From: Olsenella massiliensis | Lineage (GTDB): Bacteria; Actinomycetota; Coriobacteriia; Coriobacteriales; Atopobiaceae | Reading direction: 5' to 3' | DNA length: 64,000 nt | NCBI RefSeq assembly: GCF_001457795.1 | Contig: NZ_LN898211.1 | Coordinates: 689,038-753,037, forward strand | Part shown: positions 1 to 64,000 of the stretch, one piece after another | How positions within the stretch are numbered: the first letter of the stretch is position 1 | Layout: every line of letters begins with the position of its first letter | Notes under the pieces: generated by a model | Databases searched by the model: none | What the model was told of the DNA's origin: nothing | The model's input: the letters and a program-made list of their open reading frames with translations, nothing else | Made by a program: the position numbers and the translations under genes

Positions 1-1
1 T

Positions 2-223
2 GAATCATACGCAAGTGCCTCGTTTGGGGCTGCACTCCTTGCTCTGAGCGCCTTGAGGGGCAATTCATCGCTCGTGCAGCGTAACCTTCCCGTCGATACA
101 ATGCAGCAGTTTCATCCCAACGAGGGGCTTTTGAGGCACTACGAATCGGTCTATTCAAAGTTTTTGCGTGTTCATGATGCAATCAAGCTTGTCCTTGGGG
201 ATCGAAGCGAGGTGAGTTCTTGA
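2..223 (+). CDS. FGGY-family carbohydrate kinase, C-terminal fragment
   Basis: This is the last 73 codons of a gene that begins before the window. The reading frame starts ESYASAFGAALLAL and ends at TGA 221-223. The A-x-G-A-A-L-L-A helix followed by a tail with regularly spaced aromatic residues (F-H-P-N...Y-E-S-V-Y-S-K-F) is typical of the C-terminus of xylulokinase-like FGGY sugar kinases. These kinases phosphorylate ketoses or polyols with ATP. The stop codon overlaps the TTG start of the next gene, so the two are probably translationally coupled. The catalytic and sugar-binding parts are outside the window, so the substrate cannot be assigned. A kinase fits well with the epimerase, aldolase and dehydrogenase genes downstream. 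Confidence 0.7.
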   Translation, partial: ESYASASFGAALLALSALRGNSSLVQRNLPVDTMQQFHPNEGLLRHYESVYSKFLRVHDAIKLVLGDRSEVSS

Positions 224-813
224 GAGAGAAAGCTACCTGCGATATATGTGGAAAGAAGCTCGGTTTTAGGAAGTTTAAATATAGCACTGGGGTAATTTGC
301 AAGGACTGCTATAAGCTCGCTTCCGAGAGCTACACAACGACTATTGCGGAGAAAACATTCGATGAGGTGATGGCTGCTTACGACAGGCGCAAGAGCCAAC
401 TCGAGAGCGATGTGAATTTTTTGCCGACGAAGCGCGTCGCCAACTACCTTCAGATTGACGAGCGGCGCGAATTGATTTGCCTGCCCAACAATCGCTTGAT
501 CGGATTGATAGCAGGCGATAAAGAGGGACTTTCTGCTCCAGAGTACATTAAGTGGGCGGATGTGTACGCCTGCTCAATCGTTACAACTCCCCGCCTGACT
601 CAAAGTCAGATGCGTGGAGAGGGAATCGCCGAAGGAACCACCATCTCCTCGCTTTCGGTGGAAATCAAGACCCGTCGTCCCAAGGCCTCCCATGTCATTT
701 GCTTCTTGAAAAACAAGACTAGAGTAAAGAGCTTTGCCTTCAGACACACGTTTGATTTGACAAAAAGGTGTGTGGATATGGTCAATCAGTACTGCATTGG
801 CAAGGAGTCTTAG
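220..813 (+). CDS. DUF4428-like zinc-ribbon protein of unknown function
   Basis: A 197-residue cytoplasmic protein. It opens with a treble-clef/zinc-ribbon type motif, C7-x2-C10 and C27-x2-C30, with the C-D-I-C-G-K-K and C-K-D-C pattern seen in DUF4428 proteins. The rest (about residues 60-195) is a mixed, basic region with no motif I recognise; it may be a PH-like or membrane-proximal domain, which is a guess. The TTG start at 220 is supported by a GAGGTG ribosome site at 209-214 and by its overlap with the kinase stop. No signal peptide or membrane segment is seen. Its place inside a sugar operon is unexplained. Confidence 0.7.
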   Translation: MREKATCDICGKKLGFRKFKYSTGVICKDCYKLASESYTTTIAEKTFDEVMAAYDRRKSQLESDVNFLPTKRVANYLQIDERRELICLPNNRLIGLIAGDKEGLSAPEYIKWADVYACSIVTTPRLTQSQMRGEGIAEGTTISSLSVEIKTRRPKASHVICFLKNKTRVKSFAFRHTFDLTKRCVDMVNQYCIGKES

Positions 814-902
814 GCCGCGCATTCGGCTCCATCGGACGAGCAGCGCCGTAGCGCAAAAAAGAGCATGAGATTACAAGCGCGTTGTTGAAAATGGAGGACG
901 CT

Positions 903-1742
903 ATGGCTTTGGTAGATATGAACGAACTCGTGACAATCGCAAAAAAGAACGATGTTCTTCTGCCGGCATTTAATACGACCAACCTTGAAATGACACTGGC
1001 AATCATGGACGCATTTGAGCGCGCCGGAATGCCGGGAATTATTCAAATCGCGCCAACAAACGTGAGGCTGTCGGGATATGAGTACATCTCTACTATTGTG
1101 CATATGGCGGACAAAAGCTATAGCGTCCCCTTTGCGCTCCATCTTGATCATGGCAAGACGATTGATGATGTCAGAAATGCTGTGAATGCGGGCTTCACAT
1201 CGGTAATGATTGATGGAGCGGCGCTGCCCTTTGAAGAGAATATCCTGTTCTCGCGACGCGCGGTCGACTACTGTCACTGCAAGGGCGTGCCGGTAGAGGC
1301 AGAGCTTGGGGCAATTAAGGGCAAAGAAGACGACCACGTATCCGAGGCGGATTTGAAGACTGATCCCAGCCAGGTGAAAGAGTTCGTTGAGGGGAGCGGC
1401 TGCGATCTTCTTGCAGTTTCCGTCGGAAATGTCCACGGTCTTGAGGACACCCCAAAAATCGATCTGCCCCTCTTGGAGAAGATATCCGCAGTTAGCCCCT
1501 GCCCGCTTGTTCTCCATGGTGGATCTGGGATTGAGTACTCGACAATCTTTGCTATGAAAAAGTACAACATGGTTAAGATTAACATCGCCAGCGATCTTCG
1601 CCGCGCCTTTATCAGCTCTGTCGGCAAAGCGTATGAGGCAAATGCTATGGAGCACAATCTTGCCAAGGTGCTTCTTGAGGCACGCTCGGCCGTAACCGAG
1701 GTTGCTTACAAGACCTTGCTTGCTATCAATGGCATGGAGTAA
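903..1742 (+). CDS. Class II ketose-bisphosphate aldolase (FbaA/GatY/KbaY family)
   Basis: A 279-residue zinc-dependent aldolase that should cleave a ketose (bis)phosphate into dihydroxyacetone phosphate and an aldehyde. The family's metal ligands are visible: H83 in H-L-D-H, E134, H178 in N-V-H-G and H205 in L-H-G-G-S-G, the last being the phosphate-binding loop. ATG 903 is preferred over the upstream TTG 882 because GGAGG lies at 893-897, five bases before it. Length fits the family (about 280-290). It is only distantly similar to the second aldolase at 5505-6392, so the two probably differ in substrate. Fructose-, tagatose- or another ketose-phosphate are all possible; sequence alone does not decide. 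Confidence 0.88.
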   Translation: MALVDMNELVTIAKKNDVLLPAFNTTNLEMTLAIMDAFERAGMPGIIQIAPTNVRLSGYEYISTIVHMADKSYSVPFALHLDHGKTIDDVRNAVNAGFTSVMIDGAALPFEENILFSRRAVDYCHCKGVPVEAELGAIKGKEDDHVSEADLKTDPSQVKEFVEGSGCDLLAVSVGNVHGLEDTPKIDLPLLEKISAVSPCPLVLHGGSGIEYSTIFAMKKYNMVKINIASDLRRAFISSVGKAYEANAMEHNLAKVLLEARSAVTEVAYKTLLAINGME

Positions 1743-1910
1743 GGGCAATTTTTTCGACAGAAGGCCACTACCATTCCGAGCTTAGGGACGAAGGATCGGT
1801 GCTGCTAGATTCGAATTTTGCGTGATATGCGTGTCTGCACATTACATAACGCAAAGTGATAGCAAGCTGACGCGAAGGGGTAGTAGGCACGAGGGAGCTG
1901 GAGCGTCTCA

Positions 1911-2519
1911 ATGGGCATCTTATCGAGTCAGGCTACGCCTGGAGACTATACGGCTGAGGTATTTAAGCCGATAGACTCTCGTGACATGTATATCTGGGAT
2001 GTTAATGATGTCATGGCGGATGGAAAGCCCATCAAATCGGTCCGCAACAGGCCTTGGAGCTTCTTTATTCTTGGCGCGCTGGCAATTGGTTTCTTTATCT
2101 GGACTGGGCCAGGTTTTATTGTGGTCAATCTTATCCTGCTTGCACTCCTGATAGTCCTGACATTTGTAACGAGCAACGATCCTGTTATGACGCTATATCC
2201 GGACGTAATAATCTGCCATAAATGGAAAAACCCAAGCTCAATATGTGTAATACCCCGTGACAAGGTCGCATATTGGAACTCTCCGATTGGCAGGGCGGCT
2301 GGCATCCAAATTGTGTTCAGCGATCCGATGGATGAGAAAAAGAACGTCAGCATCACAATAAAAACGATGAACTCGTTTGGGGTCGTCCAGCTGCTTGACA
2401 AGTATTTCTATGACAAGTCCTTGTCAAGGATGCAGCTTGAGCATACTGCGGCTTCAACCAAGGGCAAGCTCGGAAGAAAGCTCAGAGAGAACAATCGATT
2501 CGGACGTTCTGCAGAGTGA
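1911..2519 (+). CDS. Hypothetical membrane protein with two transmembrane helices
   Basis: A 202-residue protein not recognised by family. An N-terminal cytoplasmic stretch is followed by a pair of adjacent hydrophobic helices around residues 48-88 and then a soluble domain rich in beta-strand-like segments ending in a basic tail (K-L-G-R-K-L-R-E-N-N-R). Two helices followed by a PH-like soluble domain is common in small Gram-positive membrane proteins, but that reading is inference. ATG 1911 is the first start of the frame; a GGGAGCTGGAG stretch at about 1893-1903 could serve as ribosome site. The architecture resembles the protein at 55671-56378. It interrupts the sugar genes, so it may belong to the same transferred block. 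Confidence 0.6.
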   Translation: MGILSSQATPGDYTAEVFKPIDSRDMYIWDVNDVMADGKPIKSVRNRPWSFFILGALAIGFFIWTGPGFIVVNLILLALLIVLTFVTSNDPVMTLYPDVIICHKWKNPSSICVIPRDKVAYWNSPIGRAAGIQIVFSDPMDEKKNVSITIKTMNSFGVVQLLDKYFYDKSLSRMQLEHTAASTKGKLGRKLRENNRFGRSAE

Positions 2520-2663
2520 AAGCTCGTTACAACGAGCAAACTCTTTGCAGAAAAAGGAAGCCACGCAGTTTCCTAACCGGTTTTGTATGGATAGAGGGTG
2601 ATGTGCTTTTTTAATAATAAAAGAGAGATGGCATCATAGAATAATACCAGTAAAAAAGACCAC

Positions 2664-2691
2664 TTGTATTATAATCAGACCAATTTATACT
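2664..2691 (+). promoter_or_regulatory. Candidate promoter upstream of the dehydrogenase gene
   Basis: TTGTAT (2664-2669), a 16-bp spacer and TATACT (2686-2691) lie in a strongly AT-rich gap 93 bp before ATG 2784. A second TATAAT occurs at 2670-2675. The GntR regulator encoded downstream would be an obvious candidate to bind here, but no clear operator palindrome was established. Confidence 0.4.
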
Positions 2692-2783
2692 CGTGTTGTC
2701 TTGAGCGCGACAAAGTTCTCAGCTTTTTAGTCAGTAGCAGAGCAAGTGTCCAGCAGGTGTTTATGACGCGCGAAGGAGAGAGC

Positions 2784-3830
2784 ATGCCAGAAAAAATGAA
2801 GACAGTCGTATTTCATGGTGTCGAGGACCTTCGGGTTGAGGAGTACGAAGTTCCACCCGTAGGCTATGGGCAAATTCTGGTTCGCGTCAACGCATGTGCC
2901 ATTTGCACCTGGGAGCAGCGGGTTTACAAGGGCATCAACAAGGTTGAGTACCCGTTTATCGGCGGCCACGAGATCGCTGGAGTGGTCCAAGAGATTGGTC
3001 CCGGGGTTGACGAGAAAATGTGGCATGTCGGAGACTCGGTTGTATGTGGTGTGCAGCTTGCGTGCAACAGCTGTGCCCAGTGCAAATCCGGTAACCAAAA
3101 TGCGTGCAAGAACTTTGACCACAGCAAGCATCTTCCAGGGCTTCCTTACCATGGAATGGGTGGGTTGAGCTCACATTATCCGGTAAACGTATCAAGCTGT
3201 TTCAAGTATGATGGCATCCCACCCACTCAGGCGGCAATCGCTGAGCCAGTGTCCTGTGTGGTGCGCTCAATCGAAACTGCGGATATCCATTTTGGCGATG
3301 TTGTGCTCGTAATCGGATGCGGAATCATGGGACAACTTAATGCCCTTCTTGCGGCAAAGAGGGGTGCAATGGTTATCGTGTCTGACATGAATGAGCAGCG
3401 GACAGACCTTGCCCTTTCTCTTGGGGCCAAGTTTGCCATTAATCCCTCAAAGAGTAACCTGCACGATCGAATCTTCGAAATCACGAGGGGTGAAATGTGT
3501 GATGTGGTGATTGACACCACCCCCCTTACCAGCGTCGTGGCCGAGGCGGCCTCATGCCTGGCAAATATGGGCAAGCTTGTGTTTTATAGCTCCTTCCACC
3601 CGGATACCCCAGTTCCCTTTAGCCCAAACACCCTGCATGGACATAACCTGCAATTTATTGGGGTAGCCAACTCAAGCCAGGGTGATTTTGTGAGGGCTAC
3701 TCGTCTGCTCTCCGAGGGAGTAATTTCTGTCGAGCCGTTCGTGAGTGAAAGCTATCCTGTGGAGGAGGCCAAGGCGGCCTTCGAGTCTGCCTGCAAGGGA
3801 GACAAATTCAGGGTGGTTATCACCTTTTAG
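2784..3830 (+). CDS. Zinc-dependent medium-chain alcohol/polyol dehydrogenase
   Basis: A 348-residue MDR dehydrogenase that probably oxidises a polyol or sugar alcohol to a ketose with NAD(P). The catalytic zinc site is visible as C41 with H62-E63 (G-G-H-E). The structural zinc lobe has C94, C97, C100 and C108. The Rossmann glycine motif G-C-G-I-M-G follows at about residue 185. The longer open frame begins at 2664, but ATG 2784 with a GAAGGAGAG ribosome site at 2772-2780 gives the normal family N-terminus. The usual C-G-T-D of sorbitol dehydrogenases is replaced by C-T-W-E, so the substrate pocket is not standard. Neighbouring epimerase and aldolase genes suggest the product enters a phosphorylated ketose pathway. 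Confidence 0.87.
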   Translation: MPEKMKTVVFHGVEDLRVEEYEVPPVGYGQILVRVNACAICTWEQRVYKGINKVEYPFIGGHEIAGVVQEIGPGVDEKMWHVGDSVVCGVQLACNSCAQCKSGNQNACKNFDHSKHLPGLPYHGMGGLSSHYPVNVSSCFKYDGIPPTQAAIAEPVSCVVRSIETADIHFGDVVLVIGCGIMGQLNALLAAKRGAMVIVSDMNEQRTDLALSLGAKFAINPSKSNLHDRIFEITRGEMCDVVIDTTPLTSVVAEAASCLANMGKLVFYSSFHPDTPVPFSPNTLHGHNLQFIGVANSSQGDFVRATRLLSEGVISVEPFVSESYPVEEAKAAFESACKGDKFRVVITF

Positions 3831-3854
3831 GTGCGATAGATTCAACAGGATGTA

Positions 3855-4709
3855 ATGGCTGCAACCATGAGACCTGAAGCAGAGAGAGAGTATGCAACCT
3901 TGTCAACGTCCACGAAACTCCGGCTGAAAAAAGACAAAGGCATTCCTTTGTATGTATCACTCAAGAACGAACTTGAGTCGCTTTTTTCTAGCACTCCTGC
4001 GAATACCCCTCTTCCCGGCGAAAGAGAGCTAAGCGAACGATACGGAGTCAGCCGGACGACGGTAAGAAAAGCCAAGGATCTACTCAGCCGCGATGGAGTA
4101 GTGCATAACGTTCATGGAGTGGGGTCCTTTAGCAAGGGTGCCGAAGTTCACTCCTCTGACAGGTCTTTTGCCTTGAGTAACAGACAGATTTCCTTCTTTG
4201 ATCAAGTGGTTTCTCAGGGCGGAATACCCACCTCAAAAGTTCTCGTGCAAGATATCAGGGAAGCTGATGCGAATATTGCTGAGCGCCTTGGAATCAAGCC
4301 AGGGGAAAAGATTTTTTCGCTAGAGCGTTTGAGATACATCAACGGGGAGCTGTATCAGATTGCAAGCTGCGTCATCCCGCTGCATCTGTGCCCTGACTTG
4401 ATTAAAAGAGATTTTGCTGAAGATGTGTCCCTTTACCGTGTGCTTGAGGAGTATGGGATAGTACCTGCCTATGCATTAAAGAAAATAAAGATCGTAAAAG
4501 CAGATGATTATGACTCGGCCCACCTGGGCATCGAGCCTGGCAGTCCTGTTGCCGTAACCTACGCTACCACCTACGACTCCTCTTCTTCGATAATCGAATA
4601 CTCTGTAACGAGGTCGCTGGCATACATTTTTGAGGTACAAATGGCAATTTGTGATAATGGGTTTGCAAAAAACCTGGATAAGATATTCGACATCAACACT
4701 GAAGGATAG
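3855..4709 (+). CDS. GntR-family transcriptional regulator, HutC/UTRA type
   Basis: A 284-residue regulator. After a charged N-terminal extension of about 27 residues comes a winged-helix GntR domain (about 28-100), with I-P-L-Y near its start and the hallmark L-P-G-E-R-E-L-S-x-R-Y-G-V-S-R-T-T-V-R recognition region. It is followed by a UTRA ligand-binding domain (about 115-275), with the typical E-x-I-x-x-L-E-R-L-R segment. Such repressors usually release DNA when they bind a phosphorylated sugar. ATG 3855 lies 25 bp after the dehydrogenase stop, with a weak AGGA site; ATG 3867 is an alternative. It most likely controls the surrounding sugar genes. Confidence 0.85.
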   Translation: MAATMRPEAEREYATLSTSTKLRLKKDKGIPLYVSLKNELESLFSSTPANTPLPGERELSERYGVSRTTVRKAKDLLSRDGVVHNVHGVGSFSKGAEVHSSDRSFALSNRQISFFDQVVSQGGIPTSKVLVQDIREADANIAERLGIKPGEKIFSLERLRYINGELYQIASCVIPLHLCPDLIKRDFAEDVSLYRVLEEYGIVPAYALKKIKIVKADDYDSAHLGIEPGSPVAVTYATTYDSSSSIIEYSVTRSLAYIFEVQMAICDNGFAKNLDKIFDINTEG

Positions 4710-4782
4710 GAAGTGGCGTCCGCGAACGCGGGTTGAGACCATAGGCTCGTGGCTGAAAACGTACTAGATTAAGAGGTCCAAA

Positions 4783-5472
4783 GTGTCCGCAAACGTGATG
4801 ATTTTCCCGTCGCTCGCCTGCTGCGATCCTGGAAAACGTGTCAACTACCTGCGTGCCTTCGAGCAAGCGCATGTTGAGGCGATTCACTTTGACGTGACAG
4901 ACGGGCACTATTCTCCGACTATCTGTTTGGGGGTTGATGACTTCAAAGACGTGAGGAGGCACACCAGCCTTCCCATTGACCTGCATCTTGCCGTACAAAA
5001 CCCTGAGCAGTGCATTGATTTTTTTCCTTTGTGCCAAGGTGATAGATGTAGCTTCCATCCCGAGGTTTGCAATCAGCCCTACCAGACGCTACAGCGGCTG
5101 GCTAAGAGAGGCGTTCACGCAGGCCTTGCCATTAGTCCTGGAGTGCCTATCGACTATCTTCGTGAGTGCTTCGGAGTGTTGGATTTCGTGCTGGTAATGG
5201 CTGTTAATCCGGGTTTTGCCGGGCAGAAGATTGTGCCGAATCATTTTGAGAAGCTTGCTAGGGTGGTTCGTCTTGCGTGGGAGTCGGAGTTGCCGATGGA
5301 AGTGATTGTGGATGGGAACACAACTGCCGAACATGCCGCCCGCATGGTTGGTATTGGGGCTTCTGGGCTAGTTGTGGGTAGCTCGTCGCTCATCCACGGC
5401 AGTCCGAGCAGATTCCTAAAAAAATATCCAGAGTATTTTGCGCGTGTTTCCGGAACGGTTAGTGCGAAATAA
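4783..5472 (+). CDS. Ribulose-phosphate 3-epimerase family protein (Rpe/AlsE-like)
   Basis: A 229-residue TIM-barrel epimerase that moves a C3 configuration in a ketose phosphate. All four family metal ligands are present: H35 and D37 (in H-F-D-V-T-D-G), H68 (in D-L-H-L) and D177 (in V-D-G-N). The M-x-V-N-P-G-F-A-G-Q phosphate loop and the C-terminal G-x-V-V-G-S-S phosphate site are also present. GTG 4783 is preceded by AGAGGT at 4772-4777. The core departs from housekeeping Rpe (for example D-V-T-D-G-H-Y in place of D-V-M-D-G-x-F), and the gene sits in a catabolic cluster. A specialised role such as allulose-6-phosphate epimerisation is therefore at least as likely as the pentose pathway. 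Confidence 0.85.
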   Translation: MSANVMIFPSLACCDPGKRVNYLRAFEQAHVEAIHFDVTDGHYSPTICLGVDDFKDVRRHTSLPIDLHLAVQNPEQCIDFFPLCQGDRCSFHPEVCNQPYQTLQRLAKRGVHAGLAISPGVPIDYLRECFGVLDFVLVMAVNPGFAGQKIVPNHFEKLARVVRLAWESELPMEVIVDGNTTAEHAARMVGIGASGLVVGSSSLIHGSPSRFLKKYPEYFARVSGTVSAK

Positions 5473-5504
5473 CGAGGTCTATCGAGAAGAGATTGGAGCA
5501 GGGT

Positions 5505-6392
5505 ATGTTAGTAAATTTGAGGGATATATGTAGTATTGCTGAACAGAATAATATGGCAATTGCTGCCATAAACGTTGCAAGTTTTGAATCAGTGCGAGCT
5601 GCGCTCGATGTTGCCGAGCAAACAGGCCACCCCATCATTATCCAACATGCTCAAGGGCATCAGCACCTTGCTCCCCTCAAGGACATTGGCCCTACCATGA
5701 TAGCTCTGGCAGAGCGTTCAAGCGCACTTGTCTGTGTCCATCTCGACCACTGCGAGGACCTCTCCTATGCGGTGCGTGCGCTGGACATGGGGTTCACGGG
5801 CGTAATGTTCGACGGCTCCGCCCTGCCATATGAAACCAATGTCGAGCGATCCTGCCGTATGGCATCGCTCTGCAGGGACTATCAAGCGGGTCTCGAGTGT
5901 GAGATTGGCTCGATGGGTAGCCGCGAAGCGGGCGAGAAGGATGAGGGTGGCACGGTCGAGGAGTCTGGTGCCGTATACACCAATCCAGATCAAGCTGCTG
6001 AGTTTGTCAAGGTTACCGGTCTTGACATTCTCGCGTGCTCATTTGGCACCGTGCATGGCATCTACAAGGGAGAGCCTCACCTCAACTTCGATGTTCTTTC
6101 GGACATTCGTGCCCTTGCCAAGGTTCCCCTGGTGATGCATGGGGGATCGGGAGTCTCAGACGAAGATTATGCGCGTGCCATCGACGCTGGCATTCGCAAG
6201 ATAAACTACTACACCTATGGCGCAAAGTATGCGGGGGAGGCAGTCTGCGCGCTTGCTGACAGGCGCCGCAGCGCAAAGCCAGGCGCAGTGGTGTACTGGC
6301 ACGATATGACTCGCACCGCCTACGATACCCTGAGGGATACGTTTGAGCATGTCGTGACGGTCTTTGCCAATGGAGCCTTGCCGATGGCGTAA
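5505..6392 (+). CDS. Second class II aldolase (ketose-bisphosphate aldolase family)
   Basis: A 295-residue class II aldolase with metal ligands H82 (H-L-D-H), E133, H184 (T-V-H-G) and H212 (M-H-G-G-S-G). ATG 5505 follows GGAG at 5495-5498; the frame is open upstream to TTG 5493. Compared with the aldolase at 903-1742 it has a longer central loop (about residues 137-160, G-S-R-E-A-G-E-K-D-E-G) and a different C-terminal region. It therefore represents another subfamily, not a duplicate. It begins 32 bp after the epimerase and is probably its operon partner: epimerised ketose phosphate would be cleaved here. It is the last gene of the AT-richer block. Confidence 0.85.
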   Translation: MLVNLRDICSIAEQNNMAIAAINVASFESVRAALDVAEQTGHPIIIQHAQGHQHLAPLKDIGPTMIALAERSSALVCVHLDHCEDLSYAVRALDMGFTGVMFDGSALPYETNVERSCRMASLCRDYQAGLECEIGSMGSREAGEKDEGGTVEESGAVYTNPDQAAEFVKVTGLDILACSFGTVHGIYKGEPHLNFDVLSDIRALAKVPLVMHGGSGVSDEDYARAIDAGIRKINYYTYGAKYAGEAVCALADRRRSAKPGAVVYWHDMTRTAYDTLRDTFEHVVTVFANGALPMA

Positions 6393-6578
6393 CCAACACC
6401 ACGGCCGTCTAGCTCCTTGCCCCTACAGCAAGAGTACATTGAACGTCTCTGTCGATTGCCGCTGTCCCGGTACATTCGGGGCAGCGCGCTGCGATTTGGC
6501 TGCCGTTAGGCTATCGTGTGCATGTTTTGAGGGAGAAGCCCCACGTGACCTGGCGGCAAACTGACTGGAGGGCAGCAG

Positions 6579-7988
<1,410 letters not shown>

Positions 7989-8106
7989 GGAATCGTCGGA
8001 ACTTTCTAGGGGGCTGTCGGATGGTATAGCTTGCAGCCTGCGATTTGCCCGGACCCCCCGGACCCCCGGAGAAAACTTTGAAACTATTAGAGAAAGCTCT
8101 GAGATT

Positions 8107-8142
8107 ATTAATGACCGGAGAGGGCTCACGCTGAGCATTAAT
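8107..8142. repeat. Imperfect inverted repeat ATTAATG / CATTAAT
   Basis: ATTAATG (8107-8113) and its complement CATTAAT (8136-8142) are separated by 22 bp. The left arm continues as AATGACC, the same core found in the perfect repeat at 8166-8204, so the two may be sites for one DNA-binding protein. Confidence 0.5.
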
Positions 8143-8165
8143 TATTTGCATCCTGGGAAAACGTC

Positions 8166-8204
8166 TTATCAATGACCAAATCGGCCTGACTTGGTCATTG
8201 ATAA
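8166..8204. repeat. Perfect 14-bp inverted repeat with 11-bp spacer
   Basis: TTATCAATGACCAA (8166-8179) pairs exactly with TTGGTCATTGATAA (8191-8204). No T-run follows, so it does not look like an intrinsic terminator. It could be an operator or a recombination or transposon end. Confidence 0.75.
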
Positions 8205-8210
8205 TTTCAA

Positions 8211-8330
8211 GCATGCTCGCAGGCGCGGGGCGATGCTCGCGAGCACGGGAAGACGCGCCCGAGCAGGGGGCGATATGCCCGAGCATGGGGCGACGCGCTC
8301 GGACGTGGGGAGCATGCGCGGCGGCGTGGC
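8211..8330. repeat. Six degenerate 20-bp tandem repeats
   Basis: Units start at 8211, 8231, 8251, 8271, 8291 and 8311, exactly 20 bp apart, with approximate consensus CGATGCGCCCGAGCACGGGG. The middle units are best conserved around GCxCGAGCA-GGG; the outer ones are more degenerate. The period of two helical turns would put all copies on one face of the DNA. Confidence 0.75.
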
Positions 8331-8576
8331 ACGATGATTAGCAGCATAACTACCATAAATATTCAATATAATGCTTTGAAGTAATATTTAAATCATCCTG
8401 TTAAACAAAGGATACAACCTCATACATTAAGATAGGTACATTGGATATCTAGACTAAGCTAATCCACTCATCGTCAATTTCTGCACGCTCGCGAAACCGC
8501 ATCATAAGGCCGGCGCTGTCCGTATGGCGCTTGGCTACGCTTGCTGCGAGGGTTCATTACAGGCTGGCGGTCGGGC

Positions 8577-8664
8577 CACGCGCCAGGTGGTGCAGCGTCA
8601 CGCGCCAGGTGGTGCAGCGCCATGCGCCAGGTGGTGCAGCGTCACGCGCCAGGTGGCGCAGCGC
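8577..8664. repeat. Four 22-bp tandem repeats
   Basis: Four contiguous copies of a unit close to CACGCGCCAGGTGGTGCAGC plus G and T/C start at 8577, 8599, 8621 and 8643, differing at only a few positions. The array ends 50 bp before the dipeptidase start codon. The frame is open through it, but Arg/Ala/Gly-rich translation and the signal peptide starting at 8715 argue that it is untranslated. Confidence 0.85.
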
Positions 8665-8714
8665 GCGGCGCCGGTCGGCGCGGAATCGTCCCGTCACAAG
8701 AAGCGGAGGGTCGC

Positions 8715-10646
8715 ATGTTGAAGAAGTCGCACGTGAGGTTTTCCAAGATTCCCCAGGTCCTGATAACGGCGGGGCTGTCGCTCGCCCTGGCGACAAGCCC
8801 GTCGGTGGCGCTCGCCTGCACGCAGATCTACGTGGGCAGCGCACAGTCGGCGGACGGCGACACCTACTGGGGCAGGTCGGAGGACTTTGCCAATCGCTAT
8901 GGCAAGGCCTTTGGCATTGAGCCGGCGACCACGCAGGGCAAGACCCTCCAGTCATACGAGAACGGCGTGGACCCGTCGGAGAGCTTCCAGTACAAGATAG
9001 AGGGACCCACCTTCCGCTACACCTATGTCCGTGACACGCCGGACAACTGGACGCTTGAGGGCGACGTCGCCGCCAAGGCGTACTCTGAGGCGGGCACCAA
9101 CGAGAAGGGCGTGAGCGTCTCCTCGACGTTGACCACCAACATGAACGACAAGATCGACGCGGTGGACCCCAGGGTGGACACGGGAATCGGCGAGTACTCC
9201 ATCGCCGACTTCGTCCTGTCGCAGGCTTCTACGGCCCGCGAGGGCGTGGAGCTTCTCGGCAAGGTCATTGACGAGAAGGGCACGCAGGACGCCAACCAGA
9301 TCGTGATCGGCGACGCCAAGGAGACCTGGATCTTCATGCAGCTGTCGGGTCACGAGTGGTGCGCCGTCAAGATGACGCCCGACGTCGTCTCGCTCAACCC
9401 CAACATGGACAACCTCAAGTTCGACGCAAACCTGGACGACGCCGAGACCTGCCTGCATTCGGCTGGCATCGTCGAGACGGCCAAGAAGGCCGGGTCCTAC
9501 GTGGAGAGGGACGGCGCGATGGACGTCGCCGGCTCCTACGGCTCAACCTCCGAGGCGCAGGAGGCGGGACAGAACACCCGCTACGTCCAGGGCCATGACT
9601 ACTTTGGCGACGCCAAGGTGGCGGGCACAGACTACACCACCGACGACAAGGGCCAGGTCACGAGCCTCACCAGCTCCGACCTCACCTTTACTCCCGCCTC
9701 CAAGTCGGACACCTTCACGGTGCTGAGGGCCTATGCCACCCGCGGCGAGGGCACCGACGTGGACGCCAACAAGAACGCCGACCTCTATGCCATCGGCAAC
9801 AACCGCACCACCGAGACGCACGTCTTCCAGGTGCGCCGGGGGCTTGACGCCGACATAGCCACCGTGCAGTGGGAGGCCCTGTCCCGCAGCGAGTTCAGCG
9901 TCTTCGTGCCGAGCTACTCCGCGCTGCTGACCAAGGTGGACGAGAGCCTGTATCCGTCCGAGGCGAACTTTGACGTGAGCCACATCGGCGAGATCACCGA
10001 GTACAAGAAGGACGAGAGCGGCAAGAAGGTCTACGACCCGACCCTGATCGACGTCAACGAGGCGACGGCCATGCAGGACAGCGGCACCACGTACCTGGAC
10101 TACGCCCTCATGGACCTCAACACCCTGGCCTACAACAACCGCGAGTCCGTGGCCGACGGGGTCCATGCCTACCTGGACGCGCTGCAGAAGGAGATCGTCG
10201 CCCAGCAGCAGGAGGTGGACGCGCAGATGCAGGCCACCGCTGACGGACCCGCCCGCAACGCCCTTGCCGACGAGGCGCACAGGGTCGTCTCGAACGAGAC
10301 CTATGCCAAGGTGAACGCGCTGTTGGGCGAGGTGCGCAGCTACCTTGGGAAGGGCGACGCGTCCACGCCGTTCAAGGCGTCCGACCTCAAGGACGACGGC
10401 ACGCTCGCGACGCCGTTCGCCTACGCCTCCGCCGTCAAGGACTTTGACGCCCAGAAGGCCGCTGCCGACGTGAAGCTTCCCGTCACCGACGAGGACGTCG
10501 TCGCCAAGGCCGTCGCCTCCTACCAGCCCGAGGCCGAGGTCCCCGCAAGCACCGGCCTCTCTGCGGGCAACGTTTCGCTCCTGGGCTTCCTGGGCGCCTT
10601 TGCGCTCTTTGTGGTCGGGATGGGCAGGCGCAACAAGAGGAGCTAG
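8715..10646 (+). CDS. Secreted C69-family dipeptidase (PepD-like) with C-terminal membrane anchor
   Basis: A 643-residue exported peptidase. ATG 8715 is chosen because GGAGGG lies at 8705-8710 and it begins a proper signal peptide (basic start, hydrophobic residues about 16-33). The mature protein would begin at C35 of A-C-T-Q-I-Y-V-G, the N-terminal nucleophile cysteine of family C69. It is followed by D-G-D-T-Y-W-G-R-S-E-D-F, which matches the family's D-G-x-x-x-x-x-R-N-E-D. Such enzymes cleave dipeptides with broad specificity. The last 35 residues form a hydrophobic helix ending G-R-R-N-K-R-S, preceded by V-P-A-S-T-G, which resembles a sortase signal but is not canonical LPxTG. The gene lies beside the remains of a dipeptide permease. 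Confidence 0.87.
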   Translation: MLKKSHVRFSKIPQVLITAGLSLALATSPSVALACTQIYVGSAQSADGDTYWGRSEDFANRYGKAFGIEPATTQGKTLQSYENGVDPSESFQYKIEGPTFRYTYVRDTPDNWTLEGDVAAKAYSEAGTNEKGVSVSSTLTTNMNDKIDAVDPRVDTGIGEYSIADFVLSQASTAREGVELLGKVIDEKGTQDANQIVIGDAKETWIFMQLSGHEWCAVKMTPDVVSLNPNMDNLKFDANLDDAETCLHSAGIVETAKKAGSYVERDGAMDVAGSYGSTSEAQEAGQNTRYVQGHDYFGDAKVAGTDYTTDDKGQVTSLTSSDLTFTPASKSDTFTVLRAYATRGEGTDVDANKNADLYAIGNNRTTETHVFQVRRGLDADIATVQWEALSRSEFSVFVPSYSALLTKVDESLYPSEANFDVSHIGEITEYKKDESGKKVYDPTLIDVNEATAMQDSGTTYLDYALMDLNTLAYNNRESVADGVHAYLDALQKEIVAQQQEVDAQMQATADGPARNALADEAHRVVSNETYAKVNALLGEVRSYLGKGDASTPFKASDLKDDGTLATPFAYASAVKDFDAQKAAADVKLPVTDEDVVAKAVASYQPEAEVPASTGLSAGNVSLLGFLGAFALFVVGMGRRNKRS

Positions 10647-10826
10647 CCTCCCGGCGCAAGGGGCCTGGCCCTTGATGCGCGCGGGCGCCAACAGGAGTCA
10701 TCCCCTCGGGCACGTCAGCGTCCCCGGGCCTCGCAAGGGGTCCGGGGACGTCCGCATGACGTCGGGGCGCCCGCCGGCAGGGCCACCTTCCATCCCTGCG
10801 ACATGCTTTGGAACGGAGGAAGAGAC

Positions 10827-11075
10827 GTGCTGAAATACGTGGCCCGCCGCCCGCTTCAGGCCATTCCCGTCCCCTTGGGCCTCTCCATCACCATCTTCTG
10901 GTCGGGCGTCCTCATGATCATCCTCTTTGCGGGCATCCTGCACCTGCTGCCGTCAGGCGGCCGCATCGACCCCATGCTCGCCCTGGTGGGGGCACGGGGC
11001 TCTTTCTGCTTGACACGCTTCTCTCGGGCGACCTCGAGGCCTTCGGCAACGCGGTCCAGCACATCATCATGCCCG
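10827..11075 (+). pseudogene. Remnant of a DppB/OppB-type peptide ABC permease
   Basis: GTG 10827, with GGAGGA at 10815-10820, starts M-L-K-Y-V-A-R-R-x-L-Q-A-I-P, the classic N-terminus of dipeptide permease DppB. After the first helix the frame jumps directly to I-F-W-S-G-V-L-M-I-I-L-F and P-S-G-G-R-I-D, which in intact DppB lie well over 100 residues further on, so an internal part is deleted. Near 10993 the homology moves to another frame, continuing G-L-F-L-L-D-T-L-L-S-G-D-L-E-A-F and H-I-I-M-P. It then stops before the conserved EAA loop. It is a dead gene with a deletion, a frameshift and a lost 3' end. The rest of a dpp operon is absent. Confidence 0.75.
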
Positions 11076-11102
11076 TGCCCGGATGGCTCGTCCGCCGCGC
11101 CG

Positions 11103-11408
11103 CTACGGGAGCGTCGGGTCTGAGTCCTCGTCGCCCACGACCGTGACGGCGAGGGCCGCGTTGTCGCGAGCGGCCCTCAAAAGGACGCGACAGACGTCGT
11201 CGAGCCAGCGGGGCTCGGACGCAGGAGGCCTCCTGCGCAGGACGATGATGTGCGTGGGCGTCACGACGTCACCGAGGCAGTCGGCGAGCGCCGAGAGGTT
11301 CGCCCCGTAGTAGATCGGGAAGCCCAGGCGTCGGGCGAGGTAGGCGTGCAGAGAGGCGGCGTCGGAAACGTCCCTCTCGTCTATGACAAGGCGCTGACGT
11401 CGGGTCAT
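11103..11408 (-). CDS. Barstar-family RNase inhibitor
   Basis: A 101-residue cytoplasmic protein of the barstar fold. The recognisable core is L-H-A-Y-L-A-R-R-L-G-F-P-x-Y-Y-G-A-N-L-S-A-L-A-D-C-L: in barstar this helix and loop (Y-Y-G-x-N-L-D-A-L-W-D) plug the active site of barnase. Its start is 15 bp downstream of the stop of the barnase-like gene, so both are in one operon. It should protect the producer by binding the RNase before export. The aspartate of the canonical N-L-D-A-L is replaced by serine here, so affinity may differ. Confidence 0.85.
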   Translation of the reverse strand: MTRRQRLVIDERDVSDAASLHAYLARRLGFPIYYGANLSALADCLGDVVTPTHIIVLRRRPPASEPRWLDDVCRVLLRAARDNAALAVTVVGDEDSDPTLP

Positions 11409-11423
11409 GGCAGCTCCCCTGCG

Positions 11424-11960
11424 CTAGTACAGGCGCTCGAAGGTCCGGTAGTGGTCGGCGGTGTAGTAGATGAGCCCGTCGTCGGAGAACACGAGGCGCC
11501 GGGCGCCCCGACGGCCGCCGTGGTAGTCGATGTCGCACTCGGTCCACCTGCGCCCTGTGGCGTCGGGAAGCGCGCCGTCGTCGTTGTGGTAGCGCCCGCC
11601 ACCGATGGACATCCCGGGGCAGACCTCGTCGAGGTTGCCTTTGGCGTTGTCCCAGCCGCGCTCCCTCGCCTTGGTCTTGGTGACGAAGTTGCGCGGCAGG
11701 CGCCCAAACTCGTGGACGTAGGCCGCCACCTCGTCCTTGGAGGTGTAGCTGCCGTCCTCGCGAACGACGACGCCCGCGTCGGGCGGGGTCGGGGTCGTCG
11801 TGGCGCGGGGGGAATCTCCTGCGGCGGCCCGCACGTCCGCCCCGCCGCCCAGGGCGGCCCTCCACGCCATCGCACGAGGGCCCACGATGACGGCCGCGAC
11901 GACGATGATCGTCGCGAGGACCGAGAGCGCCTGCGAGAGCTTGTCCGACCTGGTGTTCAT
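11424..11960 (-). CDS. Secreted barnase-type ribonuclease
   Basis: A 178-residue protein: short basic N-terminus, a hydrophobic signal or anchor segment (about residues 10-31), a Thr/Pro-rich linker (about 46-62), then a microbial RNase domain. The domain reads L-P-x-N-F-V-T-K-x-x-A-x-x-x-G-W, K-G-N-L-D-E-V-C-P-G-x-S-I-G-G, then T-E-C-D-I-D-Y, G-G-R-R-G-A-R-R-L-V-F-S-D and T-A-D-H-Y-R-T-F. The general-base glutamate (barnase E73), the catalytic arginines (R83/R87) and the histidine (H102) all have counterparts, so it should be active. It lies between pth2 and barstar on the minus strand. A role in competition or nutrient scavenging is inferred. Confidence 0.88.
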   Translation of the reverse strand: MNTRSDKLSQALSVLATIIVVAAVIVGPRAMAWRAALGGGADVRAAAGDSPRATTTPTPPDAGVVVREDGSYTSKDEVAAYVHEFGRLPRNFVTKTKARERGWDNAKGNLDEVCPGMSIGGGRYHNDDGALPDATGRRWTECDIDYHGGRRGARRLVFSDDGLIYYTADHYRTFERLY

Positions 11961-11994
11961 AGGGCCAGTATAGGCATCTTGGACCGCCTGCTCG

Positions 11995-12435
11995 CTAGTA
12001 CAGCGGCAGGTCCTTGGTGAGGGGGTCTATGTCCTCTGCGCGCAGGGGCTCAAACGCCAGGCAGGTGTAGGTGGGCTCGCCATGGAACTCGGTCAGCCCC
12101 GCGTCGCGTACGAGCGCGACGACAAGCCCGCGCCTGCGACCCTCGTCCGCCAGGGCCAGGAGCTCCTCCTCGGAGTCGACGTACACGCAGACCTTGGCGA
12201 CGCCCGCGTCAAACCAGTCATAGAGCGCGGTGTGCCGTCGTGCGGCATCGGCCAGGTAGGCCCGCCCACCGTCGTCGCTCGCGCGCAGCTGGTCCTGGCG
12301 CCCCTCCTTCACCAGGGCGAGGAGCACCGCCTCGACGCAGGCGTGACCGGCTTGGGCGGCAATCTTTCCCTTGCGCATCCTGAGGTCCCGCCGCATGACG
12401 ATCATCTGCTTGGCCTTGTAGGACGAGACGCCCAT
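11995..12435 (-). CDS. Pth2-type peptidyl-tRNA hydrolase family protein
   Basis: A 146-residue protein beginning with the Pth2 signature K-Q-M-I-V-M-R-R-D-L-R-M-R-K-G-K-I-A-A-Q, then A-G-H-A. Later it has V-R-D-A-G-L-T-E-F and P-T-Y-T-C-L-A-F-E-P, the usual A-G-x-T and T-x-L-A-x-x-P elements. Pth2 releases peptides from peptidyl-tRNA and is typical of archaea and eukaryotes; bacteria normally use the unrelated Pth1. Two further differences are a central insertion relative to the roughly 115-residue core (about residues 40-70) and G-L-V-V in the mid region, so a divergent substrate is possible. It is followed 34 bp later by the barnase gene. Confidence 0.8.
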   Translation of the reverse strand: MGVSSYKAKQMIVMRRDLRMRKGKIAAQAGHACVEAVLLALVKEGRQDQLRASDDGGRAYLADAARRHTALYDWFDAGVAKVCVYVDSEEELLALADEGRRRGLVVALVRDAGLTEFHGEPTYTCLAFEPLRAEDIDPLTKDLPLY

Positions 12436-12531
12436 GCTTCCTCCCCCAAACGCTCGTGCGACGTATTGCCGGGCGCGACCCCGCGCCTGCGGCGGCCGGG
12501 CCCGTCTTTGCCCGCGTCGCGACGGATGGCC

Positions 12532-12960
12532 CTACTTGGCCTCGAGCAGCTCGATCGTGAAGTTGAGCGCCTTGCCGGCCATCTCGTGGTTGAGGTCAAG
12601 GTGCAGCGTCGTCGGCGTCACCCTGCTGACGCGGGCGGGCACAGGGGCGCCCTGGGGCGAGCGCAGCATCAGCTGCGTGCCCACCGTGACCCCGCGCAGG
12701 TTCTCGGGCACCTCGGACATCGGGACCTCCTGCACGAGCTCCTCGCGCCGCTCGCCATAGGCGTCCTGGGGCTCCAGGCGAATCGTGACGGTGTCACCGA
12801 CGGCCATGTCCCTGACCGCGCGGTCAAAGCCGGGAATCATCTGCCCGGCCATGCAGGTGAACGCCAGGGGCTCGCCCCGGTCGAGCGACGAGTCGAACTT
12901 GGTGCCGTCGTCGAGCGTGCCGGTGTAGTGGACCTTGACCTTCTTGCCTTCGTTGCTCAT
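12532..12960 (-). CDS. FKBP-type peptidyl-prolyl cis-trans isomerase, SlyD-like
   Basis: A 142-residue cytoplasmic isomerase/chaperone. The start M-S-N-E-G-K-K-V-K-V-H-Y-T-G-T-L is the usual SlyD-type beginning. The FKBP core continues D-G-T-K-F-D-S-S and M-I-P-G-F-D-R-A-V, and the insert-in-flap domain spans about residues 60-120. An AGGAGAG ribosome site precedes the start on the minus strand. The reading frame is open much further upstream (to 13380), but that extension overlaps the ABC transporter gene and is low-complexity. The histidine-rich metal tail of E. coli SlyD is absent. It may be co-transcribed with the pth2 and barnase genes downstream. Confidence 0.9.
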   Translation of the reverse strand: MSNEGKKVKVHYTGTLDDGTKFDSSLDRGEPLAFTCMAGQMIPGFDRAVRDMAVGDTVTIRLEPQDAYGERREELVQEVPMSEVPENLRGVTVGTQLMLRSPQGAPVPARVSRVTPTTLHLDLNHEMAGKALNFTIELLEAK

Positions 12961-13120
12961 GCTAAAGCTCTCCTGTCCCGTTGCTGCGGCCGGCGTGATG
13001 GACGCGTGGCTCGGGAGGGTGCGCGAGACCCACGAACGCGGCCGTTTGTTACGCTTTGTGGCACAACGATTATGCCTTGCCTCGTCACGGGGGGCAAGCG
13101 AGGGGTGACGCGGTGAGGCG

Positions 13121-14929
13121 ATGATACGGAAGAGACTCTTTGACCTGGCGCCCGACGCGCTGCGACACGCCTTGCTCGCGGCGGGCGCGAGCTGGCTGGG
13201 CCTGGTGTCGGACGTCGTGCTGGCCGGGGCCCTCGCCCGTGCGCTGGCCGACCTTTCCTGCGGCGCCGGGGCCGCCTTCGTGCCGCTGGCGCTCGTGGCG
13301 GGCCTGGCGGCCCTGCCCCTCAGGGTGCTCGCCGTCAAACGCGCCTCGGCGGAGGGATGGGCCGCCTCGCGCGAGGCCAAGCGCTCCCTCAGGCATCGTC
13401 TGCACGAGAAGCTTCTGGTCGTGGGGCCGGGCTACGACGCCCAGGTGTCCACGGCCAAGGTCGTGCAGCTTGCCGTCGAGGGCTGCGAACAGCTTGAGGC
13501 CTACTTCGGCAAGTATCTTCCCCAGCTCGCCTTCTCGCTGCTGGCGCCCCCCACGCTCGTCGTGGCGCTGGTGGCCCTGGAGGGCGCGACCTGGCCGGCG
13601 GCGCTCACGCTGCTTGCGTGCGTGCCGCTCATCCCCCTGACCATCATGGCCACGCAGAAGGTTGCCCGTCGCCTGCTCGGCGCATACTGGGACGAGTACG
13701 TCACTCTGGGCGACTCCTTCCTCGAGAATCTCCAGGGCCTCACGACGCTCAAGATCTACCAGGCCGACGCGGCGCGCCATGAGGCCATGGACGCCGAGTC
13801 CGAGCGCTTCAGGGTCGTGACGATGAGGGTGCTGCGCATGCAGCTCAACTCCATCATCGTCATGGACGTCATGGCCCTGGGCGGCGCCGCCCTGGGCATC
13901 GCCGTGGCGCTCGGCCTCCTCTCCGCAGGCTCCGTCAGTCTCTTTGGCGCGCTTCTGGTGGCGCTGCTGTCGGCCGACTTCTTTTTGCCCCTGCGCGCGC
14001 TGGGCTCCCACTTCCACGTGGCCATGAACGGCCTGGCCGCCGCCGACGCCATGTTTGCGGTGCTCGACCTCCCCGAGCCGTCAGGTGGCGGCACCGCCGA
14101 CCCCGCGCCGGGGGACCATCTGCGCATGAGCCACGTGGACTTCTCGTGGGACGGCGAGCGGGAGGTCCTTCACGACGTGTCCATCGACGTGCCGTCCGTG
14201 GGGCTCACCGCCCTCGTCGGCGCCTCGGGGTCGGGCAAGTCCACCATCGCGTCCCTGCTGAGAGGCGCGGTCGCGCCCATGGGAGGCACGGTGCTGCTGG
14301 GCGGCCGTCCCCTGTCGGACTACCGTGCGCAGAGCCTTGCGCGCTATGTGACCCTGGTGCCCAGCTCAAGCTACCTCTTTGCTGGCACGGTGCGCGACAA
14401 CCTGCTCATGGGCGACCCCGACGCGCCCGACGACGACCTGTGGCAGGTCCTGGCGAGCGTGCGGCTTGACGGGTACCTGCGCGCTCGCGAGGGCCTTGAC
14501 ACCGTCGTCGAGGCTCAGGGGGAGAGCCTCTCGGGAGGTCAGCGCCAGCGCCTGGCCCTGGCTCGGGCGCTCCTGCGCAACTCTCCCGTCTACATCCTCG
14601 ACGAGGCGACGAGCAACATCGACGTCGAAAGCGAGGAGGCCATCATGGCGGCGGTGCGCTCCGTCGCGCGCTACAAGGCGGTCGTCCTCATCAGCCACCG
14701 CCTGTCCAACGTGACGAAGGCTCGCGAGGTCCACGTGCTTGACGGCGGTCGGGTGGTGGGCGCGGGCAGCCATGAGCGGCTGCTGGCGGACAGTGACGAC
14801 TATCGTGCCCTGTGGGAGGCCCAGCGGGCGCTCGAGAACTTCACGCCGCGCGCTCGCGCGGGGCGCGTCGCCTTCGGGCCCGCAGGCCCGATTGACCCTG
14901 AGGAGGCCGGTGATGCGGACGCGGAGTAA
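13121..14929 (+). CDS. ABC exporter subunit, CydD-like
   Basis: A 602-residue half-transporter with an N-terminal membrane domain (about residues 1-310, five to six hydrophobic segments) and a C-terminal ATPase (about 330-565). It has Walker A G-A-S-G-S-G-K-S-T, signature L-S-G-G-Q-R-Q and Walker B V-Y-I-L-D-E-A-T-S-N-I-D. The segment G-A-Y-W-D-E-Y-V-T-L-G-D-S-F-L-E-N-L-Q-G-L-T-T-L-K resembles the coupling region of CydD, which with CydC exports thiols (glutathione/cysteine) for cytochrome bd assembly. No cydAB genes are in the window, so a related exporter is possible. It overlaps the next gene by 17 bp and both form one operon. Confidence 0.78.
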   Translation: MIRKRLFDLAPDALRHALLAAGASWLGLVSDVVLAGALARALADLSCGAGAAFVPLALVAGLAALPLRVLAVKRASAEGWAASREAKRSLRHRLHEKLLVVGPGYDAQVSTAKVVQLAVEGCEQLEAYFGKYLPQLAFSLLAPPTLVVALVALEGATWPAALTLLACVPLIPLTIMATQKVARRLLGAYWDEYVTLGDSFLENLQGLTTLKIYQADAARHEAMDAESERFRVVTMRVLRMQLNSIIVMDVMALGGAALGIAVALGLLSAGSVSLFGALLVALLSADFFLPLRALGSHFHVAMNGLAAADAMFAVLDLPEPSGGGTADPAPGDHLRMSHVDFSWDGEREVLHDVSIDVPSVGLTALVGASGSGKSTIASLLRGAVAPMGGTVLLGGRPLSDYRAQSLARYVTLVPSSSYLFAGTVRDNLLMGDPDAPDDDLWQVLASVRLDGYLRAREGLDTVVEAQGESLSGGQRQRLALARALLRNSPVYILDEATSNIDVESEEAIMAAVRSVARYKAVVLISHRLSNVTKAREVHVLDGGRVVGAGSHERLLADSDDYRALWEAQRALENFTPRARAGRVAFGPAGPIDPEEAGDADAE

Positions 14930-16583
14930 CGCCTGGGTCATGTGGCGCCTGTTGGGGCTGACGCGCCCGCTGGCGGGCGTGATGGCCCTGTCCGTCATCT
15001 GCGGCGTGGCGGGCCATTGCTGCGCCATCCTCATCCCCGCCCTCGCGGTGGCCGAGGCCCTCTCGCTCGCGGGGGTGACGGCAGGCGCGTGGCCCGCGCT
15101 CTCGCCAGGCGCCTGCGCGGCCGTCCTGGCGGGCCTGGGCGTCCTGCGCGGGGTGCTGCACTACCTCGAGCAGACCTGCAACCACTACATCGCGTTCAAG
15201 CTTCTGGCCCAGGTGCGCAGCCAGGTCTTTGCCAGCCTGCGACGTCTGAGTCCCGCCAAGCTCGCGGGGGCGGACAAGGGCAGCATCATCTCGACGGTCA
15301 CCGCGGACATAGAGCTTCTGGAGGTGTTCTTTGCCCACACCGTCTCGCCGGTCGGCATCGCGACGCTCACCTGCGCCGTCATGGTGCGCCTCATAGGAGG
15401 CCTCGCCTGGCAGCTGGGCGTGGTGGCTGCCGTGGGCTACCTGCTGGTGGGCGTCGCGGTGCCCCTGGCCGTCTCGCGCGCCTGCGCCCCTGCCGGCGTC
15501 GCCTCGCGAGCCCAGGCGGCCGCCCTGTCAACCTACGTGCTCGACGGTCTGCGCGGCCTTGCCGAGGTGCTGCAGTTTGGCGCCGCGGAGACGCGCCTGG
15601 ACGGCCTGGACGAGAGGTCCGAGGGCCTTGCGCAGACCCAGCGACGGCTCGCCGCGGGCGCCTCGACGGGCGCGGCCGTCACCCAGGCCCTCGTCGCGGT
15701 CCTGTCTTTGACCACGCTCGTCGTGGGGGCGGCGCTGTGGGGCGCCTCGTCCATCGACGCTCCCTCGGCCGTCCTCGCCACCGTGCTCCAGCTCAGCTCG
15801 TTTGGCCCGGTCATCGCCCTGGCCAACCTGGGCGGCGGGCTTCAGGGCACCCTCGCCTCCGCCCGCCGCGTCATCGACCTGTTGGACGAGGAGCCTCAGG
15901 TCGAGGAGGTCCTGGAGGGTGACGACATAGCGTTTGAGGGCGCCGCCATGAAGAACGTGAGCTTTGCCTACGACGAGGAGCGGGTCCTTGACAACGTGTC
16001 GCTGAGCGTGCCCGTGGGCGGCATCGTGGGAATCACGGGCGCGAGCGGCTCGGGCAAGTCAACGCTCTGCCGACTCCTGATGCGCTTCTGGGACGTCACC
16101 CGCGGCCAGGTGTCCATCAGCGCCCAGCGCATCGACACCATCCGCACCGACCGCCTGAGGGAGCTTGAGTCCCTCGTCGAGCAGGACACCTACCTCTTTC
16201 ACGGCAGCATCAAAGACAACCTGCTCATCGCGCGACCGGACGCCAGCCAAGGACAGCTCGAGGAGGCCTGTCGCGCCGCCTCGGTGCACGACTTCATCAT
16301 GAGCCTGCCGCGGGGCTACGACACGCCCGTCGGCGAGCTGGGCGACACGCTCTCGGGTGGGGAGCGCCAGCGCCTGGGGCTGGCGCGCGCGTTTCTCCAC
16401 GACGCCCCCTTCCTCATCCTGGACGAGCCCACGAGCAACCTCGACGCGCTCAACGAGGGCGTGATCCTGCGCAGCCTCGACGAGCAGCGCGGCAGGCGTA
16501 CGGTGCTGGTGGTGAGCCACCGCGCGAGCACCATGGCCGTGGCGGACGCGAGCCTCTCCATGGACCGGGGCAGGATGAGCTGA
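14913..16583 (+). CDS. ABC exporter subunit, CydC-like
   Basis: A 556-residue partner half-transporter. ATG 14913 is chosen because AGGAGG lies at 14901-14906; the frame is open further upstream within the preceding gene. The membrane domain (about residues 1-310) is followed by an ATPase with G-A-S-G-S-G-K-S-T, L-S-G-G-E-R-Q and F-L-I-L-D-E-P-T-S-N-L-D. Both halves have complete nucleotide-binding motifs, so the heterodimer should have two competent sites. Assignment to CydC rests on pairing with the CydD-like gene and on general exporter similarity, so the substrate is uncertain. Confidence 0.75.
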   Translation: MRTRSNAWVMWRLLGLTRPLAGVMALSVICGVAGHCCAILIPALAVAEALSLAGVTAGAWPALSPGACAAVLAGLGVLRGVLHYLEQTCNHYIAFKLLAQVRSQVFASLRRLSPAKLAGADKGSIISTVTADIELLEVFFAHTVSPVGIATLTCAVMVRLIGGLAWQLGVVAAVGYLLVGVAVPLAVSRACAPAGVASRAQAAALSTYVLDGLRGLAEVLQFGAAETRLDGLDERSEGLAQTQRRLAAGASTGAAVTQALVAVLSLTTLVVGAALWGASSIDAPSAVLATVLQLSSFGPVIALANLGGGLQGTLASARRVIDLLDEEPQVEEVLEGDDIAFEGAAMKNVSFAYDEERVLDNVSLSVPVGGIVGITGASGSGKSTLCRLLMRFWDVTRGQVSISAQRIDTIRTDRLRELESLVEQDTYLFHGSIKDNLLIARPDASQGQLEEACRAASVHDFIMSLPRGYDTPVGELGDTLSGGERQRLGLARAFLHDAPFLILDEPTSNLDALNEGVILRSLDEQRGRRTVLVVSHRASTMAVADASLSMDRGRMS

Positions 16584-16710
16584 GAGGGACGGCGACCCGG
16601 CGCGCGCGGCACGGGGCCTTCGCAGGTCCCCGCCCGCAAACGGGTATGCTGTGCACGTGACATGACGATTATGGGCCTGTGTGGGGACATGCCGGGAGGG
16701 GGTTGGTGCC

Positions 16711-17505
16711 ATGGCGGACAAGCGCGGCTTCGTGGGGGTCTTTGACTCCGGGATCGGCGGCATCAGCGTGCTGCGCCGCCTCGTGGACCAGCTTCCCCAC
16801 GAGGACTTCGTCTACGTGGGCGACGGGGCGCACAACCCCTATGGGAGCAAGTCGAGCGAGCAGATACTCGGGTACTCCCGCGACATCGTGCGCCACCTGG
16901 CCTCCTGCGGCGCCAAGGCCGTCGTCATCGCCTGCAACACCGCCACGAGCGTGGCGCTGGCCCGGCTGCGCGACGAGTTTGCCGACCTGACCTTCGTCGG
17001 CGTCGAGCCCGCCCTGAAGCCCGCGACGGAGCGGGTGCCCCACGACAGCATCCTGGTCATGGCCACGCAGGTGACGCTGGCCCTCGACAAGTTCCAGCGC
17101 CTCGCGCGCGCGTACGGCTCAGACTCGGACGTGGTGGCCGTCCCGTGCGTGGGCCTGGCCCATCGCATCGAGCAGGGAGACCTTGACGCCCCGGACCTTC
17201 AGGACCTGCTGACGGAGCTGGTGGGCGCCTACCGCGGGAAGGTCGACTCCGTGGTCCTGGGCTGCACCCACTATCCCTTCGTGGCGCGTCAGATTCGCGC
17301 CGTCGTGGGCGACGTTCCCTTCTTTGACGGCGCCGCAGGAACGGCCCGGCGGCTCGCCTCGCTGCTGGGTGAGCGCGATCTGCTTGCCGACGATCGGCAG
17401 CAGGGGAGCGTGACCTTCCTCTCGACCCTTCATGAGCCGGGAGTCCTCGAGCGCTATCAGGAGTTCTTTGCGATGCCGCTGGACCCGGACGCGTCCTGCG
17501 CCTAG
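16711..17505 (+). CDS. murI: Glutamate racemase
   Basis: A 264-residue enzyme that interconverts L- and D-glutamate for peptidoglycan. The N-terminal G-V-F-D-S-G-I-G-G motif (catalytic D12-S13), C75 in A-C-N-T-A-T-S and C185 with H187 in G-C-T-H-Y-P-F form the complete two-cysteine active site. ATG 16711 gives the usual family start; GTG 16681 is possible but adds ten atypical residues. A GGGAGGG stretch lies at 16694-16700. The gene converges with degV, leaving a 10-bp gap. Confidence 0.93.
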   Translation: MADKRGFVGVFDSGIGGISVLRRLVDQLPHEDFVYVGDGAHNPYGSKSSEQILGYSRDIVRHLASCGAKAVVIACNTATSVALARLRDEFADLTFVGVEPALKPATERVPHDSILVMATQVTLALDKFQRLARAYGSDSDVVAVPCVGLAHRIEQGDLDAPDLQDLLTELVGAYRGKVDSVVLGCTHYPFVARQIRAVVGDVPFFDGAAGTARRLASLLGERDLLADDRQQGSVTFLSTLHEPGVLERYQEFFAMPLDPDASCA

Positions 17506-17515
17506 GCGTCGGGGC

Positions 17516-18400
17516 CTACGGCCGCCTGGTGCCCCAGTAGAAGAGCGCCACGGTTCCGGGGCCGGTGTGGCAGCCGATGGTGGCCCCGATGTCAAAGTAT
17601 TCCACCTCGCCGCGCAGCGCGGGGAAGGACCTCGTGACCATCGCGCCGAGGTCCTGGGCGTCACTCAGGCACTCGGAGTGGCAGATGAAGACCTTCTCGG
17701 CGTAGTCGGCCCCGCCCTGGGCGAGCTGTTCCATGAGCTCAAGGACGCGCCGCTCGGCCCTGCCCTTGGTGCGGATCTTCTCCTTGACGGCCAGGGTGCC
17801 GTCATCGGGCACGTTCATCACGGGACAGATCTTGAGCAGGCCGCCCACGGCGCCCGCCGCCTTGGAGATGCGCCCGCCCCGCACGAAGAACGTGAGGTCC
17901 GACGAGAAGAACCAGTGCTGCACGTCAAGGCGATGCGCCAGCGCCCATCCGTGCAGCTCGTCGACGTCCATGCCGCCGTCCCTGAGCTCGGCCAGCTTGT
18001 CCACGAGCAGGCCGTAGCCGGAGGAGGCGCACAGGGAGTCGACCACGTGGACCGTGCGGTCGGGAAACTCGGCCCTGAGCTGATCCTGGGCCGTGCAGGC
18101 GGACGAGTAGGTTCCCGATATGCCCGAGGACAGCGAGACGTGCAGGACGTCGCGGCCCGCCTTGAGGAGGGGTCGCCAGTGCTCAAGGTAGCTGCCCACG
18201 CTGACCTGGGAGGTCTTGACGACGGCCCCGGCGCGCATGCGCTCGTAGAGCTCCCTGGGGGAGTGGGTCCTGCCAAAGTCGTCCTTGCAGGGGACGCCGT
18301 CAAGATAGTAGTTAAAGGGCAGGCAGCCGACGCCGATCCTCTCGAGCCACTCATGCGACAGGTCAACGGTGGAGCAGCAGGTGATGGCAACGTCCGACAT
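17516..18400 (-). CDS. DegV-family fatty-acid-binding protein
   Basis: A 294-residue cytoplasmic protein of the DegV fold, known to bind fatty acids and, in some bacteria, to present them to fatty-acid kinase (FakB). Landmarks are the N-terminal T-C-C-S-T-V-D-L, the K-T-S-Q-V-S-V-G segment, L-S-S-G-I-S-G-T-Y-S-S-A, V-R-G-G-R-I-S-K and the C-terminal I-G-A-T-I-G-C-H-T-G-P-G-T. The T-S-Q and H-T-G-P-G elements bind the carboxylate. It is divergent from metY; the two start codons are about 115 bp apart. Confidence 0.9.
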   Translation of the reverse strand: MSDVAITCCSTVDLSHEWLERIGVGCLPFNYYLDGVPCKDDFGRTHSPRELYERMRAGAVVKTSQVSVGSYLEHWRPLLKAGRDVLHVSLSSGISGTYSSACTAQDQLRAEFPDRTVHVVDSLCASSGYGLLVDKLAELRDGGMDVDELHGWALAHRLDVQHWFFSSDLTFFVRGGRISKAAGAVGGLLKICPVMNVPDDGTLAVKEKIRTKGRAERRVLELMEQLAQGGADYAEKVFICHSECLSDAQDLGAMVTRSFPALRGEVEYFDIGATIGCHTGPGTVALFYWGTRRP

Positions 18401-18515
18401 GCGTCCTCCTCAAGGGTCCTCGTCCTCTCGGATACTATACTAAGGCAACGGCGCCGCGCCATCTTGGCCGCCGCAGGCGCCGGTATGTTGCCATCGTCCA
18501 CATGGGAGGCGCTTC

Positions 18516-19796
18516 ATGACGTGTAGCATCGATACGCGCTGCGTGCAGGCAGGGTATGTCCCGACGAACGGCGAGCCCCGCCAGGTGCCCATCGTCCAGT
18601 CCACCACCTTCAAGTACGACAGCTCGGACGCCATGGGACGCCTCTTTGACCTTGAGGACAGCGGCTACTTCTACACCCGTCTGCAGAATCCCACCAACGA
18701 CCACGTGGCCGCCAAGATCGCCTCGCTCGAGGGCGGCTGCGCCGCCATGCTCACCAGCTCCGGGCAGGCCGCGAACTTCTTTGCCGTCTTCAACCTCGCC
18801 GCGTGCGGCGACCACGTGGTGGCAAGCTCCACCATCTACGGCGGAACCTTCAACCTGCTGGCCCACACGCTGCGCAAGATGGGCATCGAGTGCAGCTTCG
18901 TCTCGCCCTTCTGCACGCCCGAGGAACTCGACGCGGCGTTTAGGCCCACCACGAAGTGCGTGTTCGGCGAGACCCTCGCCAACCCGGCGCTCACGGTCCT
19001 CGACATCGAGAAGTTCGCCCGCGCCGCCCACGACCATGGCGTCCCCCTGATCGTGGACAACACCTTCCCCACGCCGGTCAACTGCCGTCCCATCGAGTGG
19101 GGGGCGGACATCGTGACCCATTCCACCACCAAGTACATGGACGGCCACGGTGCCGCGGTCGGCGGGGCGATCGTCGACGCGGGCAGGTTCGACTGGATGG
19201 CGCACGCCGACGCCTTTCCCGGCCTCACCCGCCCCGACGACTCCTACCACGGCGTCGTCTACGCAGAGCGCTTTGGCAGGCAGGGGGCCTTCATCACTAA
19301 GGCGACGACGCAGCTCATGCGTGACTTCGGGTCCATCCAGAGCCCCCAGAACGCGTTCCTGCTGAACCTCGGCCTGGAGTCCCTGCACGTGCGCATGGCC
19401 CGGCACTGCGCGAACGGCCGCGCGTTGGCGGAGCTCCTTGCGGGCAGCGGGCAGGTGGCGCGGGTCAACTACCCGAGCCTGCCGGGTGACCCGTCCTTCG
19501 AGCTCGCCCAGAAGTACCTTCCCGGGGGGTCCTGCGGCGTCGTGAGCTGCGAGCTTGCGGGGGGCCGCCCCGCCGCCGAGCGCTTCATGGCGGCGCTCAA
19601 GATCTTTGCCATCGAGACCCATGTGGCGGACGCGCGGTCCTGCTGCCTGCACCCGGCCAGCTCCACGCATCGCCAGATGACTGACGAGGAGCTGGCCCAC
19701 GCCGGCATCGGCGCGGGCATGGTGCGCCTGTCCTGCGGCATCGAGGGCACCGAGGACCTCCTTGCCGACGTGCGCCAGGCGCTGGACGCCATCTAG
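18516..19796 (+). CDS. metY: O-acetylhomoserine sulfhydrylase (PLP-dependent)
   Basis: A 426-residue Cys/Met-metabolism PLP enzyme that makes homocysteine from O-acetylhomoserine and sulfide. The N-terminal T-R-C-V-Q-A-G-Y and P-I-V-Q-S-T-T-F-K-Y, the Y-T-R-L-Q-N-P-T loop and the PLP lysine K206 in T-H-S-T-T-K-Y-M-D-G-H-G are clear. Length (about 425) and the internal insert match MetY better than the shorter cystathionine enzymes. ATG 18516 has GGGAGG at 18504-18509. A GC hairpin lies just after the stop. No SAM riboswitch was recognised upstream. Confidence 0.9.
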   Translation: MTCSIDTRCVQAGYVPTNGEPRQVPIVQSTTFKYDSSDAMGRLFDLEDSGYFYTRLQNPTNDHVAAKIASLEGGCAAMLTSSGQAANFFAVFNLAACGDHVVASSTIYGGTFNLLAHTLRKMGIECSFVSPFCTPEELDAAFRPTTKCVFGETLANPALTVLDIEKFARAAHDHGVPLIVDNTFPTPVNCRPIEWGADIVTHSTTKYMDGHGAAVGGAIVDAGRFDWMAHADAFPGLTRPDDSYHGVVYAERFGRQGAFITKATTQLMRDFGSIQSPQNAFLLNLGLESLHVRMARHCANGRALAELLAGSGQVARVNYPSLPGDPSFELAQKYLPGGSCGVVSCELAGGRPAAERFMAALKIFAIETHVADARSCCLHPASSTHRQMTDEELAHAGIGAGMVRLSCGIEGTEDLLADVRQALDAI

Positions 19797-19810
19797 CCAT
19801 CAAAAACGGC

Positions 19811-19829
19811 GCCGCGCGCCACGCGCGGC
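19811..19829. terminator. GC-rich hairpin after metY
   Basis: GCCGCGCG (19811-19818) and CGCGCGGC (19822-19829) form an 8-bp stem with a 3-base loop, 15 bases after the metY stop. No T-run follows, so it may be a weak terminator or a site for the ArsR protein encoded 46 bp downstream. Confidence 0.5.
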
Positions 19830-19874
19830 CCGTCATGGGGCGGGGACATCTGCGACAGGGGGAAGGGCGGGCGT

Positions 19875-20213
19875 ATGGGCATCACCGACGAGGAGCTGGC
19901 GTGCTACCTGGCGGACGACGACGTGGTGTACGACGCCACGCAGATCTTTGACGCGCTGTCGGACTTCACCCGCTTCCAGATCCTGGGCGGCCTCGTCGGG
20001 GGGGAGAAGAGCGTCACCGACCTCCAGGAGGTCTGCCATGTGTCACAGTCGGCCGTCTCTCACCAGCTGCGGCTCCTGAGGGACCGCGGCCTCGTCTCGT
20101 CGCGCCGTGACGGGCAGAGGGTCTACTACTCGCTCTTGGACGAGCATGTGGTGGACCTCGTCGCCATCGGGCTCTCGCATGCCGCCGAGGACCTGAGGCC
20201 TCCTGCCGAGTGA
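19875..20213 (+). CDS. ArsR/SmtB-family metal-responsive repressor
   Basis: A 112-residue winged-helix regulator (about residues 22-100): the wing helix reads V-S-Q-S-A-V-S-H-Q-L-R-L-L-R-D-R-G-L-V and ends R-R-D-G-Q-R-V-Y-Y-S-L. The C-terminal helix carries D89, H91, H102 and E105, with the exact spacing of the zinc-binding alpha-5 site of SmtB (D104, H106, H117, E120). There is no CxC-type alpha-3 site, so zinc or cobalt/nickel sensing is more likely than arsenic. No metal efflux gene is next to it; targets could be metY or a distant transporter. ATG 19875 follows GGGGGAAGGGCGGG. Confidence 0.88.
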   Translation: MGITDEELACYLADDDVVYDATQIFDALSDFTRFQILGGLVGGEKSVTDLQEVCHVSQSAVSHQLRLLRDRGLVSSRRDGQRVYYSLLDEHVVDLVAIGLSHAAEDLRPPAE

Positions 20214-20229
20214 GGCGCGCGTCGCGTCG

Positions 20230-20264
20230 TGGCACCCGGGAGCGCCATGGCACCCGGGAGCGCC
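20230..20264. repeat. Two-copy direct repeat upstream of the str operon
   Basis: TGGCACCCGGGAGCGCC occurs at 20230-20246 and again at 20248-20264, an 18-bp period containing the palindrome CCCGGG. It lies 119 bp before the rpsL promoter -35 box. Confidence 0.8.
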
Positions 20265-20382
20265 GCGGTACCAGGTTTCGCGCCGACGCCTCACGTCCGG
20301 CTCGGGCAGGGCGGCGCAGCTCTGACTGTGTGCTTCTCATGAAGATGCGTCTGATTAAGGATACGCCCGGGGCCGTGGTATT

Positions 20383-20411
20383 TTGACATGGCCCCCGTGA
20401 CGGCGTATTCT
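20383..20411 (+). promoter_or_regulatory. Sigma-70-type promoter of the rpsL-rpsG-fusA operon
   Basis: TTGACA (20383-20388), 17-bp spacer, TATTCT (20406-20411): a near-consensus promoter. Transcription would start near 20418, leaving a leader of about 160 nt before rpsL. The 365-bp gap 20214-20578 otherwise holds only the direct repeat described at 20230. Confidence 0.8.
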
Positions 20412-20578
20412 GCGGTACTGCTCGCCGCATGTCCGTCCTCGCGAACCCCCAGGCTGGGTTTTGGGCGGCGGTCGCGGGCATGCCGTCACGACGATCCCGG
20501 AGAGCGGTGCTGCGCCCTCCTCGATGCATAGGTGCTCGCGCACCACACCCCGTTCGATCTCACCTAAGGAGAGAAGCT

Positions 20579-20953
<375 letters not shown>

Positions 20954-21000
20954 CCCCGCGTCCCATCTGACACTGCAACCAGTTTTCTGAGGAGATACAC

Positions 21001-21471
21001 ATGCCGCGTCGTGCAGCAGCAAGTCGTCGTGAGGTCACTCCCGACGCCGTCTACAACAACCGTCTCGTGACCCAGCTCATCAACAAGGTCCTTCTCGACG
21101 GCAAGAAGGCCACCGCCGAGCGCATCGTCTACGGTGCCTTTGACATGGTTCAGCAGAAGACCGAGCAGGACCCCCTGGCCGTCTTCAAGAAGGCCATGGA
21201 CAACGTCCGCCCGACCCTCGAGGTCAAGCCCAAGCGCGTCGGCGGCGCCACCTACCAGGTGCCCATGGAGGTCAACTCCCGTCGCGCCACCACCCTCGCC
21301 ATCCGCTGGATGGTCAACTTCTCGCGCGCACGCAAGGAGAAGACCATGGCCGAGCGCCTCGCGAACGAGATCGTGGACGCCTCCAACGGCGTCGGCGCGT
21401 CCGTGAAGCGTCGCGAGGACCTCTTCAAGATGGCTGAGGCCAACCGCGCGTTCTCTCACTACCGCTTCTAA
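21001..21471 (+). CDS. rpsG: 30S ribosomal protein S7
   Basis: A 156-residue primary 16S-binding protein that nucleates assembly of the 30S head. [15 protein letters not shown] then [10 protein letters not shown] and [15 protein letters not shown] are family hallmarks. ATG 21001 has GAGGAG at 20990-20995. It lies 47 bp after rpsL and 22 bp before fusA. Confidence 0.97.
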
Positions 21472-21493
21472 CCCCTGAGGGAGAGACGAACAC

Positions 21494-23590
21494 ATGGCAA
21501 AGGTTAAGTACAAGCTCGAGGACCTCCGCAACATCGGCATCATGGCCCACATCGACGCCGGCAAGACCACCACGACGGAGCGCATCCTCTACTACACCGG
21601 CAAGACCCACAAGATCGGTGAGGTCCATGACGGTGCTGCCACCATGGACTGGATGGCCCAGGAGCAGGAGCGCGGCGTGACCATCACGTCCGCCGCGACG
21701 ACCTGCTTCTGGAAGGACCACATCATCCAGATCATCGACACCCCGGGCCACGTTGACTTCACGGCCGAGGTCGAGCGCTGCCTGCGCGTCCTCGACGGCG
21801 CCGTCGCCGTCTTTGACGCCGTCGCCGGCGTGCAGCCCCAGTCCGAGACCGTCTGGCGCCAAGCCGGCAACTACGGCGTGCCCCGCATCGCCTTCATCAA
21901 CAAGTTCGACCGCGTGGGTGCCGACTTCTTCCATGCCATCGAGACCATGAAGGACCGCCTGGGCGCCGCCGCCGTGGCGGCGCAGATCCCCATGGGCGCC
22001 GAGTCCAACTTTTGGGGCCTCATCGACCTCGTCACCATGGAGGCGTGGGACTTCAAGGAGGACGCCAAGGGCATGATCTACCCCGAGGTCATGGACGCCA
22101 TCCCCGAGGAGTTCGTCGAGCTTGCCCAGCAGAAGCGCGAGGAGCTGCTCGACGCCGTCTCCAACTTTGACGACGACCTCATGGAGAAGCTCCTCATGGA
22201 CGAGGAGGTCACCGTTGACGAGGTCAAGGCGGCCATCCGCAAGGGCGTCCTCGCCAACGAGCTCAACCCCGTCTTCGTGGGCTCCGCCTACAAGAACAAG
22301 GGCATCCAGGAGCTCCTTGACGCCGTCGTCGACTACCTGCCCAGCCCCCTGGACATCCAGGAGATCCACGGCACGACCCCCAAGGGCGCCGAGGACGTTC
22401 GTCACGCCGACACCAAGGAGCCCTTCAGCGCCCTGGCGTTCAAGATCATGACTGACCCCTTCGTCGGCAAGCTCACCTACATCCGCGTGTACTCCGGCCA
22501 GGCGGAGGCGGGCTCCTACGTCTACAACTCCGTCAAGGACGGGCGCGAGCGCCTTGGCCGCATCCTCGAGATGAACGCCAACGACCGCGTTGACCGCGAC
22601 GAGTGCTCCGCCGGCGACATCGTCGCCTGCGTCGGCATGAAGAACACCTCCACCGGCGACACCCTCTGCGACGAGAAGCACCCCATCATCCTGGAGTCCA
22701 TCGACTTTGCCGACCCCGTCATCGACGTGGCCGTGGAGCCCAAGAGCAAGGCCGAGCAGGAGAAGATGTCCGTGGGCCTGGCCAAGCTGGCCGAGGAGGA
22801 TCCCACCTTCCGCGTCCACACCGACCACGAGACCGGTCAGACGATCATCGCCGGCATGGGCGAGCTTCACCTCGAGATCATCGTCGACCGCCTGCGCCGC
22901 GAGTTCCACGTCGAGTGCAACGTCGGCAAGCCGCAGGTCGCCTACCGCGAGACGGCGGGCAAGGCCGTGAGCCACGTCCAGGGCAAGTTCGTCCGCCAGT
23001 CCGGCGGCCGCGGCCAGTACGGCGACGCCATCATCGACGTGGAGCCCATGGAGCCCGGCTTTGGCTACGAGTTCGTGGACGCCACCGTGGGCGGCGCCAT
23101 CCCCAAGGAGTACATCCCCTCGGTGGACAAGGGCATCCAGGAGGCGCTCCAGTCCGGCGTCATCGCGGGCTATCCCACGCAGGACATCAAGGTCACGCTC
23201 GTTGACGGCTCCTACCACGAGGTCGACTCCTCCGAGGCCGCCTTCAAGATCGCCGGGTCCATGGCCATCAAGAAGGCCCTGCAGCAGTCCGATCCCGTGC
23301 TGCTCGAGCCCATCGAGAGCGTCGAGGTCGAGACGCCCGAGCAGTACATGGGCGACGTCATGGGCAACCTCTCGGGCCGCCGCGGCAAGATCGAGGGCAT
23401 GGAGGACCGCTCCAACACCAAGCTCATCCGCGCCAAGGTGCCCCTGGGCGAGATGTTTGGCTACGCCACCGACCTTCGCTCCCAGACGCAGGGTCGCGCG
23501 AGCTACACCATGCAGTTTGACTCCTACGAGGCCGTCCCCAAGAACATTCGCGAGGAGATCGTCTCCAAGAACGGCGGAAGCGCCAACTAG
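21494..23590 (+). CDS. fusA: Elongation factor G
   Basis: A 698-residue translocase GTPase. G1 is [10 protein letters not shown]3 D-T-P-G-H-V-D-F and G4 N-K-F-D; domain IV contains the Y-R-E-T and G-G-R-G-Q-Y-G-D region. Full length and intact. In many bacteria tuf follows fusA; here the next gene is rpsJ, 83 bp downstream, and tuf is missing from the cluster. Long minus-strand open frames across this gene are mirror artefacts of its strongly biased codon use. Confidence 0.98.
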
Positions 23591-23673
23591 CAAGCAGAAC
23601 CGGGCCTCGTCCGCCTGCCAGGCGGACGAGGCCCCCACAAGGGAGCTTCACGCTCATGATGGAGGTAAGTACC

Positions 23674-23982
23674 GTGCCTAACCAGAAGATCAGGATTCGC
23701 CTCAAGGGCTACGACCACGAGGTTGTGGACCAGTCGGCCAAGCTCATCGTTGACACCGCCCAGAAGACCGGTGCCAGGGTTGCCGGCCCCATCCCCCTGC
23801 CCACCAGGCGCAACGTCTACACCGTGATCCGCTCGCCCCACAAGGACAAGGACTCCCGCGAGCAGTTTGAGATGCGCACCCACAAGCGCCTCATCGACAT
23901 CGTGGACCCCAGCTCGTCCACCGTGGACTCGTTGATGCGCCTTGACCTGCCTGCGGGCGTGGACATCGAGATCAAGCTCTAA
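23674..23982 (+). CDS. rpsJ: 30S ribosomal protein S10
   Basis: A 102-residue protein of the 30S head and, with NusB, an antitermination factor. GTG 23674 ([14 protein letters not shown]) is chosen over ATG 23656 because GGAGGT lies at 23661-23666. The [10 protein letters not shown] loop is intact. It normally starts the S10 operon, but here a strong terminator follows it and rplC has its own promoter, so rpsJ appears to be transcribed with the str operon. Confidence 0.96.
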
Positions 23983-24008
23983 GTCTCGTTGTTTGCCTAC
24001 GATCCTGA

Positions 24009-24040
24009 GAGGTCCCCGACCGCGCGGTCGGGGGCCTCTT
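24009..24040 (+). terminator. Intrinsic terminator after rpsJ
   Basis: GAGGTCCCCGACCG (24009-24022) pairs with CGGTCGGGGGCCTC (24025-24038), a 14-bp stem with one G-T pair, followed by only two T residues. It separates the str-rpsJ unit from rplC. Confidence 0.8.
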
Positions 24041-24057
24041 GCATGTCGAGCGGGCGC

Positions 24058-24137
24058 CTTAGCCAAAACACGACGTTTGTTACAGAAATGCCCGTAGTTT
24101 TGACGTTTTTTGATATATCGGTCGTGTTCTGGCTAAG
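24058..24137. repeat. Palindromic element, copy 1 (80 bp)
   Basis: Begins CTTAGCCAAAACACGAC and ends GTCGTGTTCTGGCTAAG, giving 17-bp inverted ends with one mismatch around an AT-rich 46-bp middle. Its reverse complement aligns with the element at 35544-35624, including internal ATATCAAAA and TTCTGTAA blocks. It has no coding capacity. Confidence 0.88.
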
Positions 24138-24217
24138 ATGCGGCACGAGACGGGATGGGCGCGGGACCTCGGCTGAGGACATGCCCTGCATGTCACCCAC
24201 TATTTTCTGCGCAAACA

Positions 24218-24246
24218 TTGTGAACGCGGCATCCGAAGTGTAAACT
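24218..24246 (+). promoter_or_regulatory. Promoter of the rplC (S10-type) operon
   Basis: TTGTGA (24218-24223), 17-bp spacer, TAAACT (24241-24246). The predicted leader to rplC is about 160 nt, long enough for an autoregulatory structure of the kind L4 uses in other bacteria. The 429-bp gap 23983-24411 holds the terminator, palindromic element 1, this promoter and leader. Confidence 0.65.
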
Positions 24247-24411
24247 AGTCAGGCTGTGTTTCTTGAGGGGACAGCTGTGTCGAGTGCCCGAGCTCGCCCG
24301 GCTGCCTTGAGCGGCGCGGCAACCATAGGATGTGGTCCGCTGGGGAGGGACGGAGGAGCTGTCCCTGCGCGCACGCGAAGGTCCCATGACCACCGAGGGT
24401 AAGGAACAAGC

Positions 24412-25032
24412 ATGGTCAGCACGATTCTTGGCCGCAAGATCGGGATGACGCAGGTGTGGGACGAAAACGACAACGTCGTTCCCGTCACCGTCATCCAGGC
24501 CGGCCCCTGCGTGGTCTCGCAGGTGAAGACGAAGGCAACCGACGGCTATGACGCCGTCCAGATTGGCTTCGGAGACATCACGTCCAAGCACGTCAACAAG
24601 CCGATGCAGGGTCACTTTGACGCCCACGGCGTCGAGCCCATGCGCTACCTGCGCGAGGTTCGCGTCGAGGACGGCGAGAAGCACGCCACGGGCGACAAGG
24701 TCACCGTCGCGGACTTCGCCGAGGTCAAGGTCGTCGACGTCATCGGCACTTCCAAGGGCAAGGGCTTCCAGGGCACCATCAAGCGCTGGAACTTCGCCCG
24801 CGGCCCCATGACCCACGGCTCGCGCAACCAGCGCAAGCCCGGCTCCATCGGCCAGTGCGCCTATCCCGCCCGCGTTCGCAAGGGCCTGCACATGGCGGGG
24901 CACATGGGCGACGAGCGCGTCACCGTCAAGAACCTCAAGCTCGTCCGCATTGACGCCGAGCAGAACCTCATGCTCGTCAAGGGCGCCGTCCCCGGCGGCA
25001 AGAACGCCCTCGTCCAGGTCCGCATGGCCTAA
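24412..25032 (+). CDS. rplC: 50S ribosomal protein L3
   Basis: A 206-residue early-assembly 23S-binding protein near the peptidyl transferase centre. I-L-G-R-K-I-G-M-T-Q-V at the start and the long extension with G-K-G-F-Q-G-T-I-K-R-W-N-F and T-H-G-S-R-N-Q-R-K-P-G-S-I-G are diagnostic. ATG 24412 follows GGGTAAGGAAC. It opens the operon that runs to rplX. Confidence 0.97.
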   Translation: MVSTILGRKIGMTQVWDENDNVVPVTVIQAGPCVVSQVKTKATDGYDAVQIGFGDITSKHVNKPMQGHFDAHGVEPMRYLREVRVEDGEKHATGDKVTVADFAEVKVVDVIGTSKGKGFQGTIKRWNFARGPMTHGSRNQRKPGSIGQCAYPARVRKGLHMAGHMGDERVTVKNLKLVRIDAEQNLMLVKGAVPGGKNALVQVRMA

Positions 25033-25074
25033 GGCCTCGCACGTACCGATCCTTAGGCTAGCAAGGGAGACACA

Positions 25075-25701
25075 ATGTCCAAGATTGAAGTCAAGAACGC
25101 GCAGGGGCAGGCGGTCGAGACCGCCGAGCTCGCTGACAGCGTCTTCGGCATCGAGCCGAACATCCCCGTGGTGCACCAGGTTGTCGTCGCCTACGAGGCG
25201 TCCCTGCGTCAGGGCACCCACTCCACCAAGAACCGCTCCGCCGTGTCCGGCGGCGGCGCCAAGCCGTGGCGCCAGAAGGGCACCGGCCGCGCGCGTCAGG
25301 GCACCATCCGCGCCCCCCAGTGGACCGGCGGCGGCACCGTCTTCGGCCCCACCCCGCGCAGCCACGCCAAGCGCACCAACAGGAAGGAGAGGAAGCTTGC
25401 CATGAGGTCCGTCCTCTCCGGCAAGGTGGCTGACAACGAGCTCATCCTGCTCGACGGCCTCTCCTTCGAGGAGCCCTCCTCCAAGCAGGCGGCCGCCGTC
25501 CTCAAGGCCCTGGGTCTCGAGAGCACGCGCGTGACCCTCATCCTTGACGATGACGACGTCATCACCTACCTCTCGTTCCGCAACCTTCCCCAGGTCCTCA
25601 TCTTTGGCGTCTCCGAGGCCAACACCCGCAACCTCCTCGACAACGGTGCGCTCGTCATGACCACCGCCGTCGCCAAGCAGCTCGAGGAGGTGCTCGCTTA
25701 A
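25075..25701 (+). CDS. rplD: 50S ribosomal protein L4
   Basis: A 208-residue exit-tunnel protein. The tunnel loop K-P-W-R-Q-K-G-T-G-R-A-R-Q-G-T-I-R-A-P is intact, including the K/R positions altered in macrolide-resistant mutants of other species. L4 autoregulates its operon in some bacteria. The stop codon directly abuts ATG of rplW. Confidence 0.97.
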   Translation: MSKIEVKNAQGQAVETAELADSVFGIEPNIPVVHQVVVAYEASLRQGTHSTKNRSAVSGGGAKPWRQKGTGRARQGTIRAPQWTGGGTVFGPTPRSHAKRTNRKERKLAMRSVLSGKVADNELILLDGLSFEEPSSKQAAAVLKALGLESTRVTLILDDDDVITYLSFRNLPQVLIFGVSEANTRNLLDNGALVMTTAVAKQLEEVLA

Positions 25702-26004
25702 ATGAACTCCGCTTACGAGGTCATCATCCGCCCGGTCGTCACCGAGCGCTCCTTTGACCAGATGTCGCAGAACAAGTACAGCTTCGAGGTCGCCCGCTCC
25801 GCCCCCAAGGAGGAGATCGCGGACGCCGTCGAGAAGCTGTTCGGCGTCCACGTCAAGAAGGTCAACACGATGTGGGTCAAGCCCAAGACCAAGCGCGTGC
25901 GCTACGTCGCCGGCAAGACCCGCTCCTGGAAGAAGGCCATCGTCACCATCGCCGATGGTGAGCAGATCGAGATCTTCGCCAACACGCAGGCAGCCGAGGG
26001 CTAA
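25702..26004 (+). CDS. rplW: 50S ribosomal protein L23
   Basis: A 100-residue protein at the tunnel exit, docking site for trigger factor and SRP. I-I-R-P-V-V-T-E-R-S and the basic loop W-V-K-P-K-T-K-R-V-R-Y-V-A-G are typical. It begins immediately after the rplD stop without a gap, so translation is coupled. A structured 142-bp gap separates it from rplB. Confidence 0.96.
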   Translation: MNSAYEVIIRPVVTERSFDQMSQNKYSFEVARSAPKEEIADAVEKLFGVHVKKVNTMWVKPKTKRVRYVAGKTRSWKKAIVTIADGEQIEIFANTQAAEG

Positions 26005-26009
26005 GGCAA

Positions 26010-26044
26010 CCCGCCCGTCTTGCGACAGACGCTCGCGAGGCGGG
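26010..26044 (+). terminator. Stem-loop between rplW and rplB
   Basis: CCCGC (26010-26014) and CTTGCGA (26019-26025) pair with TCGCGAG (26033-26039) and GCGGG (26040-26044), leaving a 7-base loop. No T-run follows. It may be an attenuator, a processing site or a partial terminator inside the operon. Confidence 0.45.
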
Positions 26045-26146
26045 CTTGCATGCCGCGCATGATGGATACGCGCGGTACCGTGGTAGTCCGGTGTCACCAC
26101 ACTTGGTCCCGAGCGTGGTGGCCAACGGAAGAAAGGGAAAGAAGCA

Positions 26147-26980
<834 letters not shown>

Positions 26981-27006
26981 CACACGAGCCTTAGGAGATC
27001 GAAAGT

Positions 27007-27267
27007 ATGAGCAGAAGTCTCAAGAAGGGTCCGTTTGTGGAGACTCGCCTCCTCGCGCGTGTCGCCGCCATGAACGAGTCCGGCAAGAAGGAGGTCATCA
27101 AGACCTGGTCGCGCGCCTCGACCATCTTCCCCGAGATGGTCGGCCACACGATCGCCGTCCACGACGGCCGCAAGCACGTTCCCGTGTACATCACCGAGTC
27201 CATGGTGGGGCACAAGCTGGGGGAGTTCTCCCAGACCCGCACCTTCCGTGGCCACAAGCAGGGTTAG
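27007..27267 (+). CDS. rpsS: 30S ribosomal protein S19
   Basis: An 86-residue protein of the 30S head. [11 protein letters not shown], then [15 protein letters not shown] and H-K-L-G-E-F-x-x-T-R-T-F are diagnostic. ATG 27007 has TTAGGAG upstream at 26991-26997. Confidence 0.97.
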
Positions 27268-27281
27268 GAGGTGCGTAGATA

Positions 27282-27644
27282 ATGGCAAAGAACGCCGCGG
27301 CGCAAGAGGTCAGCGCCACCGCCAAGTATGTGCGCATGGCTCCTCGTAAGGTCCGCATGGTCGTTGGCCTGATTCGCAACCTTCCCGTCGAGAAGGCGCT
27401 CGAGGTTCTGCAGTTCTCGACCCGCGCCGCCGCCGAGCCGGTCGCCAAGGTCGTGCAGTCCGCCGTCGCCAACGCCGAGAACAACAACGGCCTGCGCGCC
27501 CGCAACCTCGTGGTCAAGAGCGCCTACGTTGACGAGGGCCCCACGCTCAAGCGCATCCGTCCGCGCGCCAAGGGCTCCGCGTCGCGCATCAACAAGCGCA
27601 CCAGCCACATCACCGTCGTCGTCGCACCTGGAAAGGAGGCGTAG
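27282..27644 (+). CDS. rplV: 50S ribosomal protein L22
   Basis: A 120-residue protein lining the exit tunnel. The N-terminal [14 protein letters not shown] and the C-terminal hairpin [17 protein letters not shown] are intact. It starts 14 bp after rpsS with GGAGG at 27268-27272. Confidence 0.96.
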
Positions 27645-27651
27645 GGAGAGC

Positions 27652-28370
27652 ATGGGCCAGAAAGTTCAGCCTACCGGCTTTCGTCTCGGCATCACCGAGG
27701 AGTGGCGTTCCCGTTGGTACGCCGATAAGAAGGACTACGCCAAGAACCTTGGTAACGACCTTGAGATTCGCTCGTTTTTGAGCAAGCAGCTCGCCAACGC
27801 GGCGCTGTCGCGCGTCGAGATCGACCGCGCCGGCGACAAGGTGAAGATCACCATCTACACCGCCCGTCCCGGCATCGTCATCGGCAAGAAGGGCGCGGAC
27901 ATCGACGCGCTGCGCGGCAAGCTCGAGAAGATCTGCGGCGTGCAGAAGGGCGGCGTCAACGTGGACGTCGTCGAGGTCAGGCGCCCCGAGCTCGACGCCC
28001 AGCTCACCGCCCAGTCCATCGCCGAGCAGCTTGAGGGCCGCATCGCCTTCCGCCGCGCCATGCGCAAGGCCGTCCAGTCCGCGCGCAAGTCCGGCGCCCA
28101 GGGCATCCGCATCCAGTGCTCCGGCCGTCTGAACGGCGCCGAGATGGGCCGCCGCGAGTGGTACCGCGAGGGTCGCGTGCCCCTGCACACCCTGCGCGCC
28201 AAGATCAGCTTTGGCCAGGCCACCGCTCGCACCACCATGGGCGCCGTGGGCGTCAAGGTTTGGATCTACCAGGGAGAGCAGCTTCCCGGCCAGCCCGCCC
28301 TGCACCCCGAGCTCGAGGGCACCAGCGTCAACCGTCCTCGTCGCGGGCGTAACGAGAGGAGGGGTCGTTA

Positions 28371-28371
<1 letters not shown>
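27652..28371 (+). CDS. rpsC: 30S ribosomal protein S3
   Basis: A 239-residue protein at the mRNA entry channel. ATG 27652 ([14 protein letters not shown]) is the conserved start; the frame is open upstream inside rplV. The KH domain shows [12 protein letters not shown]. The stop TAA overlaps the rplP start by one base. Confidence 0.96.
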
Positions 28372-28802
<431 letters not shown>

Positions 28803-29018
28803 ATGAAGTACAAGGACATCCAAGAGCTCTCCGACGACGAGCTCGCCCAGAAGCTCGAGGACGGCCGTGCGGAGCTCTTCAACCTCCGCTTCCAGATGGC
28901 CACCAGCCAGCTGGACAACACCGCCCGCGTGAGCATCGTCAAGCGTGACATCGCCCGCGTCCAGACCGAGATGCGCGCACGCCAGATTGCTGCGGACGCG
29001 TCCGCAAGCCAGAAGTAG
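28803..29018 (+). CDS. rpmC: 50S ribosomal protein L29
   Basis: A 71-residue two-helix protein near the tunnel exit. [20 protein letters not shown] and [12 protein letters not shown] match the family. Its ATG directly follows the rplP TAA. Confidence 0.95.
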
Positions 29019-29037
29019 ATCGCAGGAGAGATAAGAC

Positions 29038-29304
29038 ATGGCAGATACCGAAAGCAGGAACGCAAGGCATGTCCGCACCGGTGAGGTCATCTCGCTTTCC
29101 GGCGACAAGACCATCGCGGTGCAGATTACCTACCGTAAGCATCACCCCAAGTACGGCAAGATGATGACGATCAGCAAGAAGCTCCACTGCCACGACGAGA
29201 AGAACGAGTGTGGCCTTGGCGACACCGTCCGCGTCATGGAGACGCGGCCCCTGTCCAAGACCAAGCGTTGGCGCGTCGTCGAGATCGTCGAGAAGGCTAA
29301 GTAA
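29038..29304 (+). CDS. rpsQ: 30S ribosomal protein S17
   Basis: An 88-residue OB-fold 16S-binding protein. [20 protein letters not shown] and [21 protein letters not shown] are diagnostic. An 83-bp spacer containing the 12-bp palindrome GTGCGGCCGCAC (29343-29354) separates it from rplN. Confidence 0.96.
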
Positions 29305-29387
29305 ACGATCGTATCAACCGCTCCCCGACATGTGCGGCGCCCGTGCGGCCGCACCTCTGCTCAGGGTAGCGTACGGAGGAATTTGCA

Positions 29388-29756
29388 ATGATTCAGATGG
29401 AGAGCATGCTCAACGTCGCTGACAACAGCGGCGCCAAGCGCGTGAAGTGCATCAAGGTCCTTGGTGGCTCCAAGCGTCGCTATGCTGGCCTCGGCGACGT
29501 CATCATGTGCGCCGTGCAGGAGGCGACGCCCTCGGGCCAGGTCAAGAAGGGCGACGTCGTCCGTTGCGTCATCGTGCGCACCGTCAAGGAGCACCGCCGC
29601 AAGGACGGGAGCTACATCAAGTTCGACCAGAACGCCTGCGTGCTGGTCAACAAGGACGGCGAGCCCAAGGGCACGCGCATCTTTGGGCCCGTCGCTCGCG
29701 AGCTGCGCGAGCGCAAGTACATGAAGATCGTCTCGCTCGCGCCCGAGACGCTGTAG
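29388..29756 (+). CDS. rplN: 50S ribosomal protein L14
   Basis: A 122-residue interface protein that contacts 16S r[20 protein letters not shown] and the [13 protein letters not shown] segment are the family signature. ATG 29388 has GGAGGAA at 29376-29382. Confidence 0.97.
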
Positions 29757-29768
29757 GGGAGTGAGCTC

Positions 29769-30086
29769 ATGGCTAAGATGAAGATCAAGAAGGGCGACCA
29801 GGTTCAGGTCCTCTCCGGCAAGGACAAGGGCAAGCGCGGTGAGGTCATCCGCGCCATCCCGTCCGAGGGCAAGGTCGTCGTCCGCGGCGTCGCCCTGGTC
29901 AAGAAGGCCCAGAAGGCCGACCAGATGGGCAACAACGGCGGGATCGTCGAGAGGGAGGCCGCCATCGACGTTTCGAACGTGGCCCTCATCGACCCCAAGA
30001 CCGACACCCCCACCCGCGTGGGGTACCGCTTTGACGAGTCGGGCAAGAAGGTTCGCTACGCCAAGAAGTCGGGCGAGGAGATCTAG
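29769..30086 (+). CDS. rplX: 50S ribosomal protein L24
   Basis: A 105-residue KOW-domain assembly initiator. [20 protein letters not shown] is the KOW motif. In nearly all bacteria rplE follows at once; here an intrinsic terminator and a 5-kb surface-protein gene come between. It is therefore the last gene of this ribosomal transcription unit. Confidence 0.96.
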
Positions 30087-30143
30087 GGAGCCCGTGGCGG
30101 CAGCTTCGTGCCGGGAAGCCCCGGCGCCACATGACACCGCGCA

Positions 30144-30170
30144 CCCCGCCTCAGACGAGGCGGGGTTTTT
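30144..30170 (+). terminator. Intrinsic terminator after rplX
   Basis: CCCCGCCTC (30144-30152), loop AGAC, GAGGCGGGG (30157-30165), then TTTTT (30166-30170). This is a textbook terminator and closes the rplC-rplX unit. Confidence 0.93.
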
Positions 30171-30223
30171 CGTCGGATCGCTATGACATGCGTCGCTGCC
30201 GCGGCGGTAGGGCAGATGCCCAG

Positions 30224-30252
30224 TTGCGTTTGAGGAGCGCCGCCCCTACAAT
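30224..30252 (+). promoter_or_regulatory. Promoter of the embedded surface-protein gene
   Basis: TTGCGT (30224-30229), 17-bp spacer, TACAAT (30247-30252), about 57 bp before ATG 30309. It lies after the rplX terminator, so the adhesin gene has its own expression signal. Confidence 0.6.
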
Positions 30253-30308
30253 TCAATCTTGGTTAAGAATGTGCCGAGTCACCTCACACGAACCAGGAGA
30301 CGCACCCC

Positions 30309-33300
30309 ATGAGATGCACTCGTATCCTCAGACGGCACCTTGCCGTCCTTGCGCTTTGCGCCGCGCTCGTCACGTCCATGATCCCGGCGGACGGCTTGGC
30401 CTATGCCACCGGCCTGACGAAGGGCCCATCTGACGCCACGCCCGCATCCGGTGGCGCCGGTGTCGTGACGACAACGCAGGCTGCGCCGTCAGCTCCCGCG
30501 ACCGCGCCGTCAGCCCCCGCCGCGCCCGAGACGGACGCGAACACCGCCCCGACGGCACCCTCGCCGCAGGACGTGCGCCCGGGCGCCGCGCGCGGCGCTG
30601 ACCCCGACGAGGCCGCCTCGGCGTCTGCCACGCTCACCTTCGCGCTCAACGGGGGGACGCTGCCCGAGGGGCTGTCCCCCACCACGTCCGTCGCCACGGG
30701 CAAGACGCTTGACCTTGCAAGCCATGTCCCCACCAAGGCCGGCTCGACGTTCGCGGGATGGTACGCCGACAGCTCACTCACCCGGCCGGTGAAGGACCCC
30801 GTCGTCATGGGGTCTGAGGACATGACGCTCTATGCCAAATACGATCCCGTCGCGGGCAGCGTCATCTACGTGGACCCCGTCAACGGGTCCGACTCGTATG
30901 ACGGCCAGAGCGCCACGACGCCAAAGAAGACCTATGCCGCCGCGTTTGCCGCCGTGACGGCCAACGGCAGGATCATCGCCACGAACCTGGACAAGGCGGC
31001 AGGGGAGTGGCCCCTGTCCGTCGGGGTCGCGACGAAGCCGGTCACGCTCGAGATCGCGCAGGACACCACCTGGCAGCCGGCCTCTACGCCGGCGGCGGGC
31101 ACGAGCTGCATCACCGTGAACAGCGGCTCTCACCTTACGGTGGCGCCGGGCAAGACCCTCACGATGCGCGGCTGCCGGACGGCCATCACCATCCTCAAGG
31201 GCGGCGAGCTCAACGACGGTAACTACGTGCTTGACGGCAACGCCTACGCTTTCAACAACAAGGGCCTCGTCAAGGGAAGCGACCGGTCGGCGCTTGTCAT
31301 CAAGGCCGATTCGACCGCCACGGGCGCAGACTACCTGCAGGGGCGCGGGATGGACTATGCCGGCGGGTCCAAGTTCGTCAACGCGGACGTCACGGTCAAG
31401 GGCAGGTCTGACGATGCGGACAAGGGCGCCTGGGGAGGGCACGGCGCCCCGCTGTGGCTCGAGAACACCAGGCTTGTGACCGAGGGCGTGCGCTTCAACA
31501 TCCAGACGTGGAACGCGCCGCATAACCTCTACATGGACAGGTCATACCTAAGCACCAAGGGCAAGTGGCCCACGAGCAACTGGGCGTTCCTGGGAGACCT
31601 GTATTACCAGGGGTTTGGCCTTGTCGGCACGTCTCCGAGCCTCATCAAAAACGGCTCGACCCTCGTCGTGAACGGTGGGCGCATGACCGTGGGGTCGACC
31701 TACGACGCCGCGACCCAAAGCTATTCGAACAACACGACGATCCAAGACTCCACCCTCAAGATCCTCAACAGCAGGGGCGGCGGGCTCAACCTTAACTACG
31801 GCGGCAACGTCACGTTTGAGAACTCCACCTTCGAGACGAGCGGGCTCGTGACGTATCCTGCGTACGGCGTGCAGACCTCGGATGGCACGCCTGGCCTTCT
31901 CACCTTCAAGGGCAGCTCGGCGGTCAACACGCCCGCGCAGGACGCGACGGTGGACAACGGCGGCGCAAACGACGGCAGTCACTATGTCGTGACGGGAGGC
32001 TCCTTCCTCATCAAGAACGCCGGCGTCGCGCAGACGATCCCAACGAACGGTCCGGAAAACGGGGACGAGCCGCTGACGCTGCTGACGCTGGCGGACCCAA
32101 GCGTGAGCCTGGTCACCCCCATCAACGCGAACGGGTCCACCTACCGCTATGAGGTGGGCACCCCAACGGCGGACGGCCAAAAGCACGTGTGGGTGCCGGG
32201 TGCCACCGTGACCTTCAAGCTCAACAAGGACGGCGCGACGTTTGCGGACGGCAGCTCCGCCGACAAGGTCCAGACCACCGTGCGCGGGTACGCGCTGGGG
32301 TTCACGAGGGGCACGAGCGACCCGGGCGTCGCCACCGCCGCAGACGGCACGGTGTTCAAGGGCTGGTTCTACAAGGACGCAGGCGGCGCGGAGCACCCGT
32401 TTGACCATGCGACCACCAAGGTGACGTCCAACCTCGAGGTCTATGCCGCATGGGGGTCTCGCTCGGTCGTCTATCACCAGGGCGCCGCCAGCTGGACCCA
32501 GTCCCTCAAGGCGGGCGAGACCACAGCCACCGCCCTGGGCTTTGAGGACGTCGTGGCAAAGAACCCCGACTTCAAGGTCACCGGGAAGACCTTCAGGGGC
32601 TGGAACACCGCGCCCGACGGCTCAGGGGCCGCGACGGCGCCCGGCGCGACCCTGAGCTTCTCGGGCACAACCACCCAGATAGACCTGTACGCCCAGCTCG
32701 ACGAGAACCACTACGTCGTGTCGTTTAGCGCGAACGGCGGCACGTTCGCCGACTCGAGCGTGTTCAAGACGCATCCCGAGGTCTTTGACGTCGTCAAGGA
32801 CGCATCGGGCGGCGACGTCGCCAAGCTTAGGGCCCAGGCGCGCTATGACCAGGGCCTGTGGGGCCTTTTGGGCGGACTGAGCCACAACGACCTCAAGCTG
32901 ACGGCGGACGTCGCCACGAAGCGCGGGAGCGTCATCGAGGACGTCCACGACCCCAGCCTCGGCACGTTCTACAACTGGTACACGTCGGCAGACGGCACGG
33001 GAGCCGTCCGCTTTGAGGACCTTGACCTGGGCGGGGGAATCGTCGTCTCGCCACAGGAGCCCACGATAACGGCCGACACCACGTATTACCTCAAGTGGAA
33101 GGAGGACCCCACCGTCATCGACGTCACCGCGTCCGGGACGCTGGGCGCGGACCTGTGGGGGGCCTCCGCCGCCGCCACGAACGACTACCTGATCGCCGTG
33201 GCGGACGGCACGTCCACGTTCAGCCTCACGCAGGCAATCGACTTGACGGACGTCAAGGCGAAGGTTCAGTCCATGAGGGAGCAGTTCTCCGCGGACGTCG

Positions 33301-35378
33301 CCGACCTGTCCAAGGTCGCGCTGACGGGCACGGAAGGCGCGATCACGGCAAGGCTGACCCTGCCCGCTGAGGTGACCCTACCCGCCAACCCCACGGTGAC
33401 GCTCGTGGGCGGAGGGGGCCTGTTCGAGGTCACGGACACGCAGGTCTCGGGCCAGACCGTCACCGTCACGCTGGGTCTCAAGCGCCAGCACGCCAACCTC
33501 GCGACGCTGCTTGCCGACGCCAGCACGGCGGGCATGGGCGGCGCCATGAGAGTCTCGATCGGCGGGCTCACGCTCAAGGCGGGCACCCCCAACGGCAGCG
33601 AGCTCACGGCCACGAGCGACGTGAGCGGCAGACTCACGGCCCGGGGCAGAGGCTCCGACGCCGTGAAGGCGGCGTTCAACTTCACCTGGAGCGGCGCGCA
33701 GACCGCGTCCGGGATGGACGTCAAGGGCACGGCGGGCTCTCCCGTCGTCCGGCAGACCATCCTGGCCAAGGTCGTGACCGCCCTGGACCTTCCGGCCGAC
33801 CTGCTCATCGACGCCAATACGGAAAACGACGCGGCGTACGAGGCCGTGCAGGGCTCGACGGTGGGCCTCACCGGCGCGGTGAAGGTCACGGCGATTCAGG
33901 CGCAGATGGCCCAGATCGAGGCCCTGTATCCCGGCGTCGAACCCAGCAAGATCGCGCTCGACCTCGGCTCGTTTGGCTTCACGGCCACGATTGACGTGCC
34001 CGAGGGACTCACGCTGCCGGCGGGGCTTGACGGTGACACCTCCAAGGTGACCACGGCCGGCTTTGGCGACGGCTTCAAGGTCTCCTCCGTCAAGGTGAAC
34101 GGCAACAGGGTCACGGTGGGCTTTGAGCTCTCTGACCCTGGCTCCATCAGGACGTACGCCGACCTCCAGGGCGTCGTCAATGCTGCGGGGGCTGCCACGA
34201 ACACGGGTGACGCGGGATGGATGAAGCTCACGATTCCCGGCGTCGGGGTACCCCTGACGGCTGCGGCAGGAACGCTGCTCACGGCGACGGGCACGGTGAC
34301 GGGACACTTTGATGCCGTCGCGACGTCGGCGACAGGCACGAGCAAGGCGTTCGCGTTCACATGGGGCGCGGCCCAGTGGGCGTTCGGCAGGGATGCCGTC
34401 GCCCCGGCGGGCGACACCAGCATTCGCGCGACGCTCAAGGTAAAGGCGGCGACGCGCGACATCACCGTCAGGAAGGTCTGGCTCGACGAGGGCGGCTCTC
34501 CCATGGCGGCACCTTCGGGCAGCGCGGTGAAGGCTCAGCTCATGGACGGCGCGGAGGCGGTCGACGGCGCCACCGTGACGCTCAGTGCCGACAACGGCTG
34601 GACCGCGACCTTCTCGGGCGTGCCGACGTATCGTGACGGCAGGGAGGTCTCCTACTCCGTTGTCGAGCTAGGCGAGGTCGCGGGCTTTAGCGCCGCTGCG
34701 GCCACGGGCACTATGGCGTCGGGCTTCACGCTCACGAACACCAAGCTCAAGGTGACGCCGCCGACGCCTGCCGAGCCAAAGCCCACCTATGGTGACCCCA
34801 CGGTCCTGAAGCGCGTCTCGGGCGACCGACCCGCCGCTCCCGCCACCTTCAGCTTCGTGCTTTCGGCGGACGACCCCGGCAACCCCATGCCCGCCGGCAG
34901 CGAGGGCGGCTCCAAGACCGTCACCGTCAGCGTCACGGGCGATGCGTATGAGTATGGCGTTGAGTTTGGTGCCATCACCTTTGCCAGGGAGGGCACCTAC
35001 GCCTACACGATTCGCGAGCTTGCCGGCTCCGCGGCAGGTTACAGCTATGACGCGGCTGCTTACCAGGTGAGCTACGAGGTCACCAAGGGCGCGGACGGCA
35101 ACCTCGCGGTCCGGCGCCTCTGGCACAGGATCAACGCCGACGGCACGAAGACCAGGCTCTATGAGGGCGTCAACAACGACTCCGTCGGCGCGGTGTTTGA
35201 CAATGCCTATCATGCCCAGCCGGGATTGACGCCTCAGGCGCCTCAGGACGGTGGCACGACGGGCGCAACTCCCCAGACGAACGACGACTCACTGCCCGTG
35301 GGCCTCAGCGTCGGCCTGGGCCTTGCGGCGGTCGCCGTCATCGCCGTCGCAATCGTCCTGCGCCGCAGGAAGGGCTAG
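30309..35378 (+). CDS. Large modular cell-surface protein (adhesin-like) inside the spc operon
   Basis: A 1689-residue exported protein. Approximate modules: signal peptide (1-35); Ala/Pro/Thr-rich linker; an InlB B-repeat-like unit (108-180, ending W-Y-A-D-S-S...L-Y-A-K-Y); a probable right-handed beta-helix (186-600, opening V-I-Y-V-D-P-V-N-G-S-D-S); three more InlB-like units with G-W-F-Y-K, G-W-N-T-A-P and N-W-Y-T-S (630-930); two diverged copies of a 220-residue module (936-1154, 1155-1379); a CnaB-type domain (1383-1480, V-R-K-V-W-L-D); and an FctA/Spy0128-like pilin domain (1494-1634, with the Y-T-I-R-E E-box). A T-P-Q-T-N-D motif, hydrophobic helix and R-R-R-K-G tail end it. The last two domains normally form isopeptide bonds. 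Likely wall-anchored adhesin; the ligand is unknown. Confidence 0.85.
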   Translation: MRCTRILRRHLAVLALCAALVTSMIPADGLAYATGLTKGPSDATPASGGAGVVTTTQAAPSAPATAPSAPAAPETDANTAPTAPSPQDVRPGAARGADPDEAASASATLTFALNGGTLPEGLSPTTSVATGKTLDLASHVPTKAGSTFAGWYADSSLTRPVKDPVVMGSEDMTLYAKYDPVAGSVIYVDPVNGSDSYDGQSATTPKKTYAAAFAAVTANGRIIATNLDKAAGEWPLSVGVATKPVTLEIAQDTTWQPASTPAAGTSCITVNSGSHLTVAPGKTLTMRGCRTAITILKGGELNDGNYVLDGNAYAFNNKGLVKGSDRSALVIKADSTATGADYLQGRGMDYAGGSKFVNADVTVKGRSDDADKGAWGGHGAPLWLENTRLVTEGVRFNIQTWNAPHNLYMDRSYLSTKGKWPTSNWAFLGDLYYQGFGLVGTSPSLIKNGSTLVVNGGRMTVGSTYDAATQSYSNNTTIQDSTLKILNSRGGGLNLNYGGNVTFENSTFETSGLVTYPAYGVQTSDGTPGLLTFKGSSAVNTPAQDATVDNGGANDGSHYVVTGGSFLIKNAGVAQTIPTNGPENGDEPLTLLTLADPSVSLVTPINANGSTYRYEVGTPTADGQKHVWVPGATVTFKLNKDGATFADGSSADKVQTTVRGYALGFTRGTSDPGVATAADGTVFKGWFYKDAGGAEHPFDHATTKVTSNLEVYAAWGSRSVVYHQGAASWTQSLKAGETTATALGFEDVVAKNPDFKVTGKTFRGWNTAPDGSGAATAPGATLSFSGTTTQIDLYAQLDENHYVVSFSANGGTFADSSVFKTHPEVFDVVKDASGGDVAKLRAQARYDQGLWGLLGGLSHNDLKLTADVATKRGSVIEDVHDPSLGTFYNWYTSADGTGAVRFEDLDLGGGIVVSPQEPTITADTTYYLKWKEDPTVIDVTASGTLGADLWGASAAATNDYLIAVADGTSTFSLTQAIDLTDVKAKVQSMREQFSADVADLSKVALTGTEGAITARLTLPAEVTLPANPTVTLVGGGGLFEVTDTQVSGQTVTVTLGLKRQHANLATLLADASTAGMGGAMRVSIGGLTLKAGTPNGSELTATSDVSGRLTARGRGSDAVKAAFNFTWSGAQTASGMDVKGTAGSPVVRQTILAKVVTALDLPADLLIDANTENDAAYEAVQGSTVGLTGAVKVTAIQAQMAQIEALYPGVEPSKIALDLGSFGFTATIDVPEGLTLPAGLDGDTSKVTTAGFGDGFKVSSVKVNGNRVTVGFELSDPGSIRTYADLQGVVNAAGAATNTGDAGWMKLTIPGVGVPLTAAAGTLLTATGTVTGHFDAVATSATGTSKAFAFTWGAAQWAFGRDAVAPAGDTSIRATLKVKAATRDITVRKVWLDEGGSPMAAPSGSAVKAQLMDGAEAVDGATVTLSADNGWTATFSGVPTYRDGREVSYSVVELGEVAGFSAAAATGTMASGFTLTNTKLKVTPPTPAEPKPTYGDPTVLKRVSGDRPAAPATFSFVLSADDPGNPMPAGSEGGSKTVTVSVTGDAYEYGVEFGAITFAREGTYAYTIRELAGSAAGYSYDAAAYQVSYEVTKGADGNLAVRRLWHRINADGTKTRLYEGVNNDSVGAVFDNAYHAQPGLTPQAPQDGGTTGATPQTNDDSLPVGLSVGLGLAAVAVIAVAIVLRRRKG

Positions 35379-35485
35379 ACGCCGCCCGCGCGGGACAGCG
35401 GCATGGGGCGCCCTCATGAGGCGTCAGTGCGAGTCACCAGCGTGGCGCGTCGCCAGCGTGAGGCACGTATCAGGAACGACGGCGA

Positions 35486-35513
35486 GCTCTCCCGCACGAA
35501 GTTGCGGGGGAGC
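35486..35513 (+). terminator. Hairpin terminator after the surface-protein gene
   Basis: GCTCTCCCGCA (35486-35496) pairs with TGCGGGGGAGC (35503-35513) with one G-T pair and a 6-base loop, followed by CTTCGTA. A similar sequence with the same CTTCGTATG tail follows rplQ at 46102. Confidence 0.7.
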
Positions 35514-35543
35514 CTTCGTATGCAATGTCATGCATATGGCTCG

Positions 35544-35624
35544 CTTAGCTAAAACACGACATACATATCAAAATATCCTGCCTGAGACCTGATATTCTGT
35601 AATCTTTGTCGTGTTTTGGCTAAG
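35544..35624. repeat. Palindromic element, copy 2 (81 bp)
   Basis: Begins CTTAGCTAAAACACGAC and ends GTCGTGTTTTGGCTAAG. It matches the reverse complement of the element at 24058-24137 at the ends and at internal ATATCAAAA and TTCTGTAA blocks. The rest of the 542-bp gap 35379-35920 holds the preceding terminator, a small inverted repeat GCCTA/TAGGC at 35750-35764 and the presumed but unidentified rplE promoter. Confidence 0.88.
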
Positions 35625-35920
35625 GCTGGGAACGCGAGGCGCTCCCATGGCGCTCGATTTTCCTACAAGGGTGCCGGCCCGCCGCGACGAACCAGCAGTT
35701 GTGAATAAGTTTTGATGTTTTTTCCTGAGCCGGGACCACTTCCGCAAAGGCCTAACATATAGGCTTGCGTGCGAACTCTAGGACCATGCTGTCTAAAGCT
35801 CGCAGGCTGACACTGGCTCCCGCTTCGCTTGCCACGAATCGGGGGGCACGAGGCTAACGGACGGCCGCCGCGCCGCCGCGCCAACCCCGTGCTAAACACC
35901 ACCATGAGTGAGGAGATCGC

Positions 35921-36484
35921 ATGGCAGATCAGACCGCGTACATCCCGCGTCTTAAGGAGATCTACGTCTCCCAGGTGCGCGACCAGCTTCAGAAGAAGTT
36001 TGGCTACAAGAACGTCCATCAGATTCCCAAGTTCGAGAAGATCGTCGTCAACATGGGCGTCGGCGAGGCTGCCACCGACTCCAAGGCGATCGAGGGCGCC
36101 GTCGCTGACCTGCGCACCATCACCGGCCAGCAGCCCATCGTGACCCGCGCCCGCAAGTCCATCGCCACCTTCCACCTGCGCGCCGGTCAGCCCATCGGCG
36201 CCAAGGTGACCCTGCGCGGCGACCGCATGTTCGAGTTCCTCGATCGCCTCATCGCCACCGCCATCCCGCGTATCCGCGACTTCCGCGGCATCAGCCCCAA
36301 GTCGTTCGACGGTCACGGCAACTTCTCCATGGGCGTCACCGAGCAGCTGATCTTCCCCGAGATCGACTTTGACAAGGTCGACCACACCCGCGGCATGGAC
36401 ATCACCATCGTCACCACCGCCCCCACGGACGAGGAGGGCAGGGCGCTGCTCGAGGCCTTCCACTTCCCGTTCAAGCGGAACTAA
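35921..36484 (+). CDS. rplE: 50S ribosomal protein L5
   Basis: A 187-residue 5S rRNA-binding protein of the central protuberance. [25 protein letters not shown] and [17 protein letters not shown] are diagnostic. ATG 35921 has GTGAGGAG at 35907-35914. It begins a new ribosomal unit after the adhesin and should need its own promoter. Confidence 0.97.
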
Positions 36485-36555
36485 CTACTGTCGTTTGTCG
36501 CCTCGGCAACCTGGCATGAGCCAAGACCGGGGTCTACCCTCGAAGAGGAGGATTT

Positions 36556-36741
36556 GTGGCTAAGACATCGATGATCGTCAAGGCGTCGCGTGAGCCGAAG
36601 TACTCAACTCGCAAGCAGAACCGCTGCCAGCGCTGTGGGCGTCCCCACTCCGTCTATCGCAAGTTCGGCCTGTGCCGCGTGTGCTTCCGCGAACTCGCGA
36701 GCAAGGGCGAGCTTCCTGGCGTCCGCAAGGCAAGCTGGTAA
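36556..36741 (+). CDS. rpsN: 30S ribosomal protein S14, zinc-binding type
   Basis: A 61-residue S14 of the short zinc-ribbon (C+) class, with C24-x2-C27 and C40-x2-C43. GTG 36556 is used, with AGAGGAGGA at 36544-36552. The zinc form suggests that a zinc-free S14 paralogue may exist elsewhere for zinc starvation, but none is in this window. Confidence 0.96.
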
Positions 36742-36828
36742 GCCGGGGCTCTGTCGTACAGGCGCTCTCGCCACGGGCGAGTACGAACCGTACGTACAGT
36801 TTCATCACGAACTAAGGAGAAGGAATCA

Positions 36829-37227
36829 ATGAAGGTTACTGATCCCATCGCAGACATGCTGACGCGCATCCGCAACGCAAACAACGCCGGCAAGCCCGAG
36901 GTCTCCATGCCCTCGAGCAAGGTCCTGGCCGAGCTCGCCCGTGTCATCTGCGAGGAGGGCTACATCCAGTCCTATGAGGTCGAGGACACCACGCCTCAGA
37001 AGACCCTGCACATCACGCTCAAGTACGGCAAGAAGAACGCCCGCGTCATCCGCGGCATCAAGCGCATCTCCAAGTGCGGCCTGCGCATCTACTCCTCTGC
37101 CGACAAGCTGCCTCGCGTCCTCGGCGGCCTGGGCACTGCCGTCATCTCTACCTCCAGGGGCATGATGTGCGACCGCGACGCCCGCAAGCAGGGCATCGGC
37201 GGCGAGGTCATGTGCTACATCTGGTAA
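36829..37227 (+). CDS. rpsH: 30S ribosomal protein S8
   Basis: A 132-residue 16S central-domain protein; in other bacteria it represses the spc operon. D-P-I-A-D-M-L-T-R-I-R-N-A, and near the C-terminus G-T-A-V-I-S-T-S-R-G-M-M and G-G-E-V-M-C-Y-I-W, are diagnostic. ATG 36829 has AAGGAGAAGG upstream. Confidence 0.97.
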   Translation: MKVTDPIADMLTRIRNANNAGKPEVSMPSSKVLAELARVICEEGYIQSYEVEDTTPQKTLHITLKYGKKNARVIRGIKRISKCGLRIYSSADKLPRVLGGLGTAVISTSRGMMCDRDARKQGIGGEVMCYIW

Positions 37228-37254
37228 GGCGCGACAGGAAGTAAGGAGGAGACA

Positions 37255-37791
37255 ATGTCTCGAATTGGCAAGAAGCCTGTCACGGTCCCTGCCGGGGTCA
37301 CTGTGACCATCGATGGCGCCACCGTCACCGTCAAGGGCTCCAAGGGCGAGCTCACCCGCACGTTCTCCGATCTCGTCACCGTCGAGCAGAAGGGCGAGGA
37401 GATCCTCGTCACCCGCAACGACGAGACCAAGCAGTCCAATGCCCAGCAGGGCCTCGTTCGCACCCTCGTCCAGAACATGGTCACGGGCGTGTCCGACGGC
37501 TTCGAGAAGAAGCTCGAGCTCGCGGGCGTCGGCTATCGTGCCGTCCTCAAGGGCAAGGACCTGGACCTCTCCCTGGGCTACTCGCACCCCGTCATCTACA
37601 CCTGCCCCGAGGGCATCAGCTTCGAGGTGCCCGACAACACCCACATCACGGTGAAGGGCATCTCCAAGGAGCAGGTGGGTCAGGTTGCCGCCGAGGTGCG
37701 CGCCAAGCGTCCGCCCGAGCCGTACAAGGGCAAGGGCATCCACTACGCCGGCGAGCACATCCGCAGGAAGCTCGGCAAGGCCGCCAAGTAG
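37255..37791 (+). CDS. rplF: 50S ribosomal protein L6
   Basis: A 178-residue two-domain protein near the sarcin-ricin loop. M-S-R-I-G-K-K-P-V-T-V-P-A-G-V and the C-terminal R-P-P-E-P-Y-K-G-K-G-I-H-Y-A-G-E are the signature. GGAGGAG lies at 37243-37249. A 128-bp structured spacer follows. Confidence 0.97.
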   Translation: MSRIGKKPVTVPAGVTVTIDGATVTVKGSKGELTRTFSDLVTVEQKGEEILVTRNDETKQSNAQQGLVRTLVQNMVTGVSDGFEKKLELAGVGYRAVLKGKDLDLSLGYSHPVIYTCPEGISFEVPDNTHITVKGISKEQVGQVAAEVRAKRPPEPYKGKGIHYAGEHIRRKLGKAAK

Positions 37792-37830
37792 CAGTGCGCG
37801 CCGTCCCGGCGGTCGGCTGACCGTCCGGGT

Positions 37831-37901
37831 CGCCTGCGCGGCGGCGTCTTTCGCAGGCGGCGGCCCCACATAGGAAAGACCATCACCCCGTCAGGTGATG
37901 G
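37831..37901 (+). promoter_or_regulatory. Two stem-loops in the rplF-rplR spacer
   Basis: CGCCTGCG (37831-37838) pairs with CGCAGGCG (37852-37859), and CCATCACC (37880-37887) pairs with GGTGATGG (37894-37901). The second ends 18 bp before the rplR start, close to its GGAGAAGG ribosome site. They may act as mRNA control or processing elements. Confidence 0.5.
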
Positions 37902-37919
37902 CATCGTGAAGGAGAAGGA

Positions 37920-38288
37920 ATGAACAGGTTCCAGGCAAAGAGAGCGGGTCTCAAGCGCCGCCAGCGCCGTGTCCGCGCCAAGATCTTCGGTACCGCAGAG
38001 CGTCCCCGCCTCACCGTGCATCGCACCAACGCGCACATCTACGCGCAGGTCGTCGATGACGCTGACGGCAGGATCATCTGCTCCGCCTCCACGCTGAGCG
38101 CCGAGTTCCGCGCCCTGGGCAAGATCGGCTCCAACAAGGAGGCTGCGGAGTTCGTCGGCAAGCTCATCGGTGAGCGCGCCCTCGAGAAGGGCGTCTCCGA
38201 GGTCGTCTTTGACCGCGCCGGTCGCATCTATCACGGCCGTGTGAAGGCTCTAGCTGATGGCGCCCGTGCCGCGGGCCTGAAGTTCTAG
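37920..38288 (+). CDS. rplR: 50S ribosomal protein L18
   Basis: A 122-residue 5S rRNA-binding protein. K-R[14 protein letters not shown], [14 protein letters not shown] and [13 protein letters not shown] are typical. It is followed 10 bp later by rpsE. Confidence 0.96.
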
Positions 38289-38298
38289 GAGGATTTGA

Positions 38299-38820
38299 AT
38301 GCCACGTGATCGTAAGCGCCAGAATGACTCCGATCTTCAGGAGCGCGTAGTCTATATCCATCGAGTGTCCAAGACCGTCAAGGGCGGTCGTCGCATGTCC
38401 CTGCTCGCCCTGGTCGTCGTCGGCGACGGCAAGGGCAACGTGGGCATCGGCATGGGCAAGTCCGCCGAGGTGCCCCTGGCCATCCAGAAGGGCGTCGATG
38501 ACGCCAAGAAGAACATGTTCAAGGTGCCCGTCACCGCGAGCGGTTCCGTCCCGCACGTCGTCGAGGGCCGCTATGGCGCGGGCTGCGTCCTGATCAAGCC
38601 CGCCGTCGAGGGTACCGGCGTCATCGCCGGCGGCCCCGTCCGTCCGCTCTTTGAGCTTGCCGGCATCACCAACGTGCTGTCCAAGTCGCTGGGCACCGAC
38701 AACGCCCTCAACATCATCAAGGCTGCCGCCGAGGGCCTCAAGTCCCTGACCTCCCCCGAGGAGGCCGCCGAGCGTCGCGGCCTGACCGTCTCCGAGATGT
38801 TCACCGGGAAGGAGGCCTAA
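38299..38820 (+). CDS. rpsE: 30S ribosomal protein S5
   Basis: A 173-residue protein important for decoding accuracy. [20 protein letters not shown] and the G-x-G-M-G-K-S-A-E-V segment are present, with the usual spectinomycin-loop region unaltered as far as can be seen. ATG 38299 has AGGAGGA at 38287-38293. Confidence 0.97.
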
Positions 38821-38823
38821 GCC

Positions 38824-39015
38824 ATGGCAGACGAGAAGAAGCTCACCGTCAGGCTCGTGCGCAGTGCCGTCGCGTCCGTCAAGAGGGACCAGACGCGCAC
38901 CTGCCGCGCCATGGGCCTTCGCAAGATCGGCGATGTCTCGGTCCTTCCTGACAACCCGAGCGTCCGTGGAATGATCTTCAAGGTCAAGCACCTTGTTGAG
39001 GTTGAAGAGAACTAG
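38824..39015 (+). CDS. rpmD: 50S ribosomal protein L30
   Basis: A 63-residue protein. [11 protein letters not shown], then [13 protein letters not shown] and [12 protein letters not shown] match L30. It starts 3 bp after the rpsE stop, with GGGAAGGAGG inside the end of rpsE. Confidence 0.95.
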
Positions 39016-39026
39016 GAGTCACCCAC

Positions 39027-39476
39027 ATGCAGCTCAATGATCTTCGTCCTGCCGAGGGCTCGCGCAAGAGCCGCAAGCGCATCGGTCGCGGGAATTCCTC
39101 CGGCTTCGGCACCACGGCCGGCCGTGGCTCCAAGGGCCAGCTCTCCCGCTCCGGCGGCGGCAAGGGCGCCGGCTTCGAGGGCGGCCAGACCGCCCTCGCG
39201 ATGCGCCTGCCCAAGCTCCCCGGCTTCAAGAACCGCAACCGCGTCGAGTACGCCCCCGTCAACGTCGCTCGCCTTGAGAAGCTCTACGAGGCCGGGGATA
39301 CCGTTGACGCCGAGAGCCTCAAGGCCAAGGGCGTCATCAAGCACGACTACATCCCCGTCAAGGTTCTGGGTGACGGCGAGCTCACCAAGGCCCTGATCGT
39401 CAAGGTGGACAAGGTCTCCGCGTCCGCCAAGGCTAAGATCGAGGCCGCTGGAGGAAAGGTCGAAGAGGCGTGCTAA
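39027..39476 (+). CDS. rplO: 50S ribosomal protein L15
   Basis: A 149-residue late-assembly protein. [12 protein letters not shown] and the glycine-rich [17 protein letters not shown] segment are the signature. Its end overlaps the secY GTG start by 7 bp, coupling translation of the two. Confidence 0.96.
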
Positions 39477-40753
39477 AGGGAATCGCCAACGCGTTTCGCA
39501 TCCCTGAGCTCAGGAAGAAGATCCTGTTCACCATCGGGATCCTCCTCCTGTATCGTCTGGGCGCCTACCTGCCTGCCCCGGGCATCCCGTTCAAGCAGAT
39601 GATCTCTGTTGGGACGGCCCTGAGCTCGGGCGGGGGTGCCCTGGCGGTGCTCAACCTGTTCTCGGGCGGCGGGCTCTCGCGCGTCTCGGTGTTCAGCCTG
39701 GGCATCATGCCGTACATCACCGCGCAGATCATCCTGCAGATGATGCAGGCCGTGGTGCCCTCGCTGGGCGAGCTCGCCAAGGAGGGGGAGTCGGGCCAGC
39801 GCAAGATCACGCAGTACACGCGCTACGTCACGATCCTCCTCGCGCTGATCAACGCCATCGGGTATCTCTTCCTGTTCAAGTCACAGGGCATCAACTTCGC
39901 CGGCATGCCGGGCGTGCCCGAGGCGCTTGAGAACGTCATCGTCGTCGCCACGCTGCTCACGGGTGCCATCATCATCATGTGGATGGGCGAGGTGCTCACG
40001 CAGCGCGGCATCGGCAACGGCATGTCCCTGATCATCTTCGTGAACATCATGGCCGGCCTGGGACCCACCCTCACGCAGGCGTGGACGACCTCGGGCCTGG
40101 GGGCCATCATCACGGTCGTCACACTGCTGGTCATCGTCGCCATCATCCCGCTGATCGTGTACATCGAGCGTGGACAGCGTCGCATTCCGGTGCAGTACGC
40201 CAAGCGCGTCATCGGTCGTCGCATGATGGGCGGGCAGTCCACCTACCTGCCGATCAAGGTCAACACGGCGGGCGTCGTCCCCATCATCTTCGCCTCGGCG
40301 CTTCTGTACTTGCCGGCGCAGGTGGCCGTGTTCTTCCCCAGCGTCGCCTGGATTCAGGGCTTTGCGTCTTTGCTCTCCAGCGGGTGGGTCAACTGGGTCC
40401 TCTCCGTGCTCCTCATCGTGTTCTTCGCGTACTTCTACACGAGCATGGTGTTCAACCCGGAGGAGACGGCCGACCAGCTGAGGAAGGCCGGCGGCTTCAT
40501 CCCGGGCGTGCGCCCGGGCGGCGCGACCATCGCGTACATCAAGAACGTGCTCGACCACATCACGCTTCCCGGCGCGCTCTTCATGGCCGCGCTCGCGATC
40601 GTCCCGTCCATCCTGTTCTCGCTCACGGGCAACACCCTGCTCCAGAGCTTTGGCGGGACCTCGGTGCTCATCATGGTCGGTGTGGCCATGGACACGATCT
40701 CGCAGCTTGAGTCCCAGCTCAAGATGCACAATTACGAGGGATTCTTCGTCTAG
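39470..40753 (+). CDS. secY: Preprotein translocase subunit SecY
   Basis: A 427-residue ten-helix channel of the Sec pathway. GTG 39470 ([14 protein letters not shown]) overlaps rplO. The lateral-gate and plug region [11 protein letters not shown], the cytoplasmic loop [12 protein letters not shown] and [11 protein letters not shown] are conserved. A long terminator-like hairpin follows, separating it from adk. Confidence 0.97.
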
Positions 40754-40799
40754 GCCGCGCTCGGGGCCGTCTGGCGGGGAATGATTCGCAAGAGCTGGG

Positions 40800-40838
40800 G
40801 AGGCAGGGGTCGGCGCAGCGTGCGTCGGCCCCTGCCTC
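40800..40838 (+). terminator. 18-bp hairpin after secY
   Basis: The arms at 40800-40817 and 40821-40838 pair completely (two G-T pairs) around loop GCG. There is no clear T-run. It lies 46 bp after the secY stop. The 334-bp gap 40754-41087 also contains the palindrome at 40959 and the presumed adk promoter. Confidence 0.7.
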
Positions 40839-40958
40839 GTCAGGCGCGCCAGGGAGCGCCGCATGTCCCGCTCGCCTGCGGGACGTCGGCCTTGGCCGTG
40901 CCCGCTCGCAGGCTCCTGGGCCTCCTCGCCGGCATGACGCCCGTCAAGCAAGTACACT

Positions 40959-40970
40959 TACGTATACGTA
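40959..40970. promoter_or_regulatory. 12-bp palindrome TACGTATACGTA upstream of adk
   Basis: A perfect palindrome in an otherwise GC-rich stretch, 117 bp before the adk start. It may be part of a promoter (TA-rich -10 region) or an operator. Confidence 0.4.
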
Positions 40971-41087
40971 CGTGCCTCTCCCTGACCGTGCCGCGCGCCT
41001 TGGCCCCGCTTCGGCCCGCGCTCGCGCCAGGGACATCGGTGCGCGACGCGTTACGCCTCTGGAGAGGTCTCGGGAAGGAAGAGAAGC

Positions 41088-41714
41088 ATGAGAATCGTAC
41101 TTCTAGGAGCACCGGGCGCGGGCAAGGGAACCCAGGCGCAGAAGCTGGTCGAGGACTACGGCGTCGCCCATATTTCGACGGGGGACCTCCTGCGTGCGGC
41201 CGTCAAGGCGCAGAGCGCGCTGGGCGTCCAGGCAAAAGGCTACATGGACGCCGGCAAGCTCGTTCCTGACGAGCTCGTCATCGGCCTGGTCACGGAGCGC
41301 CTTCAGCAGGATGACGCCCAGAGGGGCTTCGTCCTCGACGGCTTCCCCCGTAACACCGATCAGGCGGACGCTCTGGACGTCGAGCTGGCGAAGCTCGACA
41401 TGGGCCTGGACGCGGCGCTTCTGGTGGACGTCAGGCCTGAGGTCATCGTCAATCGCCTGAGCTCGCGACGCACCTGCCATGACTGCGGGTACACCGCGAC
41501 TGAGGGCGTCACGGCCTGCCCCCGCTGCGGCGGGAAGATGTATCAGCGCGATGACGATAGGCCCGAGACCATCGCACGGCGCCTCGAGACCTACAAGAAT
41601 CAGACGGCACCCCTCATCGAATACTATCGAGGGCACGGAATACTGAAGGAGGTTGACGGAGACCGTCCCGTCGGCGAGGTCTATGCCGACGTCACGTCTT
41701 CGCTCGGTCTATGA
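41088..41714 (+). CDS. adk: Adenylate kinase with zinc-binding lid
   Basis: A 208-residue enzyme converting AMP and ATP to two ADP. The P-loop is G-A-P-G-A-G-K-G-T (residues 7-15) and the AMP site T-G-D-L-L-R is present. The lid carries four cysteines (C130, C133, C144, C147), the zinc-binding Gram-positive type. GGAAGGAAGAG precedes ATG 41088. Its stop overlaps the map start by ATGA. Confidence 0.96.
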   Translation: MRIVLLGAPGAGKGTQAQKLVEDYGVAHISTGDLLRAAVKAQSALGVQAKGYMDAGKLVPDELVIGLVTERLQQDDAQRGFVLDGFPRNTDQADALDVELAKLDMGLDAALLVDVRPEVIVNRLSSRRTCHDCGYTATEGVTACPRCGGKMYQRDDDRPETIARRLETYKNQTAPLIEYYRGHGILKEVDGDRPVGEVYADVTSSLGL

Positions 41715-42499
41715 TTCACATCAAGTCAGCGGCAGAAATCGAAGAGATGAAGCAGGCGGGGTCGCTGTCCAAGCAGGCCCTGCGCCTCGCCGGCTCCATG
41801 GTTCGTCCCGGCGTCTCCACCAAGGAGATCGACGTCGCCGTGGAGAGCTTCATTCGCCTGCACGGTGCCATTCCCACCTTCAAGGGCTACGGCGGCTTCC
41901 CGGGCAGCATCTGCGCCTCGCTCAACGAGCAGATCGTTCACGGCATCCCGTCACCGGAGGTCTTCCTCAACGACGGTGACGTCATCTCCATCGACACGGG
42001 CGCCACCTTTGGGGGCTGGGTGGGCGACAACGCCTGGACCTTCTTCGTGGGCACCCCCTCCGAGGCGGTCAGGGGCCTCTGCGAGGTCACCCGCGACTGC
42101 CTGAAGGCGGGCATCGAGCAGGCCGTCCCCGGCAACCACCTGGGTGACATCGGGCATGCCGTCCAGCAGCTCGCCGAGGCGCACGGATACGGCGTCGTCA
42201 GGGAGTACGTGGGCCACGGCGTGGGTCACGTGATGCACGAGGACCCCAACGTGCCGAACTTTGGCAAGAAGGGTCGCGGCGTCAGGCTTCAGGCGGGCAT
42301 GGTCATTGCCATCGAGCCCATGATCACGCTGGGCACCCACGAAAACCATACGCTGGGCAACGGCTGGACCGTCGTCACGGATGACGGCAAGGCGGCGGCC
42401 CATTACGAGAACACCATCGCCATCACCGAGGACGGCCCCGTCATCCTCACCCAGGACGAGGACGGACCCTGGCTGCCCATGCAGGGCGGTCAGAAGTAG
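41711..42499 (+). CDS. map: Methionine aminopeptidase, type I
   Basis: A 262-residue metalloenzyme removing N-terminal methionine. The ligand motifs S-I-D-T-G-A, G-D-N (aspartates), G-H-G-V-G-H-V-M-H (histidine), A-I-E-P-M (glutamate) and H-Y-E-N-T (glutamate) are present. It lacks an N-terminal zinc-finger extension. ATG 41711 overlaps the adk stop. Confidence 0.96.
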   Translation: MIHIKSAAEIEEMKQAGSLSKQALRLAGSMVRPGVSTKEIDVAVESFIRLHGAIPTFKGYGGFPGSICASLNEQIVHGIPSPEVFLNDGDVISIDTGATFGGWVGDNAWTFFVGTPSEAVRGLCEVTRDCLKAGIEQAVPGNHLGDIGHAVQQLAEAHGYGVVREYVGHGVGHVMHEDPNVPNFGKKGRGVRLQAGMVIAIEPMITLGTHENHTLGNGWTVVTDDGKAAAHYENTIAITEDGPVILTQDEDGPWLPMQGGQK

Positions 42500-42549
42500 G
42501 CGCCTTTCAGGGGAGGGACCTCTCCTTGAGGCAGGTGACGGGCGCGGAC

Positions 42550-42601
42550 GGACGTCCCCCTCTGCAGGGAATATGAAATTCTCTGCGGCAGGGGGACGTC
42601 C
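42550..42601 (+). repeat. 12-bp inverted repeat between map and infA
   Basis: GGACGTCCCCCT (42550-42561) and AGGGGGACGTCC (42590-42601) are perfect complements around a 28-bp AT-richer centre with partial further pairing. It could be the map terminator or an operator; TATGTATGATATAT just downstream (about 42613-42626) looks like an infA promoter -10 region. Confidence 0.6.
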
Positions 42602-42658
42602 CGCGCGTCTTTATGTATGATATATGGTCGCTGTGACTAGCGAGAGAAAGTAGGTACG

Positions 42659-42877
42659 GTGGCTAAGCAGGACGGAATCGAGCTGGAGGGCAAGGTCATC
42701 GAGCCTCTCCCCAACGCCATGTTCAACGTGGAACTTGAAAATGGCAAGACCATCCTTTGCACGATCTCGGGCAAGATTCGCATGAACTACATTCGCATCC
42801 TTCCCGGCGACCGCGTGGTGGTCGAGATTTCTCCCTACGACCTCACGAGGGGTCGCATCACCTATCGCTACAAGTAG
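42659..42877 (+). CDS. infA: Translation initiation factor IF-1
   Basis: A 72-residue OB-fold factor that occupies the A site during initiation. GTG 42659 ([13 protein letters not shown]) is the conserved start. [16 protein letters not shown] and [12 protein letters not shown] are the signature. Confidence 0.97.
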
Positions 42878-43016
42878 CGGGCGGCCCCGAGGGGTGCGCG
42901 GCATCACGACAGATATCCACGCCTGCGGCTGGGCGTTTCGATAAGGCAGGTCAGCTCCACCTGATGCTGCCGGTGAGGTTTCAGTACGAGCAAGGAACTA
43001 CCGGAAGGAAAGCACA

Positions 43017-43130
43017 ATGAAGGTACGTCCTTCGGTTAAGAAGATGTGCGACAAGTGCAAGATCATCCGTCGCCATGGCAAGGTCTACGTCATTTGTGAT
43101 AACCCTCGCCACAAGCAGCGTCAGGGCTAA
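43017..43130 (+). CDS. rpmJ: 50S ribosomal protein L36
   Basis: A 37-residue zinc-binding protein: [19 protein letters not shown] at the start, then C27 and H32, giving the C-C-C-H zinc site (C11, C14, C27, H32). ATG 43017 has GGAAGGAAAG upstream. It is 15 bp before rpsM. Confidence 0.97.
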
Positions 43131-43145
43131 GAGAGGAGCTCGAAG

Positions 43146-43517
43146 TTGGCACGTATCAACGGTGTCGACCTCCCGCGCGACAAGCGCACTGAGGTCGGAC
43201 TTACCTATCTGTACGGCATCGGCGCGACCAGCGCCAAGAGGATTTGCGCCGAGTGCGGCATCGACCCCGACACGCGCGTCAAGGATCTGACCGAGGACGA
43301 GATCACCAAGATTCGCGACTTCATTGGCGCCACCTTCACCACGGAGGGTGACCTGCGTCGCGAGGTTCGCCAGAACGTCGCGCGCCTGATGGAGATCGGC
43401 TGCTACCGCGGCCTTCGTCATCGCAAGGGTCTTCCTGTCCACGGCCAGCGCACCCACACCAACGCTCGCACCCGCAAGGGCAAGAGGCGTCAGATCGGTG
43501 CAAAGAAGAAGGCGTAG
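43146..43517 (+). CDS. rpsM: 30S ribosomal protein S13
   Basis: A 123-residue protein bridging head and 50S. TTG 43146 ([10 protein letters not shown]) is the conserved start, with AGAGGAG at 43132-43138. L-T-Y-L-Y-G-I-G and [15 protein letters not shown]-x-T-N-A-R are diagnostic. Confidence 0.97.
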
Positions 43518-43528
43518 GAGAGTAGACA

Positions 43529-43930
43529 ATGCCGCAGAAGAAGAACCAGCACGCGACGCGCGTCCGTCGCGCCGAGCGCAAGAACATCGCCGTGGGCCAG
43601 GCCCACATCAAGAGCACGTTCAACAACACGATCATCTCCATCACCGACCCCCAGGGCAACGTCATCGCCTGGCAGTCCGGCGGCACCGTGGGCTTCAAGG
43701 GCTCCCGCAAGTCCACGCCCTTTGCCGCGCAGATCGCCGCGGAGGCGTGCGCCAAGGCCGCCATGGAGCATGGCCTTCGCAGGGTGGCCGTGTTCGTGAA
43801 GGGGCCCGGCTCCGGTCGTGAGACCGCCATTCGCTCCCTCCAGGCCGCCGGTCTCGAGGTGTCGGGCATCCAGGACAAGACCCCCATTCCGCACAACGGT
43901 TGCCGCCCGTGCAAGCGTCGTCGGGTGTAG
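43529..43930 (+). CDS. rpsK: 30S ribosomal protein S11
   Basis: A 133-residue platform protein. [15 protein letters not shown] and the C-terminal [12 protein letters not shown] are the signature. ATG 43529 has AGGAGAG upstream. Next gene is rpsD after 18 bp. Confidence 0.97.
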
Positions 43931-43948
43931 CAAGGAAGGACAGTAGAA

Positions 43949-44542
43949 ATGGCAGTTGATAGGACCCCTGTCCTCAAGAGGTGCCGCCAGCTTGGCATCG
44001 ATCCCGTCGTCATGGGCATCAACAAGGAATCCAAGCGTCAGCTCCGCCGCCGTCGCCGCCAGGAGAGCGAGTACGGCGTCCAGCTGCGTGAGAAGCAGAA
44101 GGCCAAGTTCATCTACGGCGTGCTCGAGAAGCAGTTCCGCAGCTATTACCAGAAGGCCATGAAGACCGAGGGCATCACGGGCGACAACCTGATGAGCCTG
44201 CTCGAGAGCCGTCTCGACAACGTCGTCTTTCGTCTTGGCTTTGCCCGCACCCGCAAGGAGGCCCGCCAGACCGTCCGCCATGGTCACATCACCGTGAACG
44301 GCAGGCGCGTGGACATCCCCTCCTACCAGGTGAAGGCCGGCGACCTGGTCGCCATCTCCAACAAGGCCAAGGACCTTCTCCCCATCAAGGAGGCCATCGT
44401 CGCCTCCAACGGCAAGGCCGTTCCCGCCTGGCTTGAGGTTGACATCGAGAAGCTCCAGGGCACCGTGCTTCAGGTTCCCGTTCGCAACCAGATCGACCTT
44501 GACATTGACGCGCAGCTGATCGTCGAGCTCTACTCCAAGTAA
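43949..44542 (+). CDS. rpsD: 30S ribosomal protein S4
   Basis: A 197-residue 16S-binding initiator protein with an S4 RNA-binding domain: L-E-S-R-L-D-N-V-V-F-R-L-G-F-A and R-Q-T-V-R-H-G-H-I-T-V-N-G. The N-terminal half lacks the zinc-finger cysteines of the other S4 type (one cysteine only). AGGAAGG precedes ATG 43949. Confidence 0.96.
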   Translation: MAVDRTPVLKRCRQLGIDPVVMGINKESKRQLRRRRRQESEYGVQLREKQKAKFIYGVLEKQFRSYYQKAMKTEGITGDNLMSLLESRLDNVVFRLGFARTRKEARQTVRHGHITVNGRRVDIPSYQVKAGDLVAISNKAKDLLPIKEAIVASNGKAVPAWLEVDIEKLQGTVLQVPVRNQIDLDIDAQLIVELYSK

Positions 44543-44566
44543 GCGTCGATTGCAGGAGGATTTGCT

Positions 44567-45508
44567 ATGTCAGAATTCATCCGTCCGGATGTCAAGGTCG
44601 AGGAGATTCACAGCGACCTCGCCCGCATCACCGCCGAGCCCCTCGAGCGCGGCTACGGCGAGACGCTGGGCAACTCGCTGCGCCGCGTCCTGCTCTCCTC
44701 CCTCGAGGGGGCCGCTGTCGAGGCCATCAAGATCGACGGCGTCCAGAAGGAGTTCGATACGGTCGAGGGCGTCTACGAGGACGTCACCGACATCGTCCTG
44801 AACGTCAAGGGCCTGGTCTTCAAGGGCAACGGCACGGCCGCGAGCGGCACCGCGACGATCAACGTCGAAGGTCCCTGCACCGTCACGGGCGGCGACTTCA
44901 AGATTCCGTCGCAGTTTGAGCTCGTGAACAAGGACCATGTCATCTGCACGCTGGGCGAGGGCGCGCACCTCTCCATGCAGATGCACGTCGGCACGGGTCG
45001 CGGCTACGTGGCCGGCACCGACAACGAGGGCAAGAACGACCCCATCGGCTACGTGTGCGTCGACTCGCTCTACTCGCCCGTCCGCCGCTGCGCCAAGCTC
45101 GTCGAGGCCTGCCGCGTCGGCCAGCGCAACGACTATGACCGTTTGGTCCTCGAGATCGAGACCAACGGCTCCATCTCGCCGCGCGACGCCGTCGTCGAGG
45201 CGGCCAATATCATCAACCAGCACATGAGCGCCTTCATGAGCCTCACGGCCGAGGAGGAGCCCCAGGAGGACGCATCCATCTTCGCGGACGACGTCGAGGA
45301 GGACAACACCGAGCTTGACAAGCAGATCGAGGATCTGGCCCTTTCGGTCCGCTCCTATAACTGCCTCAAGCGCGCCAACATCCACTCGGTGCGACAGCTT
45401 GTCGAGTTCTCTGAGAACGACCTGCTCAACATTCGCAACTTTGGCGTCAAGTCCATCGAGGAAGTCAAGGACAAGCTCGAGGAGATGGGCCTTGGCCTCA
45501 AGGCCTAA
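44567..45508 (+). CDS. rpoA: RNA polymerase alpha subunit
   Basis: A 313-residue subunit. The N-terminal dimerisation domain has G-Y-G-E-T-L-G-N-S-L-R-R-V-L-L-S-S; an acidic linker (about 225-245) leads to the C-terminal domain with R-S-Y-N-C-L-K-R-A-N-I and N-I-R-N-F-G-V-K-S, which binds UP elements and activators. AGGAGGA lies at 44554-44560. Confidence 0.97.
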   Translation: MSEFIRPDVKVEEIHSDLARITAEPLERGYGETLGNSLRRVLLSSLEGAAVEAIKIDGVQKEFDTVEGVYEDVTDIVLNVKGLVFKGNGTAASGTATINVEGPCTVTGGDFKIPSQFELVNKDHVICTLGEGAHLSMQMHVGTGRGYVAGTDNEGKNDPIGYVCVDSLYSPVRRCAKLVEACRVGQRNDYDRLVLEIETNGSISPRDAVVEAANIINQHMSAFMSLTAEEEPQEDASIFADDVEEDNTELDKQIEDLALSVRSYNCLKRANIHSVRQLVEFSENDLLNIRNFGVKSIEEVKDKLEEMGLGLKA

Positions 45509-45543
45509 GGCACGTCGCTCGTTAACTGAGGAGTAGCTAGACC

Positions 45544-46071
45544 ATGAGACACAACAAGAAGAGGGGTATGAAGCTCGGCACTGACGCGAGCCATACCAAG
45601 GCAATGAAGAAGAGCCTCGTCGCGTCGCTTCTGGCCCATGATCGCATCAAGACGCTCGAGTCGCGCGCCAAGGCCATCCGTCCCGACGTGGACCGCGTCA
45701 TCACCTGGGCCAAGAGGGGCGACCTCCACTCCCGTCGCCTTGCCATCGCCAAGGTCGGTGACAAGGAGATCGTGCGCGAGGTCTTTGAGAAGGCCGCACA
45801 GGGCCTGTGGGCCGACCGTGACGGCGGCTACACGCGCATCATGAAGCTCGGTCCTCGCAAGGGCGACGCCGCCAAGGTCGTCATCATTGAGCTCGTGACC
45901 GAGGCCGTCCAGCCCAAGGCCGCCGCCAAGACCTCCGTCAAGAAGGTCGAAAAGGTCGCCGAGGCGCCGCAGGAGGCGCCCGCCGAGGCCGCGCAGGAGC
46001 CTGTCGAGGCGCCGCAGGAGGCGCCCGCCGAGGCCGAGGACGCCGAGCCCAAGGCCGAGGACGCCGAGTAG
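45544..46071 (+). CDS. rplQ: 50S ribosomal protein L17 with acidic C-terminal extension
   Basis: A 175-residue protein. The L17 core (1-118) is normal: M-R-H-N-K-K-R-G-M-K-L-G-T-D-x-S-H and R-A-K-A-I-R-P-D-V-D-R-V. The last ~55 residues are an Ala/Glu/Pro-rich tail with two E-A-P-Q-E-A-P-A-E-A repeats. Tails of this kind are seen in some actinobacterial L17s; their role is not known. Last gene of the alpha-type operon, followed by a hairpin. Confidence 0.95.
   Translation: MRHNKKRGMKLGTDASHTKAMKKSLVASLLAHDRIKTLESRAKAIRPDVDRVITWAKRGDLHSRRLAIAKVGDKEIVREVFEKAAQGLWADRDGGYTRIMKLGPRKGDAAKVVIIELVTEAVQPKAAAKTSVKKVEKVAEAPQEAPAEAAQEPVEAPQEAPAEAEDAEPKAEDAE
45961..46035 (+). repeat. 30-bp direct repeat in the rplQ tail
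   Basis: The 30 bases at 45961-45990 recur exactly at 46006-46035, a 45-bp period, encoding E-A-P-Q-E-A-P-A-E-A twice. Such a perfect in-frame DNA repeat suggests recent duplication. Confidence 0.9.
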
Positions 46072-46101
46072 CTTCGGTTCTCTCGCGTGCATGACGTGTC
46101 G

Positions 46102-46126
46102 GGGAGGCTCGCGCTGCGGGCCTCCC
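46102..46126 (+). terminator. Hairpin after rplQ
   Basis: GGGAGGC (46102-46108) pairs with GCCTCCC (46120-46126), followed by TTCGTATG. It probably ends the ribosomal supercluster transcript. Confidence 0.65.
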
Positions 46127-46225
46127 TTCGTATGTCGGCCGCGTCTGTCTGCGGGACGTCACAAGGCGGCGTCGTGTCGTCCTGGCGCGCCGGGTCAGGC
46201 CATCCGGATGAGAGGGGAGTGGGCC

Positions 46226-47770
46226 ATGCTGCACATGGAGCACGTCTTTGTCCGCCTCGGCGCCGGCGCCTGGACGGTCAGGGACCTGTCGCTGAAGCTT
46301 TCGGCCGGCCGACGCGTCGTGGTCGTGGGTCGCAGCGGCTCGGGCAAGTCCACGCTCGCGCGACTGGCGAGCGGCTCCTTGACGCCTCAGTCGGGAGTCG
46401 TCGCCCTTGAAAAGGGAGAGCGCGCCTGCCTGGTGCGGCAGGACCCCACGACGTCGTTCGTGAGCTCGCACGTGTGGGACGACGTGGCCTTTGGCCCTAT
46501 GAACCTGGGCCTTGCCGAAGACGAGGTACGACGTCGCGTGGCGGCGTCACTTGATGCCGTGGGCGCAAAAGACTTGGCGAGGCGGACCGTCGGTGAGCTC
46601 TCCGGCGGGCAGCAGCAGCTCGTCGCCCTGGCGGGAGCGCTTGCGATGAGTCCGTCGTTTCTTGTCGCGGACGAGGTCACGGCGCAGCTCGACCTTCGCG
46701 CGCGTCGGCAGCTTCGCGGCGTCTTGGACGCGCTTTGTGCGCGGGGCATGGGCATCTTTGAGGTAACGCATCGGCCCGAGGAGGTTCTTGGGGCGCATCG
46801 GGTGCTCGTGCTGAAGGAAGGCGCGCTCGCGTGGGAGGGAACGCCCGACGAGCTCTTCTCCGCGCGCGGTGCGCGGGCGCGTGAGATCGCCGGCCTCGTG
46901 GGCCTGCGGGCGCGTCTGCTCGCCGGTGAGGAGCCGCCCTCGGCGTACTTTCTGAAGCCGCTCGTGGACGACACGCCGCGTGCGTCGCCAGGGCCTGTTG
47001 GCGAGTGTGCGTCTGGTCAGGGCCTTGAGCTGAGGCATGTGAGCCTTTGGTACGACGACGCGCGCCGTCCTCCTGCGGCGCCCGCCCTTCGCGACGTCGA
47101 GCTCACGGCCCGGCGCGGGCGCGTCACGCTGCTCGTGGGCCCGTCGGGCGCCGGCAAGACCACCTGCGCTCTGGTGGCGGCGGGCCTGGCGAAGCCTGAC
47201 GAGGGATCGGTGCGCCTGGCGGGAAGGCACGTGCGCCCGAGTGACGTGGGCCTTGCCTTCCAGAGGCCCGCAGACCAGCTCTTTGCCGACAGCGTCAGGC
47301 AGGACGTCATGTACGGCCCTCTCAATCGCGGCATGGGGCAGGACGAGGCGCATCGGCGGGCCGTCTTGGCCTTGAGGGACCTTGGCGTCGCGGAGGAGCT
47401 CTGGGACAGGTCCCCCCTTTTGCTCTCGGGCGGCGAGGCGCGTCGGGCGGCTCTCGCGGGCATCGTGGCCCTAAGGCCTGGCGCCTACGTGCTCGACGAG
47501 CCTACGGCGGGACTTGACGGCCATGCCGCGCAGGCCGTCATGGATCTGGCGAACCTGCTGGCTCGTCGCGGCGCCGCCGTCGTCGTGATAACGCACGAGG
47601 TGGCGGAGTGGCTGAATCGCGCCGCGACGGTCTGCGTGCTGAGCGCGGGCACGGTGGTGTGGTCGGGCTCGCCCGAGGCGCTTGTCAGGGACCCCGCCCT
47701 CGCCGCCGCCGCGGGACTTGACCTTCCCCGTGACCTAAGGAAGGCGGAGGTTGACGATGGGGCTTTCTAG
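46226..47770 (+). CDS. ECF transporter ATPase, fused EcfA1-EcfA2
   Basis: A 514-residue protein with two ABC ATPase domains in one chain. Domain 1: Walker A G-R-S-G-S-G-K-S-T (35-43), L-S-G-G-Q-Q-Q, and Walker B with A-D-E-V-T in place of L-D-E-P-T. Domain 2: G-P-S-G-A-G-K-T-T (about 304-312), L-S-G-G-E-A-R-R, and Y-V-L-D-E-P-T-A-G-L-D. It energises energy-coupling-factor vitamin or metal uptake with EcfT and S-components. ATG 46226 follows AGGGGAG at 46213-46219. The position after rplQ and before ecfT and truA is that of separate ecfA1 and ecfA2 in Firmicutes, hence the fusion call. Confidence 0.85.
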   Translation: MLHMEHVFVRLGAGAWTVRDLSLKLSAGRRVVVVGRSGSGKSTLARLASGSLTPQSGVVALEKGERACLVRQDPTTSFVSSHVWDDVAFGPMNLGLAEDEVRRRVAASLDAVGAKDLARRTVGELSGGQQQLVALAGALAMSPSFLVADEVTAQLDLRARRQLRGVLDALCARGMGIFEVTHRPEEVLGAHRVLVLKEGALAWEGTPDELFSARGARAREIAGLVGLRARLLAGEEPPSAYFLKPLVDDTPRASPGPVGECASGQGLELRHVSLWYDDARRPPAAPALRDVELTARRGRVTLLVGPSGAGKTTCALVAAGLAKPDEGSVRLAGRHVRPSDVGLAFQRPADQLFADSVRQDVMYGPLNRGMGQDEAHRRAVLALRDLGVAEELWDRSPLLLSGGEARRAALAGIVALRPGAYVLDEPTAGLDGHAAQAVMDLANLLARRGAAVVVITHEVAEWLNRAATVCVLSAGTVVWSGSPEALVRDPALAAAAGLDLPRDLRKAEVDDGAF

Positions 47771-48594
47771 GTCGTTCTCCCTGGGGTCCCATCTGAGGAA
47801 TTCCTGCTGGCTTCATGAGGTGGACGCCCGCGCCAAGATGCTCGCGCTCGTCTCGCTGAGCCTGGCGACCCTACTGGCCTCAAGGGACGTCGCGCTGGGG
47901 CTGTTGGGGGCGCTTGCCCTTGCCGCCGTCGCAAGCTGTCGCGTGCCCCTCTGCGCGGCCCTGCGCGCCCTGAGGCCGGCCCTGCTGGTGCTCGTGCTGG
48001 TCATGCTGGGTCATGCGCTGGTCGTGGACGGCAGCTACGACCTCAGGCTTCTGGGCACCTGCGGCGTGCGCGGGAGAGCGTCGTGTAGGGCAAGAGGGCA
48101 GAGATGGGGGGCATGTATGGTATACACATCGAGAGAGGTGTAGGAAACAGCTGCGCATCTGCCTGCTGGTGACGTGGGTCTCGCTCGTGAGCGCCACCAC
48201 GACCTCTCCCCAGCTCGCCCGCGCCCTGGGATGGACGCTGAGGCCGCTGCTCTCATGGGGCGTGCCCGTGGGCGCCGTGACCACCACCGTGTCGATAGCC
48301 CTGCGCTTCATCCCGGAGGTCATCGAGGAGTTCGACCGCATACGCCTCGCCCAGATCGCGCGCGGGGCGCGCTTCGACGACCGACGTGTGTCACGACGGC
48401 TCAGGTCGTACGCGGCGGTGCTGGTGCCGTTGGTGGCATCCCTGTTCGGACGGTCCGACCAGCTGGCGGAGGCCATGCGCGACCGTGGCTTCACGGGAGG
48501 GGGAACCCTCATGTCCCCGCCTCGTCTTGAGGCACGCGACCTCATGGTCATGCTGACGAGCGTGGCTGTGCCCGTGCTGGTCGTTCTCATGTAG
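47757..48594 (+). pseudogene. EcfT/CbiQ transmembrane subunit gene, broken (probably by assembly artefact)
   Basis: The first part (from ATG 47757, GGAGG at 47746-47750, overlapping the ATPase gene by 14 bp) encodes an EcfT N-terminus: V-D-A-R-A-K-M-L-A-L-V-S-L-S and several hydrophobic helices to about 48065. The second part (about 48136-48594, another frame) continues the family: L-L-V-T-W-V-S-L-V-S-A-T-T-T-S-P, then I-A-L-R-F-I-P-E-V, the coupling motif A-R-G-A-R and E-A-M-R-D-R-G-F. Between them lies non-native sequence resembling Illumina adapter. In the real genome the gene is probably intact and forms the ECF module's scaffold. Confidence 0.75.
48071..48135. other. Adapter-like artefact inside ecfT
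   Basis: AGAGCGTCGTGTAGGG (48075-48090) is identical to 16 bases of the standard Illumina TruSeq universal adapter. The flanking bases (about 48071-48102) match it with a few differences. TATACACATC at 48121-48130 equals part of the Nextera mosaic end. The protein homology breaks exactly here. Confidence 0.8.
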
Positions 48595-48734
48595 GGGGCG
48601 CCCGGGCGGCCTGCACGGCGGGCGCGGGCGCGTCTTGCGTCCGTCTGGCCTCAGGCGTCTCAGTCGGGCACAATGACGCTACACTAGCAGGCACGAGGAC
48701 TGCCCGCCTCACGGCGGACGGACGGGGAGGGTGG

Positions 48735-49340
48735 ATGGCGGACGAGGTGACCATACGCAGGGCGACGCCGCATGACGCGGCAGCCTGCCGCGCGGTCTAC
48801 GCCCCCTACGTCGAGCGCACGGCCGTCAGCTTTGAATGGGAGACTCCCTCGACGGAGACGTTTCGCGCGCGGATGGAGCGGACCTGCGCCTTGGGCCACC
48901 CCTATCTGGTGGCAACGCGCGCGGGACGCGTCCTGGGCTATGCCTGCACGGGCCCCTTCGTGGGGCGCTCCGCCTATGGGTGGTCGGCCGAGACCACCAT
49001 CTACCTTGCTCGCGAGGAGCGGGGCCAGGGCCTGGGGGGCCGTCTCTACCGGGCCCTGGAGGAGACGTCGCGCCTGCGAGGCATCCTCGACCTCAACGCC
49101 TGCATAGGCTATGCGCCCGTGGAGGACGAGTATCTGACCAACGCCAGCCTCCGCTTTCACGAGCGGCAGGGCTATGGGCTCGTGGGGACCTTCCATGACA
49201 GCGGTCACAAGTTTGGCCGCTGGTATGACATGGTCTGGATGGGAAAGCCCCTCGGGGACCATGTGGCGAGACCCGCGCCCCCGCGTCGCTGCGACGAGCT
49301 GACGGCAGGGGAGTGGCAGGCGGCGGGGGTGAGCCTGTGA
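48735..49340 (+). CDS. GNAT acetyltransferase, phosphinothricin/amino-acid N-acetyltransferase type
   Basis: A 201-residue enzyme expected to transfer acetyl from acetyl-CoA to an amine. The pattern I-R-R-A-T-P-H-D-A-A-A, Y-V-E-R-T-A-V-S-F-E-W-E, the CoA motif R-E-E-R-G-Q-G-L-G-G-R-L-Y, N-A-S-L-R-F-H-E-R-Q-G-Y and H-K-F-G-R-W-Y-D-M-V-W match the PAT/methionine-sulfoximine group. A ~25-residue C-terminal tail is extra. ATG 48735 has GGGGAGGG at 48724-48731. Its stop overlaps the truA GTG start. It is inserted between ecfT and truA, which are otherwise adjacent in many genomes. Confidence 0.85.
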   Translation: MADEVTIRRATPHDAAACRAVYAPYVERTAVSFEWETPSTETFRARMERTCALGHPYLVATRAGRVLGYACTGPFVGRSAYGWSAETTIYLAREERGQGLGGRLYRALEETSRLRGILDLNACIGYAPVEDEYLTNASLRFHERQGYGLVGTFHDSGHKFGRWYDMVWMGKPLGDHVARPAPPRRCDELTAGEWQAAGVSL

Positions 49341-50164
49341 CGGATGCGGCGACGCGACGCTCCACGCTCGTGATCATGGTGGGGTACCGAGGGGAGGGCT
49401 TCTCGGGCATGGCGGAGCAGCCGGGACGGCGCACCGTGCTGGGGGAGCTGCGTCGGGCCCTTGAGGTCGTCCTGCGACGCGAGGTGGAGCTTGACGCCGC
49501 CGGTCGCACCGACGCGGGCGTCCACGCCCTGGGCCAGTACGTCAGCTTGCCCCTCAGGGGCCCCGAGTGCCAGCTCAGCGGCAGGCGCATGCACGCCTCG
49601 CTCGTGGCGCTCACGCCCGACGACCTGTCGGTCCGCGCCCTCTATCGTGCCGAGGCGGGCTTCTCCGCCCGCTTTGACGCCACGAGCCGTCACTATCGCT
49701 ACCGCATCGCCTGTGGCGCCGCGCGTCCCGTCATGGCCTGGGATCACGCCTGGTGGCTTCGCTCCCAGCCCCGGCTGGACGTGGCGGCGATGGACCGGGC
49801 GGCGCGCTGCCTGGTGGGTGAGCACGACTTCGCGAGCTTCTGCAAGGCCTCCTCGGCCCAGCTCATCCGACATGACGGGCGCTCGACGTGCAGGAACGTC
49901 CAGAGGGTTCGGGTGTCGCAGGACAACGAGGCGGGCGAGCCGCTCGTGACGGTCGAGGTGGACGGCAACGCCTTCCTGCATAACATGGTGCGCATCGTGG
50001 TCGGCAGCCTCGTGGAGGTCGGCAGCGGCAGACGTGACGTCTCGTGGGTGCGCGCCGCGCTCGACGCCTGCGACCGTCGTGCGGCGGGTCCCACGGCGCC
50101 GGCGCGCGGGCTGTGCCTTGAGGGCGTCGACTATCCCGCGGGGGCCCTGCTGCCGTGGGACTGA
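49337..50164 (+). CDS. truA: tRNA pseudouridine synthase A
   Basis: A 275-residue enzyme modifying tRNA positions 38-40. The catalytic aspartate is in A-G-R-T-D-A-G-V-H-A; F-H-N/L-H-N-M-V-R-I-V-V-G-S-L appears as F-L-H-N-M-V-R-I, and G-L-C-L-E-G-V-D-Y is near the end. GTG 49337 overlaps the GNAT stop (GTGA); the longer frame from 49313 is possible. Confidence 0.93.
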   Translation: MTDAATRRSTLVIMVGYRGEGFSGMAEQPGRRTVLGELRRALEVVLRREVELDAAGRTDAGVHALGQYVSLPLRGPECQLSGRRMHASLVALTPDDLSVRALYRAEAGFSARFDATSRHYRYRIACGAARPVMAWDHAWWLRSQPRLDVAAMDRAARCLVGEHDFASFCKASSAQLIRHDGRSTCRNVQRVRVSQDNEAGEPLVTVEVDGNAFLHNMVRIVVGSLVEVGSGRRDVSWVRAALDACDRRAAGPTAPARGLCLEGVDYPAGALLPWD

Positions 50165-50228
50165 GGATGGCGCCCGGGTCGGGATGCGGCGGTCGGGACG
50201 CGACCGGCGACGAGGAGGGGACAGACGC

Positions 50229-50999
50229 ATGGGGCTGAGAAGACGACAACGGCAGAGCTTTGAGCGCAGTGACGTTCTCGACCTGGGCCCGCAGCGCAAC
50301 CGCGTCGCGGTGGCCATACTTGTCGTGGTCGCCGTGGCGCTGGCGGTGACCCTCGTGCTGCTGTGGCGGTGCGCCCGCGCGCACGGCAGGTCGGGAGACG
50401 ACGGGCTCATAAGCTCCGTCGGGGCCCAGGAGGTGGAGCCCGTCTCGGCCGAGGGCGTCATGGCCTCCTCGGACTCCTTCACGAACCTGCTGCTGGTCAC
50501 CGTCGACGACGTCTCGTCATCCGCGCCCGCGCTCCAGAAGGTGCAGATCCTGTCCCTTGACGCCACGCGTCGCACCGGGGTCCTGTCCGCCCTGCCGCTT
50601 GACGCCGCGCTGACGACCTCGCCCGACGCCACGATACGATCGTGCTTTGGCGAGGGGGGCGCCGCCGCGCTCGTGCCGGCCGTCGCCGCCGCCACGCAGG
50701 TGCGGCTCGACCATGTGATCGTCGCCGCCGACTCCCTGTGGGACAGGCTCAGGGGGCTGCGCGGATCGGGCGTGACGTCGCTGCTGGGCTCGGGTGCGGA
50801 GCTGCTCAGCTCGCTGGAGACGGACATGGGGTCGAGCGAGCTTCTGGGCGTGGTGGAGCAGATTCAGTCCGTAGGCGTCTCCAGGCTCTCGCAGGCCGAG
50901 GCGCCCACGACCCAGGAGGAGGAGTCGGGAGCCACCCTGACGAGGATTGATGCCGCGGGTCTGGGGCTGCAGCTGGGGACGCTCGTCGCGCGCGACTGA
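50229..50999 (+). CDS. Single-pass membrane protein with degenerate LCP-like domain
   Basis: A 256-residue protein: basic N-terminus, one membrane helix (about residues 25-47), then an extracytoplasmic region. N-L-L-L-V-T-V-D-D and V-Q-I-L-S-L-D-A-T-R-R-T-G-V-L-S-A-L-P-L-D-A resemble the opening strands of LytR-CpsA-Psr domains (L-L-L-G-x-D...I-L-S-I-D...S-I-P-R-D). The arginine after the proline and later catalytic arginines are replaced or missing. It may be a catalytically dead LCP relative acting in wall polymer attachment; this is inference. ATG 50229 has GAGGAGGGG at 50212-50220. It lies 64 bp after truA. Confidence 0.6.
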   Translation: MGLRRRQRQSFERSDVLDLGPQRNRVAVAILVVVAVALAVTLVLLWRCARAHGRSGDDGLISSVGAQEVEPVSAEGVMASSDSFTNLLLVTVDDVSSSAPALQKVQILSLDATRRTGVLSALPLDAALTTSPDATIRSCFGEGGAAALVPAVAAATQVRLDHVIVAADSLWDRLRGLRGSGVTSLLGSGAELLSSLETDMGSSELLGVVEQIQSVGVSRLSQAEAPTTQEEESGATLTRIDAAGLGLQLGTLVARD

Positions 51000-51236
51000 C
51001 GCAGGCCACGCGCGTCGTTTCGCCGTGGGCGCGCAGGCGCCGCCGCGAACGTCCGCGGGCCGGCGTCTTGTGCACTTTGTTGGATTCGCTCGCTCATCAT
51101 AGGGCGTCCACAACGTCCGAGCCGGTCTAGGTGATAATGTCCTCGGCGGCACCGCCGCCCGTCGCGCCCCCCGACGCCCGTCGTCGGTGCGAATGCGGGC
51201 GCCCGTATTGGCCCTTTGGTCTGGAGACGTTACGGC

Positions 51237-52307
51237 ATGTCCCCCACGCAGCCCAAGATATCCGTCATCATGCCGGCGTACAACGTCGCCGCCTATGTCG
51301 GCAGGGCCGTCGAGAGCCTCCAGCATCAGACGTTCGAGGACTTTGAGCTTTTGGCGGTGGACGACGGGTCCCAGGACCGTACGGGGGCCATCCTTGACTC
51401 CTTCGCCGCGCGCGACATCCGCATCACGGTCATCCACCAGGAAAACGCCGGCGCACCGGCCGCGCGCAACGCGGCGCTCGACCGCGCCGCCGGCACGTAC
51501 GTCATGTTCTTTGACGCCGACGACTGGGCCGAGCCCACGATGCTGGCAACGATGTATGAGTTTGGCGTGCGCAACCGCCTCGAGCTGGTGGTGTCCGGGT
51601 TCTACATCGACACCTACTTCGGGTCCGACGACCGGCACGACAGCGAGGTCAAAAGCTGCGAGGACGCCGTCTTTGCCACCCAGGCGGACTTCAGGCGCGC
51701 GGCCTGGCGGCTCTTTGACAACAACCAGCTCTATCCGCCCTGGAACAAGCTCTTCCTTCGCAGGCGCATCGAGGACCTGGGCCTGCGCTTCAGGGCCACC
51801 TTCTGGGACGACTTTCCCTTCGTGCTCGACTTCATCCGTGACGTCGAGCGGGTGGGCGTCATGTCGCAGCCGTTCTACCACTTCATCCGGCAGCGCTCGG
51901 AGTCCGAGACGGCACGCTGGCGCCCGGACATGTACGAGAAGCGCGAGGAGGAGCACGGGTGGATGCTCGACCTCTATCGGCATTGGGGCCTGGACGGCGA
52001 CGCCGCCAGCATGGAGATGGTCCAGCGTCGCTACATCGAGCGTCTGGTGGGCTGCATAGAGAACGTCTGCAACCCTCTCTGCGAGCTCTCGCGCGCACAG
52101 AAGCTCGCTGAGATCAAAAACATGATCTCCACCGAGCGGGCACGGGTGGCCGTGGAGGTGGCGCGTCCGCGCAGCAGGATGATGCAGGCGATGCTGGCGC
52201 CCATCAAGGCCCGGCACGTCGGCCTCTGCTACCAGGAGGGCAACTTCATCTCGTTCGTGAAGCGGCATAACGGCAGGCTCTTTGCCACGCTCAAGGCGCG
52301 GCGCTAG
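51237..52307 (+). CDS. Family 2 glycosyltransferase
   Basis: A 356-residue cytoplasmic GT-A enzyme. P-K-I-S-V-I-M-P-A-Y-N-V-A opens the domain, V-D-D-G-S-Q-D-R-T-G is the nucleotide site, Q-E-N-A-G-A-P-A-A-R-N follows and F-D-A-D-D-W carries the DxD-type metal motif. The C-terminal half (about 220-356) is helical and basic. It probably adds a sugar to a wall or capsule polymer. ATG 51237 gives the usual start; the 240-bp gap before it shows no gene, only a possible GATAAT -10 box near 51132. Confidence 0.88.
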   Translation: MSPTQPKISVIMPAYNVAAYVGRAVESLQHQTFEDFELLAVDDGSQDRTGAILDSFAARDIRITVIHQENAGAPAARNAALDRAAGTYVMFFDADDWAEPTMLATMYEFGVRNRLELVVSGFYIDTYFGSDDRHDSEVKSCEDAVFATQADFRRAAWRLFDNNQLYPPWNKLFLRRRIEDLGLRFRATFWDDFPFVLDFIRDVERVGVMSQPFYHFIRQRSESETARWRPDMYEKREEEHGWMLDLYRHWGLDGDAASMEMVQRRYIERLVGCIENVCNPLCELSRAQKLAEIKNMISTERARVAVEVARPRSRMMQAMLAPIKARHVGLCYQEGNFISFVKRHNGRLFATLKARR

Positions 52308-52368
52308 CAAGGTCACGACGGTATTCGGGACGGGGCCGGCGCCGACGCGTCCCGACGAAGGAGGCATC

Positions 52369-53007
52369 ATGGCATCAAGCCAAGACATCGCCCGCGCGCT
52401 TCTGTCCGTGAGGGCGGTGTTCCTACGTCCCGACGAGCCGTTTACCTGGGCGTCGGGCATCAAGAGCCCCATCTACTGCGACAACCGCCTCACGCTGAGC
52501 CACCCCGAGGTGCGCACGCTCATCGACGAGGCGCTCGCGCAGGTGGCCAAGGAGTGCCACCCCACGCTCCAGATGCTCATGGGAACCTCCACGGCCGGCA
52601 TCGCCCACGCCGCCATCGCCGCCGACCGCCTGGGCGTGCCCATGGGCTACGTGCGCGGGTCGGCCAAGGACCATGGCCGTAAGAACCAGATAGAGGGACG
52701 GCTCGAGCGGGGCGAGAGGGTCGTGGTCGTTGAGGACCTCATCTCCACGGGCGGCAGCGTGCTTGACTGCGTGGAGCCGCTGCGCACGGCGGGCGCCGAG
52801 GTGCTGGGCGTCGTGAGCATCTTCACCTACGGCATGCGCCGCGCCGCCGAGCGCCTCGCGGCGGCCCAGGTGACCAACCACAGCCTCTGTGACCTTGACA
52901 CTCTCGTGGACGTGGCAGTGGCGGAGGGCTACCTCGCCGCGGGCGACAGGCCGCGCCTGCTGGCCTTCAGGGACGATCCGGCAGACGAGAGCTGGATACG
53001 CCGCTAG
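52369..53007 (+). CDS. pyrE: Orotate phosphoribosyltransferase
   Basis: A 212-residue enzyme making OMP from orotate and PRPP. The F-T-W-A-S-G-I-K-S-P-I-Y-C-D-N-R start region and the PRPP loop V-V-V-E-D-L-I-S-T-G-G-S are clear. ATG 52369 has AAGGAGG at 52358-52364. It stands apart from other pyrimidine genes here and ends at a strong bidirectional terminator. Confidence 0.94.
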   Translation: MASSQDIARALLSVRAVFLRPDEPFTWASGIKSPIYCDNRLTLSHPEVRTLIDEALAQVAKECHPTLQMLMGTSTAGIAHAAIAADRLGVPMGYVRGSAKDHGRKNQIEGRLERGERVVVVEDLISTGGSVLDCVEPLRTAGAEVLGVVSIFTYGMRRAAERLAAAQVTNHSLCDLDTLVDVAVAEGYLAAGDRPRLLAFRDDPADESWIRR

Positions 53008-53026
53008 GGATGCGCCGCCACGTCTA

Positions 53027-53058
53027 AGCCCCCCGGCACCGTGAGATGCCGGGGGGCT
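53027..53058. terminator. Bidirectional terminator between pyrE and nfnB
   Basis: AGCCCCCCGGCA (53027-53038) and TGCCGGGGGGCT (53047-53058) form a perfect 12-bp stem with an 8-base loop between two convergent genes. Confidence 0.88.
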
Positions 53059-53087
53059 GTCTTGCGTCACTGCCGCGCGTGAGGGCG

Positions 53088-54497
53088 CTACTCCTGGCCC
53101 AGCAGCACCTTGGTCATGCTCGCGGCGGCCTTCTTGCCGGCACCCATGGCCAGGATGACCGTGGCCGCGCCGGTGACGATGTCGCCGCCGGCCCAGATCC
53201 GGGGGTTGGAGGTGCGACCGTCCTCGTCGGCGTCGATGTAGCCCCACTTGTTGAGCTGCATGCCGCCGATGAGCCGGGCAAACGGGTTGGCGTTGGTGCC
53301 GATGGCCGAGATGGCGACGTCGCAGGCAATCTCCTCGACGGCCCCCTCGACGGGCACGGGACGGCGGCGCCCCGACTCGTCGGGCTCTCCCAGCTCCATC
53401 TTCTGGACGCGGGCCGCGCAGACGTTGCCGTCCTCGCCGGCCAAAAACTCAAGGGGCGAGACGAGAGGCATGACCTCGACGCCCTCCGCCTTGGCGTGAT
53501 GAAGCTCGGCGCGACGCGCGGGCATCTCGTCCTCGGTGCGGCGATAGGCGATGATGGCGCGCTCGGCCCCCAGGCGCTTGGCGGTGCGCACGGCGTCCAT
53601 GGCCACGTTGCCGCCGCCAAAGACGATGACGTTCTTGCCATGCTTGGTGGGCGTGTCATAGGCGGGGAACTCGTTGGCCCTCATGAGGTTGACGCGCGTG
53701 AGGTACTCGTTGGCGAAGAAGACGTTGGGGAGGTTCTCCCCGGGGATGTTGAGGAACTTGGGAAGCCCGGCGCCCGTCGCCACGTAGATGGCGTCGAAGC
53801 CCTTCTCGCCCAGCAGCTCGTCGGCGTCGGCCAAACGTCCCATGACGCTGTTGTACTCAAACGTGACGCCCAGGTCCTTGAGGCCGTCGATCTCGCGCCT
53901 CACGACGGCCTTGGGCAGGCGGAACTCGGGGATGCCGTACACGAGCACGCCGCCGCCCGTGAAGAACGCCTCGTACACGGTCACGTCAAAGCCGTTGCGC
54001 GCCAGCTCGCCGGCGCAGGCGATGCCGGAGGGGCCGGAGCCGATGACGGCGACCTTCAGGCCGTTCTTGGGGGACACCTTCGTGGGGCTGGCAAGCTCGG
54101 GGCGGTCGCCCAGGAAGCGCTCGAGCTGGCCGACGGCCACCGGGTCGCCCTTCTTGCCGCGGACGCAGACGCCCTCGCACTGGTTCTCCTGGGGGCAGAC
54201 GCGCCCGCAGACGGCGGGCAGCATCGAGGACTCGTGGATGATGTCCAGGCCCTCGCCGAACTTGCGGTCGTAGATCTTCTCGATGAAGGCGGGGATGTCG
54301 ATGTTGACGGGGCAGCCCTCGACGCAGAGGGGCTTCTTGCATCTGAGGCAGCGCGCGGCCTCGGCCACGGCCATGTCCTCGGTGAAGCCCTTGTCGACGG
54401 GACGGAAGTCACGGGCGCGCTCGTCGGCGGGCTCCTCGTTGTCGGCGGTGCGCGGCGACTTCATGTCCGCGACCCAACGACCCTTTATCTCTGGCAT
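53088..54497 (-). CDS. nfnB: NADPH-binding large subunit of ferredoxin:NADP oxidoreductase (NfnB), GltA-like
   Basis: A 469-residue flavoprotein. N-terminal cysteine clusters C-L-R-C-K-K-P-L-C-V-E-G-C-P and V-C-G-R-V-C-P-Q-E-N-Q-C-E hold two 4Fe-4S clusters. The FAD site is V-A-V-I-G-S-G-P-S-G-I-A and the NADPH site V-I-V-F-G-G-G-N-V-A-M-D. Often annotated as NADPH-dependent glutamate synthase small chain, but pairing with an NfnA-type partner and the absence of a large glutamate synthase chain favour electron-bifurcating Nfn. Overlaps nfnA by 13 bp. Confidence 0.88.
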   Translation of the reverse strand: MPEIKGRWVADMKSPRTADNEEPADERARDFRPVDKGFTEDMAVAEAARCLRCKKPLCVEGCPVNIDIPAFIEKIYDRKFGEGLDIIHESSMLPAVCGRVCPQENQCEGVCVRGKKGDPVAVGQLERFLGDRPELASPTKVSPKNGLKVAVIGSGPSGIACAGELARNGFDVTVYEAFFTGGGVLVYGIPEFRLPKAVVRREIDGLKDLGVTFEYNSVMGRLADADELLGEKGFDAIYVATGAGLPKFLNIPGENLPNVFFANEYLTRVNLMRANEFPAYDTPTKHGKNVIVFGGGNVAMDAVRTAKRLGAERAIIAYRRTEDEMPARRAELHHAKAEGVEVMPLVSPLEFLAGEDGNVCAARVQKMELGEPDESGRRRPVPVEGAVEEIACDVAISAIGTNANPFARLIGGMQLNKWGYIDADEDGRTSNPRIWAGGDIVTGAATVILAMGAGKKAAASMTKVLLGQE

Positions 54498-55327
54498 GCG
54501 CAGTTCGCCTCCTCGTAAGCCTTGAGGGCCTGGCCCTCCTCGGTGCGGTATGCGGCCTGACGGGCCCGCAGGTCGTTCCAGTCAACCTTCGTCGCGTCAA
54601 AGTCGGGGCCGTCGACGCAGGCGAACTTCGTCTGGCCGCCCACCTCCACGCGGCAGCAGCCGCACATGCCGGTACCGTCGACCATGATGGGGTTGAGCGA
54701 CGCGACGATGGGGATGTCGTACTTCTGGGCGGTGAGCGCGGAGAACTTCATCATGGGCACGGGGCCGACGCAGAAGACGTGGTCGACCTTGCCCTCCTTC
54801 AGCAGGCGCTCGAGCGGGGCGGTGACGACGCCCTTCTCGCCGTAGGAGCCATCGTCCGTGGTGACGTGGACGTGCTCGTCGTCAAGGACCTCGCGGAACT
54901 GGTCCTCGAGCAGCAGGAGGTCCTTGGTGCGGGCGCCCATGATGGCGTGGACCTCACGGCCTGCGGCGACGAATTGGCGGGCGACGGGAAAGGCGATGGC
55001 CAGCCCCACGCCGCCCCCGATGACGGCCCACCTGCCCTGACCCATCTCGGTGGGGTGCCCCAGCGGGCCCGTGACGTCCTGGATGCAGTCGCCGACCTCC
55101 ATGGCCGCGAGCATCGTGGTGGTCTTGCCGATGACCATGAAGATGAACTCGACCCAGCCTTCGTCGACGCTCCAGTCGGCGAAGGTGAAGGGGACGCGCT
55201 CGCCCGACTCGTTGGCGCGAATCATGAGGAACTGGCCCGCATGCGCGTGCTTGGCCATCTCCGGCGCCTCGACGCGAAACTTGAACACCTTCTCGGAGAA
55301 TTGCGTCTTTTCGAGGATTTTATACAT
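54485..55327 (-). CDS. nfnA: NADH-binding small subunit of Nfn (NfnA), FNR-like
   Basis: A 280-residue FAD/NAD and 2Fe-2S protein of the PyrK/sulfide dehydrogenase group. R-V-P-F-T-F-A-D binds flavin, V-I-G-G-G-V-G-L-A is the nucleotide motif, and the C-terminal G-T-G-M-C-G-C-C-R-V and F-A-C-V-D-G-P hold the 2Fe-2S cluster. With NfnB it would couple NADH and reduced ferredoxin oxidation to NADPH formation, which suits a strict anaerobe. Two small hairpins lie in its leader. Confidence 0.88.
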   Translation of the reverse strand: MYKILEKTQFSEKVFKFRVEAPEMAKHAHAGQFLMIRANESGERVPFTFADWSVDEGWVEFIFMVIGKTTTMLAAMEVGDCIQDVTGPLGHPTEMGQGRWAVIGGGVGLAIAFPVARQFVAAGREVHAIMGARTKDLLLLEDQFREVLDDEHVHVTTDDGSYGEKGVVTAPLERLLKEGKVDHVFCVGPVPMMKFSALTAQKYDIPIVASLNPIMVDGTGMCGCCRVEVGGQTKFACVDGPDFDATKVDWNDLRARQAAYRTEEGQALKAYEEANCACQR

Positions 55328-55367
55328 TACCCTAGCTCCTCTCCCAACGGTCTTTCCTCTCTCTTCT

Positions 55368-55400
55368 GCCCCTTAGGGGCGTCCCGCCCCTGCGGGACGC
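55368..55400 (-). promoter_or_regulatory. Two overlapping hairpins upstream of nfnA
   Basis: GCCCC/GGGGC (55368-55372, 55376-55380) and GCGTCCCGC/GCGGGACGC (55379-55387, 55392-55400) share two bases, so they cannot both form fully. They lie 41-73 bp upstream of the nfnA start. The remainder of the 343-bp gap 55328-55670 shows no gene. Confidence 0.5.
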
Positions 55401-55670
55401 GCGCCTGCGACGGCACATACCAGCCTCATTTTACTATGACGGCCAGAGAGGCGCGGGACGATCGACGCTTTTACACGGCATATGACGACGGGAATGTCCG
55501 TGACGGCCGGTGCCGCCCATGGCATGTGGCGACCCTGCCGCTTGCCGGAGCTTGCCGAGAGCTTTCACGGCCCTCATGGGCAACTGATATTTCCCTGACG
55601 TGCGTCACCTACAGTGGGCCAGGAACATGGCTCCTGGGCGGGCTCATTGGCGACGGCGGAGGTTCACACG

Positions 55671-56378
55671 ATGCACGAGACGTACGAGGCGCAGGTTGAC
55701 TTTGAGGGATTTCGCGAGCTGTACCTGGCTCAGCACGGGGGCTACCTCAAGAGGCTGTTCGCGCTGGCGGGCGGCCTGTGCCTGCTCGTCTCCCTCCTGT
55801 GCTGGGTCATCGTCATCGGCGAGCCGGACCCCGTCGCGACCCTCATCGCCCTTGGCTTCACGGCCCTGACGATCGCCTGCATCGCGGGGGCCGTCCACCC
55901 CATGGTGGCGTTCTTTACGCGCAAGGGGGTCGTGTACGACTGGTTCGCGTCGCACGGCCGCCCCAGCCCCTCCGACACCCGCCTGCAGGACCTGCGCACC
56001 TCCTATCAGGTGAGCCTTGAGGACGAGGGCTTCCAGGAGCGTGCCACCGGGTCAAGCAGCCGCATTCCCTGGTTTGCCCTCAAACCCAGGCCCATCAAGG
56101 GAAGGCGGGGCACCTACTTTGCGCGCGCCAACGGCAAGGAGGGCTCGGTGGCCTACAACCTCATCGGCATCAACTGGGCCTTCAGGGACGAGAGCGTGGA
56201 GGGCGTCCTCTTCGTGCCCGCTGCGGTGAGCGCCGCGCATCCTGGCCTGGTGGAGGCCATCGAGGGCAAGATCAACGACGGCCGCGCGCGCTTCCGCGGC
56301 AGGGGCGCCCGCACGGCCCGCCCGTCGGACCAGGCGACCGTGGACTGGATGCGCGGGACGCCGCAGGACCGTCCCTAA
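55671..56378 (+). CDS. Hypothetical membrane protein, two helices plus soluble domain
   Basis: A 235-residue protein of unknown function. Two adjacent hydrophobic helices (about residues 28-70) with a short connecting loop are followed by a cytoplasmic domain with alternating strands, ending in a basic tail (F-R-G-R-G-A-R). The outline resembles YcxB/PH-like membrane proteins and the protein at 1911-2519, but no family signature is firm. ATG 55671 is chosen with GGAGG at 55658-55662. It is 71 bp before the kinase gene and may be expressed with it. Confidence 0.6.
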   Translation: MHETYEAQVDFEGFRELYLAQHGGYLKRLFALAGGLCLLVSLLCWVIVIGEPDPVATLIALGFTALTIACIAGAVHPMVAFFTRKGVVYDWFASHGRPSPSDTRLQDLRTSYQVSLEDEGFQERATGSSSRIPWFALKPRPIKGRRGTYFARANGKEGSVAYNLIGINWAFRDESVEGVLFVPAAVSAAHPGLVEAIEGKINDGRARFRGRGARTARPSDQATVDWMRGTPQDRP

Positions 56379-56449
56379 ACGACCGCCCCCAAGCATGCCG
56401 GCCGTCTGCCGGCCGACACCGTCTATCGACGTTCAAAGGAGAAAGCGCT

Positions 56450-58228
56450 GTGGCGATGCCCGCAGGACAGGAATCGCAACGGGCCGAAGAGGAGTCGGCG
56501 ACCGACGGCCACCGGCTGGTGGGCGGGCGCTACCAGCTGCTCACGAAGATCGGCGAGGGCGGCATGTCCGTCGTCTACCTGGCGCTCGACAAGGTGCTCA
56601 ACAAGGAGTGGGCGGCCAAGGAGATTCGCCACGTGGACGACCCCGTCCAGAGGGAGCTGGTCGTCAAGGGCATCGTGACCGAGGCCAACATGATCAAGCG
56701 CTTCGACCACCCCGCCATCCCACGCATCGTGGACATCATCGACGACGCGGGCACGCTCTACGTCATCCTGGACTACGTGGAGGGGCGGACGCTCGCCGAG
56801 ATTCTCGAGAAGGGCGGCCCCCAGGCCGAGGACGCCGTCGCCAACTGGGCCATCCAGCTCTGTGACGTCCTGCAGTATCTGCACCGGCTCGACCCGCCCG
56901 TCATCTATCGTGACATGAAGCCCTCCAACGTGATGCTCAAATCCAACGGCCTCGTCGAGCTCATAGACTTTGGCATCTCGGGCGAGCTCGCCGGCGCCGA
57001 CGAGCATCCTGGCGAGCAGGATGACGCGGTGCGGCTGGGGACGCGCGGCTTTGCCCCGCCCGAGCAGTACGAGGGCGGGCGGGGGACCGACTCCCGCTCG
57101 GACGTGTATGCGCTGGGCGCCACGATGTACTGCCTCCTCACGGGCAAGAGCCCAAGCGACTATGCCGACGCGACGCCGCCGCTGCGCCAGGTGCGCCCGG
57201 AGCTCTCCGAGGGCATGGAGAAGGTCGTCGCCAAGGCCATGCAGGCCGATCCCGACGACCGCTACCCCGACTGCGCCGAGATGGCCTACGCCATCGAGCA
57301 CCGCGGCGAACGCGAGCGTCAGGAGCGTGCCAAGATGCTGCGCACCTGGCGCGGCTTCATAGGGCTCGCCGCCGCGTCGCTGGCGTCGCTCGTGCTGGGC
57401 GTGAGCGCCACCATCGGCAGGATCGTGGTGACGGACGGCGACTACAACCACTGGATGCAGGTGGGGGAGCAGAGCGCCAGCGTCAGCGAGGCGACGGCGG
57501 CCTACCGGCGGGCGGCGCAGGTCAAGCCCGGCGAGGTGGGACCCTACCTGGGGATGGTCAGCCGCTATCAGGAGGACCAGACCTTCTCGCGCGTTGAGGA
57601 GGAGGAGTTCAGGTCCACGATCCTGCCCAACCTCGAGCAGGTCAGCTCCTCGGGTCGCTATGCCGAGCTCGCCTTTGCCGTGGGCAAGCTCTATTGGTAC
57701 GAGTACGGCGTCGATGCTGCCGAGGTCGCCGAGCCCGGTCGGGAGACCCAGATCGCGGGGCGCTCCGCCCGCATACGCGCCGCGGCGCAGTGGATGGACG
57801 CGGCGGCGCGCGACCAGTCGTTCGCCGAGCATGACGCCGCCCAGGTGTACAGCTCCATCGCGTCGTTCAACACGGACATCGTGCCAAGCATCAACGAGGG
57901 CTCCGACCTGGGCAGCTATGCGCCGTACTTCCAGACGCTCAGGGACCTCGTGAGCTTTGTCTCAGACGAGTCAAACGACGTCATGCGCCTGGACGTCGCG
58001 AACCTGACGCTTGACGCGCTCTCCACCTACCCGCGCAAGTTCAGGGCTGACGGCGTCTCCAAGCAGGACATCCTTGACCTCGCGCACGACGCCGCCACCC
58101 TGGCGCGCGAGAGCGGGTCCACGACGAGCCTCCTCGACCACGAGCGAGCGCGGGCCCTGGGAACGGCGGACGAGATGGGGCCCATCGTGGAGGACGCCTT
58201 CATTGACGCGAGGACGGTGAGGCAATGA
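56450..58228 (+). CDS. Transmembrane Hanks-type Ser/Thr protein kinase
   Basis: A 592-residue receptor-like kinase. The cytoplasmic kinase domain (about 27-290) has the glycine loop I-G-E-G-G-M-S-V-V, ATP lysine K57, catalytic Y-R-D-M-K-P-S-N (D155), D-F-G (173-175) and G-T-R-G-F-A-P-P-E, so it should be active. A membrane helix (about 302-323) leads to a ~270-residue extracellular domain rich in helices. It lacks PASTA repeats and looks TPR-like, which is inference. GTG 56450 has AAAGGAGA at 56435-56442. The stop overlaps the next start (ATGA), linking it to the TTxL-motif protein. Confidence 0.9.
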   Translation: MAMPAGQESQRAEEESATDGHRLVGGRYQLLTKIGEGGMSVVYLALDKVLNKEWAAKEIRHVDDPVQRELVVKGIVTEANMIKRFDHPAIPRIVDIIDDAGTLYVILDYVEGRTLAEILEKGGPQAEDAVANWAIQLCDVLQYLHRLDPPVIYRDMKPSNVMLKSNGLVELIDFGISGELAGADEHPGEQDDAVRLGTRGFAPPEQYEGGRGTDSRSDVYALGATMYCLLTGKSPSDYADATPPLRQVRPELSEGMEKVVAKAMQADPDDRYPDCAEMAYAIEHRGERERQERAKMLRTWRGFIGLAAASLASLVLGVSATIGRIVVTDGDYNHWMQVGEQSASVSEATAAYRRAAQVKPGEVGPYLGMVSRYQEDQTFSRVEEEEFRSTILPNLEQVSSSGRYAELAFAVGKLYWYEYGVDAAEVAEPGRETQIAGRSARIRAAAQWMDAAARDQSFAEHDAAQVYSSIASFNTDIVPSINEGSDLGSYAPYFQTLRDLVSFVSDESNDVMRLDVANLTLDALSTYPRKFRADGVSKQDILDLAHDAATLARESGSTTSLLDHERARALGTADEMGPIVEDAFIDARTVRQ

Positions 58229-58812
58229 GCGCCGAGACGCTGGGGCTGATCGAGGCCGCCGGGTACGCCCTGGCAATCGTGTTGGCGGTGAGCTGTGCCG
58301 TCTACCATCGCCTCCGTCACGTGAGCGAGGTCCGTCGCTATCTGACGGGCGAGACGGCGCGCTCCGCGATAGAGGACCTGCGCTCCGGCGCCGTCATGCG
58401 CATGACCTCCGGCGCCCAGGCTCGCCTTGGCACGCAGGCCGAGGGACTGGGGCAGGACAGCGGCAGCCTTCACGTGCGGTCCCTTGCACGCGGCGCGCAC
58501 GAGGATGGGCGCGACGCCCCCGGCTCGGCGACGCGCGTGGTCGTGGCGGACGAGGCGCTCACGACCCTTCTTTCCGAAGGTCCCTCAGACGGCGGGCGGG
58601 AGCCTGGCGACGCCCCCATGACGACGCCGCTGGGCGCCGACGCCCCCTGTTTGCCCACGCGCGGCGCATCTGACGACGACGTGGCGCCCTGCGCGCCGGA
58701 GGCGATGACGACGCGGCTCGCGACACCCAAGACGCCCGCCGAGGCGCCGGGGCACGACCGGCACGACGAGGCCATGACCACGCCGCTTGGTGACAGAAAG
58801 AGTGAGCGATGA
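58225..58812 (+). CDS. Single-pass membrane protein with four (D/E)-x-x-T-T-x-L motifs
   Basis: A 195-residue protein of no known family. One N-terminal membrane helix (about residues 8-27) is followed by a long, probably disordered tail. Four short motifs recur in the tail: D-E-A-L-T-T-L-L (109-116), D-A-P-M-T-T-P-L (129-136), E-A-M-T-T-R-L (159-165) and D-E-A-M-T-T-P-L (181-188). Acidic residues before paired threonines recall the phospho-threonine sites recognised by FHA domains. The gene is coupled by ATGA overlaps to the kinase before it and the secreted protein after it, so it is a good candidate kinase substrate or adaptor. This function is inference. Confidence 0.75.
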   Translation: MSAETLGLIEAAGYALAIVLAVSCAVYHRLRHVSEVRRYLTGETARSAIEDLRSGAVMRMTSGAQARLGTQAEGLGQDSGSLHVRSLARGAHEDGRDAPGSATRVVVADEALTTLLSEGPSDGGREPGDAPMTTPLGADAPCLPTRGASDDDVAPCAPEAMTTRLATPKTPAEAPGHDRHDEAMTTPLGDRKSER

Positions 58813-61529
58813 GCGTGAACGAGCATTCCCAGGGGTCCCCTGTTGGCATCCCGCGCCTGCCTCGGGCGCTGCGCGCCGTGACCGTCTCGGTCACGCTGGG
58901 CGCCCTCGTGTGGTCCCCCCTCGTCGCTGCGGCCTCCCCGGCGCTCGCCGCGTCGCCTGCGGCCAAGGGTGTGGACGCCACGACTCCCGCGGACGAGGCG
59001 GCGACCCTACCGGTGATTCCCGTGGCCGCGCCCGCGACCCCCGTCGTCCCGGCGACCCCCGCCCCCGCCACGCCCGCGGAGGATCCCGGGCAGGTTCGGC
59101 CGTCGTTTGGCGTTGACGGCGCGCGCGTGCGCGCCGTGCCCTACGGCGTCAACCTCGCCGACTGGCTCAACGCCCAGGACGACCTGTACCTTGACGGGAG
59201 CCTGTCGGGCGCCTCCCCGCACATGCGGGCCGTCGACGTCGCGTGGCGCTACTTCTTCGCCAGGGGGCCCCTCACCCTGGCCCCCACGCTTGCCGCCTAC
59301 CCCGTCGCGATGCCGGGCGTGACTCCCTCGTCATGCCTCGCCTGGGAGTCTCCCACTACCGCGTCGCTCCCCGACCTGTCCGGCCTCGACGCCGTCGTGG
59401 CCCTGCCCGCGCCGCCCTCGTCGGCGGCCGACGTGGCGGCGGCGCCTCCCCAGGTCCTGGGGATGCTGCGCGTGATCCGGCCCGACGGCTCTTCTCATGA
59501 GCCCGTCGTCACCGGGAGCCTCGAGGACGGCAACCTCAAGCTCTGGCTCTGCGGCCAGGACCAGGAGGGGGGCTCCGCCCGTCTGGCCCCCCAATGGGCA
59601 CCGGGTGTGGCGGATGAGCTCTCGTCCTCCTATGCACTCGAGTCGGACGGCTCGCTCGTCGCGGCGGCGCCCGCTGACGGGCTTCCCGTGACGGGCGCCA
59701 CATCGTGCTTCGTGAAGATCGGCCATGTGCCCGACCCGGTGGGCGACGTCACGTACTGGGAGGGACAGCTGCTGCGCGTGGACCTTGCCAGCGACAGGCT
59801 CGCGCCAGAGCTCGACCGGGCGACGGCGACGCTGACCAAGGCTGACGGCGGCGCGCTTACGGCCCCCTCGGCCCCGGGTCCCTTGGTGGTGGGCGCGCAG
59901 GGCGTCATCCTCACCGTGCCCGTGCGCGAGGCCGCCCCGACGCTTCCCGGTGACGTCGCGTCGGGACTGGACGCCTCGAAGGTGCGCCTGGACCTTGCGG
60001 GCAGGAGCCTCGAGCCTCGGTCCGTGACGAATGACGGAAAGGCGGTCTTCGTCCTGTCCGCAGACACGATCGGCACGGGCGAGACGCGCCTTGACACCGC
60101 TCGCATCCGTGCGTCCGACGTCGCCGGCAACGAGTCGAGCGCGCCTGTCAGCGAGCTTGCGGCCGTGAGCGCGCTCAAGGCGACCACGCTGCGCGTCATG
60201 GACGACAGCCGGCCCACCTGCACGCTGGCGGCCAAGGACCGCAGGGGCAGAACGGTGGCCGACGGCGGCGCCACCGAGCTCGAGCCCGTCTTGACGCGGC
60301 TGGTCATCCATGACCCCAACCTGGCCGAGCTGCGCAAGGACGGCACCTGGCGGGCCAGCGGCTCCCTCAAGGTGACCGTGGACGGCGTCGAGCGCGTCGT
60401 TGACCCCGCCAGGCTGCGGCGCGTCGCGGGCGATGACGACTCGTTCTACCTTGACCTCGACCGCCTGCGGACTGAGGGCAAACACACGGTGAGCGTGAGC
60501 TACGTGGGCGCGAGCGTCCTTCACGCCAACCTGAGGCCCCAGTCCGCCCAGGCGAACCTCTCGTTCACGATCGACCTGCACCCGCCCGTCGCCTCCGGCC
60601 TCCGCGTGGAGGGCGGCGTGGACGCGACTTCCGTCGCCGCCGTGCCGGACGTGGGGAAGGTGCTGGTGGGGGGCGAACGCAGGCTCTACGTCACCGTGAC
60701 TGACGAGACGGCGGGAGGTCCCAGCCCCTCGGGCGTGAAGTCCGTCAGGGCCACCCTCGTGCGGCATGAGCGTCCCGGCGACGCCGGCATGCCGGTTGAC
60801 CTCGGCAGGCTGCCCAAAAGGAAGGGCGAGTTCGAGCTTGACCTGTCAAGCCCGGGCCGCTATGACCTCAAGGACGTCGTCCTGACGCTCGAGGATTGGG
60901 CGGGAAACCGCTCGACGGTCCCCCTGTCGACGGTGAGCACGCAGCAGGGAGGGCCGCTCGACTTGGCGGCCGTGCTGGTGGACGCGCGGCGTCGCGCGTC
61001 GCTCGTCGTCCTGCCCGGCGAGGCCGGTCCCGTGCTCAACGACCAGTTCTACCCTGCGGACTCCCTCGTCGCCCTGGACGTGGTCGACCTCTGGCTCGGC
61101 TACGTGGCGCTCATGCCCTCCTTCCCGGCGACCTTCACGGGAACGCACGTCACGGCGTCCGGCACGAGCGACCTCGCGCCGAGCGTCCTGTCCCTGACGC
61201 CCCGCCAGGTCGCCCCTGACGCGTTTCGGCTTGACTTGGGGCTTCCTCGCACGGACGGCAGGCTGGCCGACGGCTGGTACCGCATCGACTGTTCGTGTCT
61301 GCCCGACGTCTGGGGCGACGTCCCCACGCTGAGCTTTGGCGTTGACACCACGGCGCCCCAGCTCACCGCCGCCACCGTGGCGCGCGACGGCTCCGTTGTG
61401 GCCCCCCTGCCCGACGGGCGCTCGGTCCTGGTGGGCGGCACGCGCCGGATTCGCGTGCGGGTGCAGGACCTCCTTGCCCAGGAGGCCCAGAAACCCCACG
61501 CGTGTCGTACGCACCCTGGTCCGTGCTGA
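58809..61529 (+). CDS. Very large secreted Ig-like-domain protein, N-terminal part (frame broken)
   Basis: The first 906 codons of a large exported protein. ATG 58809 overlaps the previous stop. A signal peptide (basic region then hydrophobic residues about 22-47, ending A-S-P-A-L-A-A) precedes an Ala/Pro/Thr linker (about 48-95). The rest is beta-rich with repeated boundaries such as D-L-H-P-P-V-A and V-D-T-T-A-P-Q-L-T, typical of bacterial Ig-like repeats. The last ~15 residues, after L-L-A-Q-E-A, come from non-native sequence at an assembly junction; the true gene continues at about 61669 in another frame. Probably a surface structural or adhesive protein linked to the kinase operon. Confidence 0.75.
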   Translation: MSVNEHSQGSPVGIPRLPRALRAVTVSVTLGALVWSPLVAAASPALAASPAAKGVDATTPADEAATLPVIPVAAPATPVVPATPAPATPAEDPGQVRPSFGVDGARVRAVPYGVNLADWLNAQDDLYLDGSLSGASPHMRAVDVAWRYFFARGPLTLAPTLAAYPVAMPGVTPSSCLAWESPTTASLPDLSGLDAVVALPAPPSSAADVAAAPPQVLGMLRVIRPDGSSHEPVVTGSLEDGNLKLWLCGQDQEGGSARLAPQWAPGVADELSSSYALESDGSLVAAAPADGLPVTGATSCFVKIGHVPDPVGDVTYWEGQLLRVDLASDRLAPELDRATATLTKADGGALTAPSAPGPLVVGAQGVILTVPVREAAPTLPGDVASGLDASKVRLDLAGRSLEPRSVTNDGKAVFVLSADTIGTGETRLDTARIRASDVAGNESSAPVSELAAVSALKATTLRVMDDSRPTCTLAAKDRRGRTVADGGATELEPVLTRLVIHDPNLAELRKDGTWRASGSLKVTVDGVERVVDPARLRRVAGDDDSFYLDLDRLRTEGKHTVSVSYVGASVLHANLRPQSAQANLSFTIDLHPPVASGLRVEGGVDATSVAAVPDVGKVLVGGERRLYVTVTDETAGGPSPSGVKSVRATLVRHERPGDAGMPVDLGRLPKRKGEFELDLSSPGRYDLKDVVLTLEDWAGNRSTVPLSTVSTQQGGPLDLAAVLVDARRRASLVVLPGEAGPVLNDQFYPADSLVALDVVDLWLGYVALMPSFPATFTGTHVTASGTSDLAPSVLSLTPRQVAPDAFRLDLGLPRTDGRLADGWYRIDCSCLPDVWGDVPTLSFGVDTTAPQLTAATVARDGSVVAPLPDGRSVLVGGTRRIRVRVQDLLAQEAQKPHACRTHPGPC

Positions 61530-61668
61530 GGATCCTCACGCCGTCCTTGTAGGGAAAGGCGACGGCGCACAGCGGGCTCAAGGACCAGGCGCGCCCCCCC
61601 CCCCCCCCCTCCACCCCGCCCGCCCCCCCGCCCCCCGCCCCCGCCCCGCCGGCGCCGGCGCCGCGGGC
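61484..61668. other. Chimeric, C-rich junction splitting the large secreted protein gene
   Basis: After 61483 the frame loses its sense. A ~110-bp piece follows that reads as protein only on the minus strand (A-V-A-F-P-Y-K-D-G-V-R-I-L). Then comes a run of 16 C (61594-61609) and further impure C tracts to about 61650. Poly-C here equals poly-G on the other strand, a known two-colour Illumina artefact. TGTAGGGAAAG (61549-61559) also matches adapter sequence. Confidence 0.7.
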
Positions 61669-64000
61669 GTCGACGTGGCGAGCGAGGATCACAGCTCGGG
61701 CTTGGACGCGGGCTCCGTCACCGTGAGCCTCACGCGCCAGGCGGGCATGGGCGCCCAGGCCGACCGGTCAGAGGAGACGCGCAGCCTCGCGGTAGACGGC
61801 GAGGGCTGGGCCACGATCGACCTGGAAGGCGAGGGGCTCTACCGCCTGGACGACATCAAGGTCTCGGCGCGGGACCGCTACGGCAACCGCCTGGCGAGCC
61901 GCACGCTGGCAGACTATCGCGACGCCCTGCCCGAGCAGGAGCGCTCCGCCTGGGGATTCGACAGCATCCTGGTTGACCTGGGAAGCGCGGCGAGCGTCCG
62001 GACGCGGCTCGAGGACGATGAGGCGACGCCGCCCTCCGCGAAGCCCTACTACCATCGCGGCGAGGTCAGGGAGCGCGTGCTCGTGACGGACCCGTGGTTT
62101 CCCGTGTACGCGTCGCTCGCGTCGGGCGCCCCGCTCGTGACGGGCACGCTCAGCGTCCCGGGAGCCTCCGCCCCCGAGACGCTCTCGCTGTCCGTGCTGC
62201 CCCGCGACTTCACGCCCGTGGAGGGCGCCGAGAACGTGTGGGAGAGCGTCGTGAGCCTCCCGCGCGCCGACGGCGGCAAGCTCCCGCGCGAGGGTGACTA
62301 CACGCTCAGATGCGAGTACGGCGGCGTCCGCAGCAAGGTGCTGGGCGACGATCCCCATACGGACGAGCAGTCCTTTGGGGTGGACTACACTGCCCCCGAC
62401 CTGGGGAGCCTCACGTTCTCGCAGACGTCGCCCTTCCCCGTGCGCGAGTCGGGCGACAAGCGAGGGACGCCCTGGGGCTGGGTGTTCTCTCCGGACGGCG
62501 AGCAGGTGACGCTTGCGGTGACGGACCGGCTGTCGGGCGTCGTGGGAGAGGGCCTCTCGCTCGCCTCCCATCCCACGGGCAACGTCGCGCTGACGTTCGA
62601 GCCAGACGCCGCGGGCGGGCTCTCTCATGAGTCCGACCCGCTGGCGGGCGTCGCCTCCTTCTCGCTTTCGCAGGACGGGCAGCGCGTCGTCCTGGCGGGG
62701 TCCGCCATCACGGCCGTGGACGCGGCCGGCAACGCCGCGACCGTCGACCTCGCCGCCCTGGGGTCAAATCTTCCCGCCGACGCCCTGGGCGTGGCCGTAG
62801 ACACCGAGGCGCCGGTGGTGTCCGTCTCGTATGACAACGACGACGTCCGCAACGGCCGGTACTTCAACGCCAGGCGCACCGCAACGGTGACGGTCCAGGA
62901 CGCCAGCTTTGACCTCACGAAGGAGTTTGCGCCCGAGACCGTCGTCGCGTCGGGCTTCAAAGACGGCTCACAACATGCGGGCAGGACGCTTGCGGCCAAG
63001 GACTTCGAGCCGATCACGCAAGAGGACGGCACCGTCGTCTACGTGGCGACGCTCCCCTTTGACGAGGACGGCGACTGGCGCCTGTCGACCGGCTACACCG
63101 ACCCTGCAGGCCATGCCTCCAACGCGACGAACGACGAGTTCACCATCGACACGGAGGCGCCCAGGCTCCAGGTGAGCTTTGACAACAACGACGTGTCCAA
63201 CGCCATGTACTACAAGGCGCCCCGCACGGCCACCATCACGGTGGATGACAGGAACTTCGCGCCCCAGCTGGGCAGCATCGACGCCAGCGCCCTCCAGGCG
63301 GGCCCGGGACCCTCCGTCGGCGCCTGGTCTGAGACGCGCCCGCGCGCCACCTGGGTCGCCACGGCCTCCTTCGCTGGCGAGACGCACTATCGCCTCAAGG
63401 TGGTCGTGAGCGACCTCGCGGGCAACGTGAGCGAGGCCTATGACTCCCAGGAGTTCGTCATCGACCTGACGGCTCCCGAGGTGGCCATAACGGGCGTCCA
63501 GGACCATCACGCCTACGGCGGCGAGGCCGCCGCCGGGGCCACCTTCAAGGACACCAACCTTGACGCGCAGCTTTCCGACTACACGCTCGCGAGCGTCCGC
63601 GACGAGTACGCCTTCTGGCCGGGCAAGCAGGAGTCCGCCACTGCGACCGAGAAGGTCGTGAGCCTGGGCGACGTCCCCTACGAGAGCCCGCGAGACGACG
63701 TCTACACCCTCAAGGCGACGGCCGTCGATCTGGCCGGTAACCACGCCGAGACCCAGGCGACCTACTCCGTCAACCGCTTTGGGTCCACCTACTTCTTCGC
63801 CGACGGGTCCAAGGGGGTCCCCGGCGCGTTCATGGCCGCGCCGCAGGAGGTCGACGTGGTGGAGGTCAACGTGAGCGGCCTTGACACCTCGGGATCGAGG
63901 GTGCGCCTCTCGCAGGACGATCGCGCTCGCACGCTGTCGCCCGACGTCGACTACAGCCTGGAGGCCAACGCCCCGGACGCGGGCTGGAGCTCCACGACCT
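61669..64000 (+). CDS. Large secreted Ig-like-domain protein, continuation (partial, runs off the window)
   Basis: An open frame of 777 codons from about 61669 (V-D-V-A-S-E-D-H) to the window end, with no start codon of its own and no stop. It continues the style of the preceding frame: acidic, beta-rich modules separated by D-Y-T-A-P-D-L, D-T-E-A-P-V-V-S-V-S-Y-D-N-D-D-V, D-T-E-A-P-R-L-Q-V-S-F-D-N-N-D-V and D-L-T-A-P-E-V-A-I. Two modules share S-(Y/F)-D-N-(D/N)-D-V-x-N and R-T-A-T-(V/I)-T-V. It is most likely the same gene as 58809-61529, giving a protein above 1650 residues. The C-terminus and anchoring signal lie beyond the window. Confidence 0.75.

Follow-up and report, generated by a model that had tools for sequence, protein, structure and literature searches.

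Few gene strings in bacteria are as conserved as the spc operon of ribosomal proteins (r-proteins). In E. coli, spc is repressed by uS8, which binds where rplE begins, and rplN-rplX constitutes a separate regulatory block; a 2024 review describes the regulation of spc outside Gammaproteobacteria as unknown (PMC10931766). Structured RNAs located right before r-protein genes, with a narrow lineage range and covariation, are collected under r-leaders in a table of 20 candidates, in which the L31 leader alone refers to Coriobacteria and no leader of rplE, L5 or S8 appears (PMC7247131). Published insertions in r-protein clusters involve a few genes, and in some cases the parts have later separated completely; the cases described in detail come from Gammaproteobacteria and Bacilli, where most of them are situated between operons.

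The locus described here resembles the uS8-controlled spc operon of E. coli in that its putative control point lies exactly at the junction between rplX and rplE, where it would act on rplE and the genes downstream. It differs in that a putative boundary of transcription units, with a terminator and a promoter-like block, often lies at the junction, and in that kilobases of foreign genes can intervene there. With the published r-leaders it shares a structured and covarying RNA right before r-protein genes, of narrow lineage range, but the leader of rplE in Coriobacteriia is unmatched among them and in Rfam 15. Compared with the published insertions, the break of Coriobacteriales lies inside spc, is found in one order, and combines a dedicated leader with highly variable cargo and a strong bias toward adhesins. 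Our main reading, to which we assign a probability of roughly 0.8, is that spc is split, with a promoter and leader of its own for rplE, and that the gap thus defined tolerates insertions and has captured cargo recurrently. A more specific proposal, toward which we lean slightly, is that the rplE leader of Coriobacteriia controls spc and that the acquisition of an adjoining terminator and promoter has turned the operon into a recurrent capture site, or "docking site", with a preference for surface adhesins and pilus islands.

The rplX-rplE Junction of Olsenella massiliensis

The window, that is, the whole 64,000-nucleotide stretch of DNA analysed, lies in the interior of one 903-kb contig of a genome of 1.82 Mb in 13 contigs. 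Here, in a bacterium of gut/oral type, a segment of approximately 5.8 kb with the gene of a 1689-residue protein of the cell-wall-anchored type separates rplX from rplE. From ORF calls and family matches, rplX (uL24; 29769-30086, + strand) closes the upstream spc unit and rplE (uL5; 35921-36484, +) opens the downstream one; the intervening ORF for the putative adhesin (1689 aa; 30309-35378, +) runs in the same direction as both, and the other boundaries between r-protein genes of the window look ordinary. The first-pass annotation had placed an adhesin gene between these two genes, flanked by a terminator, a promoter, another terminator and a palindromic element; the gene calls, family matches and coordinates bear this out, and a terminator, a promoter-like site, a second hairpin and a palindrome are present at the places described.

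After rplX there is a perfect intrinsic terminator (ACCCCGCCTC-AGAC-GAGGCGGGGT-TTTT; 30143-30170, +; recognised by sequence and by a fold of -25.9 kcal/mol), and then a predicted, sigma70-like promoter-like site for the adhesin, which reads TTGCGT-N17-TACAAT (30224-30252, +). On the 3' side of the adhesin gene, a hairpin with a weak U-tract (35486-35513, +; fold of -21.8 kcal/mol) is a possible terminator. It is followed by a dispersed palindromic element, found as an inverted repeat with 34-nt arms and ends of the type TTAGCCAAAACACGAC...GTCGTGTTTTGGCTAA (35544-35624, no strand assigned), the end of which is approximately 300 bp from rplE. This interval contains the promoter-like block of rplE (35753-35785, +), conforming to a family-wide pattern with a -10-like element TAACAT (35753-35758) and then a putative initial transcribed region with TTGCGT, and the candidate leader RNA of rplE (35815-35908, +), with helices P1 (GGCUCCCG...CGGGGGG) and P2 (GCACGAGG...CCCCGUGC), recognised by covariation and a covariance model match of 36.8 bits. 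Several similar copies of the palindromic element occur elsewhere in the genome (among them G000:C9:50861-50945 and G000:C12:60498-60594), with conserved ends and a variable middle, and the element may be an operator or a MITE-like repeat. Its sole match in Rfam, at gathering and relaxed thresholds, was to mir-60 and was rejected as spurious.

Variation of the Junction among Relatives

To place this insert in context, we sampled 140 genomes of Atopobiaceae from 35 genera, 102 of which carry rplX and rplE on one contig, and measured the gap from stop to start. It ranges from 83 to 32,367 bp: 58 of the 102 genomes have gaps below 1 kb, but 79 reach at least 300 bp, 44 at least 1 kb, 22 at least 3 kb, and 9 exceed 10 kb. 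In the same genomes, the control junctions span 4-61 bp (rplN-rplX), 10-139 bp (rplE-rpsN) and 64-134 bp (rpsN-rpsH), and none of these three reaches 300 bp among about 100 genomes; hence, chance is excluded as the cause of the wide rplX-rplE gaps. The five genomes of the genus to which the window belongs have gaps of 428, 2170, 2170, 5837 and 7000 bp, three of the other members bearing inserts unrelated to the adhesin and the fourth having only the 428 bp. One site thus holds differing genes and is empty in a member of the same genus, as is the case for genomic island hotspots.

Among the class-wide sample, family f3, which we take to be Collinsella-like, has 4.6-61 kb between the two genes in every one of the 19 listed pairs that share a contig and a strand, and family f2, presumably Eggerthellaceae-like, has 16-374 bp in 59 genomes. 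In families f9, f13 and f15, the leader lies within a short rplX-rplE gap and the operon is otherwise compact. The comparison of the junction across Coriobacteriia that the first-pass annotation had envisaged, carried out on the 102 Atopobiaceae and the class-wide sample, reveals variable gaps as well as near-empty sites. Since the gaps vary family-wide, the insert of the window is one case of a site that is open throughout the lineage. The initial notion of a conserved adjacency opened by an adhesin stands insofar as the junction is open in O. massiliensis; it fails in that the adjacency is not tight in this lineage, where it forms a putative transcription-unit boundary with variable content across the family. 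A practical consequence is that markers based on r-protein gene order fail at rplX-rplE in Coriobacteriales.

Signals Flanking the Gap and a Candidate Leader RNA

A terminator follows rplX within about 130-150 nt in 44-47 of the 102 Atopobiaceae genomes, depending on which of two scans is considered, against a background of approximately zero in shuffled sequences and at most 4 in 100 at the ends of rplN, rplE and rpsN. It is equally frequent with cargo (19/44) and without (25/58), and consequently is not part of the cargo. A terminator meeting our criteria is absent in about half of the Atopobiaceae genomes and in most of the Eggerthellaceae-like loci examined, so the split may often depend on promoter and leader alone. 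The promoter-like block (TANNNT, then TTGCGTCT, including TTGCGT) is present in 74 of 98 genomes as against 6.5% of shuffled sequences, a comparison in which the pattern was derived from the very sequences on which it was counted and shuffling was the sole control. Transcription of rplE may well start at this block; an alignment of the 95 nt upstream of the leader has no consensus fold.

The leader itself comprises approximately 60 nt immediately 5' of rplE, folded in two hairpins with the consensus CUCCYGG/CCRGGAG for P1 and GYRYG-A-GG/CC-CGYRC for P2. In an alignment of 55 sequences, standard pairs fill 96% of the pair cells, compensatory changes on both sides are seen in 9 of the 14 pairs, and double-change cells number 89, compared with 21 in shuffled alignments (as many in 0 of 500) and 2-13 in slid controls. 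The Eggerthellaceae-like version reads GACCC...GGGACGCAGGGUCGGAAAUCCUGCGU, and both helices are kept when these sequences are aligned jointly with the others (99 double-change cells vs 28). Covariance searches recover the leader in 155 of 298 genomes of the class, as a rule once per genome, across the order Coriobacteriales and also in a few families belonging to other orders. All 139 matches compared lie 5-149 nt (median 18) 5' of rplE on the same strand, and hence no cargo stands between leader and rplE. Two weak matches in places where r-protein genes were not found were discarded as false positives, one inside the class (G207) and the other the sole match outside it (G645). As a side observation, the reduced, 1-Mb genome G034 (loci L067 and L256) has a compact junction with no recognisable leader before rplE, the single instance of such an arrangement seen among Atopobiaceae.

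Adjoining an r-protein gene across lineages, with a structure supported by covariation, this element qualifies on sequence grounds as a new r-leader candidate; no family of Rfam 15 matched it at gathering or relaxed thresholds. In position, it agrees with the S8 operator of E. coli, a mimic of the S8 site in h21 of 16S rRNA that lies at the rplE start. The leader probably mediates autogenous control by a product of its own unit, uS8 or uL5, and it provides a concrete and testable element for a whole bacterial class. In several genera, moreover, the P1 helix has a 3' arm (GGAGG/GGUGG/GGUCG) that could apparently pair with CCCC/CCACC/CGACC near the ribosome-binding site, the corresponding segments of the window being 35843-35848 and 35895-35905 (columns 29-33 and 85-89 of alignment A2); such complementarity might allow an alternative pairing or a switch.

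A Model for the Split Operon

The genomes directly present us with a split geometry, terminators, a promoter-like block, a covarying leader, a turnover of cargo and polyphyletic adhesins at the junction. In evolutionary terms, these features could be combined as follows. In Coriobacteriales, spc would fall into two units that meet between rplX and rplE, of which the first would tend to finish at the intrinsic terminator after rplX and the second, rplE-rpsN-rpsH-...-secY, would start from its own promoter and the conserved two-hairpin leader, which in the simplest model is the element of autogenous control for this unit. The stretch bounded by the terminator of rplX and the promoter of rplE would then be free of operon coupling, and insertions there would cost little because the rplE unit needs no read-through from rplX. 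Under these circumstances, which would explain the tolerance of the site by the split itself, the gap could have become a recurrent landing site in Atopobiaceae and in the Collinsella-like family, where horizontally moving genes, presumably arriving by recombination, would have been inserted and replaced many times with r-protein expression unharmed. In Atopobiaceae, the cargo would chiefly consist of adhesins anchored by sortase and of pilus clusters that include a sortase. The window would represent one such capture, of an adhesin with List_Bact, CnaB and FctA domains and its own promoter-like site, from a family circulating among mucosal anaerobes. A highly conserved gene string can thus host a repeatedly used landing site for the adhesins and pili of mucosal anaerobes, which connects the way an operon is built with the way host-interaction genes evolve.

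Cargo of the Junction

Surface proteins, either sortase-anchored adhesins or pilus clusters, are present in 14 of the 22 Atopobiaceae gaps of at least 3 kb. The adhesin family of the window occupies the junction in four genomes of three genera, namely O. massiliensis (G000), Olegusella massiliensis (G035), Atopobium sp. oral taxon 810 (G036) and the single-contig genome G040. The cargo of relatives includes LPXTG proteins, as well as sortase-containing clusters in G048, G061 and G128. Giant proteins of 1.6-7.9 thousand residues also lie at the junction; those examined have FctA, CnaB or SpaA domains, and some others are classed as surface proteins by their clustering with examined members and their anchor-type ends, rather than by individual Pfam scans. 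Among the Pfam families counted in 93 gap proteins are D-2-hydroxyacid dehydrogenases (9), DUF4282 zinc-ribbon proteins (6), SpaA (5) and sortases (4), and also ABC transporters, signal peptidases, Fic and one IS256-type transposase. Metabolic or regulatory genes and transposases make up the inserts other than adhesins, some of them on the minus strand. Given this assortment, a benefit specific to adhesins is unproven, even if adhesins and pili predominate in the large inserts of Atopobiaceae.

In family f3, the gap (loci L157-L165) is a block of 5-61 kb with a conserved core and metabolic clusters; the core is presumably peptidase/pseudouridine-synthase-like, and in some genomes the cluster seems of purine/selenium type. 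A separate observation regards G043, which matches Olsenella phocaeensis and has a tandem pair of rplE genes (G043:C1:597591-599073; loci L075 and L146) beside an insert of 28 kb, a duplication possibly tied to the insertion.

Could a mobile element be responsible for these inserts? An ICE, IME or transposon that recognises either the rplX end or the rplE start and bears adhesin or metabolic genes would agree with the high turnover of cargo and its size of up to 61 kb, with the IS256-type transposase and a transposase of IS630 type in the gap of G003, and with the second rplE of G043; besides, streptococcal ICEs are reported at r-protein genes such as rplL. However, no integrase is found among the 25 commonest of the 80 Pfam families in the 93 gap proteins, most gaps hold ordinary genes with no visible mobility genes, and the ends of the cargo vary between species. 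The insert of the window, of which the adhesin is the only gene, has neither flanking direct repeats nor att sites, integrase, transposon ends or target-site duplications. We therefore consider such an element unlikely as the general cause.

Slightly less likely still is selection for raised dosage or expression of adhesins at a highly transcribed location presumed to be near the origin. Most of the large inserts of Atopobiaceae do encode surface proteins, and most of them run in the same direction as the r-protein operon; the first-pass annotation had supposed that the adhesin could profit from high copy number near the origin or from high local transcription. But the strong terminator after rplX shields the gene from r-protein transcription and the gene has its own promoter-like site, so that high local transcription is not indicated. 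Moreover, several junction inserts have the opposite orientation, the Collinsella-like family has metabolic genes at the same site, and more than half of the Atopobiaceae gaps (58/102) stay below 1 kb.

Turnover and Probable Capture of Junction Adhesins

With repeated capture at a tolerant gap as the reading that we favour, the turnover of cargo can be gauged on a tree built on four r-proteins, with the presence of a surface insert mapped as a label. Surface cargo requires 12 changes on this tree, at least 9 of them being forced by well-supported branches, and gaps of at least 1 kb require 18. The surface label is no more clustered than shuffled labels on the same tree (62 of 500 as low), a result in keeping with fast gain and loss that leaves the two inseparable.

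Over its length, the adhesin of the window is 35-38% identical to the junction adhesins of Olegusella massiliensis, Atopobium sp. oral taxon 810 and G040. Genome-wide searches with a 391-residue segment as query find the family away from the junction in many genomes, and also in Peptoniphilus, Mogibacterium, Actinomyces, Alloscardovia, Slackia and others. O. massiliensis itself has a paralog (G000:C13:582882-583889, locus L003) with 47% identity in the conserved segment, and the nearest relative of the window copy is found in G116, away from the junction. In the gene tree, a single clade of the four junction copies is rejected (AU p 1e-65), and the copy of G040 shares 94% DNA identity over 4.2 kb with one in Slackia exigua, which belongs to another family. 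We take this polyphyly and near identity to mean that the junction adhesins were acquired by repeated horizontal capture.

The same data render very improbable a single insertion in the ancestor of the family followed by loss in most lineages. The sharing of one junction by homologous adhesins in three genera would be in its favor, but it is at odds with their polyphyly, with the copy nearly identical to that of a different family, with the position elsewhere in G116 of the closest relative of the window copy, and with the unrelated inserts in three members of the same genus, the fourth having only 428 bp. A misassembly, which the first-pass annotation had kept in mind, has nothing in its favour and can practically be dismissed, because three independent assemblies, one of them a single contig of 2.05 Mb, have a homologous adhesin between rplX and rplE, and several others, single-contig ones included, have open junctions with differing cargo.

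A 5.5-kb contig of Curtanaerobium respiraculi (locus L194) corresponds to the insert of G040 with 96% identity and a 95-bp inverted end; the match sets in behind rplX and stops shortly ahead of the rplE leader. It was set aside as proof of transfer since it may be contamination.

The Surface Protein

The adhesin belongs to an already known type of protein, the surprise being the candidate rplE leader at class level and the landing site within spc at family level. Following MRCTRILRRH, its hydrophobic N-terminus forms a signal peptide, after which there are a low-complexity linker, a beta-helix-type region (residues ~181-640) and, by Pfam/NCBIfam matches, three List_Bact_rpt repeats, a CnaB domain (residues 1385-1478, 5.5e-14) and an FctA/Spy0128-like domain (residues 1499-1634, 1.1e-14); the C-terminus has a sorting-type end made of TPQTN, a hydrophobic stretch and RRRKG. 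A signal peptide, an LPXTG-like C-terminus with a basic tail and adhesin or pilin domains are thus all present, as in sortase-anchored surface proteins, and the product would be anchored in the cell wall and act as an adhesin. The CnaB and FctA-like domains, the signal peptide and the sorting-type end liken it to MSCRAMM and pilin-type proteins (CnaB, FctA/Spy0128, SpaA), from which it differs by its body of beta-helix and List_Bact_rpt, its TPQTN motif and its context in an r-protein operon.

For residues 181-640, AlphaFold predicts an all-beta structure with a pTM of 0.87, and the best fold matches in the PDB are parallel beta-helices: rhamnogalacturonan lyase, GH136 lacto-N-biosidases and pectate lyase. 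Their TM scores are low, about 0.4 or less, and the matches consequently support the fold class only; a role in the binding or cleavage of glycans is possible for such a modelled beta-helix. Compared with PDB sequences, the protein matches the B-domain of collagen adhesin (3.7e-17). Its TPQTN is a variant of the LPXTG-like motif with T in first and N in last position, and homologs carry SPQTG or LPQTS.

What the first reader, a model, noticed from the sequence alone, without database searches (positions are those of the whole stretch)
56450..64000. Coupled operon: membrane kinase, TTxL-motif membrane protein and giant secreted protein
The three genes overlap by ATGA at both junctions. The middle protein is unassignable and has four copies of an acidic-x-x-T-T-x-L motif in a disordered cytoplasmic tail, which resembles phospho-threonine sites read by FHA domains. 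A sensing kinase, a multi-site substrate or adaptor and a giant surface protein could form a signalling or surface-display system that has not been described. The function is inference.
Basis: partly seen in the sequence, partly recalled or inferred. Interest (0 to 1): 0.75.

Follow-up and report, generated by a model that had tools for sequence, protein, structure and literature searches.

The report
Type VII secretion operon with phospho-docking tail
The three coupled genes are the front half of a recently described but experimentally unstudied protein-export machine (type VII secretion, subtype d) of gut bacteria, and the repeated "TTxL" motif in the middle protein is strongly conserved and looks like a row of phosphorylation sites that the machine's own FHA domains could read to switch it on.

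Summary
In detail: three + strand genes joined by ATGA overlaps, the middle one with four T-T-x-L copies in a low-complexity tail. Reading past the window end shows what they are. Next come a WXG100 protein, an FHA-FtsK EssC-type ATPase, a DUF6382-FHA protein (ATGA-coupled) and a YukD-like protein. This is the T7SSd type VII secretion system of Garrett et al. 2024 (PMC11217815): TsdD kinase, TsdH, TsdI, TsdA, TsdC. So the system is known. The motif in TsdH is not mentioned in that paper's main text. I find it conserved: 12 TsdH orthologues carry 2-12 copies of [S/D]-E-x-x-T-(T)-[L/V]-L; when Thr is not required, 42 of 43 such sites have it. A second clade keeps one degenerate copy. The motif resembles the peptide DLPpTVVEI of TssL, bound by Fha in the Agrobacterium type VI system. 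Most TsdC and all readable TsdJ FHA domains keep phosphothreonine-binding residues; 14 related loci carry a PP2C gene directly before the kinase. Best reading: TsdD phosphorylates TsdH and FHA domains of TsdC/TsdJ dock there. Conservation is shown; phosphorylation and binding are inferred. TsdB- and TsdJ-like genes occur in most Coriobacteriia loci, contrary to the published description.

The parts
56450..58228 (+). tsdD: membrane Ser/Thr kinase, 592 aa; kinase domain residues 28-271, one TM helix, helical extracytoplasmic C-terminal half
   Evidence: Pfam Pkinase 8e-43; AF2 model with PknB as best fold match; conserved catalytic residues in A3
57359..57415 (+). TM helix of TsdD
   Evidence: hydropathy maximum at residues 304-322
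58225..58812 (+). tsdH: 195-aa single-TM protein with low-complexity, probably cytoplasmic tail
   Evidence: ORF; orthologues between tsdD and tsdI in relatives; no Pfam or NCBIfam family
58246..58302 (+). N-terminal TM helix of TsdH
   Evidence: hydropathy maximum at residues 8-26
58561..58572 (+). motif copy 1, DEAL-TTLL
58621..58632 (+). motif copy 2, DAPM-TTPL
58708..58719 (+). motif copy 3, PEAM-TTRL
58777..58788 (+). motif copy 4, DEAM-TTPL
58809..61493 (+). tsdI, first part: signal peptide and N-terminal region of the giant envelope protein
   Evidence: homologous to TsdI residues 102-901 of L012; hydrophobic N-terminus
61494..61668 (+). break in tsdI: frame shift, long C run, no homology to orthologues; probable assembly error
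   Evidence: tblastn with the L012 orthologue
61669..64000 (+). tsdI, second part (Ig-like repeats), continuing past the window to L007:9625 with a C-terminal TM helix
   Evidence: homologous to L012 TsdI residues 905-1872; Pfam Big_13 3e-14

Best explanation
The three genes are tsdD-tsdH-tsdI, the first part of a T7SSd type VII secretion locus that continues with tsdA (WXG100), tsdC (FHA-FtsK ATPase), a tsdJ-like gene (DUF6382-FHA), effector and WXG100 genes and a tsdB-like gene (YukD/ubiquitin fold). TsdI is the envelope-spanning Ig-like component. TsdH is a membrane-anchored multi-site docking protein: TsdD phosphorylates the threonine (most likely the first Thr) of each [S/D]-E-x-x-T-T-[L/V]-L motif on the TsdH tail. 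The FHA domain of the ATPase TsdC and/or of TsdJ then binds the phosphothreonines, gathering ATPase subunits at the membrane complex and turning secretion on, much as PpkA-TssL-Fha does in the type VI system. A PP2C phosphatase (linked in many relatives; only the single genomic PP2C of the PknB-type locus here) would reset it. Shown: gene identity, order, conservation of the motif and of its threonine, and FHA domains with intact binding residues. Inferred: phosphorylation, who reads it, and that docking activates secretion.
For: Locus identity: FHA and FtsK_SpoIIIE domains, NCBIfam EssC 4e-243 above cut-off, WXG100 3e-21; architecture matches the published T7SSd of O. uli. Motif: multi-copy in 12 TsdH orthologues from several Coriobacteriia lineages, including C. 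stercoris, C. tanakaei and O. uli (O. uli identified by its chromosome length of 2,051,896 bp); shuffle tests; 42 of 43 sites carry Thr when Thr is not required, against 10% Thr in the tails; a scan of all fetched loci for two or more strict copies per ORF found only TsdH. Readers: R, S, H and N of the phosphothreonine site present in most TsdC, and GR plus SxxH in every TsdJ whose FHA could be read. Eraser: PP2C gene directly upstream of tsdD in 14 distinct loci. Register: Agrobacterium Fha binds DLPpTVVEI of TssL (PMC3953482), close to the TsdH repeats S-E-x-P-T-V-V of L028.
Against: No phosphorylation data. TsdC of L021 and L100 has lost the phosphothreonine-binding Arg although their TsdH tails carry 4 to 6 motifs, so TsdC cannot be the only reader. 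A clade of 19 TsdC, mostly Atopobiaceae-type MAGs, has short tails with only one degenerate motif where TsdH could be read. The genome has two more kinases, at its PknA/PknB-type locus, that could be the writer. TssL peptides bind Fha only with about millimolar affinity (PMC3953482).
Confidence: 0.66

Rival explanations
1. T7SSd as above, but the TsdH motif is not a phospho-site: it is a short linear docking motif (acidic residue plus Thr and hydrophobic residues) that binds a component directly, and the FHA domains bind other partners, as the FHA domains of T7SSb EssC bind the EssB pseudokinase without phosphate.
For: In T7SSb the FHA domains bind EssB without phosphothreonine (PMC11217815). 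Some TsdC FHA domains here lost the phosphate-binding Arg. The hydrophobic +2/+3 positions are also well conserved.
Against: Thr at position 0 is 42 of 43 with no Ser substitution, as expected for FHA readers, which prefer pThr; the kinase keeps its catalytic residues; PP2C linkage.
Confidence: 0.17
2. The motifs are phosphorylated by TsdD but serve as a charge switch or kinase feedback site (for example TsdH as an inhibitor released on phosphorylation); the FHA domains mainly read phosphorylated TsdD itself.
For: tsdD and tsdH are translationally coupled; bacterial kinases commonly autophosphorylate and recruit FHA proteins (general knowledge).
Against: The hydrophobic +2/+3 residues are strongly kept, which a pure charge switch would not need; resemblance to the TssL-Fha peptide.
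Confidence: 0.12
3. The three genes form a signalling or surface-display operon unrelated to secretion.
For: Only the view inside the window, where no secretion gene is visible.
Against: The next genes are WXG100 and an EssC-type ATPase, and this order recurs in relatives.
Confidence: 0.03

Closest known systems
T7SSd (TsdA, C, D, H, I) of Olsenella uli, Garrett et al. 2024, PMC11217815
   Same: Same five components in the same order; kinase-TM, single-TM protein with short unstructured tail, signal-peptide/Ig-like/TM giant, WXG100, FHA-FtsK ATPase
   Different: The main text describes no TsdH motif, reports no ubiquitin-like gene at any T7SSd locus and lists TsxJ and the PPM phosphatase for other subtypes only; here B- and J-like genes are found in most Coriobacteriia T7SSd loci, O. 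uli included, and a PP2C gene in 14
T7SSe of Bacillota (TseA, A2, B, C, D, F, H, I, J, K)
   Same: The Coriobacteriia loci carry counterparts of A, B, C, D, H, I, J, of a second WXG100 and, in a subset, of F
   Different: Host phylum; TseH tails were not examined here; orthology of A2 and K was not established
Threonine phosphorylation pathway of type VI secretion (PpkA-TssL-Fha, Agrobacterium), PMC3953482
   Same: Membrane kinase, phosphorylated membrane component with D-x-P-T-V-V site, FHA reader; works-like analogy
   Different: Different secretion machine, no known homology of TssL to TsdH; single site instead of 2-12 copies; experimentally shown there, inferred here
T7SSb EssB/YukC-EssC
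   Same: Kinase-fold membrane protein next to an FHA-FtsK ATPase
   Different: EssB is a pseudokinase and EssC FHA domains lack the phosphothreonine site (PMC11217815); TsdD keeps catalytic residues

Membership tests
T7SSd | EssC/EccC-type ATPase with N-terminal FHA domain | tested here: met
   FHA and FtsK_SpoIIIE in Pfam; NCBIfam EssC 809.9 bits over cut-off 778.4
T7SSd | Phosphothreonine-binding residues conserved in the TsdC FHA domain | tested here: met
   GR, SERH, GSGNG in the window genome's TsdC; most relatives alike, L021, L100 and L016 not
T7SSd | WXG100 protein TsdA beside tsdC | tested here: met
   L007:9721-10014, WXG100 E 2e-21
T7SSd | Membrane Ser/Thr kinase TsdD with helical extracytoplasmic part | tested here: met
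   Pkinase 8e-43, TM helix, helical C-terminal half in the AF2 model
T7SSd | TsdH: single TM helix and short unstructured cytoplasmic region | tested here: met
   One hydrophobic stretch at residues 8-26 and a low-complexity tail; topology and disorder not measured
T7SSd | TsdI: giant protein with signal peptide, Ig-like domains and C-terminal TM | tested here: met
   Big_13 hits, N- and C-terminal hydrophobic segments; frame broken in this assembly
T7SSd | No ubiquitin-like protein (as published) | tested here: not met
   B-like gene at L008:63-341 and in 36 of 39 TsdC-clade loci; ubiquitin fold by AF2, EccD ubiquitin-like domain Z 10.6; YukD Pfam in 5 of 11 relatives. O. uli, the type example, also has it, so I read this as an incomplete published description, not as non-membership
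T7SSe | Found in Bacillota; encodes B, F, J, A2, K in addition | tested here: inconclusive
   Host is Coriobacteriia; B and J present here and PP2C absent from this locus, present in 14 related loci; A2 and K orthology not tested
Type VI threonine phosphorylation pathway | Kinase-dependent phosphorylation of a membrane component and FHA binding shown biochemically | not testable with these tools
   Only sequence resemblance of the sites

The most novel reading that the evidence does not exclude
T7SSd is a phospho-switched type VII secretion system in which TsdH is a multivalent phosphothreonine scaffold: several FHA docking sites per tail collect subunits of the FHA-bearing ATPase (and TsdJ), so that kinase and phosphatase set assembly of the secretion machine by multi-site phosphorylation.
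Probability: 0.5. Interest if true: 0.7.

Novelty: new member of a known kind. Interest (0 to 1): 0.5.

Why it matters
No T7SSd component has an experimentally assigned function in the papers I could search. A conserved, repeated Thr motif beside a kinase, FHA readers and, in relatives, a phosphatase turns the published suggestion 'perhaps regulated by phosphorylation' into named residues that can be mutated. It also corrects the parts list: ubiquitin-like and DUF6382-FHA genes belong to most Coriobacteriia loci, including O. uli, so T7SSd and T7SSe differ less than described.

Tried and rejected
Free-standing signalling operon: rejected once the sequence beyond the window showed WXG100 and EssC genes. 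Chance origin of the motif: rejected by shuffles and orthologues. Motif-bearing TseH in Bacillota: a relaxed motif scan of the Bacillota loci fetched found no candidate, but tseH was not located there, so this is no evidence of absence. A phylum-wide search for further T7SSd (Bifidobacterium) gave mostly distant EccC/EssC; Bifidobacterium TsdH was not examined. Similarity of the TsdD extracellular half to EssB: kinase matches filled the fold-search list, so this stays open. No solved-structure sequence match for the B family. No TsdC relatives in viral contigs. A second, stand-alone B-like gene in two same-genus genomes has no T7SSd genes within the flanks read.

Full report
WHAT IS THERE. The window is G000:C13:689038-753037 of a 1.8-Mb draft genome. 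Genes at 56450-58228, 58225-58812 and 58809-onward overlap by ATGA at both junctions. The first is a Ser/Thr kinase with one TM helix. The second is a 195-aa protein with one N-terminal TM helix and a low-complexity tail holding four T-T-x-L sites. The third is a giant protein with a signal peptide, Ig-like repeats and a C-terminal TM helix. Four TTxL sites are far above shuffles of the same tail (mean 0.23, 0 of 2000 shuffles reach 4).

WHAT LIES BEYOND THE WINDOW. Reading on (L007 = C13:744000-763999, L008 = C13:764000-772000; L007 position = window position minus 54962) shows tsdA, a WXG100 protein (L007:9721-10014); an EssC-type ATPase with an FHA domain (10101-14714); a DUF6382-FHA protein coupled to it by ATGA (14711-16003); a second WXG100 protein and a 483-aa protein with an LXG-like N-terminus by eye; and a YukD-like protein (L008:63-341). 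This is the type VII secretion subtype T7SSd named by Garrett, Higginson and Palmer in 2024 for Olsenella uli: TsdD, TsdH, TsdI, TsdA, TsdC (PMC11217815). So the 'undescribed system' is a known but, as far as I could find, experimentally unstudied one.

IS THE MOTIF CONSERVED? Thirty TsdC loci came from one species-level genome scan, and 48 of 396 sampled Coriobacteriia genomes have a TsdC match. A single-TM ORF lies between tsdD and tsdI in the loci where both neighbours could be read. Twelve TsdH proteins carry 2-12 repeats: for example SEAGTTLL-type x3 in an Olsenella MAG (L012), SEAGTTLL, SELGTTLL, SEAGTTLL, SEEHTTLL in Collinsella stercoris (L019), DEAGTTLL-type x6 in L100, SE-x-P-T-x-V x8 in L028 and SE-x-P/A-T-x-V-L in the Collinsella tanakaei-type genome (L124; its TsdC is in L030). 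Pooled, 62 sites show S or D at -4 (55 of 62), E at -3, T at 0, L or V at +2 and L at +3; the -4 position was not used in the selection. When Thr is not required by the pattern, 42 of 43 sites have Thr at position 0; the tails contain 10% Thr. On a TsdC tree the repeats occur in early and late branches, and a derived clade of 19 TsdC goes with short tails that keep at most one or two degenerate D/E-x-x-T-x-V sites where TsdH could be read.

WHO WRITES, READS AND ERASES. TsdD keeps the catalytic residues across its family; its best fold matches are PknB kinases. The FHA domain of this genome's TsdC has the canonical Arg, Ser, His and Asn, as do most relatives; L021, L100 and L016 lost some of them. 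Every TsdJ whose FHA domain could be extracted keeps GR and SxxH. The genome has three Ser/Thr kinases (two at a PknA/PknB-type locus), one PP2C phosphatase at that same locus, and six FHA matches. In 14 distinct related loci a PP2C gene sits directly upstream of tsdD, often overlapping it. The resemblance to the Agrobacterium type VI system, in which PpkA phosphorylates TssL on Thr14 and Fha binds DLPpTVVEI, is close: acidic at -3, T at 0, hydrophobic at +1/+2 (PMC3953482). This makes the first Thr of TT the likelier phosphosite.

CORRECTION TO THE PUBLISHED PARTS LIST. The 2024 paper reports no ubiquitin-like gene at any T7SSd locus and none by BLAST elsewhere in the genome. Here a B-like gene was found in 36 of the 39 TsdC-clade loci on the tree (counted by hand). 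In the genome whose length equals that of O. uli DSM 7084 (2,051,896 bp) B and J lie about 24 kb from tsdC. Within the window's genus, the three genomes with a TsdC match have B and the two without lack it. Evidence that B is YukD-like: alignment, Pfam YukD in 5 of 11 members, best 2e-7, the window genome's own copy none, and an AF2 model of ubiquitin fold (pLDDT 85) matching EccD ubiquitin-like domains.

MECHANISM. Best reading: TsdH is a membrane-anchored docking tail; TsdD phosphorylates its Thr sites; FHA domains of TsdC and/or TsdJ bind; the ATPase is gathered and secretion starts; PP2C resets. Shown: identity, order, conservation. Inferred: every biochemical step. Probability about two in three.

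CAVEATS. Relatives are partly metagenome assemblies. The tsdI frame is broken in this assembly across window 61494-61668, next to a long C run; orthologues are intact, so I take it for an assembly error, but a real mutation is not excluded. The supplementary files of PMC11217815 could not be read, so a mention of the motif there is not excluded.

Noticed in passing
window 61494-61668: About 175 bp in tsdI without homology to orthologues, holding a long C run and a frame shift: probable assembly error in this draft genome.
   Followed up: partly
L008:670-978 and L007:18082-18390: 309 bp, 99.7% identical, present twice a few kb apart, with an undetermined base nearby: local misassembly or recent duplication.
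   Followed up: no
window 55614-56378: 254-aa membrane protein directly upstream of tsdD, no Pfam or NCBIfam family, homologues upstream of tsdD in L012 and L073 only.
   Followed up: partly
L013:2492-3927, L015:9302-10797, L024:9188-10717: Two extra FHA-type proteins encoded between tsdI and tsdC in three related loci.
   Followed up: no
G178:C1:2549415-2549687 and G169:C20:70270-70542: Second, stand-alone copy of the YukD-like gene (71-73% identical to the window genome's) with no other T7SSd gene in the flanks read.
   Followed up: partly
L032: TsdC-like ATPase (31% identity) on a contig labelled Candidatus Saccharibacteria, outside the phyla named for type VII variants in PMC11217815.
   Followed up: no
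L007:16737-18188: 483-aa candidate effector with a helical, LXG-like N-terminus and a glycine-rich hydrophobic C-terminal half, next to a second WXG100 gene; no Pfam family.
   Followed up: no
L022:19599-22684: A second PP2C-kinase gene pair downstream of the T7SSd locus, suggesting a further kinase-phosphatase module.
   Followed up: no
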